From: Nicotiana tabacum
Taxonomy: Eukaryota; Streptophyta; Magnoliopsida; Solanales; Solanaceae
DNA: 64,000 nucleotides
Direction: 5' to 3'
NCBI RefSeq assembly: GCF_000715075.1
Contig: NC_134097.1
Location: 64,451,190 to 64,515,189 of the forward strand
Part shown: positions 1 to 64,000 of the stretch, piece by piece
Layout of the letters: every line of letters starts with the position of its first letter
Numbering within the stretch: position 1 is the stretch's first letter
Notes under the pieces: generated by a model
What the model saw: the letters and a program-made list of their open reading frames with translations, nothing else
Told to the model about the DNA's origin: nothing
Databases searched by the model: none
Made by a program: the position numbers and the translations under genes

Positions 1-2
1 CA

Positions 3-89
3 GAGAATCCTGCTGATATGCTGACAAAGGTGGTGACTGCGGTCAAGTTTCAACATTGTTTGGATTTGATCAACATTGTTGAACACTGA
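3..89 (+). pseudogene. Copia pol C-terminus (end of RNase H), partial
   Basis: The plus strand is open from the window edge to a TGA at 87-89 and gives 28 residues that begin ENPADMLTKVV. NPADMLTK is the hallmark of the extreme C-terminus of Ty1/Copia polyproteins, just after the RNase H domain. About 80 bp of non-coding sequence and an LTR follow, which is the normal Copia order. Only the tail is visible, so whether the rest of the polyprotein is intact cannot be judged. The family assignment rests on this motif plus the LTR that follows. Confidence 0.85.
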
Positions 90-155
90 AGATTGAAGAT
101 GAAGACACAACCAAAATTTGTTATTGAGAGAGAATTGAAAATGTGGAATTTTGCC

Positions 156-167
156 AAGGTGGAGATT
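156..167 (+). promoter_or_regulatory. Copia polypurine tract
   Basis: The purine-rich run AAGGTGGAGATT lies directly before the TG of the LTR. This is the expected position and composition of the plus-strand primer of a Copia element. Confidence 0.7.
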
Positions 168-521
168 TGTTGATGTTTGGCAAAATGCCAAAGTCCCACA
201 TTGGTTGGGAGTTAAGTTTGGGGGGATTTTTCCCCTATAAAAGAAGGCCTAATGTTTAGGATTGAAACACACCTCTCATTTGCCTTCTCATCTGTTTAAG
301 GCATTTGTATCTTCTCTCTTTAGTATTATTTCACTTGTATTTTGGAGTGGAATAAAATATTTGGTTGTGTCCGAGGAGTAGGCAGAATTAGCCGAACCTC
401 GTAAATTCTGGTGTTCCCTTTATTATTGCTTTATTGTCTTATCTATTATTTGGTGGCTGTCATAATTTTTGGTATAGTAGTTGTGACTTATTCACACTCT
501 ATACATTTGGCTTCCGCAACA
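168..521 (+). mobile_element. Copia 3' LTR
   Basis: A 354-bp LTR starts TGTTG and ends CAACA, giving short terminal inverted repeats. It follows a polypurine tract and the Copia pol tail. It has a TATA box (TATAAAA, 236-242) and a GTGTTCCCTTTATT stretch like that of many plant Copia LTRs near the R/U5 part. It lies antisense to the SEC3 gene and occupies what is probably a SEC3 intron. The 5 bp after it (ATATG) would be one copy of the target duplication; the other copy is outside the window. Confidence 0.85.
236..242 (+). promoter_or_regulatory. TATA box in Copia LTR
   Basis: TATAAAA about 70 bp into the LTR is the likely core promoter of the retrotransposon. No TSS data are available. Confidence 0.6.
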
Positions 522-1463
522 ATATGGTCTTATATATAAACAATAGATGAAAAGGTATTTTATATGCATAAATAGTAGATGATTCATCATTCTCCATAGA
601 ATTAAGAGCACAAAAGCATCACGAGGTAATTTGTATCAGCAATAGCTTGCCTGATACAAAATAAGTTCAGCAGTAAAGCAGTTGGCAGGACAACCAGGAT
701 GAAGGCTCAACTGCTGACACAAAATCTGGAAAGAGTACTGGCATATAAAATTACTGCATTCTTTTGTAAATTCAGCAAGAAGCTACGTCAGCCAAACCAA
801 TTGTAACCACAAGATTGCACACTTAAGTTGCAACTCCCTAGTCTTGCATTCCTAATCATATACACACTTTCTTGACCAAAACATTAATCCTTTGTACTCG
901 TTTCCAGAAAAATTCACAATCTTCCAGAATTGTTTCCTAATTATTTCAGGACAAAACTGAACCTACCAAAATTTTTTAAGTCTATAACTAATACAGAGAT
1001 TAGACACGGGATTGCTGCTTGTACGGTCTTTCAGATGAGACTGGTAGTTCACCATGAGGAATAAAGCACGAGAGAGCCTCGAGGACACTACACACAAACA
1101 AGGTAGTGACACGAGATAGTTATTTGTTTTCAGAAATAGTAGAGTGCTTTTAGACGGGTTTCTCGATCATTATTCCATTTAAAATTGTAAGCAGGTAGCC
1201 AACTTGAAGTTTTATAAAACTCCTAGCTTTATAAATAGAAAGGGGGCTGTCTTTTTTAAGTAGTTAACAGTAACACTCCCACATCACCTAGTTGAACTAG
1301 TATACTAGCTTTTTAAGGAAAAGAAAAGTGAGAATACTTGACATTTCCCCATGACATATAAAGTAGTGGCAAGAGGACAACATAAAAGAAGTAGACATAA
1401 GCAGTTCATATTTCGAGCAAAAATGGGCATAATGCAATGTCCCGAGAAGGTGAAAGACGTTAC
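522..1463 (-). other. Non-coding, part of SEC3 intron 6
   Basis: This AT-rich stretch lies between the donor site after SEC3 exon 6 and the Copia LTR. I looked for the next expected SEC3 exon (conserved start VMGIGEAEAF) on the minus strand and did not find it. I see no other gene here. Confidence 0.6.
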
Positions 1464-4400
1464 ATACATGCCTAAAAGAGCCTCCATGTCCTCTTCCTCT
1501 GCTTGAGATACAAGTTCTCTTTCAACAGTTACTGTCATCTCACCTTCTTCTGCTACAGCAGGAAGAGGCCCATCTTGAGGATTTGCTTGTTGCTTGGTAA
1601 TTGTTGGAGTATTTTCCTGCATTAGATCATATAAATTAGAATTACATAAAAATTTATAGATTTTGTTTTAGTTCATTTTTAGAAACATGTTGCAATCAAA
1701 TAGCTATTTCTAATGTCAACAGGTAAGTGTAGATCAGATAAATTAGATTTACATAAAATTTATCAAGCACCAGCTTTTGTTTTAGTTCATTTTTAGAAAC
1801 ATATTGCAATCAAACAGCTATTTCTGATGTCAACAGGTAAGTGTTTATCTTCAATTAAATAGTGAACGTACATATGACCCTCAAAGACACTATAACTAAA
1901 GAAACAGGAGAAAAAGTGTGAACATTTTATTTGTGACAAAGAGGACTATCAGCTTACCATTGTATGTAAAGGCAGTTTTCGTCTTTAACTAGTAGAGAGT
2001 TTCCAACTGCGTATTTATAAGAGAACATAAATGACTCTGTATCCTTAAGCAGATTAATAGAACTTCCTACATGCTTACCGCATATCTAGAGTCAGGTAAG
2101 AATACCAACAGACAAAAACTGTAGTTGTTGAACTTTATAGGGCATTAGATGCAAAAGGTTATGTTCCAGGTGTAGTGACCTTTCGCAAAGACTTTCCCAT
2201 TCATTTCAACTTAAAAGACCTTTTTTAGATAAGTAACTAGTATCTTTTTCAACTTTAACAGACACATTGAGATCCTCCTTTAAGGATTCCCACTGATATA
2301 AGGCACAAGAGCGAAGATAACTAGCTTTACCAATATATGTAACTGATACTATGATAGTATTAGATCAAAAGAAAAAATTGTCACTAACAGAGTCCATCTT
2401 CAGCGACTATTGTGTATTTTATATGAGAACAGGAATGATTATCCTTTCACTCATCAAAAGAAGAGACAAAAAGAATGACTATACTATCTTAAGCGCATTT
2501 AGAGCAATTCTATTACATCATTCACATGCTTATTTTGCAGTTGAAATCAGGGGATAGGATTGACAAAAGCTGAAACATTTGGGTTTTAACAGGAAGACGA
2601 GGCAAGAAGTTTCTCAATGTGACATGATCAATGCCACCATTTAGGGCCCTCTGGTTCATGACAGGATAAAGTGAGATTGAAATATCACTGATATAGTCAT
2701 GGCATTGGGAATAAATAAAAGTTACTGGTAGGTAGAATTGAAGGTGGGATTGAATTTTTACAACAAAGATATACTTCGCCTGCATGTATTAAATTTTTAT
2801 AAAATTAATATTAAAATAATTTACATCACAAAGAAATTAACGATTAGCCAGAGAACTATTTTTATAATATATTAAATTAGGCTATCATACAGAAAATGAC
2901 AAAAATAAATACTCTTTTTCTTGAAAAGAGTCACTGTGTGTGGATTAAATGGATGGGAAATCAGAGAATTAGGCAAATGGATAACACCCACATTGAATAA
3001 ACCAAAAGTCCCCCTCAAGACTTTGCCAACCATTTCAAACCTGTTAGACATTTTTGAGATTCACCTTCCAACGACATGTGATTAAGCGGTTATCATCATC
3101 AAGGATGATTTTACTCAAGCCTGATAGAAAATTAACACAAACAAATAGACAGCAACCAACTAGAGCAAATCCTTGATGCCATAACTAAATGAAGCATGCC
3201 TACTTTCCAGAGCCACGCCTAAGAGTGTGCTATAATATGTTGAAAGCAATTGTGGAACTTTTATAATGCACCTTTGCCCAAAGAGCCATCTCCACCACAT
3301 CTATGCCAACAACCTTGGGGAGACGACCCAAGACATCCTTACAGATGTTTAGGATGCAAAGCAAAAGACGGTTCCTACATAGTTAAAACAAAAGGTCATG
3401 ATAAAAATGCTTACATGAGAAAAAGCACTCAGATATTTACACACTAAAATTTAAACAAATACCTATCGTCAACATTACGCATTGTCCACTGAGGTGGAGT
3501 AACACTTTGACTTCTGAGATTATCAAAACCCTGTGTAACAAGATCATCAAGAATAAGCTCCAAATAATAGCTGCAGGTAGAATGGCAAAATAATTTGCTG
3601 TGAGTTTTACCAGCATGAACGTACAACCACTTGGATCATTAGTTACCAGCTCCACCTTTGAAAGATGCTTAAGCTTGTACAATTTTGCAGGCTACAGGTG
3701 CAAGCATTATATTGTTGTTAGGTTAACAAGGGACTTCAGCACAATTTGCTCTAAAGGAAACTCACGAGCACAAAAATATGGATTTTGTGAGATGCAGTGC
3801 GGTTTCATGAGTCTATCTATGACAATAAGTAAAATAATCCTTCTAAACAGTTTTATCAGCAAGTTCAGAGATACTACAGATTCCTTATGCACAACCAAAA
3901 TTAAAAGTTTCATAAAGTAGATGTCATATAACATATGAATACTATCCACAGCTTAATGAAGTTATAGATTCATAGCTTCATGTTGGTAGACAAGCTACAC
4001 TAACTTATAAAGGTATTATCTTCATCCTCTAAATAATCTGGAGTACTGAAAAGGTATCTGAATCGAAGAAGAGAAGTTTAACATTAAAAAGATTTATTAG
4101 AAGTATTACCTCAAGGACTCCTCCATTAGAATATTTTAAGACACGAAGAAAAGCTTTAGTCCGTTGGCCTTTAGCTTTTGCTGCATAAACCACATGTTAT
4201 GATTGTCTGCACAAATGGAAATGACCTATTCTAGTTGGCAACACAACTATTTCATAGGAGAAACTCTGAAATTACTGCAGTACATCTAATTTTTCGGATG
4301 TTACTCCTCATCCCAGAAAGAATGCACCATTTAAGTTATGAGGCTAGATATCCAAATGTTAACCAAAATTTCCACCTGAATTTGTAGATTTATGAGATTA

Positions 4401-6167
4401 TTTTATGAAACATCTTTTTTGAATAAGTAGATGACGCTTTTTGTTTAGAATAAAGGAACTACTACCACAACATCAAAATGTTGAAGTACCAAACAACTTT
4501 ATTGAATAATCCATTGTCCAAAAAGAATTCTGACTCTGCATGTATAATTGGGTCAAATGAAGATAGAGGCTGCCTAAAGTTAGTGTTTGACACGTCAAAT
4601 CTGATCTTAAGTTAAAAGATGTGATCTACTAATAGACGATCGGTTTCGTTTATCATCCGAGACAATGGTAAGACTATAGTAAGCATAGCCTAGCTACATT
4701 TACTCAGCAATATAAGTGCAACATGAGTTAAATCATTGTTACTTGTGCTCTAAATTTACTAAGAAAAATAAGTAAAACATGGGTGGAGAAGCTCGCGTAA
4801 CATCACCAGAAAAAGTGAAACACGATACTATTAACTTCCACAAACTTTTTTTCAGCTTCAAGTACTGTTTTTCAACTTCAATTCAAAATTGCCCAAATGA
4901 CCACCAAGAATTCCGTCCCACGAATGGTAGGTTAGAACAAACATAAAAATACTTATATAACATGTCTTCTTTTTCCAATGAGCATAATTGGAATTTGGAT
5001 CAGATCACGCATTAATAGATTAGAGAAATGCCAGAAAGAGGGAGTGGAGAAATTCAATAGAAACAGTCAATCAATTAACTTCACCCCAATCCCCTCGGTT
5101 CAAAACTTACAGATTCTTTTTCTTTTTCTTTAATAACCTCTAAACTTCAAAAATTCTAATAAATAGACAATTTTTCATACTCCATTAAGAGAAACAATCA
5201 ATCAATCAACCAAGTTAGCTTCAATTCCAAATTAGTATAGGTGATCCATTTGTATCATTTTGACATTCATTTTAATTAGACTATTTTTACACTGGCATCA
5301 AGAGTATAAAAGAAATCACCAATAAATCAACTACATCTCTTTTCCAAATTAGTTGAGTTCAGTTATGTAAATAATCTATATCCTTTGTAAATTTATTATA
5401 ATTAGACTATTATCACACCGGTGCTAGTAGTACCAAGAAAAAAACAATCAATCAACTTCTCGTCAATTCCAAAATAGTTGATGCCGGGAGTCACGCGCAA
5501 TGAATGGAATTCAATGGGATAATTATACTGTATAAATATGGTAAAAACAAATTTATAGATATATGATTTTGAATTCCCTTAAAAGAGAAATACAAGTTAA
5601 AATCCTAGGTGCGACATACTCGAATTTTTTTTGAATCCCTCATCAGAATTCCTGGCACCGCCAATAGTTACCGTCAGTTTTATGGGAATAATCTATATCC
5701 TTCAGAGTTCAAAGCATCATTATACTTATACTATTAAGCTGGTGTCAGCAATATAAAAAGGAATAATCAATAATTAACTATGCCTTGGGTCCAAATTAGC
5801 TGAGTCAGTTATATTGATAATATATATCCTTCAGAGTTTCATTGTACTAGATTATTTTCTGTTGACGTCAGCAGTATAAAATAAAAAATTAATCAATAAA
5901 TCTACTAGGCCTCCATTCCAAATTAGTTGAAGACAGTTATACACAATCCAAACATTTAAAACACATCATAATTAGATTATTTTACGTACTGGAGATAGCG
6001 AGAACTCGCGGTTTAGCCATAGCACCCCGGCTCAATTTTCCGGAAATGCCTAAGATGCCGCTGGTTTTGGCTACACGGATCGACAATTCAACTTTCTGCT
6101 TTGTGCCTTCAATGGCGGCCTCGCAAGCTCTTCGCAGCTCCTCATCGTCGGCGCTGGATTTCGCCAT
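1464..6167 (-). CDS. SEC3A: Exocyst subunit SEC3, first six exons (N-terminal 218 codons)
   Basis: SEC3 is the exocyst landmark subunit that tethers secretory vesicles at the plasma membrane. Its N-terminal region carries a lipid- and GTPase-binding PH-like fold. The exons I assign are 5990-6167, 4110-4180, 3611-3691, 3463-3530, 3272-3374 and 1464-1616. Each has GT/AG borders, and the total is 654 nt, exactly 218 codons in phase. The start [18 protein letters not shown], the blocks [16 protein letters not shown] and [14 protein letters not shown], and the end [13 protein letters not shown] match remembered plant SEC3A. Plant SEC3 is about 890 residues, so only a quarter is present; the next exon would lie left of the Copia LTR. 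No stop or frameshift is seen in the exons. Substitutions around residues 36-47 differ from Arabidopsis. It could be a live gene with a large intron or a truncated copy. Confidence 0.88.
1617..3271 (-). other. SEC3 intron 5
   Basis: A 1.65-kb AT-rich intron between exons 5 and 6, with donor GTGCAT and acceptor ATGCAG on the minus strand. It contains a local tandem duplication at 1624-1844. Short ORFs inside it have no recognisable product. Confidence 0.7.
1624..1844. repeat. Two-copy tandem duplication, about 110 bp
   Basis: Unit 1 (1624-1730) and unit 2 (1731-1844) both run from AGATCA-type starts to CAACAGGTAAGTGT and differ by scattered substitutions and a small insertion. The duplication lies just upstream (gene sense) of SEC3 exon 6, next to its acceptor. 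Confidence 0.8.
4181..5989 (-). other. SEC3 intron 1
   Basis: A 1.8-kb first intron, with donor GTACGT after exon 1 and acceptor ATGCAG before exon 2. It is AT-rich. Its 5' half (gene sense) is made of degenerate repeats (see 5160-5985). Nothing coding was recognised. Confidence 0.7.
5160..5985. repeat. Degenerate tandem repeats in SEC3 intron 1
   Basis: At least four diverged units recur, each containing AATCAATCAA, CCAAATTAGTTGA, AATCTATATCCTT, AATTAGACTATT and a CAGTATAAAA-like end. Spacing is roughly 110-250 bp with large indels. The repeat is old and non-coding. Confidence 0.6.
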
Positions 6168-6248
6168 GCTTTTTATCTCTCTCGACGGACTCTGTTGGAG
6201 ATGCCAACGAAAATGATAATCGGGAATGTAGTCGCCTTGTTTTTCAAG

Positions 6249-6256
6249 TATTTATA
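6249..6256 (-). promoter_or_regulatory. Candidate SEC3 TATA box
   Basis: TATAAATA on the minus strand lies about 82 bp upstream of the SEC3 ATG at 6167. A start site near 6220 would give a 5' UTR of about 50 nt. This is a position and motif inference only. Confidence 0.4.
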
Positions 6257-6339
6257 TTTAGAGACCTCTCGTTCATGGCTTCCTTTTTTTCCGGATGAAA
6301 ATGTTACACTCCCCGGCATTTGCTTCTTTCCTATTTACT

Positions 6340-6376
6340 CTTTCTTTCTTTTTTTTTTCTTTTTCTTTTTTCTTTT
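6340..6376. repeat. T-rich tract (A-rich on minus strand)
   Basis: An almost pure T/C run lies upstream of SEC3. On the minus strand it reads as an A-rich tract, so it could be the poly(A) tail of a minus-strand retroelement or simply a pyrimidine-rich promoter element. The sequence alone cannot decide. Confidence 0.5.
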
Positions 6377-6599
6377 TAAGCAGTAAGGACACGAGTAGCA
6401 CCATACTTCTTTCCAGAGAATTATCTTGGACATAAATGGTCCATACATCCTAATGGGGTTAGAGTACTAGTTTTGAATAAAAATACCTTGGGCATAAATG
6501 GTTCTCACTTCCTAATGGGTTTGGTTCGCAAATCAGTTATATAAATTATTATACAAGATTTCTTTTTTCAAGCAAATCCACTAAGTAAGGTGTCTAGGG

Positions 6600-7331
6600 T
6601 TAATTTTTATATATATCTAAAAATAAAGTGAACAAAATGGTAGGAGGTCTTACAAGATGAAAGACATAAACTTTTACAGTAACAAAGCTCCTATTATCAA
6701 AGTCGAGTATAGAACTCAACAGTGATAGTACAAATTGTAATCTAAAAAGGTAATAAACTAGCCATGCTATACCAAATCGCATGTTTGAATTTCGTTCATA
6801 CTCCTTATTCAGAATTGGATACGAGAATGAATCCAGTTGTGTAGCCATTAGTTTTCCTTCTACAGCTCTAGATGTATCTTCCTTGTGTATGGAGCTCATG
6901 TGATCATCCCCAAATCGTGTACCGTCTAGTAGCGTATCCTTCACTGTCTTGTCGTATCCTTGATGCGTTTCTTCTCCTCCTTGCATAATTTTGCATTTTA
7001 CAGCCCAAACACACCCTATAATTCCTGCCTCTTGATGTCTAGAATCCAGTATATTACCTGCATTATTATAAGGATTAGTAAAATCACACGCATTGCTCAT
7101 TGCTTCAAGTGCCCAGTAATTGTGCACGAGAATGGGCATGCACTGGTTGGTGAGGAAATCGTGTGGACTCCAGCAGTGATCTATCGAACCATTTGTTTGG
7201 CACCATTCCTGTGATATAGAATGAATGAAATGCATTGGGGTTTTACTCCACAATGCAACCATTGATCCCATTTTTGACTGCCAAAAGTCCAAGTCACGCA
7301 TAAATGACATGATTGTCGCGATTAAACTCAT
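6600..7331 (-). CDS. Unidentified 243-codon ORF
   Basis: The longest single open frame in the window (243 codons) lies between SEC3 and the LINE. I do not recognise the protein. It begins MSLIATIMSFMRDLDFW, has a Cys/His-containing first half (WCQTNGSIDHCW) and a hydrophobic C-terminal third that could look membrane-like (YYLFRLQFVLSLLSSIL). Composition resembles chance translation of AT-rich DNA rather than a clear domain. It might be an exon of a lost gene, part of the LINE 3' UTR, or noise. I see no splice-supported partner exon. Confidence 0.2.
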   Translation of the reverse strand: MSLIATIMSFMRDLDFWQSKMGSMVALWSKTPMHFIHSISQEWCQTNGSIDHCWSPHDFLTNQCMPILVHNYWALEAMSNACDFTNPYNNAGNILDSRHQEAGIIGCVWAVKCKIMQGGEETHQGYDKTVKDTLLDGTRFGDDHMSSIHKEDTSRAVEGKLMATQLDSFSYPILNKEYERNSNMRFGIAWLVYYLFRLQFVLSLLSSILDFDNRSFVTVKVYVFHLVRPPTILFTLFLDIYKN

Positions 7332-7735
7332 GCATATTCTTGTGTTATAACTCTAGTATTGTAAATTCTTTACTTGTAACTTCATGGTGAAATTATTGGT
7401 GTTCAGATGAAGAATTGAATCACTAGAATGTTGGATGTCAAAAGCCATCTTTCGATGACAGTAGGTCGACCCTAGTATACTGGAGTTCCTCCTTGCTTCC
7501 ATGCTTATGCCTACTCTACTACTCTTTCAAGGGAATGAGCACTAGGTGCTACTACCACCCGTTGAATTTATATTAAGTAGTAAGGCATGGATACAGCAAC
7601 ATTTCCTGCAAAAAAAAGAAAAAAGAAAAACAGAGTTTGTGAAAAACAGAATCATCACCCTCTCCTCTGTACAGATTTGAGGATGATGATCATGGGTGCT
7701 TTCCCTTCTTCTTATACTCCTATCCTCCATTCCTC
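7332..7735. other. Non-coding, likely LINE 3' UTR
   Basis: Sequence immediately 3' of the last LINE codon (minus strand). A pyrimidine-rich stretch on the minus strand at about 7606-7630 is the only notable composition. No clear poly(A) end is visible here, so the LINE 3' boundary is unresolved. Confidence 0.4.
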
Positions 7736-8110
7736 CTAGTTCTTCGCAACCTTCATTCTCAAATAGGGACATTGTAATTTATCGCCATTTACCAATCTTT
7801 GACCTTGTACCTCCCATTGTGTGAAATTGTCAGCCTCAAAATTGCCTTTATCCAAAGCATAGTTGGCTAAGTAATCAGCGAGTTTATTACCCTCTCTCAT
7901 AATATTTAATATCCTGATGCTGCATCTCCCCATAATGTCTTTGATCTCCTCTACCTGTGTTGCAATTATCCATGGTACAACCAAATTCCCTCCACCACAT
8001 TCTTCAACATCATGGAATTAGTTTGGAGCTTAACGTGTGTGTAACCATGTTGCACACAGTACTTCAGTGCTTCTAGCATAGCCACAGCTTCAGCTTCAGT
8101 GTCGTCCCTT
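7736..8110 (-). pseudogene. LINE RNase H domain
   Basis: Minus-strand translation shows EAVAMLEALKYC and VKLQTNSMML, then IMREGNKLADYLANYA, the terminal motif of RNase H domains in plant L1 elements (the N-x-x-AD-x-LA signature). A frameshift near 7985 separates the first half from the last open stretch (7736-7984). The domain would degrade the RNA of RNA/DNA hybrids during retrotransposition. Confidence 0.75.
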
Positions 8111-8653
8111 CATTGATCTCCTTGTTGTGCATGCAGGATATCACCATATTCCTCTCTCAACACAAAACCAAAAAGACTCCTTCCTGGATTTCCCCTTGAT
8201 GCCCCATCAGTATTCACCTTCACTCAACCTTGTACAGGTAATTCCCATAAGACCTTCGTCACCTTCAACTTTGGTATGTAGTGGTCCATTACATATAACA
8301 AATCTGGCCATTTATGAGAAATATTTTGTAAACTTGGTTTCCTTATTCTTATCAAATCTTGTAGTTTAGATGAGATCTGATAAATCACCCTACTTACTGT
8401 CACTGCCTCCCCATACTTATAACTATTCCTTTTTTTTTCAAAGTTCCCACATTATAATCGAAGGTAAAGCCTAGAGTATAGGCTCTAACCTAGGTACCAC
8501 CTGAGCTGCCCAACATTTTAGGACTATTTGCTGCATCGACAATCCTTCAATATTAATGCCTGCATTTGAGAGAAAGTACTGCCACACTGTCTTAGCTGCA
8601 TATGATCTAAATAGTACATGTGAAATTGTTTCCACTGACGGATTAATACAACA

Positions 8654-8878
8654 CTAACATTTGGATGGCATGAAATATCCCAGTCTTCTAAAATAGTCAT
8701 CAAAAGGTAACTTGCCTTTCCAAACCTTCCACATGAAGAAAGCAATCTTAAAAGGCAAACCTCTCACCCATATGTTTTTGTAAGCAACACTAGAATCTCT
8801 TCTCCTTCTAATATAGTCCCTGGCAGTTTTAACAGCGAAGTTGCCCCTAGTATCCAACGTCCAGTATGGTCTATCCAA
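8654..8878 (-). pseudogene. LINE zinc-binding domain (zf-RVT)
   Basis: The frame MDRPYWTLDTRGNFAVKTA followed by WVRGLPFKIAFFMWKVWKGK and FRRLGYFMPSKC matches the layout of the zf-RVT domain between the RT and RNase H of plant LINEs (W-x-G-F-S-VKSAY and the IW-LPFKISFFMWRLWKGKLP region). The stretch ends in Cys and is followed by a frame break, so the domain is damaged. Confidence 0.75.
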
Positions 8879-9416
8879 TTCATTATGTAGTACAGGAGGT
8901 TTGATGTTCTCAATTACATGAAGTGCTAACTCTTGAGGAAGAATATCCAGTAACCTACCTTTATCCCAGAGCCATATACTATCACATCATATACGTTGTG
9001 GACAGATTCAGCACAGTAGAAATCTGGAGGAGTAACAAAGTACAATGATCCCAAGCCTATCCAGTTATCAAACCAAAACAGTGAAGAACCTATCCTTAGC
9101 TGCATATTATTTTGTGTTCAATCTCATCCCTACATTCAATCATCTTTCTCCACATATAAGATCCATTTCTCCAAGGAACCACCCATGCATTCAATTTTTT
9201 GCAATATTTTTGACTCATAAATGCACTCCACAAAGTAGGCTTTGTTCTAAAGTTTCACCATAATTTACAAAATAAGGCTTTATACATATCATGTAACGAT
9301 CTAAATCCAACCCCTCCTTCTTGTGGAAAGCATAATGTGTCCCATGATGCCCAATGTTTAGCTCTTCCTCGTACTAAATTACTCCAAAACAACGAGCAAA
9401 TAATTTATGAAGTTTA

Positions 9417-10268
9417 TTAATAACAGAGGCTGGCGGATTCACAGCTGACAACAAATGTATTGGCATGCTTTGAAGAACATGTGAAATCAATACAGCCCGG
9501 CCACCACGATAGAAGTTTACCTTTCCATGATTGAAGCTTGTCAATCACTTTTTTAACAAGCCCCTCATAGTAGTCCATTTTCCTTCTAGCATAAAAGATT
9601 GGACAGCCTAGGTAAGTGAAAGAAAATTCCTGCTCGCCAATTCCAGTCACTCTTTTCACCTTGTTCAAAACCTCTAAACTTGTTGAATGATGCATATAGA
9701 TTGTTGATTTTGCCTTGCTAATTAATTGTCTACCAGCTACCTCATAGGAACTCAACACCTCCATAATTAGTTGTAATGAAGTAGCGTGAGACGATGAGAA
9801 GATGATAGTATCATCAGCATACACTAGATGATTAACCTTAGGGCTCCACTTTGGCAAGCCAAATCCTCAAAAGTATAAGTTTAAATGAAGAGCATTCAAA
9901 CCTCTATACATAGCTTCAACAACTAAAATGAATAATGTAGGTGATAACGGTTCCCCTTTCTTAACTCCTCTGGTGGCCATTAATTAAAATTGAATACCAA
10001 TTATTAGACACAATCCCAAACACTACATCAATGAACCTTTCACAAAAGCCCATTTTCCTTAACACTTTAGTCATGAATATCCAGGAAAGCCTATCGTAAT
10101 CTTTGGTCATGTCTAATTTCATTACCACATTAGGTCCTGCCCTTGTCCTTAACCTAATGTCAGTAATGATTTCTTGAGTTAACAACACATTTTCTACAAT
10201 GCTCCTTCCTTTAATAAATCCTGCTTGTTCATCGGAGATGAGATTAGGCAATAGAGGAGCAAGTCTTT
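9417..10268 (-). pseudogene. LINE reverse transcriptase, C-terminal two thirds
   Basis: Two open stretches carry reverse transcriptase motifs. The first (about 9961-10268) has LISDEQAGFIKGRSIVENVL and KLDMTKDYDRLSW. The second (9417-9857) has the catalytic YADD box in LVYADDTIIF, then YLGCPIFYARRKMDYY. In live elements the first block reads D-M-x-K-A-YDRL; here Ala is Asp. Frame breaks between 9857 and 9961 and after 9417 show decay. The N-terminal part of the RT lies beyond the insertion, at 26248-26560. Confidence 0.88.
10264..10268. repeat. Target-site duplication, left copy (TCTTT)
   Basis: TCTTT directly left of TGTTACACC; the same 5 bp occur at 26248-26252 directly right of GGTGTAACA. 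A 5-bp duplication is the size expected for Gypsy integrase. Confidence 0.88.
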
Positions 10269-12964
10269 TGTTACACCCCATTTTTTCGTACGTGAGAGTG
10301 CGTCGTAAGTCGATTGATATAAGCTCAGAAATAAGATTATATTTGGAAGAAAATAAAGTAAGTTAATCATGTTACCTTGGAGGTTACAAATATTTAAGAT
10401 AATGAATAACGAGTAGTAAGAGGGTTGGAAAGCTTAGAAGCTAAACCAATTGAAGAAAATAAGTTTTGTCGAAAGTCGACAAGTTTGGAACATTATAACA
10501 TGTACTTTGGGGTGAGACTAGGGTTATTAACATTATAAGGAGGTTATTCTATGATTTATTTTAGTCGTATGATAGTCATTTGCTACATTTTGAAGGCAAG
10601 CAAATTTTGGAACAAAAGTTGACAAAGGTCATCACAAGTTACATTCATAAATGTGCTGAAAATTAGGTCAAATTTAGATGAGCTTTTCTCCAAATATACT
10701 TGGAATTATGGGGTGATCTACCTACCAGATTGAATATCTACGAGTCTAGTTTCTAACAAATTAAACCATTTGTTAATACGACATCAGAGTAGAGAGATAT
10801 TCGCATTTTTGCGAGACTGCACAAGCAGCTCCCAATGGGACCCACTTAGGCAGTGGTCGGCCTACTTCACTTTATAAACAATTTGGACGCCTATTTTTAA
10901 GTCATTTTCAACTCAATTTCGTCTCCGAACTTCTCCTAACCCTTCTAAACAGATACCACAAGGGTTTGAAGTGATTACACCATATTTCAACATCAAAACT
11001 TAGTTATATTGAAGAACAACACCTCTTTGAGGTTGTGTTGTCATAAAGGATTGTTGTGGGCTGTGTTTGGCTGGAATTCCAAGTTGTTGCTACTGGCTAA
11101 GGTGAGTATAACAGTCTACTAATTGTGCTTAAGCTTGATTGTATGTTGGTTAAGTTGTTAGGATGATAAACTACAAGATAATACTTGGATTAGCTTAAGT
11201 CACTTCTATGGTGTTGTATTGCCATTGAGGGTTGTTTCAAGCTGAATATAACTTGGATTTCAACTTGAAGTTACTATAGGAGGTATGTGTATTGTGTTAT
11301 TGCATGTGCTTAAAGTTATCTTGATGTTGATTAAGTTAAATGGATGGAGTAGACATGAACTTGTGAATAAAGTTACTAATTGAAGATAGTTGGAGTTGAG
11401 GATTGTTTCCTTTGTTATAAATATATGGTATAAGGATGGAATAATTGATGAATGACTTCAATATCATGTTAGTGATACTTTTAAGTTAATGTAAGAAGTC
11501 TATAAGGGTGATATGGGTTATACGGATTCCAATCGGAGCTTGCCGCTCTCCGTGAAGTAGTTGTGACTTGTTGTTGTATATGGTGTCTTGTTATTGATAT
11601 TTATATGTTGATGTATTTCTCTAGTTGTTGTTGTTGGTATATGGTATTGGAGGAGACCCTTGTTACATGGAAGATGCTGCCCGAATTTACATAATGAGCT
11701 ACTAGCTTAAGTTACAGACTTAGACTTTGCTCAGCACTAATTTTGAATCTCCTTATACTGCGATAGATTGAGTTGACTTGTTTGAAGAGTTTCTTGGAAG
11801 GTATTAAGGACTCAATGGGTTTAAGGTATGTTAAGCACTTCCTTCTTTCTTTTGGCATGATCTAAAATGAAATGAATATAAACGATACACTATTTCATAA
11901 CGAATCTACTCCTAGCAACTAAGGTTGCCCGTGTTATTCTTTCCTTATAAAGTTATTCTAAGCAAGTATGTATAATCCTTGAATCCTATTGAGGTTCATA
12001 TTGATGGTATGGATGTCAATAATGTTAATCAAGGGTGCGACGACCTTATGTCACTCCGAAAGGTTTAGAACGTTATTCCATGAGTCTAGCATGCATTATA
12101 TATAGTATCTATTTTACTCTAACGATCCGCGCTATAGTCGGCCAGGTATGGCACCTATTGTGCAACCACTGATCAGTTGGGTTAACCGAGCTCTACGTGG
12201 CTGGGTATGATTCTATCAAGTCTTATGATGGCCGGGTACATTTTACCGAGTCCTCTTTGAGGCCGGGTACGATATGATGATGATGATGCCCACAGAGGCA
12301 AATGTTTTTAAAAGTTTATGTATATATATGTATTATGCATTTCATGTCAGTAGCCCCCAGAGGCACTAAGATGTTACAAGTTGCATCTCCTCAATCTCTC
12401 TTTACATTACTGTTCTTGTTTATGCTTTCCTGCCTTACATACTCGGTACTTTATTCATACTGACGTCCATTTTGCCTGGGGATGCTGTGTTTCATGCCCG
12501 CAGGTCTCGATAGACAGGTTGACATTCCTCCTAGTAAGCTATCAGCTCAGCGGAAGGTGTTGGTGCACTCCACTTGCTCCGGAGTTGCCTAGTTGGTCAG
12601 TATGATTTGGACATGTATTGATTGGTATGGCGGAGCCCTATCATGACTTTTATGATGTGTATGTACTCTTAGAGGCTTGTAGACATATGTAATGTATATG
12701 AAAGATTGTTGGCCTTATCGGCCTATGTTCAGTGTACGAGTGTTCATGTTGGTCTTATAGGACTGTATGTCACATGTATAAGTTTGTATTACATGTTGGG
12801 TCGTCCTATGTCAAGTATTCCCTTATGTTTTATTCTGTTTATATCATGACGGACCTTCCGGCTCATTTACCCATGATGGTATGACAAGAAAGATATGTTA
12901 CGTTGGTACTCGATTGGGTAAGGCATCGGGTGCCCGTTGCGGCCCTCCGATTTGGGTCGTGACA
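10269..12964 (+). repeat. Left LTR of the inverted-LTR element
   Basis: A 2696-bp LTR starting TGTTACACCCC and ending GGTCGTGACA. It is followed 4 bp later by an initiator-Met-tRNA primer site. The mirror copy is 23552-26247. Visible differences between the arms are scattered substitutions and short indels; by eye roughly one base in ten to fifteen differs, so the copies are old. A small open frame inside both arms (12381-12605 and 23908-24135) is LTR sequence, not a gene. Confidence 0.88.
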
Positions 12965-12968
12965 AAAA

Positions 12969-12980
12969 TGGTATCAGAGC
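12969..12980 (+). promoter_or_regulatory. Primer binding site, left arm
   Basis: TGGTATCAGAGC is the complement of the 3' end of plant initiator Met-tRNA, the usual primer of Gypsy elements. Confidence 0.9.
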
Positions 12981-14050
12981 AGTTCTTTCCTAGGGAGTCT
13001 ACAAGCCGTGTCTAGTAGAGTCTTGTTTATAGGTGTGTTATGCATCACACTTATAAACAGGAGGCTACAGGGCATTTAGGACTGTCCCTCTTTTTTCTTA
13101 TTCTAGATTGTGTGGTAGAGCTCAGTTGTAAGAATTCAAACTCCTAAATTTGACTTTAGTCATAATACAATGATACCTACATCCTCAAAGACAGTTGGTA
13201 AGAGATTGAATGTGGCTCTAGAAGAGCTGAGTTGGAGCAAATCGATTTTGCATCATGCTTATGATGAGTAAATGTAAGGTCTTCAGTAGATTATATGTGT
13301 ACTATGATGTGTGAGCTTCTTGATAAGGAGCCCCAAGGCATGAATATCTATCCATCCATATGGTAACAAGAGATAAGAAAATTATGAGGTGGATACGAGT
13401 TTCAATAAGTAAATGAAGCAACTTGAAAAAGAGTACGAGGTACCCAACTAATGAAGATTATCAATATTTGCAATTCAAGCAGAGAAATATAAACATTTTA
13501 AGTTACCTTCAACAGTAACAGAGTTATGTACAATTGGCCACGCCCATCTCAGTTATGCCCTATAGGAGTTGACAGATATAGTTTAAGAGAAGAAAGGGAT
13601 AGCAAGATCCAGTTGGGGTTAGAGTAACCCAAAATGGTAGATGGATTATTATCATTAGCTAATATTTTCGAAAGATGTTGCAAATGTGATAATAGTTCTC
13701 CTTGTGAGACACCCCGATGGTGCAATCTAGAATAGTACATTTAGATTTGAATACTATAATATCTGGAAAAATTTAGAAGATTGGCACTGGAATCCTAGAA
13801 GGGATAAATATTTACCTTTGTATGGCTCCCGTCCCTAGTAAAGAGAGAATGTTAGGTGACCCAAAGAGCCAGTGGATGGAGCAAGGGGAGATAAAATCAA
13901 AAGAATATTTTGTTGAAGTTTTTAGAATAAGGTAATAAACAGAAATATTAACATGAGAATAAGAAGAGAGTAAATAAAGTATTATGAGTAAGATGTGATA
14001 AATAGGTGATAACAGTAAATCAAAATATGACACGGTGATAGAGTGACATT
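12981..14050 (+). other. Leader region of the left arm
   Basis: Non-coding sequence after the primer site. The first 320 bp (to about 13303) are repeated in inverse orientation at 23212-23535. The rest is unique to this side and ends where the CACTA element starts. No open gag was found. Confidence 0.6.
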
Positions 14051-14082
14051 CACTACTAGAAATCCGGTAAAAAGCGACCACA

Positions 14083-14700
14083 AAAAGCGACCAAAGTTGG
14101 CCGCTTATAGGCCTAAAAGCGACCAAACATGCATGGTCGCAATATTGCTGGTCCCTTTATTTTAGGGACCAAAGTTGGTCGCTAATTAGCGACCAACTTT
14201 GGTCTCTAAGGTAAAAAGACCAAATATTCCGGGTAAAGACTATAACGACCAACTTTGGTCGCTTTATTATTTTAATAATATAATTTTGGCGACCAAAGTT
14301 GGTCTCTAAATGTAAAATACGTTATTTATTTATTTATTTATTATTAATCATAAAAAAGCGACCAACTTTGGTCTCTAATCCAAATATTATATTTTAAAAT
14401 CTAAAAAATAGAGACCAAGATTGGTCGCTTTTTTATTTATTTTTTATTTTTTTTTTAAAAATAAGCGACCAAAATTGGTCGCTAACTTCAAGAAATAATT
14501 TTTTTTAATTATAAGCGACCAACTTTGGTCGCTATATTTCCAGAAATTATTTTTTTAAAATAGAATAGCGACCAAAGTTGGTCGCTTTTGAGAAATCTGG
14601 GTTAAATAGAGACCAAGGTTGGTCGCTATTGCCCAGAAAATTGTTTTTTTTTTTAAGGGAAAAGCGACCAATTAGCGACCAAAGTTGGTCGCTTTTCTTG
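14083..14700. repeat. Left subterminal repeat cluster of CACTA
   Basis: About a dozen copies, in both orientations, of GCGACCAAAGTTGGTCGC or its reverse, some with a TCTCT variant end. They are separated by A/T-rich spacers of 20-50 bp. In related elements such subterminal motifs bind the transposase accessory protein; that role is inferred here. Confidence 0.85.
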
Positions 14701-14781
14701 GTATATTTTTGCCAGAAAATGCCTGTTTTGGCAGCTACACCACCTGCCAGCTTACCAAAAATCCTAAACATGCATTTTATG

Positions 14782-14814
14782 CCAACAACAACAACAACAA
14801 CAATAAACAACAAT

Positions 14815-14847
<33 letters not shown>

Positions 14848-14848
14848 A
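14782..14848. repeat. (CAA)n microsatellite
   Basis: An imperfect CAA/AAC repeat of about 67 bp. It produces the poly-Asn and poly-Leu open frames seen on the two strands, which are not genes. Confidence 0.9.
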
Positions 14849-14944
14849 AAAAGCAACAAAGTATAAAGTTCAATAGAACTAACACATTAAGCTAACAAAA
14901 CTAAGTTAACGCTTATTACAAGCACATTCGAAAACTGGTTCTAT

Positions 14945-15077
14945 TGTCTAGTTCAAAGTATATAAAGTACTCAAGGAGTGTTCTTTCAGCATCCTCATCC
15001 GAAAGTTGGATTGCCTCGCCTGACTCATTAGGTGGCTGACTGCGTATGAATTCCCCCACAACAGCTGTGAAGCGAAC
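14945..15077 (-). pseudogene. En/Spm plant transposase-protein remnant, exon B
   Basis: The minus-strand frame starting right after an ATAG acceptor reads VRFTAVVGEFIRSQPPNESG and then IQLSDEDAERTLLEYF. This resembles the C-terminal conserved block of the Ptta/En/Spm plant transposase family. It lies downstream of exon A (15162-15251) with a plausible intron between them. Nothing of the catalytic TNP2-like protein is present. Only this tail remains, so no function is expected. Confidence 0.55.
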
Positions 15078-15161
15078 CTATAAGAATAATTATATTGAAT
15101 TAGTATTTCAAAATTTATATAAAAGTATATCAAAATACTTAATGAAAAGTAAAAAACTTAC

Positions 15162-15251
15162 ATGTATAGTCGAGGCTCGACCCTCAACCCACCTTTCTGG
15201 ATCAGTCTTTTTCTTCTTCTTTACAATACGAGTCTCATTGAATAACTCATC
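15162..15251 (-). pseudogene. En/Spm plant transposase-protein remnant, exon A
   Basis: The minus-strand frame gives LFNETRIVKKKKKTDPERWV followed by EGRAS, then a CAT|GTAAGT donor. The pattern T-x-x-KKK-x-D-x-x-RWV-x-x-RA is characteristic of the same En/Spm-associated protein family as exon B. The upstream end is uncertain. Confidence 0.5.
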
Positions 15252-15336
15252 TTACTTCATTGGCATCATAAAGTTGTCTGGTGACTTTGGTGATTATCCT
15301 CGTGGTACTATTACTCGGGATAAACTTAGATATAGA

Positions 15337-15692
15337 GAGTAACTTGGATACAGTACCCGACATGGTGTGTCTTTGATCAATTGTTATTCTCATTAGCGAC
15401 AATGATGATGAGAAGGCAATGGCATGTGTTTCAAACAGTGATGGTGTAGGTAAGAATTTAACATTTCCTAAGCAGATAAAAGAAGAGGTTATAGAGGAAT
15501 TCTCTACTTCCTCTTGGAAAATGAAGTAGAGAATTCCTCTATAACCTTTTCTTTTATCAATTTAGGAAATGTTAAATTCCTACCTACACCATCACTGTTT
15601 GAAACACATGCCATTGCCTTCTCATCATCATTGTCGCTAATGAGAACAACAATTAAAGGCACACTATGCCAGGTACTGTGTCTAAGTTATTC
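15337..15692. repeat. Long near-perfect hairpin (arms about 170 bp)
   Basis: Left arm 15337-15510 and right arm 15523-15692 are inverse copies with few mismatches and a 12-nt loop. The inner stem runs CTACTTC/GAAGTAG. A transcript through it would fold into a long dsRNA-like stem. The left arm carries a stop-free plus frame (DNDDEKAMACVSNSDGVG and on) that I do not recognise; it may be a captured coding fragment. Confidence 0.85.
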
Positions 15693-15765
15693 TTTGTGGA
15701 AGTTGCATTGCATGTCTAATAAAGTCATCAACCCCTTCTACAAAATCCTCCCGCAATCCTAAATT

Positions 15766-18150
15766 TCAATTCATATCCACAAAAGTTCAATTCATATCCT
15801 AAAGGCTCAATTCATATCATAAAAGTTCAATTCATACACAAAAATTTCAATTCATATCCTAAAAGATCAATTCATACACAAAAATTTTAATTCATATCCT
15901 AAAGATTCAACTCATATCCACAAAAGTTCAAGTCATATCCTAAAATTTCAATTTATAAACTAAAATTCCAATACATAAACCAAAACTTTCAATTCATATC
16001 CTAAAGGTTCAATTCATATCCTAAAAGTTCAACGCATATCCACAAAAGTTCAAGTCATATCCTAAAATTTCAATTTATAAACTAAAATTCCAATACATAA
16101 ACTAATATCCAAAAGGTTCAATTCATATCCTAAAGGTTTAACTCATATCCACAAAAGTTCAAGTCAAATCCTAAAATTTCAATTTATAAACTAAAATTCT
16201 AATACATAAACCAAAACTTTCAATTCATATCCTAAAGGTTCAATTCATATCCTAAAGGTTCAACGCATATCCACAAAAGTTCAAGTCATATCCTAAAATT
16301 TCAATTTATAAACTAAAATTCCAATACATAAACCAAAACTTTCAATTCATATCCTAAAGGTTCAATTCATATCCTAAAGGTTCAACGCATATCCACAAAA
16401 GTTCAAGTCATATCTTAAAATTTCAATTTATAAACTAAAATTCCAATACATAAACTAATATCCTAAAGGTTCAATTCATATTCTAAAGGTTCAACTCATA
16501 TCCACAAAAGTTCAAGTCATATCCTAAAATTTCAATTTATAAACTAAAATTCCAATGCCTAAACTAAAAGTCCAATTCATATCCTAAAGATTCAATTCAT
16601 ATCCTAAAGATTCAACTCATATCCATAAAAGTTCAAGTCATATCCTAAAATTTCAATTTATAAACTAAAATTCCAATACATAAACCAAAACTTTCAATTC
16701 ATACCCTAAAGGTTCAATTCATATCCTAAAGGTTCAACGCATATCCACAAAAGTTCAAGTCATATCCTAAAATTTCAATTTATAAACTAAAATTCCAATA
16801 CATAAACTAATATCCTAAAGGTTCAATTTCATATCCTAAAGGTTCAACTCATATCCACAAAAGTTCAAGTCATATCCTAAAATTTCAATTTATAAACTAA
16901 AATTCCAATACATAAACTAATATCCTAAAGGTTCAACTCATATCCACAAAAGTTCAAGTCATATCCTAAAATTTTAATTTATAAACTAAAATTCCCATAT
17001 ATAAACTAAAAGTCCAATTCATAAACTAATATCCTAAAGGTTCAACTCATATCCACAAAAGTTCAAGTCATATCCTAAAATTTCAATTTATAAACTAAAA
17101 TTCCAATACATAAGCCAAAACTTTCAATTCATATCCTAAAGGTTCAATTCATATCCTAAAGGTTCAACTCATATCACAAAAGTTCAAGTCAAATCCTAAA
17201 ATTTCAATTTATAAACTAAAATTCCAATACATAACTAAAAGTCCAATTCATATCCTAAAGATTCAATTCATATCCTAAAGATTCAACTCATATCCACAAA
17301 AGTTCAAGTCATATCCTAAAATTTCAATTTATAAACTAAAATTCCAATACATAAACCAAAACTTTCAATTCATATCCTAAAAGTTCAATTCATATCCTAA
17401 AGGTTCAACGCATATCCACAAACGTTCAAGTCATATCCTAAAATTTCAATTTATAAATTAAAATTCCAATACATAAACTAATATCCTAAAGGTTCAATTC
17501 ATATCCTAAAGGTTCAACTCATATCTACAAAAGTTCAAGTCATATCCTAAAATTTCAATTTATAAACTAAAATTCCAATACATAAACTAAAAATCCAATT
17601 CATATCCTAAAGGTTCAATTCATATCCTAAAGGTTCAACTCATATCCATAAAAGTTCAAGTCATATCCTAAAATTTCAATTTATAAACTAAAATTCCAAT
17701 ACATAAACTAAAAGTCCAATTCATATCCTAAAGGTTCAACTCATATCCACAAAAGTTCAAGTCATATCCTAAAATTTTAATTTATAAACTAAAATTCCAA
17801 TACATAAACTAATATCCTAAAGGTTCAATTCATATCCTAAAGGTTCAACTCATATCTACAAAAGTTCAAGTCATATCCTAAAGTTTCAATTTATAAACTA
17901 AAATTCCAATACATAAACTAAAAGTCCAATTCATATCCTAAATGTTCAATTCATATCCTAAAGGTTCAACTCAAATCCACAAAAGTTCAAGTCATATCCT
18001 AAAATTTTAATTTATAAACTAAAATTTCAATACATAAACTAAAAGTCCAACTCATATCCTAAAGGTTCAATTCATATCCACAAAATTCAAGTCATATCCT
18101 AAAATTTTAATTTATAAACTAAAATTCCAATACATAATCCTAAAGGTGCA
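15766..18150. repeat. Tandem array, about 20 units of 105-125 bp
   Basis: Each unit is built from TTCAATTCATATCCTAAAGG, TTCAACTCATATCCACAAAA, GTTCAAGTCATATCCTAAAA, TTTCAATTTATAAACTAAAA and TTCCAATACATAAACTAA, in that order. Unit length varies because sub-blocks are added or lost. The sub-blocks themselves look like diverged copies of a roughly 20-bp motif, so the array has two repeat scales. It is non-coding and lies wholly inside the CACTA element. Confidence 0.9.
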
Positions 18151-18408
18151 ACTCTTAGGGTTTCTTCTCTTCAAACAATTTCTTCCCCAAATTAGTAGGT
18201 AAAACTAAATATTTTGGACTAAATGTATTAATAAGAACCCTAAAAAATGCAAATAATATATAACTTTGAACCCTAATATGGTTGAGCTAACTTTGAACCC
18301 TAACATGGAGAAATTAAACCCTAATATGGAGAAATTAACTTTGAACCCTAACATGGTTGAACAAATAATATATAACTTTGAACCCTAACATGGATAAATT
18401 AAACAAAA

Positions 18409-18640
18409 TCACTGTATTTCGAAAAAAACAAAGAAAGGAGAAAGAAACCTACCTTGGGAATGGAGGTCGCCGGCGGTGGAGCTGCTACCGTCGGTGGTCG
18501 TCGGTGGCGTGGGTGGTGCCGCTGCTGCTGGGAGTCGGAAGTCGGGTGGGAGGGGGGTTTGAGTGTGAGAGAGAAAAGAGAAATTTTGGGGAATTTTTTT
18601 GAAAGAATGGGAGGGGAAACCCGATTTTGACACTGGAATT
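18409..18640 (-). other. Leader-like segment at the transcription-start side of CACTA
   Basis: The minus strand has a pyrimidine-rich stretch, a short GC-richer open frame (MSKSGFPSHSFKKIPQNFSF then Pro/Ala/Thr-rich) and a CCAAGGTAGG splice-donor-like end. This looks like the first exon and 5' UTR of an element transcript, or a captured promoter-proximal fragment. No known protein was recognised. Confidence 0.35.
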
Positions 18641-18796
18641 AAAAATAGCGACCAACTTTGGTCGCTATTTTGGTAGCAAAATAAGTTTTGACTTTTTGAC
18701 CAAAATAGCGACCAAAAAAAAATTAAATTACTTTTAATTCAATTTAAAATTATGTACATATGTAGTATAAATTTAGGATTTTAATTCAATTTAAGC

Positions 18797-18797
18797 T

Positions 18798-18862
<65 letters not shown>

Positions 18863-19151
18863 TGATATAAGTCAAGACGTTTTAATTTATTGTTAATATA
18901 TATACATGCATATGAGTAGGTTATAAGTCGATGAATCAATTTACAAGTGTATCAATACCTAAAAGAACTCGTCCCTGTGTTCCGAGCGCTTCATGTTCTT
19001 ATACTATACTATACTATACTATACTATACTATACTATACTATACTATACTATACTATGCACTAAGTATTAGTGCATTAGTTAATATTATATCGAATATAG
19101 CTTATATATATATTAACAATAAATTAAAACGTCTCGACTTGTATCAATTAA

Positions 19152-19220
<69 letters not shown>

Positions 19221-19375
19221 CTTATATACTATATACTATATTATACTATATATATCGAATATACCTTGATATATAATACACTTAGTATATATACTATACT
19301 ATACTATACTATACTATACTATACTATACTATGCACTAAGTATTAGTGCATTAGCTAATATTATATCGAATATAG

Positions 19376-19443
<68 letters not shown>

Positions 19444-19505
19444 TACATACATACATACATACATATATTAATTGATATAAGTCGAGACATTTTAATTTAT
19501 TGTTA

Positions 19506-19538
<33 letters not shown>

Positions 19539-19615
19539 GGTTATAAGTCGATGAATCAAATTACAAGTGTATCAATATCCAAAAGAACATGTCCCTGTGT
19601 TCCGAGCGTTTCATG

Positions 19616-19693
<78 letters not shown>
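18797..19693. repeat. (TA)n and (TATAC)n microsatellite cluster with nested inverted repeat
   Basis: Long TA runs occur at about 18797-18858, 19153-19218, 19375-19437 and 19617-19692. ATACT pentamer runs are at about 19000-19056 and 19293-19332. A unique 48-bp block (18870-18905 region, TTTTAATTTATTGTTAATAT) recurs inverted at 19098-19150 and again direct at 19485-19510. The block around TGTTCCGAGCG appears twice (18976 and 19598). All YIYIYI open frames here are low-complexity artefacts. Confidence 0.85.
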
Positions 19694-19701
<8 letters not shown>

Positions 19702-19860
19702 GCACGCTTTGTAGTACTGCTTAACTGCATATATAGCATGTTAGAGTATATTTTAGTCTATTCATCCTTTGTATTACAAAAGTGTTAGCGGGTTACATTT
19801 ATATTATTTAGATAGTAAATACAAAAGTGATTTTTAATTTTGACCATTGTTGACCTGAAA

Positions 19861-20483
19861 AGAGACCAACTTTGGTCGCTAAATATACATAAATTTAAAT
19901 TAGCGACCAAAGTTGGTCGCTAAATTTAAATCAAATTTATTTATATTTTATATAATATTTAAAATAATAATATAATTGTTAAACGTTAGAACTCGGTCCC
20001 AGATTAGCGACCAAAGTTGGTCTCTATTTTCGTAAGCGACCAACTTTGGTCGCTAAATTTGAATTATATTTTTTTATATTTTATAAATTTTTTTAAATAA
20101 AAATATAATTATTAAAATTTTATAATTGGGTCCCATTTTAGCGACCAAAGTTGGTCGCTATCTGCTTACCCCTTAATTAGCGACCAACTTTGGTCGCTAA
20201 TTTAAGTTATATTTATTTATATTTTATAATTTTTTTAAAATAATATTATAATTATTATAATTATATAAGTGGGTCCCCCTGTAGCGACCAACGTTGGTCG
20301 CTAATCTCAGTATACCTTTGACCAAGCAAGTCTGACCAGTCCGGTCAATATTTTGACAAAATTAGCGACCAAGTAGCGACCAACCTTGGTCGCTAATGTA
20401 TATCAAATAATTATTTTATTATTTTCGCCAATTTAGCGACCAACTTTGGTCGCTTTTCTTGACAGACCAACTTTGGTCGCTAA
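19861..20483. repeat. Right subterminal repeat cluster of CACTA
   Basis: About a dozen copies of GCGACCAACTTTGGTCGC and its reverse complement, mirroring the left cluster. The last copy ends at 20483 and is followed by non-element sequence with no CACTA terminus. Confidence 0.85.
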
Positions 20484-23198
20484 AGTTTGATCAAGGAAAA
20501 GACAAGAGGTGACAGGCCTTGAGAAAATAATAAAGTATAGGCCAAAGGTCGTATCCTCATTCGAGAATTGAGTTGGTGACTCGAACATGATTACTAGAAA
20601 GAAAAATTAGACCCCCATAGTAACAGAATTTAGTATGAGATAGTAAACAAGATAAAAATAAAATCGAACATGAATTAGGGATCGAAAGAATTGGTAATAG
20701 TCGGCATCATGAGAATTTCAGAGATCAGCCTTTAAAGGTCATTTAGGAAGACGCTTCCCTAAAGGAAGTACTCTGAGCAATGTTAATCTTAAGGGACTAA
20801 GTGTGCTAGTTACACTAGGTGTCACCTTCGTGCATAAGAAATTCAGTTATTCCTGGTACATAAGGGTTACCATAAGGCGAGTAAGGGTCATTAATGATGT
20901 GAAAAGATGCCAAAGATGAAGAGGGAAAACATCTATAGGTAGATATTCGTAGCACTAAGTCTTAGTACTCTCCGAAAGGGGGGAAGATGGTGTGATATGG
21001 TATTAAGTCGGGGTTATTAGTTAAGGTAACTATGGAATAATAAAGGAAGAATGTGGTAGAAAGGAGAAATGAATGAGATTGTATTTGTTTAGACCCTACA
21101 GATATGTTACGACTTCAGAACATTATGCCAGCACGCCGTCGAGGAGAGGCAATAAGGGTTCCTACACCAGATGTTATTGATAAATAAGTGTGAGTGAACA
21201 CTTGATACATAAGGAGCCAGTACGAGTGGTAAGTTAAGACAAAGAAAATAACTCAAGAGAGATTATGCGGAATATAGATATGACAATGGACCAACGAGTA
21301 GTTAGAAGTTGATTCGGGAAGAGCCTAGTTATGGCTAGACAAGAGAATACAGACAAATCATGCAGATTGTGCAAGGTAAACGTAGTGAACCCCAACATAG
21401 TGAATTCGGTCTCGCAGATATAATGACATCGTGATCCTTGAGAAATATTTGGATAGGATTTAGGGTAGTTAAAAGTATCGTATAAGTGCTATAGAGATAA
21501 AGGAAAGTGCCACCAGGGAGATTGCCAAAATTTCAGTTCAGAAGCAACTCTACGAGCACAAGGGCGCGGAGGTAGGTAACTAGGGATAATAATAGGCAAG
21601 TAACAACATCAAAAATTCCTTCGGGTATACCATGTGATCAGCTTGCAGCTTTATAGGAGTCAGAGGATCTCCCTTAAGTAATACAATGAAAGACTAGCTG
21701 AGGAAAAAGGAAGAAGGCTTCAACCTAAGCATAGTAACTTGAAGAAGAAATGATCTTGTAACAATAGTCTCACTACAACATTGTATACACTATATAAGAA
21801 AGTGGTACCTATCGTGGATGATGAACGGGAAGTAAGTATTTGAGATCATATGAGTTATAGGAAATTTCAGTATTCGCGGGCACTAATATAAGCCAAGCAT
21901 TCATGCAACAAGTGGAAGAACGACAAGAAAAAGTAATTGCCTATGTTTAAAGGCAACTGAGAAGGCATGAAAGGAAATCTATGGTGCTAGCAAGTTAAAG
22001 AAGGGTTACGAATAGTATAAATAGATCAATGTAGGTCACAAGATAAAGTATCGTAGAGTGACAAGGTTTTAGGTAGAAAGGAGTAAGGATAAGAAAAGGC
22101 GAGTGAGAAGGTAACAAGAACAGGTGAATCCTCGGGATTAAACCCATCACAATAAGAGAGCTGATGGCTTCCGTAAGTTATTAAAAGCTCGGTACAGCCT
22201 GAATGAACTCAGAGGAGTCTAAGACTAGGTGCATTTAAAAGAGATGGAATGCTGCCCTAGTAGTAGAATAAGGGTTTAATTGTGATAAATGATAAAGAAT
22301 AACATTTAGGCCTTTGATTGAGTAATGATTTAAAGAGAATGGATTTCATGAATTGCACAGGATTAGAATATCCCCATAAGATGAATCATATTGGATGCTA
22401 TGAAATACGGTTATTGAAGTATAGTATCGTCCCTAAATGGATCAAGCAAATCACTTAAGATGTTCCTCGATGAGACGCGAGCCCCAGTAACAATGTATTA
22501 CGTAAGAGGTTTCAAGTTATGAGTGGTATATTAAGATCAACATTAAGCTGGATCAACAATGGATAGATAAAAGTTAAAAAGTATGATAGAAGATTAGGTT
22601 GTCATTCTTAAGATGAACAATAATGAGGAAGTATTAATGGACATAGATTTATACATACATGATAAGCGGTGAGAGAGTAACCTGGAGTTGGGTGGTAGAC
22701 ATCGGTAATAATAAACCGAAGTAAGAGTTATGGTGTAGTATGACCTACCTAGTTGTAGTAAATCCATAAGCACAGATAACTGAGGCTATGAAACAAGATA
22801 TAGCAAAAGTCGTAAGTTCGACAAAGTACCGAGCGAAGAACTTTAGTACACCTATAGATGCCCAGAGGGACAACTTGTCATAGTACTATATATGTTCACA
22901 AAGTGAGGCCTAGAGATTGGATAAAAGCTGGGGGGAAGGAGAGAAGAGTTGCATAGGTGACATACAAGGTTAGAATCGTACAGGCTGCATGAAAGAAGGT
23001 AGAAACAGTTACGAGATTAGAAGAATTTCGACCACAAGTCGTGGTGTGAGAAAGATGCCTGAAGGGGGAATGACCTAGCCTTTGGATTTGTTCGCCGAAT
23101 AGCTCCCTAGATGGCAAAGACAATGTAAAAGTTTTCGTAAGAGCTATTGGTTAAGAGATGGATTAGTGCATCAGTCAACATTCGACGATGAATGTTCC
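20484..23198 (+). pseudogene. Collapsed Gypsy internal region (gag start, RNase H remnant)
   Basis: An ATG at 21125 opens MPARRRGEAIRVPTPDV and then stops; this resembles the basic N-terminus of chromoviral gag proteins. At about 21870-21995 the plus strand gives AFMQ, then VIAY and RQLRRHERK with a stop between, which resembles the RNase H block (LMQ...VIAYASRQL...HE). Only about 2.1 kb separates the gag start from the polypurine tract, against about 4.5 kb or more in complete elements, so most of pol is lost. Stops occur throughout. The remainder has nothing I can assign. Confidence 0.5.
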
Positions 23199-23210
23199 AA
23201 AGGGGGGAGA
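23199..23210 (+). promoter_or_regulatory. Polypurine tract at the arm junction
   Basis: AAAGGGGGGAGA on plus. A 3' LTR (TGTTACACC) should follow at once, but the sequence goes straight into the inverted leader of the right arm. Confidence 0.8.
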
Positions 23211-23535
23211 TTAGTAAACACATAATCTACTGAAGACCTTACATTTACTCATCATAAGCATGATGCAAAATCGAGTTCCTCTAACTCAGCTCTTCCAGAG
23301 CCACATTCAATCTCTTACCAAATGTATTTATGGATGTAGGTATCATTGTATTATGACTAAAGTCAAATTTAGGAGTTTGAATTCTTACAACCGAGCTCTA
23401 CCACACGATTAAGAATAAGAAGAAAGAGTGACAGTCCTAAATGCCCTGTAGCCTCATGTTTATAAGTGTGGTGCACAACACACCCATAAACAAGACTCTA
23501 CTAGACACGACTTGTAGACTCCCTAGGAAAGAACT
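23211..23535 (-). repeat. Inverted leader of the right arm
   Basis: This is the reverse complement of the leader at 12981-13303, including the TCTTCAGTAGATTAT block near its inner end. It shows that the right arm is a copy of a 5' end, not a flipped 3' LTR. Confidence 0.85.
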
Positions 23536-23547
23536 ACTCTGATACCA
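23536..23547 (-). promoter_or_regulatory. Primer binding site, right arm
   Basis: The minus strand reads TGGTATCAGAGT, one mismatch from the initiator-Met-tRNA complement, starting 4 bp after the LTR end as in the left arm. Confidence 0.85.
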
Positions 23548-23551
23548 CTTT

Positions 23552-26247
23552 TGTCACGACCCAAATCGGAGGGCCGCAACGGGCACACAATGCCTTACCC
23601 AACCGAGTAACGTAATATATCTTTCTTGTCATACCATCATGGGCAAATGGTCCATAAGGGCCGTCATGATATAACCAGAATAAAACATAAGGCAATACTT
23701 GACATACGACGACCAAACATGTAATACAAACTTATACATGTGGCATACGGTCCTATAAGACCAACATGAACACGCGTACACTGAACATAGGCTGACAAGG
23801 CCAACAATCTTTCATATACATTACATATGTCTACAAGCCTCTAAGAGTACATACACATCATAAAAGTCATGATAGGGCTCCGCCATACCAATCAATACAT
23901 GTCCAAATCATACTGACCAACTAGGCAACTCCGGAGCAAGTGGAGTGCACCAACACCTTCCGCTGAGCTGATAGCTTACTAGGAGGAATGTCAACCTGTC
24001 TATCGAGACCTGCGGGCATGAAACACAGCATCCCCAGGCAAAATGGACGTCAGTATGAATAAAGTACCGAGTATGTAAGGCAGGAAAGCATAAACAAGAA
24101 CAGTAATGTAAAGAGAGATAGAGGAGATACAACATGTAACATCTTAGTGCTTCTGGGGGCTACTGACATGAAATGCATAATACATATATATACATAAACT
24201 TTTAAAAACATTTGCCTCTGTGGGCATCATCATCATCATATCGTACCCGGCCTCAAAGAGGACTCGGTAAAAATGTACCCGGCCATCATAAGGCTTAGTA
24301 GAATTGTACCCGGCCACGTGGAGCTCGGTAAATCCAACTGATCAGTTGTTGCACAATAGGTGCCATACCCAGCCGACTATAGCACGGCTCAGTAGAGTAA
24401 AATTGATACATAAATAGATACAATATATAATGCATGCTAGACTTATGAAATCACGTTCTAAACCTTTTGGAGTGACATAAGGTCGTCGCACCCTCGATTA
24501 ACATTATTGACATCCATACTATCAATATGAACCTCAATAGGATTCAAGGATCATACATACTTGATTAGAATAACTTTATAAGTAAAGAACAACCTGGGCA
24601 ACTTTAGTTGCTAGGAGTAGATCCGTTATGAAATAGCATATCGTTTATGTTCATTTCATTTTAGATCATGCCAAAAGAAAGAAGGAAGTGACTTAATATA
24701 CCTTAAACCCGTTGAGTCGTTAATACCTTCCAAGCAACTCTTCAAACAAGTCAACTCAATCTATCATAGTATAAGGAGATTCAAAATCAGTGCTGAGCAA
24801 AGGCTAAGTCTGTAACTTAAGCTAGTAGCTCATTTACGTAAATTCGGGCAGCATCTCCCCTGTAACAAGGGCCTCCCCCAATACCATATACCAACAACAA
24901 CAACCAAAGAAATCCATCAACATATAAATATCAATAACAAGACACCATATAACAACAACAAGTCACAACTACTTCACGACGAGCTGCACGCTCTGATTGT
25001 AATCTGTATAGCCCATATCACCCCTTATAGACTTCTTACATTAACTTAATAGTATCATTAACATGATAACAAAGTCATTCATCAATTGTTCCATCCTTAT
25101 TCCATATATTTATAACAAAGGAAACAATACTCAACTCCAACCTCAATTAGTAACTTTATTCACTAGTTCATGTCTACTCCATCCATTTAACTTAATCAAT
25201 ATCAAGTAACCTTAAGCACATGCAAGAACACAATTCACGTACCTCCTAAAATAACTTCAAGTCAAAATCCAAGTTATATTCAGCTTACAACAACCCTCAA
25301 TGGCAATACAACACCATAGAAGTGACTTAAGCTAATCCAAGTATTATCTTGTAGTTTATCATCCTAACAACTTAACCAACATACAAGAAAGCTTAAGCAC
25401 AATTAGTAGGCTGTTATACTCACCTTAGCCAGTAGCAATAACTTGGAATTTCAGCCAAACACAGCCCAAAACAATCCTTAATGACAACACAACCTCAAAG
25501 AGGTGTTATTCTTCACTATAACTAAGTTTTGATGTTGAAATATGGTGCAATCACTTCAAACCCTTGTGGTATCTGTTTAGAAGGATTAGGAGAAGTTTGG
25601 AGACGAAGTTGAGTTGAAAACGAATTAAAATTAGGCGTCCAAATCGTTTATAAAGTGAAGTAGGTCGATCGCCGCCTAAGTGGGTCCCATTGGGAGCTGC
25701 TTGCGCGGTCTCGCAAAAATACAAATATCTCTCTACTCCGATGTCGTATCAATAAATGATTTAATGTGTTAGAAACTAGACTCGTAGATCTTCAATTTGG
25801 TAGGTAGATCACCCCATAATTCTAAGTATATTTGGATAAAAACTCAGCTATATTTGACATAATTTTCAGCATATTTATGAATGTAACTTGTGATGACCTT
25901 TGCCAACTTTTGTTCCACAACTTGCTTGCCTTCAAAACGTAGCAAATGACTATCATACGACTAAAATAACTCATAAAATAACCTTCTTATAATGTTAATA
26001 ACCCTAGTATCACCCTAAAGTACATGTTATAATATTTTAAGCTTGTCTACTTTCGAGGAAACTTATTTTCTTCAATTGGTTTAGCTTCCAACCCTCTTGG
26101 TACTCATTATTCATGATCTTAAATATTTGTAACCTCCAAAGTAACATGATTAACTTTCTTTATTTTCTTCCAAATATAATCTTATTTATGAGCTTACATC
26201 AATTGACTTACGATATACTCTCACGTACGAAAAAATGGGGTGTAACA
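23552..26247 (-). repeat. Right LTR of the inverted-LTR element
   Basis: A 2696-bp copy of the left LTR in opposite orientation. On minus it starts TGTTACACCCC and ends GGTCGTGACA. Compared with the left arm it has scattered substitutions and small indels, for example a loss of about 12 bp near the AAGCTAAACCAATTG block. Confidence 0.88.
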
Positions 26248-26802
26248 TCTTTAATGAGTAACTCTTGAAAAAACTTTGTTAACGACGTTGCTCAAACTAA
26301 TAGGTCGCACATTAAAAAAAGTAGCAACTTCCTTTTTCTTAGGAAATAGCACCAGATTTGTGTGAGTAATAAATCTTGGTAGTTCATGACCATTAAATTA
26401 CTGCCTCATCATGTTAAATACATCATCCCCTATTATGTCCCAATAGCTATGGAAGAATTTCCCAGTAAATGCATCAAGTCCTCCAGTACTATTCCTATTT
26501 AAGCCAAAGACGACCCTCTTGACTTCATCTTTCGTAGGTTGTTTCACCAGTTTTTAATTTTGATCAAAAGTTACCATGTTAGGAACATGATCAATGATCC
26601 CAAAAGTTGTAGGAATGACATCCTCATGGAATTGATTCTGGAGAAAATTGACTGCTTCAGCTGCCATTTGTTCATTGCCCTCCATCCAGTTACCTTCACT
26701 ATTCTGAATTCTTTTTGATTGTAATATTCTTCTCCTATCATTCACTTGTGCATGAAAAGAGTTTAGTGTTGCGATCCCCATCCTTAAACCATAACATGCC
26801 AA
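26248..26802 (-). pseudogene. LINE linker and RT N-terminus
   Basis: 26554-26802 reads MGIATLNSFHAQVNDRRRIL then IQNSEGNWMEG, the region between endonuclease and RT in plant LINEs (...RWMKLGDANTKFFHA...). Further left, frames with LVLFPKKKEVATFFNVRPIS and LSNVVNKVFS correspond to the start of the RT domain (P-K-x-x-x-RPISLCNV-x-K). Frame shifts and stops interrupt it. Confidence 0.75.
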
Positions 26803-27115
26803 ACTTTTGCTTCCAAAATTCTTCTTTTAGAGACAAAAATCTAATAAGTTCAACCTAAACTTTGTTAAGCCTTTCCCTGTTAAGCTTTGTTGAATTGATT
26901 TCAAACTGTGCTTCATGAACAAGTACCACCTCTTATAAGCTAGAAATCTTTTGGAAAATATCCCCATATGTAGCCTTGCTCCATACTGATAATGCTCGCA
27001 TCAACTCTTTCAATTTGTGGTTGAAAATTATGAATGGATTACTACTAACGTCTATCGTCCAGTTTTCCTTCACAACATCTTGAAATGTGTCATGTTCTGT
27101 CCAAAAATTAAGGAA

Positions 27116-27837
27116 TCAAAATTTCTTCTTCACAAGTATAAAATCTGGAATGCACGTGATTAGTAAGGGATTGTTATCCGATTCTATTTTGGACAAATGA
27201 ATAATTTCCACACTTGGGTACATTTGTTGAAACTCCATGTTTGCTAATACTCTATCCAACCTCTTAAAAATGCAATCTTCTTCAGCCATTCCATTCCACC
27301 AAGTGAAGATACTACCTTTAAAACCAAGATCATGCAAGTTGCATGTAGTTACACAATGCCTAAAATCATCAATCTCATTAAGATGTACTGGTAGTCCTCC
27401 AAACTTCTCCTCCTTATCCCAAATCACATTGAAATCACCCCCAACTATCCATGGGATGCCATATTAGAAGCCAAAGCGTATAATGTGTCCCACAGTTTAA
27501 TCCTCTGAATAGCATCGCACTTGGCATAAACTAAGGTAAAAATTACCTCCTATTGAGAATTAGAATCCACTAGTCTTAAGGTCATCTGATGCTCCATATC
27601 AAATATTACTGTGACTTCATAATCTTCATCCACAAATGCCCATATCTTGTTAGAAATATTTACAAAAGCCTGAGCAAATCCTGTCCTTCTTATGTATCTC
27701 TCTAATTTTCTAGATTGCTGCATTGGATCCATTAATCCCACAAATGTGAAGTGTTGTTGTCTACGCATTGTAATTAGCCTTTCAAAGGCTTGCTGTGTAT
27801 TTACTGATCTAATGTTCCAAATTAATGCATTCATCAT
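27116..27837 (-). pseudogene. LINE apurinic-type endonuclease domain
   Basis: ORF2 begins MMNALIWNIRSVNTQQAFER, matching the WN-x-RG-like start of the EEP endonuclease family (usual NIRG is NIRS here). A second open stretch (27116-27427) has DDFRHCVTTCNLHDLGFKGS then FTWWNG and FKRLDRVLAN, the conserved T-W-x-N and R-L-DR blocks. In live elements this enzyme nicks target DNA. A stop near 27550 and a frame change near 27430 break it. Confidence 0.8.
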
Positions 27838-27911
27838 GAATTGGCAGATTTGGAGAGTGTCCTTTTTATTTGAATTCCTATACCAAGGACAAGAGCATTA
27901 GAAGTTTCTTT

Positions 27912-28156
27912 TTACTGTTTCTTCCTACCTCTGCCTGCGGATTTTACTCTATCCATATGCCTAAGAGATAAGTCACCCTGTCGAGCAATATTTCTGAAAA
28001 TCTGAGATGTGGATTCCTCATCCATGTCTGTTCCTTTTCCTTCTCCATTCTCTTCATCATCTACTGCTGGAGATTGTTTGGCTAGCTTAGTTTTAACAGG
28101 TTTAGGAACTACTGCCCTGCTAGTAGATTCCATAGCCAAATTCTGCATCTTAGGAG
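27912..28156 (-). pseudogene. LINE ORF1 C-terminus
   Basis: This basic tail ends in HMDRVKSAGRGRKKQ and a stop. The frame runs upstream across the solo-LTR insertion to the ORF1 pieces at 33224-34776. No domain of its own. Confidence 0.6.
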
Positions 28157-28785
28157 TGTTGATACCCAATTTTTTCTGTATATTTTTATATGCAAAATAC
28201 TTTCAAAATAGCATGTATATGCATATATAAGTATGTACCAACGTTTTACTATTTTTTCTCTTAATTTTTATAGATTTTAAAATCTATTTATTGCCCTATT
28301 TTACCGAGAAAAACCCAATAATTATCCCCAAAATCATCATTTTGGGTGATTCACTTATCGGATTCTTATATTTATATTAAAATATAGCTGTCATAATTTT
28401 TGCATATTTTTTATAAATTTATTTATATTTTTAAAGCTAAATTGAGTATAATTGCGATATTAGCCTATTTTAAGATTTAATTATTTTCATAATTATAAAA
28501 TTGACTCCAGTATTTTTAATTTAATAATTACATATTATTAATTATTTTAGTACCTTTAATTTATTTTCAGAAATTAGTTTACTATTTTTATAAAATAAAT
28601 AAGGGAAAATATCTATTTAAATGCTAGCCCCGTTTATTTCAATTTTAGCCTTATTTGAACCTCCAATTGAACCCAATTTTAAACCCAATTACCGTGACCC
28701 AATCCCTATTTGAATCGGTCCAATTCCTAAACTACCCGCCCCTGATCCAATTAAGTTCAACACGCCCGACCCCCCATTAAATCTA

Positions 28786-28812
28786 GGTCGTTGATCAAAA
28801 TGATCAACGACC
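28786..28812. repeat. Perfect short palindrome in solo LTR
   Basis: GGTCGTTGATCA, AAA, TGATCAACGACC: 12-bp arms with a 3-nt centre. A nearly identical palindrome is kept in the second solo LTR at 48715-48745. Confidence 0.85.
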
Positions 28813-31549
28813 ACAATCCCTCCTTTTCTTTATTAATCCACCAACACCCCTTAACCCAAAATCATTTCACCTAACCAACCGCCTCTGAAACCCTCCCCTC
28901 TCTCAAAACGCTCTCGAACCTTCTCTAACCCTAGCCGCCTCCCATCACTTCTACCTTGAAACCCACCCGGATCCATGGCTTCTCAGGCTATGGAAGTCTT
29001 ATAGCTACCTCCTCTTGCTCCCACGTGCCTGATACCTAAAGATTTGAGGCCTAACCATGAAGGGTTGAACACAGACCTCTGTCGATTCGAGGTTCCAGGG
29101 TCATCTCCGGCCTTACTCCGGCGTACCAAGGTTATCTGAGCCTATTTCTGACCTCTCCGACTCAGATCGGTGGCCTTTCAAAGCCTTTCTCATTTCTAGG
29201 TTTCTTCTGAAGCCCTAACCCTTCGAGGTTTTTCTCCGATTTCTTTAGATCTGTTGTGTATCTGTGCTCTCCTCAAGTTTTCAAACGATTTCCCTAACTT
29301 TTCTTTCGAAAAAATGTTTAAGTATTTCTTTGACTTTCTTTCCCTTTTATTTTATGTATTTACCTCTACTGTGCTCTTATGTTTTTTATCTACCACGTTC
29401 TCGTATGTTCTCCTACTGTGTTCTCTTCTTGTATGTTCTTCTACTGAGTTTTTATACTCCATTCTTGTATGTTCTTTTTACTGTGTTTTATATACTCCAT
29501 GCTTGTATGTTCTTTTACCATATTTTTCGTACTGTGTTCTCATATGCTTTTCTATTATGTTCTTGTATTTTTCTTCTACTATGTTCCAGCATGTTTTTCC
29601 TACTGTACTTTCCTGCTAAGTTCTTAAGCTTCCTTACTTTCCTTCTACTAAGCCCTGTTTAAGTTTCTTCTGCAAAACTTCTTAAGCATGTTCACTGTTC
29701 CTACCAGTATTTCTCCTCTATTTTTTCTTTGAGTGCTTCTACTGTGTTCTGCCTGTTACTTTGATATCATGCTTTCTCATGAGTTATGCTGTTGATAGAA
29801 GCATGCAAGAGGTTTCAGTTCTTCTCTGAAACCTCTGAGCCTGCTTCGACCACTTGTCTTCTCATCCCTGTACTTGATTCTAGGCGGAAACCCTAAAATT
29901 TGGGGGTTCTACCAGGTTTGATCATATATTTGATTGAACTAGGGTTTTATTTTGGAACCCCTAACTATTCGAGTCATTGAATTGTGTTTGAACTTCTTTG
30001 TTTTCATATGATTCTAACCTTTTTACTAAAACTCTTCTACACTGGTTTTTCCTATTGATTTTACAGTGACATGAAAGTTTTCTTTCATACTTAACATGCT
30101 CACATGCTCTTTATATATGATGAATTTCCCTTTAAATGGTTTTCAAATTTGCAATTAGTTCAAGTTTCCTTCTGAATATAGCCTGATTGATTTCTTTCCA
30201 TTGTTTACTGATTTTCTCTGTGACGCGGCCTAAGTGAAACCCTTCTTCATCTTTTCTGATTTGGTTCATTCATACAAAATCTCAGACCCTTTTGATTTAC
30301 TGGTTGTTAACTGATCTTCTTACCTTATTTGCACGCACAGTGTATTTTAAAGCCATGTCCTTAAATAACTTTTATGTATTCATCCTAATTGCCTACTTTG
30401 CACAAAGTGTTTTATTAATTTCTTTTCTTAATTGGTTTATACCCGTTTGAATCTGTATCCCTTAATTAAGGGAAGTCTTGTGTAATTGATTGACAATCAG
30501 TTCTTCAAATATTTTCTTACCTTGTTTCCTCATGACTTTAACACTATAAAAGGCATGACCTTTCTTCACAAACGGACACTTCAACATCAGAATCCTTCTG
30601 AACTCATACTCTCCCATAATAATATTCTCTTCTTGACTGCACTGTGGCCTGTTTTACAAGACTTACTGCTTTCCTTTACTTGTTTCCCTGAAAATTGGTA
30701 TGTCCTGATTTAATTCTTAGCACCACAACAATGTGTAGTTACTGCTTTTGTATCCATGTTCATCTGCTATTTCTATATATCTCAGCACTTAAATTAGCAT
30801 GCTGATTTCCTTATGCGTGTTTTGCTATAAACCCCCATTCCTCTATCACCCCTATGTGTTTTGAGTGGTGACTTAAGGCATGGCAATGTAAGTTATTGTC
30901 CATGAATTAAGTTTGAACCGCTGGGGTCTTGACCTCTAAGCAAACATGCCAGAGGGTGTGCCAGCATCTCCCATTGCTGGGTATGCCCTTCAGCCTGCTT
31001 TTCTATTTCCTCTTGCAACTTCCCATTCCCCTATACCCTTATGTGTAATGATTTGAGCTGTTTCCCTTTTCCCTTTTCCCCTTTCAGAATCCTACTTCTG
31101 CACTTACACTCTCTCTTAGTCTCTAAGTTTTGCCCCCCTCTTGTGAGCCTTGCCTTGGGACCTCGAGCTCCATTTGAACTTGGACACCTGAGGGATGGCC
31201 CTTCCACACTGCACCATGGCTTAATCCTTGATACATTTGGGTGTAAGCACTGTCCGGAGTTCATATGAGACTCTTAGGAAACTCTGACACACCCCAAATA
31301 GGAGAAAGGCTTTGAAATATGATCTCTTGGAGTTGATTTACTTCATACTTCAGGCAGGAAGTCTGAATCAGGCTCTCCTTGGTTGTACTTTTTAATTTCT
31401 GATATATTTTTCCTTCACTTTACTTTTTCTGGGTTGTAATAACTTTGTAATAAAACTCTCGGGGATGGCTAGTGAAAATGGAGGGGTAACTATGTATGCA
31501 AAAGGGGTAGATAACCTGCCTATAGGAGTTTACGAATTTCTGCATTCTC

Positions 31550-32265
31550 ATACAGATACCATGTCTATAGGAATCTTGCATTCGCGTCTAGATACCATGT
31601 CTATAAGAATTTCTGCATTTTCATGTATAGATACCATGTCTATAGGAATCTTGCATTTCTCATATAGGTACCATGTCTATAAGAATTTCTGCATTCTCAT
31701 GCATATATACCATGTCTATATGAATCTTGCATTCTCATATAGATATCATGCCTATAGGAATCTTGCATTCTCATATAGGTACCATGCCTATAGATTATTT
31801 CTGAATTTCTACATAGCATATAGATATCCTGCCTATAGGAATTTCTGAATTTCTGCACATCATGTAGATATCCTACCTATAGGTTCTTTCTGAATCTTGC
31901 ATATGCATTTCTCATCAGGCAAACACGTTCGTAGGTCTTCAATAATTAACTGCAATTAGATATCATGTTCATAGGCTTTAAACGAAATTAAACATCTAGA
32001 TGTCATGCCTATAGGATTTCTGCATTTTTTACTACGTTTATAAAAGTGTCCAAAATCGACAACACATAGAAAGCATGCCTATAGGAGCTTTAATCGAATC
32101 TGAATCATTTCACTCGTTTATGGGTCTAAAACCAGTAACAATGACGGATGCTCTTTTGCTAAAACTCGCCTTTCTTTAATAACAGACGATTTTCTTAAAT
32201 CAGTATGTATTCATAATTGTTTCATTGTTTCTAGAATTAGTAGATATCATGCCTATAGGGGTCTT
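31550..32265. repeat. Degenerate repeats in solo LTR 1
   Basis: A motif like GATACCATGCCTATAGGAAT recurs about 14 times with 35-60 bp spacing. The same motif recurs in the second solo LTR at about 51366-51860. Confidence 0.8.
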
Positions 32266-33310
32266 CGTCTAACACTTAGGCAAGCCATAGGGTGAAAGTT
32301 TATAAACTGAATCAGATTTTATATGCTACAACCAGCAGGCAGGCCTGACTCAGACTTCTTATCTGAACTATGTAATAAAACAGACTGTCTCGATCCTTTA
32401 AGTTTAATCATACCCTAAACAGTATGTGTAAGTCATGTTAACTACTTGGTTTTCTCTGCTTAAAGGAGGTCTATTTGAGCCTTTTCATTTGTTTATATGC
32501 TTCTCCATACTTGCCATACGTGTTTTGATTGTCGCCTTAGTATTTTACCTTTTGAAACCACAAATAAGCCCAATACCTCCTCTCTTTAGGATTAGTAGTC
32601 CCAAGTGTCTCCGGGGCTGATAAGATGGGGACGGATAATAGCATGCAATAAGTAAACGAGACCATTCTGCACTTTAATACCTCAACGGGGTGGGAAAGGG
32701 TAGATATGGATATGATGACCACGCGATAATATCTCGTGTAGCCCCTCATTGAGGAGTGATTACCGGATGTTGTGTGGGGTGATCCATATTATTAATAAAC
32801 CTAGGCCCCCCCTTCCCTTTGTTTTCTTTGTTTCTTTTAAATCTTTTAAAACCATTTCTTTCAAGAAAATCAACTCCTTTTAGTTCCTTTTTCTTACTTT
32901 TGTTTATTTGTAACCATTACGTGAAAATTCCCTCTTATTTGAAGTCTTTATTTGCCTATGTGTTATTTGCACTTAAGTCACAATAATAGCTTGGCCGGGA
33001 ACCACACTAGTGGATCCTGAGGGGTGCCTAACACCTTCCCCTTGGGATAATTTCAAGCCCTTACCCAATCTCTGGTTGTTCAAATCAAACCTTTCTTAGT
33101 GTCCTAATTCACTTAAATCATTAGGTAGCGACTCTTCAATTCAAACCCAATTCTCGAAAGGGAACGGGTTGTCTCCCAAATGTCACAAACCCGATTTTCG
33201 CGAGAAAAAAGGAGGGCGCGACAAGGAGATGACTGCAGTTCTTTATTTTCCTGTAATTCTTTGCTTTAGATGCTAGTGATAGGATTGGAGTTAGTGTTAG
33301 GATTAGGATT

Positions 33311-33956
33311 TTATGGGGTGAAGATTTGGTCATTGTGATTGAGGATTACATCAAGAACAACTGGTTTAGGACATAAATTTTGGATATCAGGAAGTTTAGG
33401 CATCAGATTACTAGCTTCCTCCTGCTTATCTCCATCAGCATCTACTCGCATCAGTTCGTGATCTTCCTCTAAGAAATGAAATCCAGCTTCAGACTCCTGA
33501 CCATCAACTACCTCCTTGTCTAGCTCGTCATCTGATTGTAATTTCCATTCTTCTTCTTCTGAATCATCCTCTACCTGTTGACTCCATAATCTCCCCATCA
33601 GTGGACTTCCTAAAGGAAAATTCTTTTTTTTTGTTCGACTGAGCAGCCTTATCAATTTGTTTCACATATGCTCCTCCTTGTTCATTAGTCACACTAGCAT
33701 CAATTCCCTTTGAGACATTCCTTGGATTGACAGTATCTTCTTTAGTGTTCAATGTTTGTGAAGGGATCTCTTGGCCTGAATTATTAGTAATAACATTGTT
33801 GCCTCCAAAGGCTCTATTGACCCATTGTGCTGTGGATTCCTTTAACATTGCTTGTTCTTTCTCCTTATCCTTTTGGTTTATACATTCTTTGACAATATCC
33901 TTACGAGCTGCAATCCCAGGTGACGAAGGATTATAAATTGGTGCAGTTGGATTCAA
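33311..33956 (-). pseudogene. LINE ORF1, acidic middle part
   Basis: Two overlapping open stretches in different frames (33564-33956 and 33311-33655) read as one degraded low-complexity, Glu/Asp-rich region (DDSEEEEWKLQSDDELDKEV). It lies between the zinc knuckle and the C-terminal tail, the usual layout of plant LINE ORF1 proteins. A frameshift separates the stretches. Confidence 0.6.
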
Positions 33957-34228
33957 GGTTCTCCAAGTTTCAGTAGGAGTAGATTTATTCTTTTCAAATC
34001 AAAGAAAGAAGAGCCCTCCGATTCGGGCCCTTTCCCACCTCCTTAGTATGAATTTTTTTTCTCCTTTTTCTTTGTTGCGTACTTAACCTGAACCCTGTCT
34101 ATGAGTATAGCAATCCTTTGAATCTTTCCTAATCCGCTTTCTCTTTTTCTTATGCCTTGGGAACCCAGTCTTTAGGAGAAGCAGCTGCTCACTCGTGACA
34201 ATGGATGCCTGCTTATGTCAAACTATCC

Positions 34229-34776
34229 TCAATCTCTTTCCCCTAAAGCTAGGATTTTTTTCTTTCTTTCTCCTTCAACCCAAGCAAAAGGATTTCTATT
34301 GCTGCGATTGACCTGATTTTGCTCCACCAAAGCTAGCTGATTGTTCTCTTCATTATCATCTGCATCCTCCACCAAAGCAGCAAACTTTTTAGTCGTTTGA
34401 ACACCATCAACAGGAACAATTTCTTTTCCACAGTTGCCTTGTGCTTGTTCCTGTTGAACATGTTTCTTGGCACGATTATCTCGCACTTCCTTCCATTATC
34501 ATCAACATTACCAACAACTTTTCTACTTGAAAGGATCATTAATGGACCCTTATTTTGTTCCTATTTTCCCGCAACTGTTTGCTTCACTTTGTTATTAGAC
34601 TCCATTAGTTCTGGATGAATTCGCCAATATTCAAACTGATCATGACCTTGTATTTTGCATTGCTTACAATACTTAGGTAGAAAATCATAATTGATCTTCA
34701 CCCATTCAGTCCTTACCTCTCCTGTAGCCTCATTCTCGATATCCATACGAACCTTCTTAGGTAAATTTACTAACAA
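34229..34776 (-). pseudogene. LINE ORF1, zinc knuckle region
   Basis: The stretch 34561-34776 has NLPKKVRMDIENEATGEV then KINYDFLPKYCKQCKIQGHD. The knuckle is C37-x2-C40-x4-H45-x4-Y50; the last Cys is replaced by Tyr, so zinc binding is probably lost. A further open stretch (34229-34486) continues the protein in another frame. The domain is typical of gag-like, RNA-binding ORF1 proteins of plant L1 elements. Confidence 0.75.
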
Positions 34777-35338
34777 GTCAACTAGGACTTAACTCTTGCA
34801 CAACTAGGCCTAGTTTTGTTAATTGTAGCCATGTCAAGATGCAATGACTTCCCCACAGTTGAGGCTAATCATGAAAACAAGCATTCCTTTACAAAGAAGC
34901 TAGGCAGCAAACCAGGAAAGGAAATCCACGCCATAGGCATTGGTGTTTCTTCCCGGCCTTGAATTTTGCATCGTAAATTAGTAGTCGCAACTGATATTCA
35001 TATCCAGCCTTGTCTTTGAATAATAAGCATTTTTCGACATAAAGTTAATGAAATCTTCCCATAACGTCAATATTATCAAGACATGTCGATCTCTAAGGAA
35101 ACCAACACTACATTATCCTTTAATTCCACATTGACTTGGTATGATTCTACGTAACTCTTGAAGTTCTGGCCAACCATATGATAGTTTGCCAACAACTGCA
35201 TATTGTAAACCTTCAGTTACATTCATATGATCAACCTCAACTTCTGTAAACTTGACAAAAAGTTCTCCATGTAAAACAATGGCATGTCACATAGGGATAG
35301 GCTCAACAAAAGTTTTTGTATTAGGGTTCGCGTGCATG

Positions 35339-38324
35339 CACTACAACAAATTCTATTATCAGTGATAAATTATTTTGTCACCTAAAATACATTTTTCGTC
35401 ACCAAAGAAGTTTTGTGACGAGTTTTTTTTTTTGTCAAATTTTTGTCGCTAAAACACCGTCACTAATAGTATACACAGACAACTTTGTGTTTCGTCACTA
35501 AATAAAATTATATTAACTACGAAATTTATTTTCTTCCCTAAATATGTAGTATTTATGACGAACTTGTTTGTCATAAAAAGTATAAAAAAGTCATACATAA
35601 TAGTGTGATTTCATCCCTAAAAAAGTTAATGCGGACGAAATTACCTCGTCACTAACTATTTACTTTAATTAGTGACCACATCGATCGTCTCTAAAACTAT
35701 ATGTATTTCGTAGTTGAACAAACACAATTTTGTCACTAAATACTACCTTTTATATACAAAAAAGTATATTGTCCCTAAAAATTACTGACAACTTTGCTTT
35801 TGTAAAACTGATTTACAATTTTGTAGTTGAAAACTATTATTTCATCACAAAAAATATTATTTTCATATGATTAGTGACAATTACAATTGTCATAAAACTA
35901 AGCAATTCATAGTCGAATTATGATGTAGTCGTTCATAAAAAAGGGCTACTAAAGGTAAAAATTTTGGTTACTAATTACAAACATTTGATTATGTATCGAT
36001 CCGTAATGGTACTACTTATAATTAGTATTTTACTATTTTTTTTGTTAATCCAAAAATTTATCATTGCATCAATTGGAATACTTACATAATAAAACATACA
36101 AGGTAATAACAAAAATCTGCAGCCGTGATCATAAAATCAAGAACAATATTAAAATAATATCTCATTACAAATCCCTAAATTAAAACACATAAATAAAATA
36201 AATAAAATTTATCTAATCGAAATACATGAATATTGATTATTGAAAAAAAAGAAGTAAGTTGCTTCCCCAAATGCTAGTGCATGTCTAATAGCTTCACTCT
36301 TGAATAAATTTCAATCTTCATGTACTTGCGAAAAGTTAAAGAAGTTATAAATTTAATACATACTTTTTTATCACATGAATTAGAAAAAATACATTGTAAA
36401 CGTATAATTACAAATTAAATATTAATTGAAATTATAGAATGAGAAATAAGTATTGATAGAGACACTTCTCCAATTGTTCTTTAATCATTACCACAAGAAT
36501 TCAGACTGGACGGTAAACTTTTGAGCAGTTAATCTCTGAAAAATTAAACAAGAGTAGTCAAAATTTCTTCATATGCTTACAATTAATTAAAAAATAATAA
36601 TAAGAACACCCTAATAAATACATACCTAATTTGTAATGCCCTAAATACATATTGAAAGAAAGTAAAGTAGGTAATATACCTTGTCTTAAAACGCCCATCA
36701 TCCTAGATTTGATCTTCTATGCTTTTAAATCAACAAATAGTTTTGGAAAACAGACACATGGGAGAGAGGTGATAAATCGATGGTGAAATTGCAGATTTTA
36801 CTAGGGAAGCGGTTTGATTTGGAGGATGAAGTGATACTTAACGTGATATGAGGAGGAAAAATAGGGAGGAACTAAAAATAGGCGGCAATAGTCAATTAAA
36901 AGAGAGATTTGGGTGGGAAAGGAGGGAAACTTGCCGCTACTTTTTGTGAAACTGAAGAAAAAATAGAAACAATTTTTTTTTCCAAAAATTAAGTATTTTA
37001 TTTTATGATGAAAGAAAATTAAGTATTTTGTCAATGATAAAATAGTTTTACTGTACCAACTGCAAAAATATTGTTGCCAAATTTATTAACACTTTGAATT
37101 TATTGTATTACCACAAAATACCACATGAGTAATTTTTTTGTTAACAAGTAGCAATTCATTATTAAAAGTATTTATACCAATAATTAAACCAAACTGCTGC
37201 CATTTATTAAAACCTACAAAAAATTATTATCTTACATTGTGTAAAATATTTAACATAGTCAATTCATACTTTTATTATAGTGGAAACAGAGACGGATCCA
37301 ATGTTTTAAAATTATAAGCACATTAATGACTTTAACATAAAATTAATGCTTGTCATTATGTCAAGTGATGCGGAAAGTATTTTATGACTTGCTATTAAAT
37401 ATGCACAACTATTGGATAAGATTTGGCTTAAATATGTTTAACTAAAAATCTGAAAAACTAATTCCTTAAAAGTTTTAAACTAGAAATATGAACTGAAGAA
37501 TGAAGATGAGAAATCAAAAAGTTTAAAACAATAACCCAATAGTTAAATAATATTAAATCATCTAACCCGATACCAATAATTCAATATCACTTTTTCTAGA
37601 GGATGATCAATTTATTTCTAGTTGCAAATATTCTAGATGTAAATGAAAAAAAAAAAAAAGGAACACATATTTTGCAAAAAGAGAAATTAAAACTTTTTCT
37701 CCTAAAAATATACCTAAACAAAAATAGAAAAGGAAAATATCTTTTTTTGAAGGAATAAAATTGTGTTTAAGATACAAATGCATTCATAACAATTCCTGAC
37801 ATAAGTAAAGAAATAAATCGATATAATTACAACTTTAAGAACATAAAATTTAGTTATGAAATAGCAAGAAGTCGATCAATATTTTATTTTAATTTTTTTA
37901 TTTTTATAATAGTATAGATATATTATTCAAACCACGATGAAATTAACAAGAAAATATACTACGGACTTTTTGAAATTATTGCTAATAAATGAATCTATAA
38001 AAATAATTCCTGCAACAAATTTGCAATGAGTTGGTTAGCTGTAGATCCTGAAAAATTTATAATGATATTGTGGCTAATGTTACTAAATAAGTACCGATAA
38101 TCCATCTTTTTGATGAAAACCTTAGTAGATAAAAATTTTGCTACGAAATATGTATTTCGTCGCTAAAGTATGTGACTTGTGCATTTAAGTATGATTGTAA
38201 CTTTTGTCCTAAAAAGTCAATAATTAGCGATGAACTTTCTATGGTACCTAATAATCTCATACGTGAAATAACGATGATACGATGATTGTCACTAATTGTT
38301 TATGCTATTAGGGACAAAAATCCC
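35339..38324. mobile_element. CACTA-like non-coding element, right end lost
   Basis: The left end is CACTACAACAAATTC, inserted in LINE ORF1. Subterminal sequence has many copies of TCGTCACTAA/TTTTGTCACTAA-type motifs (35380-35960), and related motifs return at 38095-38324 (TTTCGTCGCTAAAG, TTGTCACTAATTG). No coding capacity was recognised in the AT-rich middle. The matching right terminus is absent because the sequence changes abruptly into Gypsy-1 LTR at about 38325. A TATAGTG at 37276-37282 was considered as an end but has no matching duplication. Confidence 0.6.
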
Positions 38325-38864
38325 ACCGCGGTCGCGAAGACCGCAAAAACATTGAATTTTTCATTTTCTCTCAACTATAGGTCCGTTTTATACCAAACCA
38401 CTTCTGATTCTTACCAAATTCAAGAAAAGCAACTTAATTATTATTTCAAGCTTGTACCGGGCTCCGGAACAAGGATATGGGCCCGATAACATCAAGAATT
38501 ACATCAATTCACTTCTAAAAATCTTTATATTTTCCAAAAAATAATTTTAAAAAAAATTCATTTCTATGGCTTGGGACCTCGAAATTCGATTCCGGGCATA
38601 TGCCCAAGTCCCAAATTTTACTACGGACTCCTACGAGACTGTCAGATCACGGGTCCGGGTCCGTTTACCAAGAATATTGACCAAAGTCAACTTAAATTCA
38701 TTTTAAAAGCAAAATTCATCATTTTCCCAGATTTTCACATAATAGCTTTCCGGATACACACCCGAATTATGCATGCAAATCGAGGTGAGACAAAAAGGAG
38801 GTTTTAAGGCCTTGGAACACAGAATTTATTTCCAAAACAAGTGATGACCTTTTGGGTCATTACA
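38325..38864 (-). repeat. Gypsy-1 3' LTR, truncated
   Basis: This is the first 540 bp (minus sense, starting TGTAATGACCC) of a 2.7-kb LTR. It is clearly homologous to 46230-46772 and, in its last 20 bp, to about 45990-46010. The remaining 1.9 kb or more is missing at the junction with the CACTA-like element. Confidence 0.8.
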
Positions 38865-38876
38865 TTCTCCACCTCT
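38865..38876 (-). promoter_or_regulatory. Gypsy-1 polypurine tract
   Basis: AGAGGTGGAGAA on minus, directly before the TG of the 3' LTR. Confidence 0.8.
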
Positions 38877-40305
38877 AAAATAACCGTTCGTCCTCGGACG
38901 GATATGAGAAGGAAGTACTTGAGTCGGAGAAAAGATGAGGATATCGGCTCCGCATATCGGATTCAGACTCCCAGGTCGCTGCCTCAACAGGCTGACCTCT
39001 CCACTGAACACGAACAGAAGGGAAACTCTTCGATCTTAACTGATGAACCTGCCGGTCTAGAATAGCTATCGGCTCCTCCTCATAGGACAAGTCCTTGTCC
39101 AAGTGGATAGTGCTGAAGTCTAACACGTGGGATGGATCACCGTGATATTTCTGAAGCATGGACACATGAAACACTTGATGCACGACTGATAAACTCGGCG
39201 GCAACACAAGTCTGTAAGCCACCTCTCCCACTCGATCAAGAATTTCAAACTGGCCAATGAATCTAGGGCTAAGCTTGCCCCTCTTCTTAAATCTCATTAC
39301 GCGCTTCATAGGTGACCCCCGAAACAACACCCGCTCGCTGACCATGAATGCCACATCACGAACCTTACGGTCGGCATAACTCTTTTGCCTAGATTGAGCT
39401 TTACGAAGCCTATCTTGAATGATCCTGACCTTGTCCAAGGCCTCCTGTACTAGATCTGTACCCAACAACCGAGCCTCTCCCAGCTCAAACCATCCAACCG
39501 GCGACCGACACCGCCTACCATATAAAGCCTCATAAGGAGACATCTAGATGCTCGACTGGTAACTATTGTTGTAGGCAAACTCAGCTAAAGGCAAAAACTG
39601 ATCCCACGAGCCTCCAAAGTTAATAACACAAGCTCAGAGCATATCTTCCAAAATTTGAATAGTACGCTTGGACTATCCATCCGTCTGAGGATGAAATGTT
39701 GTGCTCAACTCGACCCATGTGCCCAACTCACGCTAAACTGCACTCCAGAAATATAAGGTAAACTATGTACCTCAGTCAGAAATGATAGACACGGGCACAC
39801 CATGAACACGAACAACCTCCCGGATATAGATCTCAGCTAACCTCTCAGAAGAATAGGAGACTGCCACAAAAATGAAATGTGCTGATTTGGTCAGCCTATC
39901 AACAATAACCCATACTGCATCGTATTCCTTTGAGTCCGTGGGAGTCCAACAATGAAGTTCATAGCGATACGCTCCCACTTCCACTCAAGAATCTCTATCT
40001 TCTGGAACAAACCACCAGGTTTTTTTTGCTCGTACTTTACCTGTTGATAATTCAAACACCGAGCCACACGCAACAATATCCTTCTTTATCCTCTTCCACC
40101 AATAATGCTGTCGCAAATCCTGATACATCTTAGTGGCGCCCAGATGAATAGAGTACCGGGAACTATAGGCCTCCTCTAGAATTAACTCCCGGAGTCTATC
40201 CACATTAGGCGCACAAATACAACCCTGCATCCTCAAAACTCCATCCTCCCCAACTGCAAACTGCTTGGCACCACCGTGCCGCACTGTGTCTCTAAGGACA
40301 CACAA
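38875..40305 (-). pseudogene. Gypsy-1 integrase with chromodomain-like tail
   Basis: From 40305 downward: a zinc-binding HHCC region (HLGATKMYQDLRQHYWW, then CLNYQQVKYEQ in a shifted frame, with the first Cys of CLNC changed), core blocks WERIAMNFIVGLP and VWVIVDRLTKSAHF, and a 222-codon open stretch (38875-39543). The last begins MSPYEALYGRRCRSPVGWFE, carries RSRQKSYADRKVRD-like sequence and ends with VQWRGQPVEAATWESESDMR and RYPHLF, the chromodomain-like end of Tekay elements. It would join cDNA to host DNA. Frameshifts near 39985 and a missing stretch between 39543 and 39772 make it inactive. Confidence 0.85.
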
Positions 40306-40329
40306 ATGAGGATCATCATACTGCCGATC

Positions 40330-40965
40330 TCAGATACGCTTAAATAATGAAGAACGAGCGACTGTGAAAGCTAACACACGGCTAGGCTTAGAAACATCCA
40401 ACCTTACGAACTGATTGGCCAAAGCCTGAACATCCAAAGCAAGCGGTCTCTCACCGACCAGAATATACGCAAGACTGCCCATACTGGCTGACTTCCTACT
40501 CAAAACATTAGCCACCACATTGGCCTTTCCCGGATGATATAAGATGGTGATATCATAGTCTTTCAATAGCTTCAACCACCTTCTCTGCCTCAAATTTAGC
40601 TCCTTCTTCTTGAACAAGTATTGCAAACTCTTGTGATCCGTGAAAACCTCACATGACACCCCATACAAATAGTGCCTCCAAATCTTCAACGCGTGAACAA
40701 TGGTTGCTAACTCCAAATCATGAACCGGATAGTTCTTATTAAGAATCGTCAACTGCCGCGAAGCATAAGCAATGATCTTGCCATTCTGCATCAACACCGT
40801 ACCAAGTCCAATACGAGATGCATCACAATAAATTGTATATGGCCCTGAACCTGTGGGCAAAACCAACACTGGTGCCGTAGTCAAAGCTCTCTTGAGCCTC
40901 TGAAAGCTCACCTCACACTCGCCTGACCACCTAAACTGGGCACCCTTCCGGGTCAACCTAGTCAT
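40330..40965 (-). pseudogene. Gypsy-1 RNase H domain
   Basis: A 211-codon open stretch begins [20 protein letters not shown] and carries [62 protein letters not shown] and [19 protein letters not shown]. These are the D-E-D-D RNase H blocks in order. The usual ADALSR is ANVLSR. The best preserved domain of the element, separated from RT by a stop at about 40981. Confidence 0.88.
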
Positions 40966-40989
40966 CGGGGCTGCAATAGACTAAAACCC

Positions 40990-41922
40990 CTCCACAAACC
41001 AATGGTAATAACCCTCCAAACCCAAGAAACTTCGGATCTCCGTAGCTGACGCGGGTCTAGGCCAGTTCTTAACTTCCTCTATCTTTTTCGGGTCCACCTG
41101 AATACCCTCTGCTGAAACAACGTGACCCAAGAATGCAACTGAACTCAACTAGAACTCACACTTCGAAAACTTAGTATACAACTGATTATATCTCAGAGTC
41201 TGAAGAACAACTCTCAGATGTTGCTCATGCTCCTCCTGGCTGTGGGAATAAATCAAAATATCATCAATGAAGACTATCACAAATGAATCCAAGTAAGGCT
41301 TGAGTACTTAGTTCATCAAATCCATAAAAGCTACTGGGGCATTTGTTAACCCAAATGACATCATCAAGAACTCATAATGCCCGTACCGAATGTAGAAAGC
41401 TGTATTAAGGACATCGGATGCCTTAATCCTCAACTGATGGTAGCCAGATCTCAAGTCAATCTTCGAAAATACTTCAGCACCTTGAAGCTGATCAAACAAA
41501 TCATCAATCCTCGGCAATGGATACTTATTCTTGATTGTAACCTTGTTCAACTGTCAGTAATCTATACACATCTTCATCGATCCATACTTCTTCTTAACAA
41601 ACAACACTGGCGCACCCCAAGGCGAGACACTAGGCCTAATAAAGCCCTTATCAAGCAAGTCTTGCAACTGCTCCTTCAATTCTTTCAACTCAGGCGGGGC
41701 CATACGATACAGTAGGATAGAAATGGGCTGGGTTCCCGGAGCCAAATAAATGCAGAAGTCAATATCCCTGTCGGGTGGCATGCCCGACAGGTCTGAAGGA
41801 AACACCTTAGGAAACACATGAATGACAGGCACATAATCTATAGAAGGAACCTCAACACTAGAATCATGAACATATGCCAAATAGGCCAAACATCCCTTCT
41901 CAACCATTTGCCGAGCCTTCAT
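40990..41922 (-). pseudogene. Gypsy-1 reverse transcriptase
   Basis: Open stretch 41554-41922 has FPSDLSGMPPDRDIDFCIYL, then PPELKELKEQLQDLLDKGFI and WGAPVLFVKKKYGSMKMCID. Open stretch 41308-41550 has [17 protein letters not shown] and [15 protein letters not shown]. After a further stop, [10 protein letters not shown] carries the catalytic FIDD. Stops lie at about 41551 (TGA where Arg is conserved), about 41305 (TAA) and about 41150 (TAG where Trp is conserved). The pattern fits point decay of an otherwise collinear domain. Confidence 0.88.
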
Positions 41923-42044
41923 ATATGAGATAACACTACGGGTAGAATGACCAGGAGTCCCTCTCCACTCTAATAAGGCAACCCCGGCAAGGCTAAGGTC
42001 ACAGTCTTGGCATGACAGTCCAAGATAGAGTGGTAAGGTGATAA

Positions 42045-42290
42045 TCAGTCCATCCCCAATATGACATCAAAATCAACCATGTCCAAAAGTAATAAGTCTA
42101 CTCGGGTCTCAAGACCCCCAATCATCACTATACAAGAACGATGGACACGATCTAACACAATAGAATCACCCACCAGTGTAGACACATATACAGGAGCACT
42201 CAAAAAATCACTAGGCATGATCAAATACGGTGCAAAATAAGAGGACACATAGTATGTAGACCCTAGATCAAATAGTACTAAAGCATCCTT
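42045..42290 (-). pseudogene. Gypsy-1 aspartic protease
   Basis: The minus frame shows VLFDLGSTY (the D-x-G-S/T active-site region), then SSYFAPYLIMPSDFLSAPVY and VDLLLLDMVDFDVILGMD, which ends with the ILGMDWL signature. It lies between gag and RT as expected. It would process the polyprotein; upstream and downstream breaks make that unlikely. Confidence 0.75.
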
Positions 42291-42294
42291 ACTA

Positions 42295-43859
42295 CAAACC
42301 GAAAGAGTACCTGTGATAGTTGCATCGGAAGCCTTAGCCTGAGGCCTACCTGGAAGAGCATAACATCGGGGCTGGGCCCTACCACTCTATAATACATCTC
42401 TGGGATGGCCTCCTGCTGGCTGGCCTCCACCTCTAGCGGCTTGACCTCCACCTCTAACACCTCTACCTCCACCTCTAGCTGGTTGAGCGGGAGGTGGAAC
42501 ACTCGATGCCTAAACCATGACACAGGAACCCTGATGCTGAGAACTGCTCGGTGCTTGAAGGCAAAGTTTAGCAATATGCCTCGTGTTGCCACAAGTAAAA
42601 CAAGCCCTCGGCTGCTGGAACTGTCGACCCCGAAAACTCTGGAGCATAGGTGTACTGATAGAACTGACGATGCACTATAGGACTGCTGATCAGAATACTG
42701 CATGTGAGAACCACGACCACCTGGGGCACTGTGAGAAGCCTGAAGTGCTGAATGAAATGGCCTGGGAGGATGGCCCCTACCAAAAGAATCCCTGCCCCCA
42801 GACGAGGCACCACTGAACCTACCAAAATGACGAGGTTTCTTGTCAGACCCCTGACCACCCTCCTGTGATAGAACCATCTCAACTCTATTGGCCACATTGG
42901 CTGCATCCTGAAAAGAAATCTCGCTTCCCGTCTCCGTATCCATCTGCAATTGAATAGGCTGAACGAGTCCCTCAATGAATTTCCTCACTCTCTCTTAGTG
43001 GGAAGTATAATAAGAGCATGACGGGCCAAGTCAGTAAATCTATTCTCGTGCTAAGTAACGGTCATAGAACCCTACTGGAGACGCTCAAACTACCTCCGAT
43101 AGTACTCCCTCTGAGTGATAGGAAGAAACTTCTCCAGAAATAACTAAGAAAACTGATCCCAAGTCAAAGCTGGTGACCCAGCTAGCCTAGCCAAACAATA
43201 ATATCTCTACCAAGTCTTGGCAGATCCACACAAGCAAAAAGCAGCAAAGTCGACCCCATTGGTCTCCACTATCCCCACGTTCCTGAGAACCTCATGACAT
43301 CTATCTAAATAATCCTGGGGATCCTCAGAAGATGCACCGCTGTAAGTGGTAGTGAAGAGCTTGGTAAACCTGTCCAATCTCCATAAGGCATCAGCATACA
43401 TAGATGGCCCCTCTCCGGTCTGTGCCACAATACCAGCTGAACTACCCTAACTGGCTGAGCTGCTGGAGTCTGAAACTGGGGAGCCATCTGCTCCAAAGTG
43501 CGAGTAGCAGGAGTTTGGGATCCTCCTCTAGCCTGAGAGTCGGCTGGTGCTACAGGAAGCAAGCCTGCCTGGGCGACACTCTCCATAAGGCCCACTAGAC
43601 CAACCAGAGCATCATAAAGTACTGGGGTGGCGATGAACCCCTTTGGGACCTAAGCTGGCCTCACTAGAACTGACTGGGCTGGAACCTCCTGGTCAAACTC
43701 AACCTGGGGCTCTGCTACTGGTGCTGCTGCTCGAGCTTTGGGCTGAGCTCTGCCTCTACCTCGGTCCCTAGCATGGCTTCTGCCTCTGCCCATCTCAAGA
43801 GCTGCTACTAGGGGCTCGAGTTGCTGGTCAGCTGATGAAACGGTATGTGTTCTCACCAT
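42295..43859 (-). pseudogene. Gypsy-1 gag
   Basis: The start is placed at MVRTHTVSSADQQ (43859), because the same MVRTH start is seen in Gypsy-2. The order is a Gly/Arg-rich head (GRGRSHARDRGRGR), a capsid region (DALWRLDRFTKLFTTTYSGA, DPQDYLDRCHEVLRNVG), then KFIEGLVQPIQLQMDTETG and a Ser/Gly-rich stretch. A CCHC zinc knuckle, CFTCGNTRHIAKLC, is at 42561-42602. Frameshifts near 43420 and 42650, and TAG codons near 43030-43070 where Gln is usual, break the frame. Gag would build the RNA-packaging particle. Confidence 0.8.
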
Positions 43860-44041
43860 CTGCGTGAGAACAGAATAGAAGTTCAATTAGCATTGAGAAA
43901 TCAAGTCGTACGATAGGAAAGGATAGATGTGAAGTTTTTCCTAACTCTGTAGCCTTTGGGGGATAAATACAGACGTCTCCGTACCGATCCCTCAGACTCT
44001 ACTAAGCTTGTCCGTGAATTGTGAGACCTAAGTAACCTAGA

Positions 44042-44053
44042 GCTCTGATATCA
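44042..44053 (-). promoter_or_regulatory. Gypsy-1 primer binding site
   Basis: The minus strand reads TGATATCAGAGC, one mismatch from the initiator-Met-tRNA complement, just inside the 5' LTR. Confidence 0.8.
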
Positions 44054-44789
44054 ACTTGTCATGACCTAGATTTCCCACCCTCGGGAGCCGTGATGGCGCC
44101 TACTAGTGAAAGCTAGGCAAGTGAATTGTTCTAATTGCTTAACATTTTTCATATATTTTAATTCTTTAACGATGGTGAACAAACATCATATAAACAACAA
44201 ATATATAAAGCGGAAGACTGAGACGTAACAATTTAACAATGATACCAATGCTAATCCATAACATAAACTACCCAGAACTAGTGTCACAATATCACAGACT
44301 ATCTAGGAATATTACAAATAAGGGTCCGAAAGATAAATACAATGTTGTCTCTGAAATACATAAAAGAAACAGAATGGAAAGATAGAAGGAGACGCCAAGG
44401 CCTGCGGACACTCCAGGACTACCTCGGGTCGCCTGAATGGGCTGAAGTCAACAACCTCACTGCGGTCCAAAAGCTGCAGCACCGGGATCTGCACACAGTG
44501 CAGAGTGTAGTATCAGCACAACCAACCCCGTGTGCTGGTAAGTGCCCAGCCTAACCTCGGCAAAGTAGTGACGAGGCTAGGACCAGACTACCAAATAAAC
44601 CTGTGCAGTTTAATCATATTTAACGGAAATAAAAGCAGATATTTACAATTAAAGATGGGAGGGAAAAACATGTTGCGGGGAATATCAGATAACAACAGAA
44701 TACCAATAGAGGAATGTAAAGAAAAGCCATAATTCAATTGCCAACAAGAATAAGAAAAACAACACAATATTCACTTTCATTTCTTTCTT

Positions 44790-44975
44790 GTTGTGGCGTG
44801 CAACCCGATCCCATTTCATATCTTACCGTTGCGGCGTGCAACCCCATTCTATTTCATATAATATTACCATTGTGGCGTGCAACCCGATCCCATTTCATAT
44901 ATTACTATTGCGGCATGCAACCCGATCCCATTTCATATGATACCGTTGCGGCATGCAACACGATCCCATATATAA
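44790..44975. repeat. Five-copy tandem repeat in Gypsy-1 LTR
   Basis: Units contain GTGGCGTGCAACCCGATCCC followed by ATTTCATAT, about 35-45 bp each, with GCG/GCA variants that look like CpG decay. Confidence 0.85.
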
Positions 44976-45839
44976 TTCAATACTAATCATAAAAGAATCC
45001 CGTCAAGGGAACAAGAGTAATACAACAACATCCTGGCAAGAGAGACAATATCATAAACAATAACATCCCGGCAATGGAGACAATATCATAAATAATAACA
45101 TCCCGGAAAGGGAAACAACAATGATAATCATCATATTAAGCAAGAATAAATCACAACGGAGTCACAACAATTATAATACGAGACTCATGGGTATGCTTGA
45201 CATTGACGTATAGATACTCGTCACCATGTCTATATATCGTACTCCACAACTAACACATATCAAATAACACACAACTCCTAATCCCTCAAGCTAAGGTTAG
45301 ACCAAACACTTACCTCGATGCCACGAACACAATCTAAGCCTCAACTACCGCTTTACCTCTTGTTTCCACCACCAATTCGCTTGTATCTAGCCACAAATTA
45401 CTTAACTATATCAATAAATGCTAAATGAATCAATTCTAACGCATGAAAATAAGTTTTCCAATGATTTCTACAAAAAATCAAAAATCGACCCCGGGCCCAC
45501 TTGGTCCAAACCCAAAATTCGGACAAAAACCCAATTACCCATTCACCCCCGAGCCCGGATATATAATTGGTTTTGGAATTCGACCTCAGTTTGAGGTCTA
45601 AATCCCCAAATTTCAATATTCTTAGGTTTTATCCAAAATTCCCAATTCCACCATGAAAACCCTAGATTCTAGGATGAAATCTTGTAAAAAGAAGTTAAGG
45701 AGTGAAAGAAATAAGTTAAAAATCACTTACTAGTATTTTGGAGAGGAAAGAGTGTTTGAAAAATCGCCTCTTATGTTTAAGGGTTTTGGATATTGAAAAA
45801 TAGCTGAAGAGTCCCGTTGATATACTCCTCTCAAAACCT

Positions 45840-46055
45840 CACCGTCGACCACATAAAAAGGACCGCGGCCGCAGAGCTCCCCCGCGAACTGCGAAATATC
45901 GAGCGCGGCCATGGAGCTCTACTGCGGACCACGAAATATCGAGTGCGGTCGCGAAGACTCAGCCTTGCTCACCGCTGACCGCATAAATCAAACCGCGGTC
46001 GCGAAGACCCCACCGCGGCTGCAAAGATTCCATCGCGGACCGCAAAACCTTGTTT
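45840..46055. repeat. CpG-rich repeated block in Gypsy-1 LTR
   Basis: Repeats of ACCGCGGTCGCGAAGAC and GCGGACCGCAAAA-type motifs occur in otherwise AT-rich DNA. It lies in the U3 part of the LTR. Confidence 0.7.
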
Positions 46056-46772
46056 CAGAGACCTGCAATTTTTCTCTCAACCTGCAACTGTATGTTCTAC
46101 GTCTAAATGCACTCTGAGGCCTATCCAAACTCACCCGAGCCCTCGGGGCTCCAAACTAATCATGCACGCAAGTCTAAAAAACGTCATACAGACTTGGTCG
46201 TGCGATTAAATCATCAAAATAACATAAACAACTATGGATTCAATCCTCAAATTCATAAAATTACTCAAAAAATTTAATTTTCCATTTTCTCTCAACTATA
46301 GGTCCGTTTTATACCAAACCACTCCCGATTCTTACCAAATTCTACAGAATCAACTTAATTATTATTTCAAGCTTGTGCCGGGCTCCGGAACCAGGATACG
46401 GGCTCGATAACATCAAGAATTACATCAATTCACTTCTAAAAATCTTTATATTTTCCAGAAAATACTTTTCTTTAAAAAATTGATTTCTAGGGCTTGGGAA
46501 CTCGAAATTCGATTTCGGGCATATGCCCAACTCCCAAATTTTACTACGGACCCCTGTGAGACCGTCAGATCACGGGTCCTGGTCTGTAACCAAGAATGTT
46601 GATCAAAGTCAACTTAAATTCATTTTAAAAGCAAAATTCATCACTTTTCCCAGATTTTCACATAATTGCTTTCCAGATACACCCAAATCGAGGTGAGACA
46701 AAAAGGAGATTTTTAGGCCTCGCAACACAAAATTTATTTCCAAAACAAGTGATGACCTTTTGGGTCATCACA

Positions 46773-47601
46773 GCTCCACTCTTCGCAGATGCGCTCCCGC
46801 TTCTGCGGTCCTTGAGCCGCATCTGCGACCTATTGCCCACAGGCTTTAGTCTGCACCTGCGAGTTCTAACCCACTTCTGCGGCACCACACCTGCGGTTCT
46901 AGATCCACAGGTGCAAAACCAACATGTTCAACAATGTTTAGAAATTCCTAAGTCCAATTCAACTTCCGTCAAGCATCCGAAACTTACACTAGGCCCCCGG
47001 GACCTCAACCAAACATACCAACCAATCCTAAAATATCATACGGACTCAGTCCAACTCTCAAATCACATCAAACAATGCTAAAACCACGAATCACCCTCCA
47101 ATCCAAGCCTAATGAACTTGAAATCTCAAGAATTCTACATCTGATGCCGAAACCAACCAACCCATGTCCGATTGACCCTAAATTTTGCACACAAGTCACA
47201 TTCACCACTACAAAACTGTTGCAACTTTCGGAATCAGATTCCGACCCCGATATCAAAATTTCACTATCGATTCGAAAACTTAAAAAATTCAACTTTCAGC
47301 ATTTCAAGCCTAAATAAGCTATGGACCTCCAAAACACAATCCGATCATGCCCCTAAGCCCAAAATCCCCCAATGGAGCTAACAGAATCGGCAGAATTCAA
47401 TTCCGAAGCCGTCTTCACATTGTTCCGACTACTGTCCAAATTCTAAAGCTTAAGCTCTCATTTAGGGACTAAGTGTCCCAAAATACTCTGAAACTCAAAC
47501 GAAACTTCCCAACAGCTCACAATAGCATAAACAAACACGAGAAAAGCAGTTAATAGGGGATCAAGGCGCTAATTCTCAAAATGACCGACCGGGTCGTTAC
47601 A
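46773..47601 (-). repeat. Gypsy-2 3' LTR, first 829 bp
   Basis: Homologous to 56898-57720 of the 5' LTR; on minus it starts TGTAACGACCC. It is cut on the left by Gypsy-1 exactly at GCTCC (46773-46777). Confidence 0.85.
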
Positions 47602-47613
47602 TTCTCCCCCTCT
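47602..47613 (-). promoter_or_regulatory. Gypsy-2 polypurine tract
   Basis: AGAGGGGGAGAA on minus, next to the LTR start. Confidence 0.8.
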
Positions 47614-47639
47614 TAAAACATTTATTTGTCTTCGAACGA

Positions 47640-48135
47640 GCATAGAGACATACCTAAAGTGGTGAAAAGATGAGGGTAACGGCTGTGCATATCCTGCTTG
47701 GTTTCCCACGTCGCCTCCTCGACCAGCTGACCCCGCTACTGAACCTTCACTGATTCAATACTCTTTGACCTCAGCTTTCGAATCTGCATGTCCAATATAG
47801 CCATTGGCTGCTCAACGTAAGATAGATCCTTGTCCAATTGGACTGAACTGAAATCCAACACATGCAACGGATCACTGTGATACCTCTGGAGCATCGAAAC
47901 ATGAAATACTGGATGAACTCTTGCCAAATTGGGAGGTAAGCCAAGCTCATAAGTAACCTCCCCAACTCGTCGCAATACCTCAAAAGGACCAATAAACCTC
48001 AGACTCAATTTCTCCTTGTTCCCAAATCTCATAATGCCTTTCATAGGCGAAACCCGAAGCAAGACGCACTCTCTAATCATATAGGAAGCTACACGAACCT
48101 TCCGGTCCGCATAACTCTTCTGTCTGGACTGGGCT
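47640..48135 (-). pseudogene. Gypsy-2 integrase C-terminus and chromodomain-like tail
   Basis: The minus frame continues from the other side of the solo LTR: QSRQKSYADRKVR, VLLRVSPMKGIMRFGNKEKL, PVFHVSMLQRYHSDPLHVLD, then KVQ, a TAG stop (where Trp is conserved) and RGQLVEEATWETKQDMHSRY. The stop at about 47733 cuts the last 40 residues. Confidence 0.85.
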
Positions 48136-48714
48136 TGTTGATACCCAATTTTTCCTTCACATATTTAAATATGCATACATACTTTTAGAATATTGCATAC
48201 ACACTTACAAACATGCACAAATGTTTCTATAATTTTTCTATAATTTTTGAAGGACTTAAAAACCAATTTATTTCTGTATTTTATTTATACAAATATTCAA
48301 TAACTATTTATCATATTATTTTTTATGAAGATTGATTATCTAAATTCATCATTTTATGCCCATATAAACCCTAAAATATTTTAATTGTATTTTTACAATC
48401 ACATTTGTATTTTAAGGCTAGAATTATGTATTTTTGCAACAATAGCCTATATATATGAAAAATTATATTATCCATATAGAAAATGACTTTTCATATTTTT
48501 ATAATATTAAGTAAGAATTTTAAAATATTTTTCACATCCAAATCACATTTGTATCATTTATAAATTATTTTATAAAATTTTATTTACTAAATTAATCGAG
48601 TATTTAAAATATAGCCCTAGAAAAGACCCAATTTCAAACTTAACCAGCCCAAAACCCAAGCCCAAATCCCATCTGACCCTAACGAGCCTACTCGACCCAA
48701 TGCACTGGCTTATC

Positions 48715-48745
48715 CTGGTCGTTGATCATTTTGATCAACGGTCCA
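48715..48745. repeat. Palindrome in solo LTR 2
   Basis: GGTCGTTGATCA, TTT, TGATCAACGGTCC: the same palindrome as at 28786-28812, with a TTT instead of AAA centre and one added G in the right arm. Confidence 0.85.
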
Positions 48746-51365
48746 GATCCCCCCTTACTTTAATTAAACCAATATACCCCTTCAAACCCTAATCATTTCC
48801 CACCCCTCCCCGCCGTCATCTGTTCCCTCCTCTCTCAGATACTCTCCACCTAAACCCTAACCCTAATCACCGTCACCGGCAAGAACCTCCCTCATATGGT
48901 GTTTCCGTGCCTTCTCCGACCACCTCTGGTCTCTTATACTCCATGGCTCTTCAACTTCATGAGTCCTTGAGAAGATTCTCAAAGAAAGCCAACCTGTTCC
49001 GGTTTGAAACTCGTTTACCAGCCTGTCTCCGGCCGCTTTCGTTTGTAAGTAAGGATTTTCTCTTGTTTTTGTTTGAATCCATGAGTTTTTAACTAATTCT
49101 CTTCATCTGTACTATTTTCTGAAAACCCTAATTCACTACTGTTCGATTCTTCACATATCTTTATAGATCCGAGGTGATTCGTATATTATTAATTGTTTTC
49201 CTTTAAAATCCCCTGTTTTTGCTAACTATCTTGATCTTAGTCACTCTCTTCTAAAACTAGGGTTCTTCCCAGACCTTCTTCACAGAATGTTTTCAACTTT
49301 CAATGTTTAATCTGCTCATCTCTTTACGTATTTGACTAATTTTTGCACAAATACTCGAACCCTAGACGTTTCTAGTGGTTATACTAATTTCTTCTTCTTT
49401 CGTTTATTATGTTGATTTCTGACAATCAGTGGTACTAACTGGTTCTATTTTGGGGATTCAAATGTTTTTCTTGTTAAATCTAGTATTCTTTGGGATTTTT
49501 GCCCTAATTGATCTTTATTAGGGCTTCGAACCAGTTTTTCTTATTAAATCCGGTATTTCTGTGAGGTTACTTAATTGATTTCTATTTAGGGAATCTGAAT
49601 AAGTCTTTCCTATAAAATCAATATTCTTTGAAGGTTTTACTGGTTGATTCATGTTAACTGTCCTATTAAAATCAGTGTGTGTGCTGAAATTTTATTTGTT
49701 TCCTTATTTGTGACATGCTTCCCTATCTTATTTGCCTTAACTAATGAACAAAAGTTTGGGGATTTTTATTGAATCATTATATGGCATGATTATGGATTCT
49801 TTGCCTTAATTAAACCTCATGTTGTGACCGTTAACTGATTACCCCCAAATTAAGGGGTCTATCCCGGACTCCCTCATAGAAATTGATTATGTGATTATGT
49901 GATTGCCCTTAATTAGTTGAATTCTAATTCTCTTTACCTTATTTGTTCTACTCCCTAAGTACTATATGTACACTCTTATTCTACCTCTCAAACACACGAA
50001 CAGTAGTTCAAGACACACACACACACAAAAACTTCCTCCCATCTCTCTTTCTGCTACTTGTGCTCATTGCTTGTCTAGCCGGCTAAAAGTTAAGGCTAGA
50101 TTGTTGCATACTGCCTGCTCTATTTTCTGCATTTGCTTCCTTAACTGGTATGTTCCTATCTCAATGTCATTCTGAAATTCAAATCTATATGCTCTTTGTT
50201 GTTCCATAGTTGTTAAATCCATGTCTATTCTTGCACTAGTTTAATTGCTTATGTACATAATTCCATGTCCTTTCATGTTTGTTGCTTTGACTAGTATGCT
50301 CAAGTTTCACCTTCTCTTGTTTTGTTCAGCCTGTCTATTATGCTTGAGTATCTAACATGGCCTTAGAACAACCTGTTTACTTGTGTCTCCCGTGTCCTGT
50401 AACCCCAACTAGTATGACTACTTTGTGTGACTGAATTTCTATGGCTCTTTCTGTATTACTTAGCATGGATACTTCTGTATCCAGACCTATGTATCCTTAT
50501 GCTTAATCAATATGTTTATTGCAGTGTGTAAATCCTAGGCCCTCTTGTCTCTTGTCTTAAGTTGCATGCTTACCCTATCACTAAGTATGATTGTAAGATC
50601 TGAGTGATCAATATGTCTTATTAATTCCTGCTTGCTCTGTGTCCCTATTAAATAGCATGACTGCATTCCCCTTCATCTTATATGCTCCTGCTTTAAACAT
50701 CTTGTGTTCCCAATCCATGCTCCCTTTTGTGCAATTATTTGTTTACTTGGACTAATTAACAAACTGAATTTGGGCAATAGGATGTTTTTGTGACTAGGTT
50801 GTTGTTTGTTGAACCTTCCTTTCCCTCAAAAGGTTTTTTAACATCTTTTTTATTCATAACATGTTTCCCTAAACTACTGCTACTCCTAAAAGTATTTTCC
50901 CTCCTAAATATCTTATCTCTACACTGTTTTTCCCAAAAGTCATTTCAACTATGTCAAGCACTCTCACCTCTACTCCTAGATTACTTAAGTTCTGCCCTCC
51001 AGTGTGTGTACGGCCTAAGGATCCATGAGATTCCTCTGAACTCTGGCACACTGGGGCTGGCCCTTCCACACTACACATAACTACTCTTCTATTCAAAAGG
51101 ATCTTGGTGTGAGTATTGCCCGGGGTCCCTGAGGCCCTTGAGAACTTTGATACACCAGGATACCCTTATTGGAAATCATGAGGCTATGGCATCTGGGACT
51201 GTTTGAAGGCCTGGTATTTCCAGGATTCACTTTGGGCCTATTTTAGGCTCCCTATAGTATAGCTTTTATTCATTATGTAAATTCATTTATGGGCATAATA
51301 ATCTTTGTAAACAAATATTGGGGAAATTAGTAAACTGGGAGGGATTATTATACCCATTTGTTGGG

Positions 51366-51860
51366 GAATGGGTAGATATCCTACCTATAGGATTCTTAAA
51401 ATAATGTTTACATTCCTAGAAACCATGCCTATAGATTATTACAATATCTTGTCTATCTAGATACCATGCCTATAGGTTGTTACAATATCTTGTCTATCTA
51501 GATACCATGTCTGTAAGTTGTTACAATGTTTGTTCACTGAGACATCATGCCAATAGGATTCAAAAATATTGATCCTGCATTCTAATAACATGTCTGTAAG
51601 TTTGCTGCGATGTTCACTTAGATACCATGCCTATAGAGGTTATAAAATTAATCAGTCTTGCCCGAAAAAGAGCAGATTCTGCATATTAACAATGTTCAAA
51701 TCAATCATCAGCATGTTTTAATCACTGCATTTAGATGCCATGCTTCTAGGATTCTAAGACCAGTTTCTGCATGTAGCTGCCGACATCTATAAGTCTAAAA
51801 TCAGTTATTCAGCGCCTAGACCAGCATATCTATAGGACTTAATAAACTCAAACTATTTTT
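51366..51860. repeat. Degenerate repeats in solo LTR 2
   Basis: About ten copies of a GATACCATGCCTATAGG-like motif, as in solo LTR 1, but with different number and spacing. Confidence 0.8.
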
Positions 51861-52921
51861 AAAATGGCTCACAGAATTCTAATTGCATTTATATAGCATG
51901 TGTATACGGTATTACGCCTAGGCAAGCCTATAGGTAATCAATGTCTCATAAAAAATTGTGAAACTGCTTTGCTTATTATGACTGCCCAGATTCAACAGGT
52001 TCTAAAAATTTCAGTAGGCAAACTAAATAGGTCTTTGACACTTGGGTCTTAACTCAATACTGCATATTCTCTCCTCACCTAGATATCTTGTTTGAGGGCT
52101 TCTCTTAAATATCTGAAACTATGTTTAAGATGTGCACTTGCTTGCTCTGTTTGTGGAGGTAAAACTCGAGCCTTTAATTGTTCTATCTTTGGTCCAGTCC
52201 TAATTGTTTTGGTTGTCGCCTAGATTTTTCTCCTTTAAGTACCTTAGGATAGTCTAGAACTACCTAAATTAGAGGTCCTAAATACCTTAGGGCCACAAGG
52301 AAGGGACATGTAGTGCACGCATAGGGTGTATCTTAAGGTTGCTAGAACGCTTTAGGCCATGACCAAGGGGAGGGAATTGGGTAGTAAGGATATGATGACT
52401 TGCGCGGTAATGTCACGTGTAGCCCCTCATTGAGGAGTGATTACCAGGCATTGCATGGGTATGATCCTGTAGGCTAACCAACCTAGGACTCCTCTTTCCC
52501 AATTCCCATATGTGTTTAAATTCCCTGAACCTCCTTTACATATACATAAGCGGTCCAAATCTCTTTACCTTCATTATCTGAACTTCCTTGATCATATATA
52601 CATGGGGAAAGCTACTTTATCTGCAAATACTTGCTTGTTTGATAATTGACTAATTTATATAGTTTAAGTTTGGTCAGGACCCACCGTTGTGGACCGCGAG
52701 GGGTGCCTAACACCTTCCCTCAAGGTTATTTCGAGCCTTTACCCTAATCTCTGCTAATGCAAACTAGTCACAAGAGTTAATTACTCTAGGTGCCCTAATG
52801 CACCATAATACGTTAGGTGGAGACTCTTCAAATACCCAAATTCCCAAAGGGAAACGAGTTGTTCCCCCATGAATGTCGAAACCCAGATTTCCCCGCAAAA
52901 AGGGAAAAAGAGGGCACGACA

Positions 52922-53750
52922 CGGCTGTGCGAAGTCTATCTTGAATCACCTTAACTTTATCCAAAGCATCCTGAACCAAGTCTGTACCCAATAATCAGGC
53001 CTCACCCGGCTCAAACCAACCCACTGGGGATCTACACCGCCTACCATACAAAGCGTCATACGGTGCCATCTGAATGCTGGACTGATAACTATTGTTGTAG
53101 GCAAACTCCGCCAGTGGTAAGAACTAATCCCAAGAACCTCCAAACTCCATCACACATGCACGAAGCATATCCTCAAGAATCTGAATAGTGCACTCGGACT
53201 GTCCGTCCATCTGGGGGTGAAATACTGTGCTCAACTCCACCCGAGTACCCAACTCATGTTGTACGGCCCTCCAGAACCGTGATGTGAACGGAGTACCTCT
53301 ATCTAAAATGATGGAAACTAGAATACCATGCAGACGAACAATCTCCCAGATATAAATCTTCGCCAACTGCTCCGAAGAATAAGTAGTACACATAGGAATG
53401 AAGTGCGCAGAATTGGTCAGGCGATCCACAATCACCCAAATGGCATCGAATTTCCTTAAAGTCCGTGAGAGTCCAACTACGAAGTCCATGGTGATACGAT
53501 CCCATTTCCACTCTGGAATCTCTATCTGCTGAAGCAAGCCACCGATGTCTAGTGCTCATACTTTACCTGCTGACAATTAAGGCACTGAGCTACATACCCA
53601 ACTGTATCTTTCTTCATCTGCCTCCACCAATAATGTTACCTCAAATCCTGGTACATCTTCGTGGCACCTGAATGGATAGAATACCGCGAACTGTGGGCCT
53701 CTTCTAGAATCAACTCCTAAAGCCCATCAACATTGGGTAAACATACCCGA
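52922..53750 (-). pseudogene. Gypsy-2 integrase, N-terminal and core part
   Basis: From 53750 downward: the zinc-binding region (SGATKMYQDLR, stop, HYWWRQMKKD, CLNCQQVKYEH), then the 137-codon stretch 53124-53537 with WKWDRITMDFVVGLSRTLRK, VIVDRLTNSAHFIP, RGTPFTSRFW and VFHPQMDGQSE. The catalytic D-D-E positions are visible (DFVVGL, LDRGT, DGQSE), though ILDRGT replaces SDRG. The part before the solo LTR ends LVQDALDKVKVIQDRLRTA. Frame breaks near 53143 and 53537. Confidence 0.85.
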
Positions 53751-53881
53751 CCCTGCATCCTTAATACCCCGTCATCACCAATGGTCACATCTTTGGCATC
53801 ACCATATAGAACCTTGTCCTTGAGGACAAGCAAGTGAGGGTCATCATACTGATGCTCTCAGATACGATCGAACAAGAAAGA

Positions 53882-54526
53882 TCAAGAAATCACACAGGCT
53901 AGAATCCGACTGGACTCCGAAAGATCCAACCTCACAAACTCGCTGGCTAATGCCTGAACATCCATCGCTATGGGCCTCTCCGCTGCTGGTAGATAAGCCA
54001 AACTTTCCAAACTCTCCGCCTGGTGACTTAAAGCATCAGCCACTACATTAGCCTTGCCCGTGTGATATAAGATAGTAATATCATAGTCCTTCAGCAGCTC
54101 TAACCACCTCCTCTGGTGCAAATTAAGGTACTTCTGCTTGAACATATGCTGCAAACTCCGGTGATCAATATAGATCTCACAAGGCACACCGTACAAATAA
54201 TGACGCCAGATCTTCAAGGTGTGAGCAATAGTAGCTAACTCGAGATCATGGACAAGGTAATTCTTCTCATACACCCTCAGCTGTCTGGACGCATAGGCAA
54301 TCACCCTGCTGTCCTGCATCAATACCGCTACAAGGGCAATCCTCGAGGCATCACAATAGACTGTATAAGACCCCGAACATATAGGCGATATCAATACTGG
54401 TGCTGTAGGTGGTACCAGTATAACCACTGGGATTTGATCAACCTGAACCCTCTGCTCAGGAGTGCGGGCGGCGGGTGTCTGTACTCTTCCCCTAGCTTGA
54501 GATGTTACTGCAGCAAGGTGAATCAA
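53882..54526 (-). pseudogene. Gypsy-2 gag/RNase H fusion ORF (deletion product)
   Basis: A single 214-codon open frame begins in gag-like sequence ([19 protein letters not shown], comparable to DSQARGGSQTPATRTLEQMA in Gypsy-1 gag). It passes at about residue 45 straight into RNase H sequence ([67 protein letters not shown]). The gag zinc knuckle, protease and RT, about 2.5 kb in Gypsy-1, are absent. The join is in frame, so a chimeric protein could be made if transcribed. No ATG context or expression evidence. [11 protein letters not shown] retains the RNase H entry, so that domain is almost complete. Confidence 0.8.
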
Positions 54527-54784
54527 CCCTACCTAAGCTAGAGTGGTGTACATGCTCATGAACTGTGCAAACGTCTCCTGGAGAGCTAGAGTAGTAGTGG
54601 CAGTAGTCGTATCAGGCGCCTAGAATCTGGCTGGAGCTGTTGGTGGCTCCTTTGTAGAAGCTCGCGCCGGTGCTCTGGCTGCACCACGTGCGCGTCCTCG
54701 GCATCTACCCCGGCCCCGACCTCTGGCAGCTCTAGCAGGGGGCGCGGGTGCCTGATCATCTCCAATAGCATGTGTCCTCACCAT
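54527..54784 (-). pseudogene. Gypsy-2 gag N-terminus
   Basis: The minus-strand frame starts MVRTHAIGDDQAPAPPARAA and continues with an Arg/Gly/Ala-rich stretch (GRGRGRCRGRARGAARAPAR), as in Gypsy-1 gag. A stop (TAG) at about 54618 and a frame change separate it from the fusion ORF downstream. Confidence 0.8.
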
Positions 54785-54969
54785 CTGTGAGAATAGAAGA
54801 TAGAGGTTTAGAATTTTGATATCAAAAATCTCGCACGCCAAGGAAATCAAATAAAGCGAAATTTTCCTAACAGTTACATAGCCTCTTATAGATAAGTACA
54901 GATGTCTCCGTACTGATCCGTGAGACTCTAATAAAGTGGCTTGTGATTCATGACTCCTATAAATCTAGA

Positions 54970-54981
54970 GCTATGATACCA
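54970..54981 (-). promoter_or_regulatory. Gypsy-2 primer binding site
   Basis: The minus strand reads TGGTATCATAGC, one mismatch from the initiator-Met-tRNA complement. Confidence 0.75.
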
Positions 54982-55536
54982 ACTTTTCACGACCCACGTT
55001 CTCCTTCTGTGAACTATTGTGGCGGCACCTAGTCTCTACGACTAGGTAATCCTAGCAATTTGCAAAAAAAGGAAAACAAGATACAAAACTAGCAATTTCG
55101 GTAACATAATAACAAAGTTTAACAATGCCGCTCGGCATATATACAACTTTACTCTCTCAAACTGAACATAAGACAATCCCGAAACCCGGAATCTCATGAA
55201 ATCAAGCTAGAGAAAATTGCATAGTGTTCTAACTCCAGGATGTCTTAACAAAAGTAAATACAAAAAGTCTAAAGCTGAGGGGAGAATAGAGAGGGACTTC
55301 TAGGACTACGGACACGGCAGATATACCTCGAAGTCTCTGATATCGCCCACCTCACTGATAGAATGGCTGAGTAGAAGAATTTGGATCTGCACATGAAAAA
55401 CATGCACAAGAAGGACATGAGTACACCACAGCGGTACTCAGTAAGTTCCAAGCCTAACCTCGGTCGAGTAGTGACGAGGAAGGTTAGGGCCCTACTGATT
55501 ATAGCTGAAAAACGAGGTAAAACAGTATAGAATACG

Positions 55537-55540
<4 letters not shown>

Positions 55541-55573
<33 letters not shown>
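55541..55573. repeat. (TA)n microsatellite
   Basis: A run of about 16 TA units followed by poly-A. Confidence 0.9.
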
Positions 55574-55579
<6 letters not shown>

Positions 55580-55679
55580 AAAAGAAATGTGACAGTATAA
55601 TTAAAATACTAGCAGTCGACAAGCACAAAATCACAGAAAGGATATATTTCATTACACAGAGATAGTAACAGGGGATCTC

Positions 55680-55950
55680 CCAGGATATCATCCTGTAGTC
55701 CCAAATGTAAATGTGCAGAGGATCTCCCGGGTCCCGTAGTCCGAATTATAAATATGCAGGGAATATCCTGGAATACCGATCCGTAGTCCTAAAGTAATTA
55801 TCTAGTATAGGGGGATTCTTCTAGGATGTCGTCCTATAGTCCCAAATATAAATGTGCGGGGGGATCTCCCGGAATACCGATCTGTAGTCCCAAAGTAAAC
55901 ATGCAGGGGGATCTCCCGGGATATCGTCCTATAGTCCCAAAGTAAACACA
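55680..55950. repeat. Tandem repeat in Gypsy-2 LTR
   Basis: Five to six units of about 45-60 bp contain GGGGATCTCCCGGGATATCG, then CCTATAGTCCCAAA and GTAAACATGCA-like spacer. Confidence 0.85.
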
Positions 55951-57721
55951 CAATAGTCTCAAGAAAAAATCTACAGTTCTATCCATGTTCGTACCAAGAA
56001 AGCAGCGATTTCTATTTCTAAACATCATGCACAGAATTCAAGTAAACAGTTTAAGTAGATAGAACAGTTAAGTCACTTAAGCATGCTTTCCTAAGCTAAA
56101 CAGTATGATTTAAAAATACTAGTAGTGTTCAACAAAATGGAAACACAGATATTTACTTAATGAAAACGGGGTTTTCCAACAATTAGCATGTGTACGCACT
56201 CATCTCCTCACGTACATGACATTCATATAACAACAATACCAAATCCTAAGGGGAGTTCCCCCACACAAGGTTAGGCAAACCACTTACCTCAAACCAGCTC
56301 AAATCAATCCGATCTCACGCTCTTGCCACGAGTATCCAACTCTGAGTGGCCCAAATCTAATCAAATCAATTACATAACGTAAATAAAACTACAAACAACT
56401 AATTTAACTAATAAATTTAAAGCTACGGCAAGAAATTAGGAAAAAATGCCCAAAACTCCTTCCCGGGCCCACGACTTAGAATCGAGTAAAAATTACGGAT
56501 TATGAAAACTCATTCACTCACGAGTCTAACCATACCAAAGTCACTCAAATCCGATACCAAAACCTCAATCAAAATCCCAAAACTCGGCCTAAGAACTTTT
56601 CCTCAATTCTCCCAATTCTTTTCACATCAAATCTGAAATTAATTGATGAATCTAGGCTTAGATTAATGGAATACAATCAAAAAGGTATTAGGAATCATTA
56701 CACAATGGTCTTCTCTTCAAAATCCCCACAAAATCGCCTTCCCCGGAGCTCCAATTTGATTTTCCAAGTTATGAACTCAAACCCTCGATTTTCATATTTC
56801 TGCCCCGCAATTTCCTCTTCTGCGGTCATGGGGCAGCATCTACGGCCGGGGACCCGCACCTGCGAGATTTCATTAAACCCCCAGGAGTTGCACCTGCGCT
56901 CCACTCTTCGTAGATTCGCTCCCGCTTCTGCGGTCCTTGAGCTGCATCTGCGACCTATTGCCCATAGGCCTTAATCTGCACCTGCGAGTTCCAACCTACT
57001 TCTGCGGCACTGCACCTGCGATCCTAGCTCTGCAGGTGCGAAACCAACAGGTTCAGCAAAGTTCAGAAATTCCTAAGTCCAATTCAACTTCCGTCAAGCA
57101 TCCAAAACTCACCCGAGGCCCCCGGTACCTTAACCAAATATGCCAGCCAATCCTAAAACATCATACAGACTCAGTCCAACTCTCAAATCACATCAAACAA
57201 CGCTAAAACCACGAATCACCCTCCAATCCAAGCCTAATGAACTTGAAATCTCAAGAATTCTACAACCGATGCCGAAACCAACAAACCCATGTCCGATTGA
57301 CCCCAAATTGTGCACACAAGTCACATTTAACACTATGGAATTGTTCCAACATTCGGATTCCAACCCCAATATCAAAATTTCACTATCGATTCGGAAACTT
57401 CAAAAATTCAACTTTCGGCATTTCAAGCCTAAATTAGCTACGGACCTCCAAAACACAATCCGAACACGCCCCTAAGCCCGAAATCCCCCAAACGAAGCTA
57501 ACAGAATCGAAGGAATTCCATTCCGAAGCCATCTTCACAGTGTTCCGACTACAATCCAAATTCTAAAGCTTAAGCTCTCATTTAGGAACTAAGTATCCCA
57601 AAACACTCCAAAACTCAAACGAAACTTCCCAGCAGCTCACAATAACAAAAACAAACACGGGGAAAGCAGTTAATAGGGGATCGAGGCATAATTCTCAAAA
57701 CGACAGACCAGGTCGTTACGT

Positions 57722-59068
57722 ATGATCATGCCCAACTATTCCTTATAAAAAGGACAAAGCGGTCGTTGCAAATATATTCCGGTTAACAAGTCCAGAGGCG
57801 AATCCCACATGCAATAAACCTATCAAACTCAGTTATTGGACTTACACAAATTCACGTATTCATTCTTCAGAAATATTTAAGTAATAAATTGGATTTTTAC
57901 TAACTAAATATTACGTAATAAAAATGCAGTAAATAAGAACTAACTACAAACGGGTTGGATACAAGAATTGGAATGATCTAAGGTTCTGATTTCTCTATTG
58001 TCGGAATCCTTTCTGCTACTTTTTCTATAAATTTGCCTAAGTATTCTCTATCGACCATGAGCACTCTAACTGTCGTAACTCTCTCCCGAGTAATTACAAT
58101 AATATACTAGACATATTCTCCCAAATTACGCTAGCTAGCCTTAAGAACAACTCACTTAGATCTCACCAAGGTTTCGTTATCTCTAATCCCACTTTTAAAC
58201 CCTTCGTATTGATCCCTCATATACATTAGGAGTGATGTTATTCAACAACTACCTAAATATGCACTCTCTCCCGAGTAACACATACTAAATAGGAACAGTT
58301 AATTGAGGGCCCTTCAATCAACAACAATAAGCATATAGTTGAACAAATAGAGAGAATACTATAGCAAATCTATATTAACGTAACAAGAAAATCATCCTCC
58401 AATAGGTTCCATCAAAACCCTAGATTAGGAGCTTAGTTACTCATACTCAAAGTAACAATATCCAAAGTATTTTTCATAATTAAATTACAAAGTAAGGATA
58501 AACGGAAGTAGAAATCGATGATTCTAACTCCCAAGTAGTGTTATACGTGCTATTCTTGCTCCGGTTGCAAAAATCCTTCAAAGTGGCGATTTTAGGTCTA
58601 TTTATATGTTTAGGACAAGACCTAAACGTGTAGGTCAAATCCTAGTCAAGCCGGGAAACAAATTAAGTCTTCAAAACTCGGACTGGACCTCGCCCTAGGC
58701 CTGGCGTCGCCAGCCTAATGCCAACTTCAGCCTAGCCTTATCCTTACAGTGCTAGCCTAACGCCAGCCTCATCCTGGCTTTTGCCTTGCAGCCCCAGCCT
58801 AACGCCAGCTCCATCCTGGCCTTTGGCTGGCCTCGCCAGGCTAAAGCCTAGTTAAGCTGGCCTTTGCCTAGCCTCGCCAAGTCTCTTCTTTTCACTGTTC
58901 TCGAGCACAGTTTCAATGTTTAAGTATCCCTTTTGCTTTACTTTTATCTCCAATTCACCTACACATAAAATAGACTCCATTACGTATAAATAAAGTGTAA
59001 TTTATAATTAAAGCATGTGAAATGCAAGACACATAATGTGCAAAACTATGAAGTATAGACACACATCA
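57722..59068 (-). mobile_element. Athila-like 3' LTR (about 1.35 kb)
   Basis: On minus it begins TGATGTGTGTC just after a polypurine-like tract and ends GGGCATGATCA. The end block with TTTGCAACGACCGCTTTGTC and TAGTTGGGCATGATCA resembles LTR ends of Athila-type elements of Solanaceae (from memory). Gypsy-2 abuts it on the left. An internal degenerate CCTAACGCCAGC-type repeat lies at 58680-58880. Confidence 0.6.
58680..58880. repeat. Degenerate GC-rich repeats in Athila-like LTR
   Basis: Variants of GCCTAACGCCAGC, TCATCCTGGC and CCTGGCCTCGCCAGG recur about ten times with irregular spacing. Confidence 0.7.
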
Positions 59069-59081
59069 ATACCCAACACTT
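59069..59081 (-). promoter_or_regulatory. Athila-like polypurine region
   Basis: The minus strand reads AGGACGAGCAA, then AAGTGTTGGGTAT before the LTR. This matches the CTCAAGGACGAGCAA..AAGT-TGGGGG tail of Athila/Tat elements, but the G-run is weakened. Confidence 0.6.
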
Positions 59082-60640
59082 AAATATTGCTCGTCCTTGA
59101 GCAATCAAACTACACTCATGTACACAACCTATTAAGCAATTCCCTTAAATCATTATACCAAGAATCTTTAAAATAGTTTAAGCACAAAGGTGTGACATCC
59201 TCACCTCAAGAATCGACTCAAAAACACCATGCCTTATTCACAATTCACATTCTTACTCTAATATGGAAATCAACAACATTACCTTTTCTTTATGAATCAT
59301 GTGCCCTCACCCAATCAAACAGCTTAGATCCACACACAATGAACTTTAATAACGTAGGAACTCAAGATAGCAAAAATTCACTCGCACTCCGAAATGACCT
59401 TCATATGCTCCAAATGATGCACCATAAGCTTGCCCATAGCGTAATACTCCACTAATTGAGTTCATTCAGTCTAAGATCAAATAGGACTTTCATTGGTTGT
59501 AATGTAGGCTATGGGTCAGGTAGAATACATTTGGATATAAGTGACTAAACCTCCCTTAAGCACTTTAATGCACACACTTTAACCTTCAAGCCCATACTTC
59601 AATCAAACAAAAACTCCACCTTAACTTCACTATATTTTACCCCTACTTCTTTAAGCACTAGTACATCAAAAGCCATCACCATCAGGATCTTATTTTTCAT
59701 ACACTACAGATATTATATATATATATATATATATTTCTATTTTTTTCTATCCAAATGGCTTTTATTGACACATTTTTTGATTTTTAAACGATGCACCTTT
59801 CTCCCTATTTCACTTGTTCCATTCAAAAGCCAACCCACCACCCCACACTTTAACTTATCCATAATTCCTCAAAATTCAAGTGCTCATGAGAAGTGACAAG
59901 GTTCAAATATTTGGTCGATTCAAACAAAGGGGTACAACTTGTAATGTGGTTACCAAAGAAACAGGATTATAGGCTCAAAGGGGTTAACTACGATACATAA
60001 CATTTAGGAGGGTACTCTATATATATCCGGCTTAACAAAGAACCGCCTATATCATTTCTCAGACTGAACAAGACTACTATTTCACTTTGCACACATCAAA
60101 TGCAATGCACAGAATACATACAAACCTCACACAGACATGTCACATAAACCATTCAGGATTGGTTTTTATCACGACACTCCAGTCAAAGCATTTAAGCAAC
60201 TTTAAGAATCTACAATTTAAGGTATTTATACCATAGTCAAAAATTGAGCCTAAGCGTTACAACCAGAGTACTGACTATTCTCAAGGCATCGCAAAGCTCA
60301 GAGATATTGCTGCGATTAAATGCTAAAGAACCGCAACCCAAAGAAAAACCAAGGGGGAATTACTACATTACCTAAAAAAAATATTTTAGGTATTTTCTTT
60401 AGACTTATTTCCCTCAAGAAAATTGTCTAGGAGATCCATCATCGAGAAAAGTACAACATTTTTATTTTTTTTACGACATCTTGTTTCCCATATTTTCTGC
60501 CTAAAAACAACTAACAAGGAAAAAAATAAATTCTAAAAATAAAAACTAATTCTTAAAACAACTAACTAAAACAATTAGCTAACGAAAACTACACTTACTA
60601 CAACAACAAAAACAACTAACAACTACTAATATCTACAAGT
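59082..60640 (-). other. Non-coding 3' region of the Athila-like element
   Basis: AT-rich, with a (TA)n at 59709-59733. No open frame with recognisable protein. It lies between the last element ORF and the polypurine region. Confidence 0.45.
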
Positions 60641-61162
60641 TCCCACCCCACACTTAAATTATGCATTGTCCTCAGTGTATACATAATTTGACAAAACAAG
60701 AAAGAGAAAGAGTAAGGTGCAAGGAAACTCCCTGATCAAGCAGTGTATTCATCCTTTGACGCTCTCCACTCTTCATCATGTTCGTCCTCCTCCTCCTCAT
60801 CATCTCCCTCACCATCTGACTGTTTTGGCTCAGCCATAAACTGCTCTGGTGTGTTGATATCCTCATCATCGGGGAGTCTGTATCCATCTCCTGCCCCAAA
60901 CAACTACTGGGCATGAGCATTGAGCGGGTACCGCTGCTTCAACCCCTATTCATAGCTACAAATTCATCATCCCATAGAGATAGGCAATAAAACTATCATC
61001 ACACGCATTGCGCTCAGCACCTGTTAATGAAGGAATAGAAGTCTCGTCTTTCAACCGGAGATTAGTGATGTTTGTTTGTCGGATAGGCTGATCGATGGTG
61101 TAGTCAAACTCAGGCTCCTCCTCAACCCCCTCGCGCTCAGCACGTGTTTTTGACCCGACCAT
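60640..61162 (-). pseudogene. Athila-like 3' ORF remnant with acidic tail
   Basis: The minus stretch 60956-61162 reads MVGSKTRAEREGVEEEPEFD then DDSFIAYLYGMMNL. In shifted frames it continues to an acidic tail (GEGDDEEEEDEHDEEW). The YLYGM and acidic-tail layout resembles the ORF found before the 3' LTR of Athila-like elements of Solanaceae (recognition from memory, weak). The end is followed by CACTGAGGACAATGCATAAT and AAGTGTGGGGTGGG, a second polypurine-like signature. Frameshifts and stops break it. Confidence 0.4.
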
Positions 61163-61936
61163 TACTTGGACGGACTACACAGAAGGAAAGGGAGGGAATG
61201 TGATCGAGCCCTGGTATCTGAGCTGCCTACATATCCATGGTTTTACAGGAATCAGGCCACGTGTAGTTCGGATATGAGAGAGATGGTAGAGGGTACCGAG
61301 GTGGAGAGCCGATCGAGGTGCCGTTCCGTTGAGGTTCCGGTCCGCGGTCCTGTCATTACAACAAAAATGAAAACTAAAAAAGACTAACTAAGCCTATCAG
61401 CTACTAGTTACAAGGATTCCTATCTCTTAAGTCTTCTGAAACTTGGTCTTGAGTCTTGAATGGTGCTTCATACAGACTTTGGATCTGAACCTTGATACTT
61501 GCTAGTTGTAGGTGCTAGTTCTTGAGCAGACCACATTTGTTCTCCACTTCCGTATTTTGGGCTCTTCTCTTTCTTCTTTTTTTTTCTTCTTTTTTTTTTG
61601 TTTTGTTTTTGTAACCAGCTTCTGTTGATCATCCCAGACTATTGATTCGCGTTCTTGAGGCGAGCTTCTAACTTGCATTGAATGCTGGGGATTTCTGTTG
61701 TAATCCTTCTGCTTTCCAGTGGGTCACTGCTTGATCTTTGACAGGCAGACTCCTGACTTCTTAGATCTTTGACATACCACAAACTCCGTTCTACAGGCGG
61801 GTCCCTGACAATCAAAACAAACAAAACAAATAAAATTTCCTAACCCAGTTTGCACTGGGAAGGTTTGTGAGTCGTTAGCAAAATCGTAGCCCACTGATAC
61901 TACTGATGCAGTGCTGAGAGTGAACTAAACACTAGA
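61163..61936. other. No gene recognised
   Basis: Mixed-composition DNA with a T-run at 61573-61609 and the phrase ATGGATATGTAGGCAGCTCA on minus near 61240, which I associate with 3' regions of Ogre/Tat elements. No coding support. Confidence 0.35.
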
Positions 61937-62495
61937 TTAGGATGTATTCCCTTGTTATACAAGTGGGCGCCTAACTTCAATGCTTGAAATGTAAGGACTG
62001 AAATGTATTCCTCTGTTCTATGGGTGGGATCCCAACTTCAACACTTGTAATGAAAAAGACTGAAATGTATTCCTCTCGTTATACAGGTGGGCGCCTGGCA
62101 AGAAATTTAAAGACTGAATGTATTCCTCTGTTATTATGGGCGGGCTCCCAATTTCAACACCTGAAAAGTAAAGACTGAAATGTATGCCTCTGTTATTATG
62201 GGCGGGCTCCCAATTTCAACACTTGATAGTAAAAAACTGAATGTATGCCTCTGTTATTATGGGCGGGCTCCCAATTTCGATACTTGAAAGTAAAAACTGA
62301 ATGTATGCCTCTGTTATTATGGGAGGGCTTCCAATTTCAACACCTGAAAGTAAAGACTGAAATGTATTCCTCTCGTTATACAGGTGAGCGCCTGGAACTT
62401 GAAATGCAAATACTGAAATGTATTCCTCTCGTTATTCAGGTGGGCGCCTGGGTTCAACAAAATGTATTCCTCTCGTTATACAGGTGGGCGCCTGG
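61937..62495. repeat. Tandem array A (about 9 units of 55-70 bp)
   Basis: Units contain AATGTATTCCTCTCGTTATA, CAGGTGGGCGCCTGG or the variant TTATTATGGGCGGGCTCCCA, then TTTCAACACTTGAAAGTAAA. Two subtypes alternate in blocks. Confidence 0.88.
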
Positions 62496-62567
62496 TTTTA
62501 GGAAAATGACTCTTTTTTTTCAAACGTTTTTTTTTTCTATTCTTCTTCTTTTCTTTTTTTTTTTGGT

Positions 62568-63456
62568 ATCTTAGGAGAAAGATTCATCAGACTAAGATTT
62601 TGATCCTAGGAGAAGGTTCGTCAGACTAGGTCTCTATCTTAGGAGAAAAATTCATCGGACTAAGATTTTGATCCTAGGAGAAGGTTCATCAGACTAGGTC
62701 TTGTTTTTTTGGCATCTTAGGAGAAAGATTCGTCAGACTAAGATTTTGATCCTAGGAGAAGGTTCGTCAGACTAGGTCCCTATCTTAGGAGAAAAATTCG
62801 TCGGACTAAGATTTTGATCCTAGGAGAAAGTTCATCAGACTAGGTCATTTTTTGTTTTTTGGTTATCTTAGGAGAAAGATTCATCAGACTAAGATTTTGA
62901 TCCTAGGAGAAGGTTCGTCAGACTAGGTCTCTATCTTAGGAGAAAAATTCATCGGACTAAGATTTTGATCCTAGGAGAAAGTTCATCAGACTAGGTCATT
63001 TTTTGTTTTTTTGTTATCTTAGGAGAAAGATTCATCAGACTAAGATTTTGATCCTAGGAGAAGGTTCGTCAGACTAGGTCTCTATCTTAGGAGAAAAATT
63101 CGTCAGACTAAGATTTTGATCCTAGGAGAAGGTTCATCAGACTAGGTCATCATTTTTTTTGGTTATCTTAGGAGAAAGATTCATCAGACTAAGATTTTGA
63201 TTCTAGGAGAAGGTTCGTCAAACTAGGTCTCTATCTTAGGAGAAAAATTCATCGGACTAAGATTTTGATCCTAGGAAAAAGTTCATCAGACTAGGTCATT
63301 TTTTGTTTTTTGGTTATCTTAGGAGAAAGATTCATCAGACTAAGATTTTGATCCTAGGAGAAGGTTCGTCAGACTAAGTCTCTATCTTAGGAGAAAAATT
63401 CGTCAGACTAAGATTTTGATCCTAGGAGAAGGTTCATCAGACTAGGTCATTTTTTT
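62568..63456. repeat. Tandem array B (37-40 bp units in a ~145-bp higher order)
   Basis: Alternating units: CTTAGGAGAAAGATTCATCA + GACTAAGATTTTGAT, and CCTAGGAGAAGGTTCGTCAG + ACTAGGTCTCTAT. A larger period of about 145 bp is set by a T-rich spacer (TCATTTTTTGTTTTTTGGT). Confidence 0.9.
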
Positions 63457-63466
63457 TTAATTTTAA

Positions 63467-63745
63467 CAACTTAGGAGGAAATGCATCTCCTATGGGTAAA
63501 AACAAACTTAGGAGGAAATGCATCTCCTATGGGTGAAACTAAAACAAACTCAGGAGGAAATGCATCTCCTAATGGGTGAAACTAAAACAAACCTAGGAGG
63601 AAATGCGTCTCCTATGGGTAAAACTAAAACAACCTTAGGAGGAAATGCATCTCCTATGGGGTGAAACTAAAACGATCTTAGGAGGAAATGCATCTCCTAT
63701 GGGTAGAACTCTAATGATTTCAAACTAGGAAGTGCGTCTCCTATT
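63467..63745. repeat. Tandem array C (about 7 units of 40-45 bp)
   Basis: Units read CTTAGGAGGAAATGCATCTC then CTATGGGTGAAACTAAAACAA. The AGGAG and CTCCTA ends pair, so each unit can fold into a short hairpin. Confidence 0.9.
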
Positions 63746-64000
63746 AACGAAACCTTCGCTTTTTTTTTTTTTGAATTATTTACTTACCTGTGTTGTCTTC
63801 CCTCGAGACTGTTGGGGATTATTTAGATGGGGATGACTTTTTACCCTTTTTTTCTTTTTTTTCATTATTATCTTTTTATTCTTCTTTTGATTTTATTCTT
63901 TTTTTTTTTCGCATAGCTTCTTCCTTCGAAGACTACCTCCCTTAAGAGTCGTTTTGCCTTTCCCTGAAAGGAACCGCTGAGGATACCGACTTTCCAACCT
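63746..64000. other. T-rich sequence, no gene recognised
   Basis: Several poly-T runs; nothing coding up to the window edge. Confidence 0.5.

Follow-up and report, generated by a model that had tools for sequence, protein, structure and literature searches.

How did a retrotransposon come to lie in a LINE with its two ends in opposite orientation, and does this arrangement record one integration or a later rearrangement? The locus is found in a 64-kb stretch of Nicotiana tabacum DNA (hereafter the window), in which positions 10269–26247 correspond to a single retrotransposon insertion in a LINE.

Anatomy of the insertion

On the plus strand, TGTTACACCCC begins at position 10269, and its reverse complement runs up to 26247, which bears out the inverted terminal arrangement given in a preliminary description of the locus. 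That description spoke of a 16-kb retroelement with LTRs in inverted orientation; the span and the inversion both stand, but the element itself accounts for about 9.5 kb, the rest being a nested CACTA-like insertion of 6.4 kb, and the arms are not LTRs alone, since each of them (3,036 nt) consists of an LTR, a primer-binding site (PBS), and a leader of about 325 nt (Table 1). The arms, located at 10269–13304 and 23212–26247, are 92.7% identical over 3,053 alignment columns.

The locus was compared with the features of an LTR retrotransposon, in this case a non-autonomous, large derivative. Both LTRs have TG...CA ends (TGTTAC...GTGACA), and the PBS TGGTATCAGAG, complementary to tRNA-Met, begins after four spacer bases past each LTR end. 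The target duplication, TCTTT, falls within the 4–6 bp of this class, and the polypurine tract (PPT) AAAGGGGGGAGA is present, but the LTR adjoining it belongs to the inverted arm. The two LTRs are inverted here, versus direct in four relatives. The outer tips on both sides of the element are U3 ends, and the U3 tip GTGTAACA resembles the U5 tip GTCGTGACA. Only a few bases separate the plus-strand priming site from the start of the inverted 5′-end copy, and homology at this inner junction is at most short, with later mutation blurring 1–5 nt. The body contains no long open frame that would show the pol order of the Gypsy superfamily, integrase after reverse transcriptase, so the element is at most a candidate member of it. 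The body is split by the nested insertion, presumably CACTA-like judging by its motifs, which must be later because both body parts are only 13–25 nt apart in the four relatives. Neither the LTR nor the body had relatives elsewhere in the 64-kb window, and scans of viral contigs gave no match.

Table 1. Features of the inverted insertion and its LINE target, in window positions.
Feature	Position	Strand	Remarks
LINE, downstream part	9417..10263	(-)	Reverse-transcriptase part downstream of the insertion
Left target-site duplication	10264..10268	.	TCTTT
Left LTR	10269..12964	(+)	TGTTAC...GTGACA, 2696 nt, U3 end outward
Tract homogenised between arms	12222..12716	(+)	4/493 differences vs 163/2165 elsewhere in the LTR
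Primer-binding site	12969..12979	(+)	TGGTATCAGAG
Leader	12980..13304	(+)	Part of inverted arm
Body, left part	13305..14050	(+)
Nested later insertion	14051..20490	.	CACTA-like (presumed) left end CACTACTAGAAA, GCGACCA/TGGTCGC repeats; right edge approximate
Body, right part	20491..23198	(+)	Orientation as in left part; no long open frame
Polypurine tract	23199..23210	(+)	AAAGGGGGGAGA; normal 3′ LTR expected about 4 nt further
Inner junction	23210..23212	.	PPT joined to reverse complement of leader; exact base blurred by 1–5 nt
Inverted leader	23212..23536	(-)
Inverted primer-binding site	23537..23547	(-)
Right LTR	23552..26247	(-)	Inverted, 2696 nt, U3 end outward
Right target-site duplication	26248..26252	.	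TCTTT
LINE, upstream part	26253..27897	(-)	Part upstream of the insertion

Target site and interrupted LINE

The perfect target duplication and the LINE frame running across the site, both claimed in the preliminary description, were found again. Among 2,722 perfect 11-nt inverted pairs lying 1–20 kb apart in the window, identical outer 5-mers occurred in one, the 10269/26247 pair, and the chance of a match between two 5-mers drawn at random from the window is P = 0.0015. A duplication of 5 bp is usual here, since TCTTT also flanks both the solo LTR L012 and the normal copy L018/L019. When the flanks were joined through one TCTTT, a continuous LINE frame was obtained with a single TAA codon at the site itself, further stop codons being located farther from it. 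A 150-residue stretch of this joined LINE (TAA as X) scored 45.5 bits against Pfam RVT_1 over profile positions 5–99, compared to 29.7 bits over positions 26–99 for the left piece alone. Additionally, the uninterrupted version of the insertion site is represented by the LINE paralog L060, which spans it with 595 ungapped bases at 91% and a single target 5-mer, CCTTT.

Divergence and kinship of the arms

The difference between the arms is alike in the LTR (6.3%) and in the PBS plus leader (6.8%). At the sites where the arms differ, comparison with a solo LTR placed 77 changes on the right arm, 76 on the left, and 14 on neither; such even, independent divergence argues against a fold introduced during assembly. 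Within the LTR, one tract is nearly identical between the arms (Table 1), a sign of at least one exchange of sequence between them, probably by gene conversion. At plant substitution rates of about 7e-9–1.3e-8 per site and year, the 7.5% divergence outside the homogenised tract would give an age of roughly 3–6 million years.

With regard to kinship, the U3 distance between the arms is 0.075, versus 0.088–0.097 for the closest five among the other copies fetched, and four sites are exclusive to both arms, while any pair of an arm and another copy shares at most two. In a tree of the arms and the fetched copies, the arms fall in an unresolved star, and these sequence comparisons suggest only weakly that they are each other's closest relatives. 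A 24-mer picked as common to both arms and absent from the copies fetched by then was found at nine other places and is therefore no private mark of the arms. Given this weak sisterhood and the shared 24-mer, the cDNA may have been derived from two related RNAs.

Direct-LTR relatives and the search for further cases

Relatives were searched for in the same genome by short sequence patterns. In four of them (L014/L015, L018/L019, L020/L021, and L022/L023), the LTR, PBS, leader, body, and PPT follow in the same order as at this locus. In all four, a direct LTR starts 4 nt after the PPT (AAAGGGGGGA-ATGA-TGTTAC or variants), whereas at this locus an inverted LTR-PBS-leader takes the place of the direct 3′ LTR. 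The copy L018/L019 also shares TCTTT on both sides with this locus.

The exact pattern of a PPT followed by the inverted leader occurs at one place in the genome, namely this locus. The PPT motif itself matched exactly at 3,616 sites, the first 100 listed of which were LTR starts as judged by eye, and 75 of the 3,616 passed a filter excluding ordinary LTR starts; a reversed control pattern gave 31 places. Because the filter demands two non-T bases, about 56% of random abnormal sequences pass it, which puts its sensitivity at about 56%; sites whose last base is G are dropped by both patterns. By eye, 65 of the 75 places were LTR starts shifted or altered by small differences, one was the window, and nine were without a clear LTR start. 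No inverted leader or LTR was found at the eight of these nine that were examined (C22:194077803 was left out): four (L029, L038, L047, L056) had no match to the retrotransposon family, L042 had LTR pieces on the upstream side only, L058 had body positions 1481–1807, not the body 3′ end, directly before the motif, L057 had a direct LTR piece following it, and L059 had 34 nt of the body end and then unmatched sequence. Likewise, among 100 listed LTR places on one contig, none of the 27 neighbouring LTR pairs less than 20 kb apart lay on opposite strands, all being same-strand. The recurring structural class envisaged earlier thus failed to appear: the exact junction pattern, the examined filtered places, and the LTR pairs yielded no second case. 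As filter and sample are incomplete, these counts suggest at most that two-U3-ended inverted copies are rare.

Origin of the inverted copy

The reading we favour, with a probability of roughly 0.78, is that an aberrant retrotransposon cDNA, formed at the PPT either by template switching or by the joining of cDNA ends, integrated once through its two U3 ends. The inverted leader begins where the direct LTR of the relatives follows the PPT, which counts for integration of a single cDNA. Together with the target duplication, the uninterrupted LINE paralog, and the PPT at the inner junction, this makes entry of an already inverted cDNA, as first proposed, better supported than a later inversion. 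The cDNA would have been normal from the 5′ LTR via the PBS, leader, and body up to the PPT. At the PPT/U3 boundary, the place of plus-strand priming, the growing or nicked molecule may have been joined in reverse to a leader, either its own or that of a sister molecule, which would have put an inverted leader-PBS-LTR in place of the 3′ LTR and produced a linear cDNA with U3 ends at both tips. Integrase would have inserted this molecule with an ordinary 5-bp duplication; the CACTA-like element would have jumped into the body afterwards, and the arms would later have exchanged sequence at least once. We infer that formation preceded integration, that the priming site had a role in it, and that integrase acted on two U3 ends. 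Two identical U3 ends are usable by integrase in Rous sarcoma virus concerted-integration assays with U3-sequence substrates, as described in passages of PMC10209032, and in cereals, passages of PMC1950507 attribute single-integration complexes to abnormal template switching.

The aberrant molecule could have formed by a template switch or snap-back, or by end joining of two cDNAs. In the latter variant, integration would have been preceded by host repair linking two linear cDNAs end to end, one of them broken at the PPT nick and the other in the leader. We consider it a serious candidate, at somewhat under even odds: the inner junction shows short homology at most, the sisterhood of the arms is not clear, and the PPT boundary is a natural plus-strand discontinuity, but the arms have four exclusive sites, more than either has with any other copy, and a single molecule would need fewer events. 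A rearrangement after integration, in which an ordinary element, or two opposite elements at one target, was altered by deletion, inversion, or gene conversion until an inverted 5′ end replaced the 3′ LTR, appears improbable. Rearrangements of this kind abound in plant genomes, and the arms do appear to have swapped sequence, yet exactness would be needed twice, at the target duplication outside and at the PPT/U3 boundary inside; the intact duplication and the PPT junction thus argue against late rearrangement. Moreover, recombination between inverted repeats would leave the outward-facing end unchanged, and two separate insertions would have to use the same 5-bp target without any loss of LINE sequence. 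A simple inversion of one LTR was rejected because the right arm also carries the PBS and leader; that two unrelated elements had fused was rejected as well, since a single plus-strand body ends at its own PPT.

The configuration was read from assembled sequence alone, and an assembler could have folded or misplaced the second LTR of an ordinary element. This is very unlikely, since the 163/2,165 differences outside one tract are split evenly between the arms, so that neither is an assembler-made copy of the other, and since LINE continuity and the target duplication are intact. In outer shape, with its arms inverted and its target duplication short, the locus recalls a DNA transposon whose terminal inverted repeats are 3 kb long. 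The chance of this is close to nil: such an element would have inverted ends lacking LTR and PBS, and inverted relatives, whereas here the arms hold an LTR boundary and PBS, the body holds a PPT, and relatives of the same sequence have direct LTRs.

Significance and comparison with known systems

If integration through two U3 ends is the true reading, the locus preserves a reverse-transcription error that occurred in nature, with both junctions readable, the plus-strand priming site inside and a normal target duplication by two U3 ends outside, and a plant retrotransposon integrase can do without a U3 end paired with a U5 end. The locus also provides a precise search signature, a PPT with an inverted leader behind it where U3 should be, by which integrations of such cDNAs can be counted. 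Inverted 3-kb arms could form long hairpin transcripts, and the homogenised tract suggests that they could also exchange sequence. As no more than one such locus was found, the case for the mechanism is built on a single event. It is doubtful, though conceivable, that the plus-strand priming site is a recurrent switch point, occasionally giving two-U3 cDNAs able to integrate concertedly and leaving head-to-head copies that escape LTR finders designed to look for direct repeats.

To our knowledge, a target duplication is absent in DIRS-1 type elements, in contrast to the 5-bp duplication found here, and the relatives of this element have direct LTRs. The likeness lies in the termini, described as inverted LTRs in passages of PMC5633606, according to which a tyrosine recombinase replaces integrase and circles are thought to integrate. 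The matching passages of PMC2253517, PMC2151762, PMC6189423, PMC5633606, PMC8786324, and PMC3536649 do not describe an inverted, palindromic, or head-to-head LTR insertion. The complex LTR retrotransposons of Triticeae, rice, and maize (Sabot and Schulman 2007, PMC1950507, in the passages concerned) likewise involve abnormal cDNA and one integration, deduced from the 5-bp duplications on either side and the similarity of the outer LTRs; unlike this locus, they are fusions with a third, internal LTR, and the words "inverted" and "PPT" do not occur in the text of that paper. Finally, the two-LTR circles formed by autointegration in Ty elements and retroviruses, as presented in passages of PMC4751563, have LTRs in inverted orientation, as here; those circles are extrachromosomal and arise by self-integration, whereas this locus would represent the chromosomal insertion of a linear cDNA with two U3 tips.

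Organization of the element and its arms

Pattern searches covered the 3.996-Gb genome in 700 contigs, in which the window occupies C18:64451190-64515189. In the self-comparison of the window, the two inverted arms were 92.7% identical over 3,053 columns. Each arm is directly bordered on the outside by TCTTT and is composed, in order, of a 2,696-nt LTR with the termini TGTTAC...GTGACA, 4 spacer bases, the primer-binding site (PBS; TGGTATCAGAG) and about 325 nt of leader, so the arms are two 5′-end copies facing each other. The inverted LTRs of the preliminary description were accordingly recovered from 10269 and 26247 inwards, as parts of longer arms that include the PBS and leader. The 16-kb size needed correction: the two body parts lie 13-25 nt apart in four direct-LTR relatives, so the segment between 14051 and about 20490 was inserted later. 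It starts with CACTACTAGAAA and is bordered on both sides by GCGACCA/TGGTCGC repeats (palindromes), its right edge being approximate; from these motifs, we take it to be CACTA-like. Long AT repeats were also observed within it.

Features of the window
Feature	Position	Strand	Basis or description
Left arm	10269-13304	+	self-comparison of window
Right arm	23212-26247	-	self-comparison of window
Body, left part	13305-14050		
Body, right part	20491-23198		
Polypurine tract (PPT)	23199-23210		
Internal palindrome	15336-15693		358 nt, in nested insertion
Tandem array	15756-18154		units of ~20 nt, in nested insertion
LTR-end and PBS-like sequence	44043-44065	-	other LTR element
LTR-end and PBS-like sequence	54971-54993	-	other LTR element
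Open frames	38.9-43.0 kb	-	near 44043-44065
Open frames	53.9-54.5 kb	-	near 54971-54993
Tandem repeats	62555-63458		units of ~146-150 nt, ~94-96% alike

The pattern TCTTT followed by TGTTACACCCC occurred at 10 places in the genome, and the stretches at eight of them (the window and a place on C5 left out) were compared. Four contained the body, always arranged as LTR, PBS, leader, body, LTR; the remaining four gave LTR matches alone. A direct LTR start was matched immediately after the body in three of the four body-bearing relatives; in the fourth, L020/21, the match was too weak for listing, and the letters there read TGTTACACCCC. TCTTT was found on either side of a solo LTR (L012) and of the normal relative L018/19 (C9:56874483-56892482), indicating that this family usually makes a 5-bp duplication. 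Within the leader of L018/19 there is also an additional LTR end. Leader positions 245-250 are matched on either side of it, giving it the appearance of a nested solo LTR that has made a short duplication of its own.

Target site and inner junction

The element splits a minus-strand LINE, one half of which lies on each side. When the halves are connected through a single TCTTT, the reading frame continues from one to the other, with a TAA codon located at the site and more stops farther out, and the RVT_1 match reaches 45.5 bits for the joined 150 residues versus 29.7 bits for the left piece. The single paralog found with up to 3 mismatches allowed (C14:71631662) aligned to the joined LINE over 595 bases at 91% identity, gap-free across the site; relative to this paralog, the LINE has neither lost nor duplicated anything around the site except 5 bp. 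Matching outer 5-mers were present in only one of the 2,722 perfect 11-nt inverted pairs of the window, the element's own. Both the perfect target duplication and the continuous LINE frame described earlier thus held, the latter with its TAA codon.

At the 3′ end of the body, the sequence in the relatives is AAAGGGGGGA-ATGA-TGTTAC or a slightly different form of it. Two copies, L028 and L055, have a GGGGGGAGA-ATGATGTTA variant at the PPT, with L028 matching the window body as far as 23210. Where ATGA-TGTTAC would be expected after GGGGGGAGA, the window has TTAGTAAACACATAATC, the leader in reverse complement, so the inverted part starts within a few bases of the plus-strand priming point and expected U3 start. 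The leader breakpoint at about 13304 has no evident landmark, since the leader runs on into the body in L018/19 and L020/21.

Divergence and apparent exchange between the arms

Across 3,019 aligned positions, 192 differences separate the two arms (K2P 0.067), at similar rates in the LTR (6.3%) and in the PBS plus leader (6.8%). Polarised by the solo LTR, 77 changes fell on the right arm, 76 on the left and 14 on neither. The tract 12222-12716 has 4 arm differences in 493 positions, against 163 in 2,165 elsewhere, and here each arm is about 9% from the solo LTR (about 11% elsewhere). The longest run without a substitution, 323 nt, was equalled in none of 20,000 random placements. Together, the run and the near-identity of a tract still about 9% from the solo LTR indicate an apparent exchange between the arms after insertion, a pattern that would fit gene conversion between inverted repeats.

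Across the initial 900 nt of U3, arm-to-arm distance was 0.075, the arms were 0.088-0.097 from the five nearest copies, and seven more copies, fetched via a shared 24-mer, lay at 0.26-0.34. The same 24-mer had been considered a candidate marker exclusive to the arms and was rejected as such (11 places, 9 outside the element). Among seven close rows, 4 sites were exclusive to the arms, 13 to L012 and another copy (L039), and at most 2 to one arm with another copy; the tree of close copies did not resolve the arms as sisters.

Recurrence in the genome

The exact PPT-to-inverted-leader pattern was found at one place in the genome, the element itself. The TTCCAAAGGGGGGA motif, counted with a last base other than G, occurred at 3,616 places (1,826 + 1,790) versus 43 for the reversed control, and all 100 among the matches listed read as LTR starts by eye. 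Filtering out ordinary LTR starts left 75 of the 3,616 PPT places (31 for the reversed control). Besides the window, the LTR start was unclear by eye at nine, and an inverted leader or LTR was seen at none of the eight examined; these PPT searches could reveal only inner junctions located at the PPT. An LTR 24-mer had 975 exact places; among the 100 matches listed, all on C1, 27 neighbouring pairs lay less than 20 kb apart, every one on the same strand, and 18 had the 6.4-6.7 kb spacing of a normal element. The inverted structure is not common within the sampled places, which give no support to the recurring structural class raised as a possibility in the preliminary description.

Origin of the inverted copy and comparison with known systems

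Replacement of the 3′ LTR by an inverted 5′ end after integration would need exactness at two places, the target duplication and the PPT, and is improbable. Recombination between repeats, by our reasoning, would be unable to exchange an outward U5 end for an outward U3 end and still leave the target duplication intact. A single integration of an already inverted cDNA, preferred over later inversion in the preliminary description as well, would account at once for the intact duplication and the PPT junction. Plus-strand synthesis is primed by the PPT, according to excerpts of a review (PMC12789967). At a discontinuity there, a template switch, snap-back self-priming or end joining could each give an inverted product, and the linear inverted cDNA would then be inserted through two U3 ends. 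Such integration is plausible because the LTR tips are alike (GTGTAACA, GTCGTGACA) and because RSV integrase has been assayed for concerted integration with U3-sequence substrates, as excerpts of PMC10209032 describe.

In the literature covered on inverted, palindromic or head-to-head LTR insertions, mostly outside subscription journals, a chromosomal U3-U3 copy was not found described. Excerpts of published work describe template-switch complexes from single integration in cereal LTR retrotransposons (PMC1950507) and inverted two-LTR circles from autointegration (PMC4751563).
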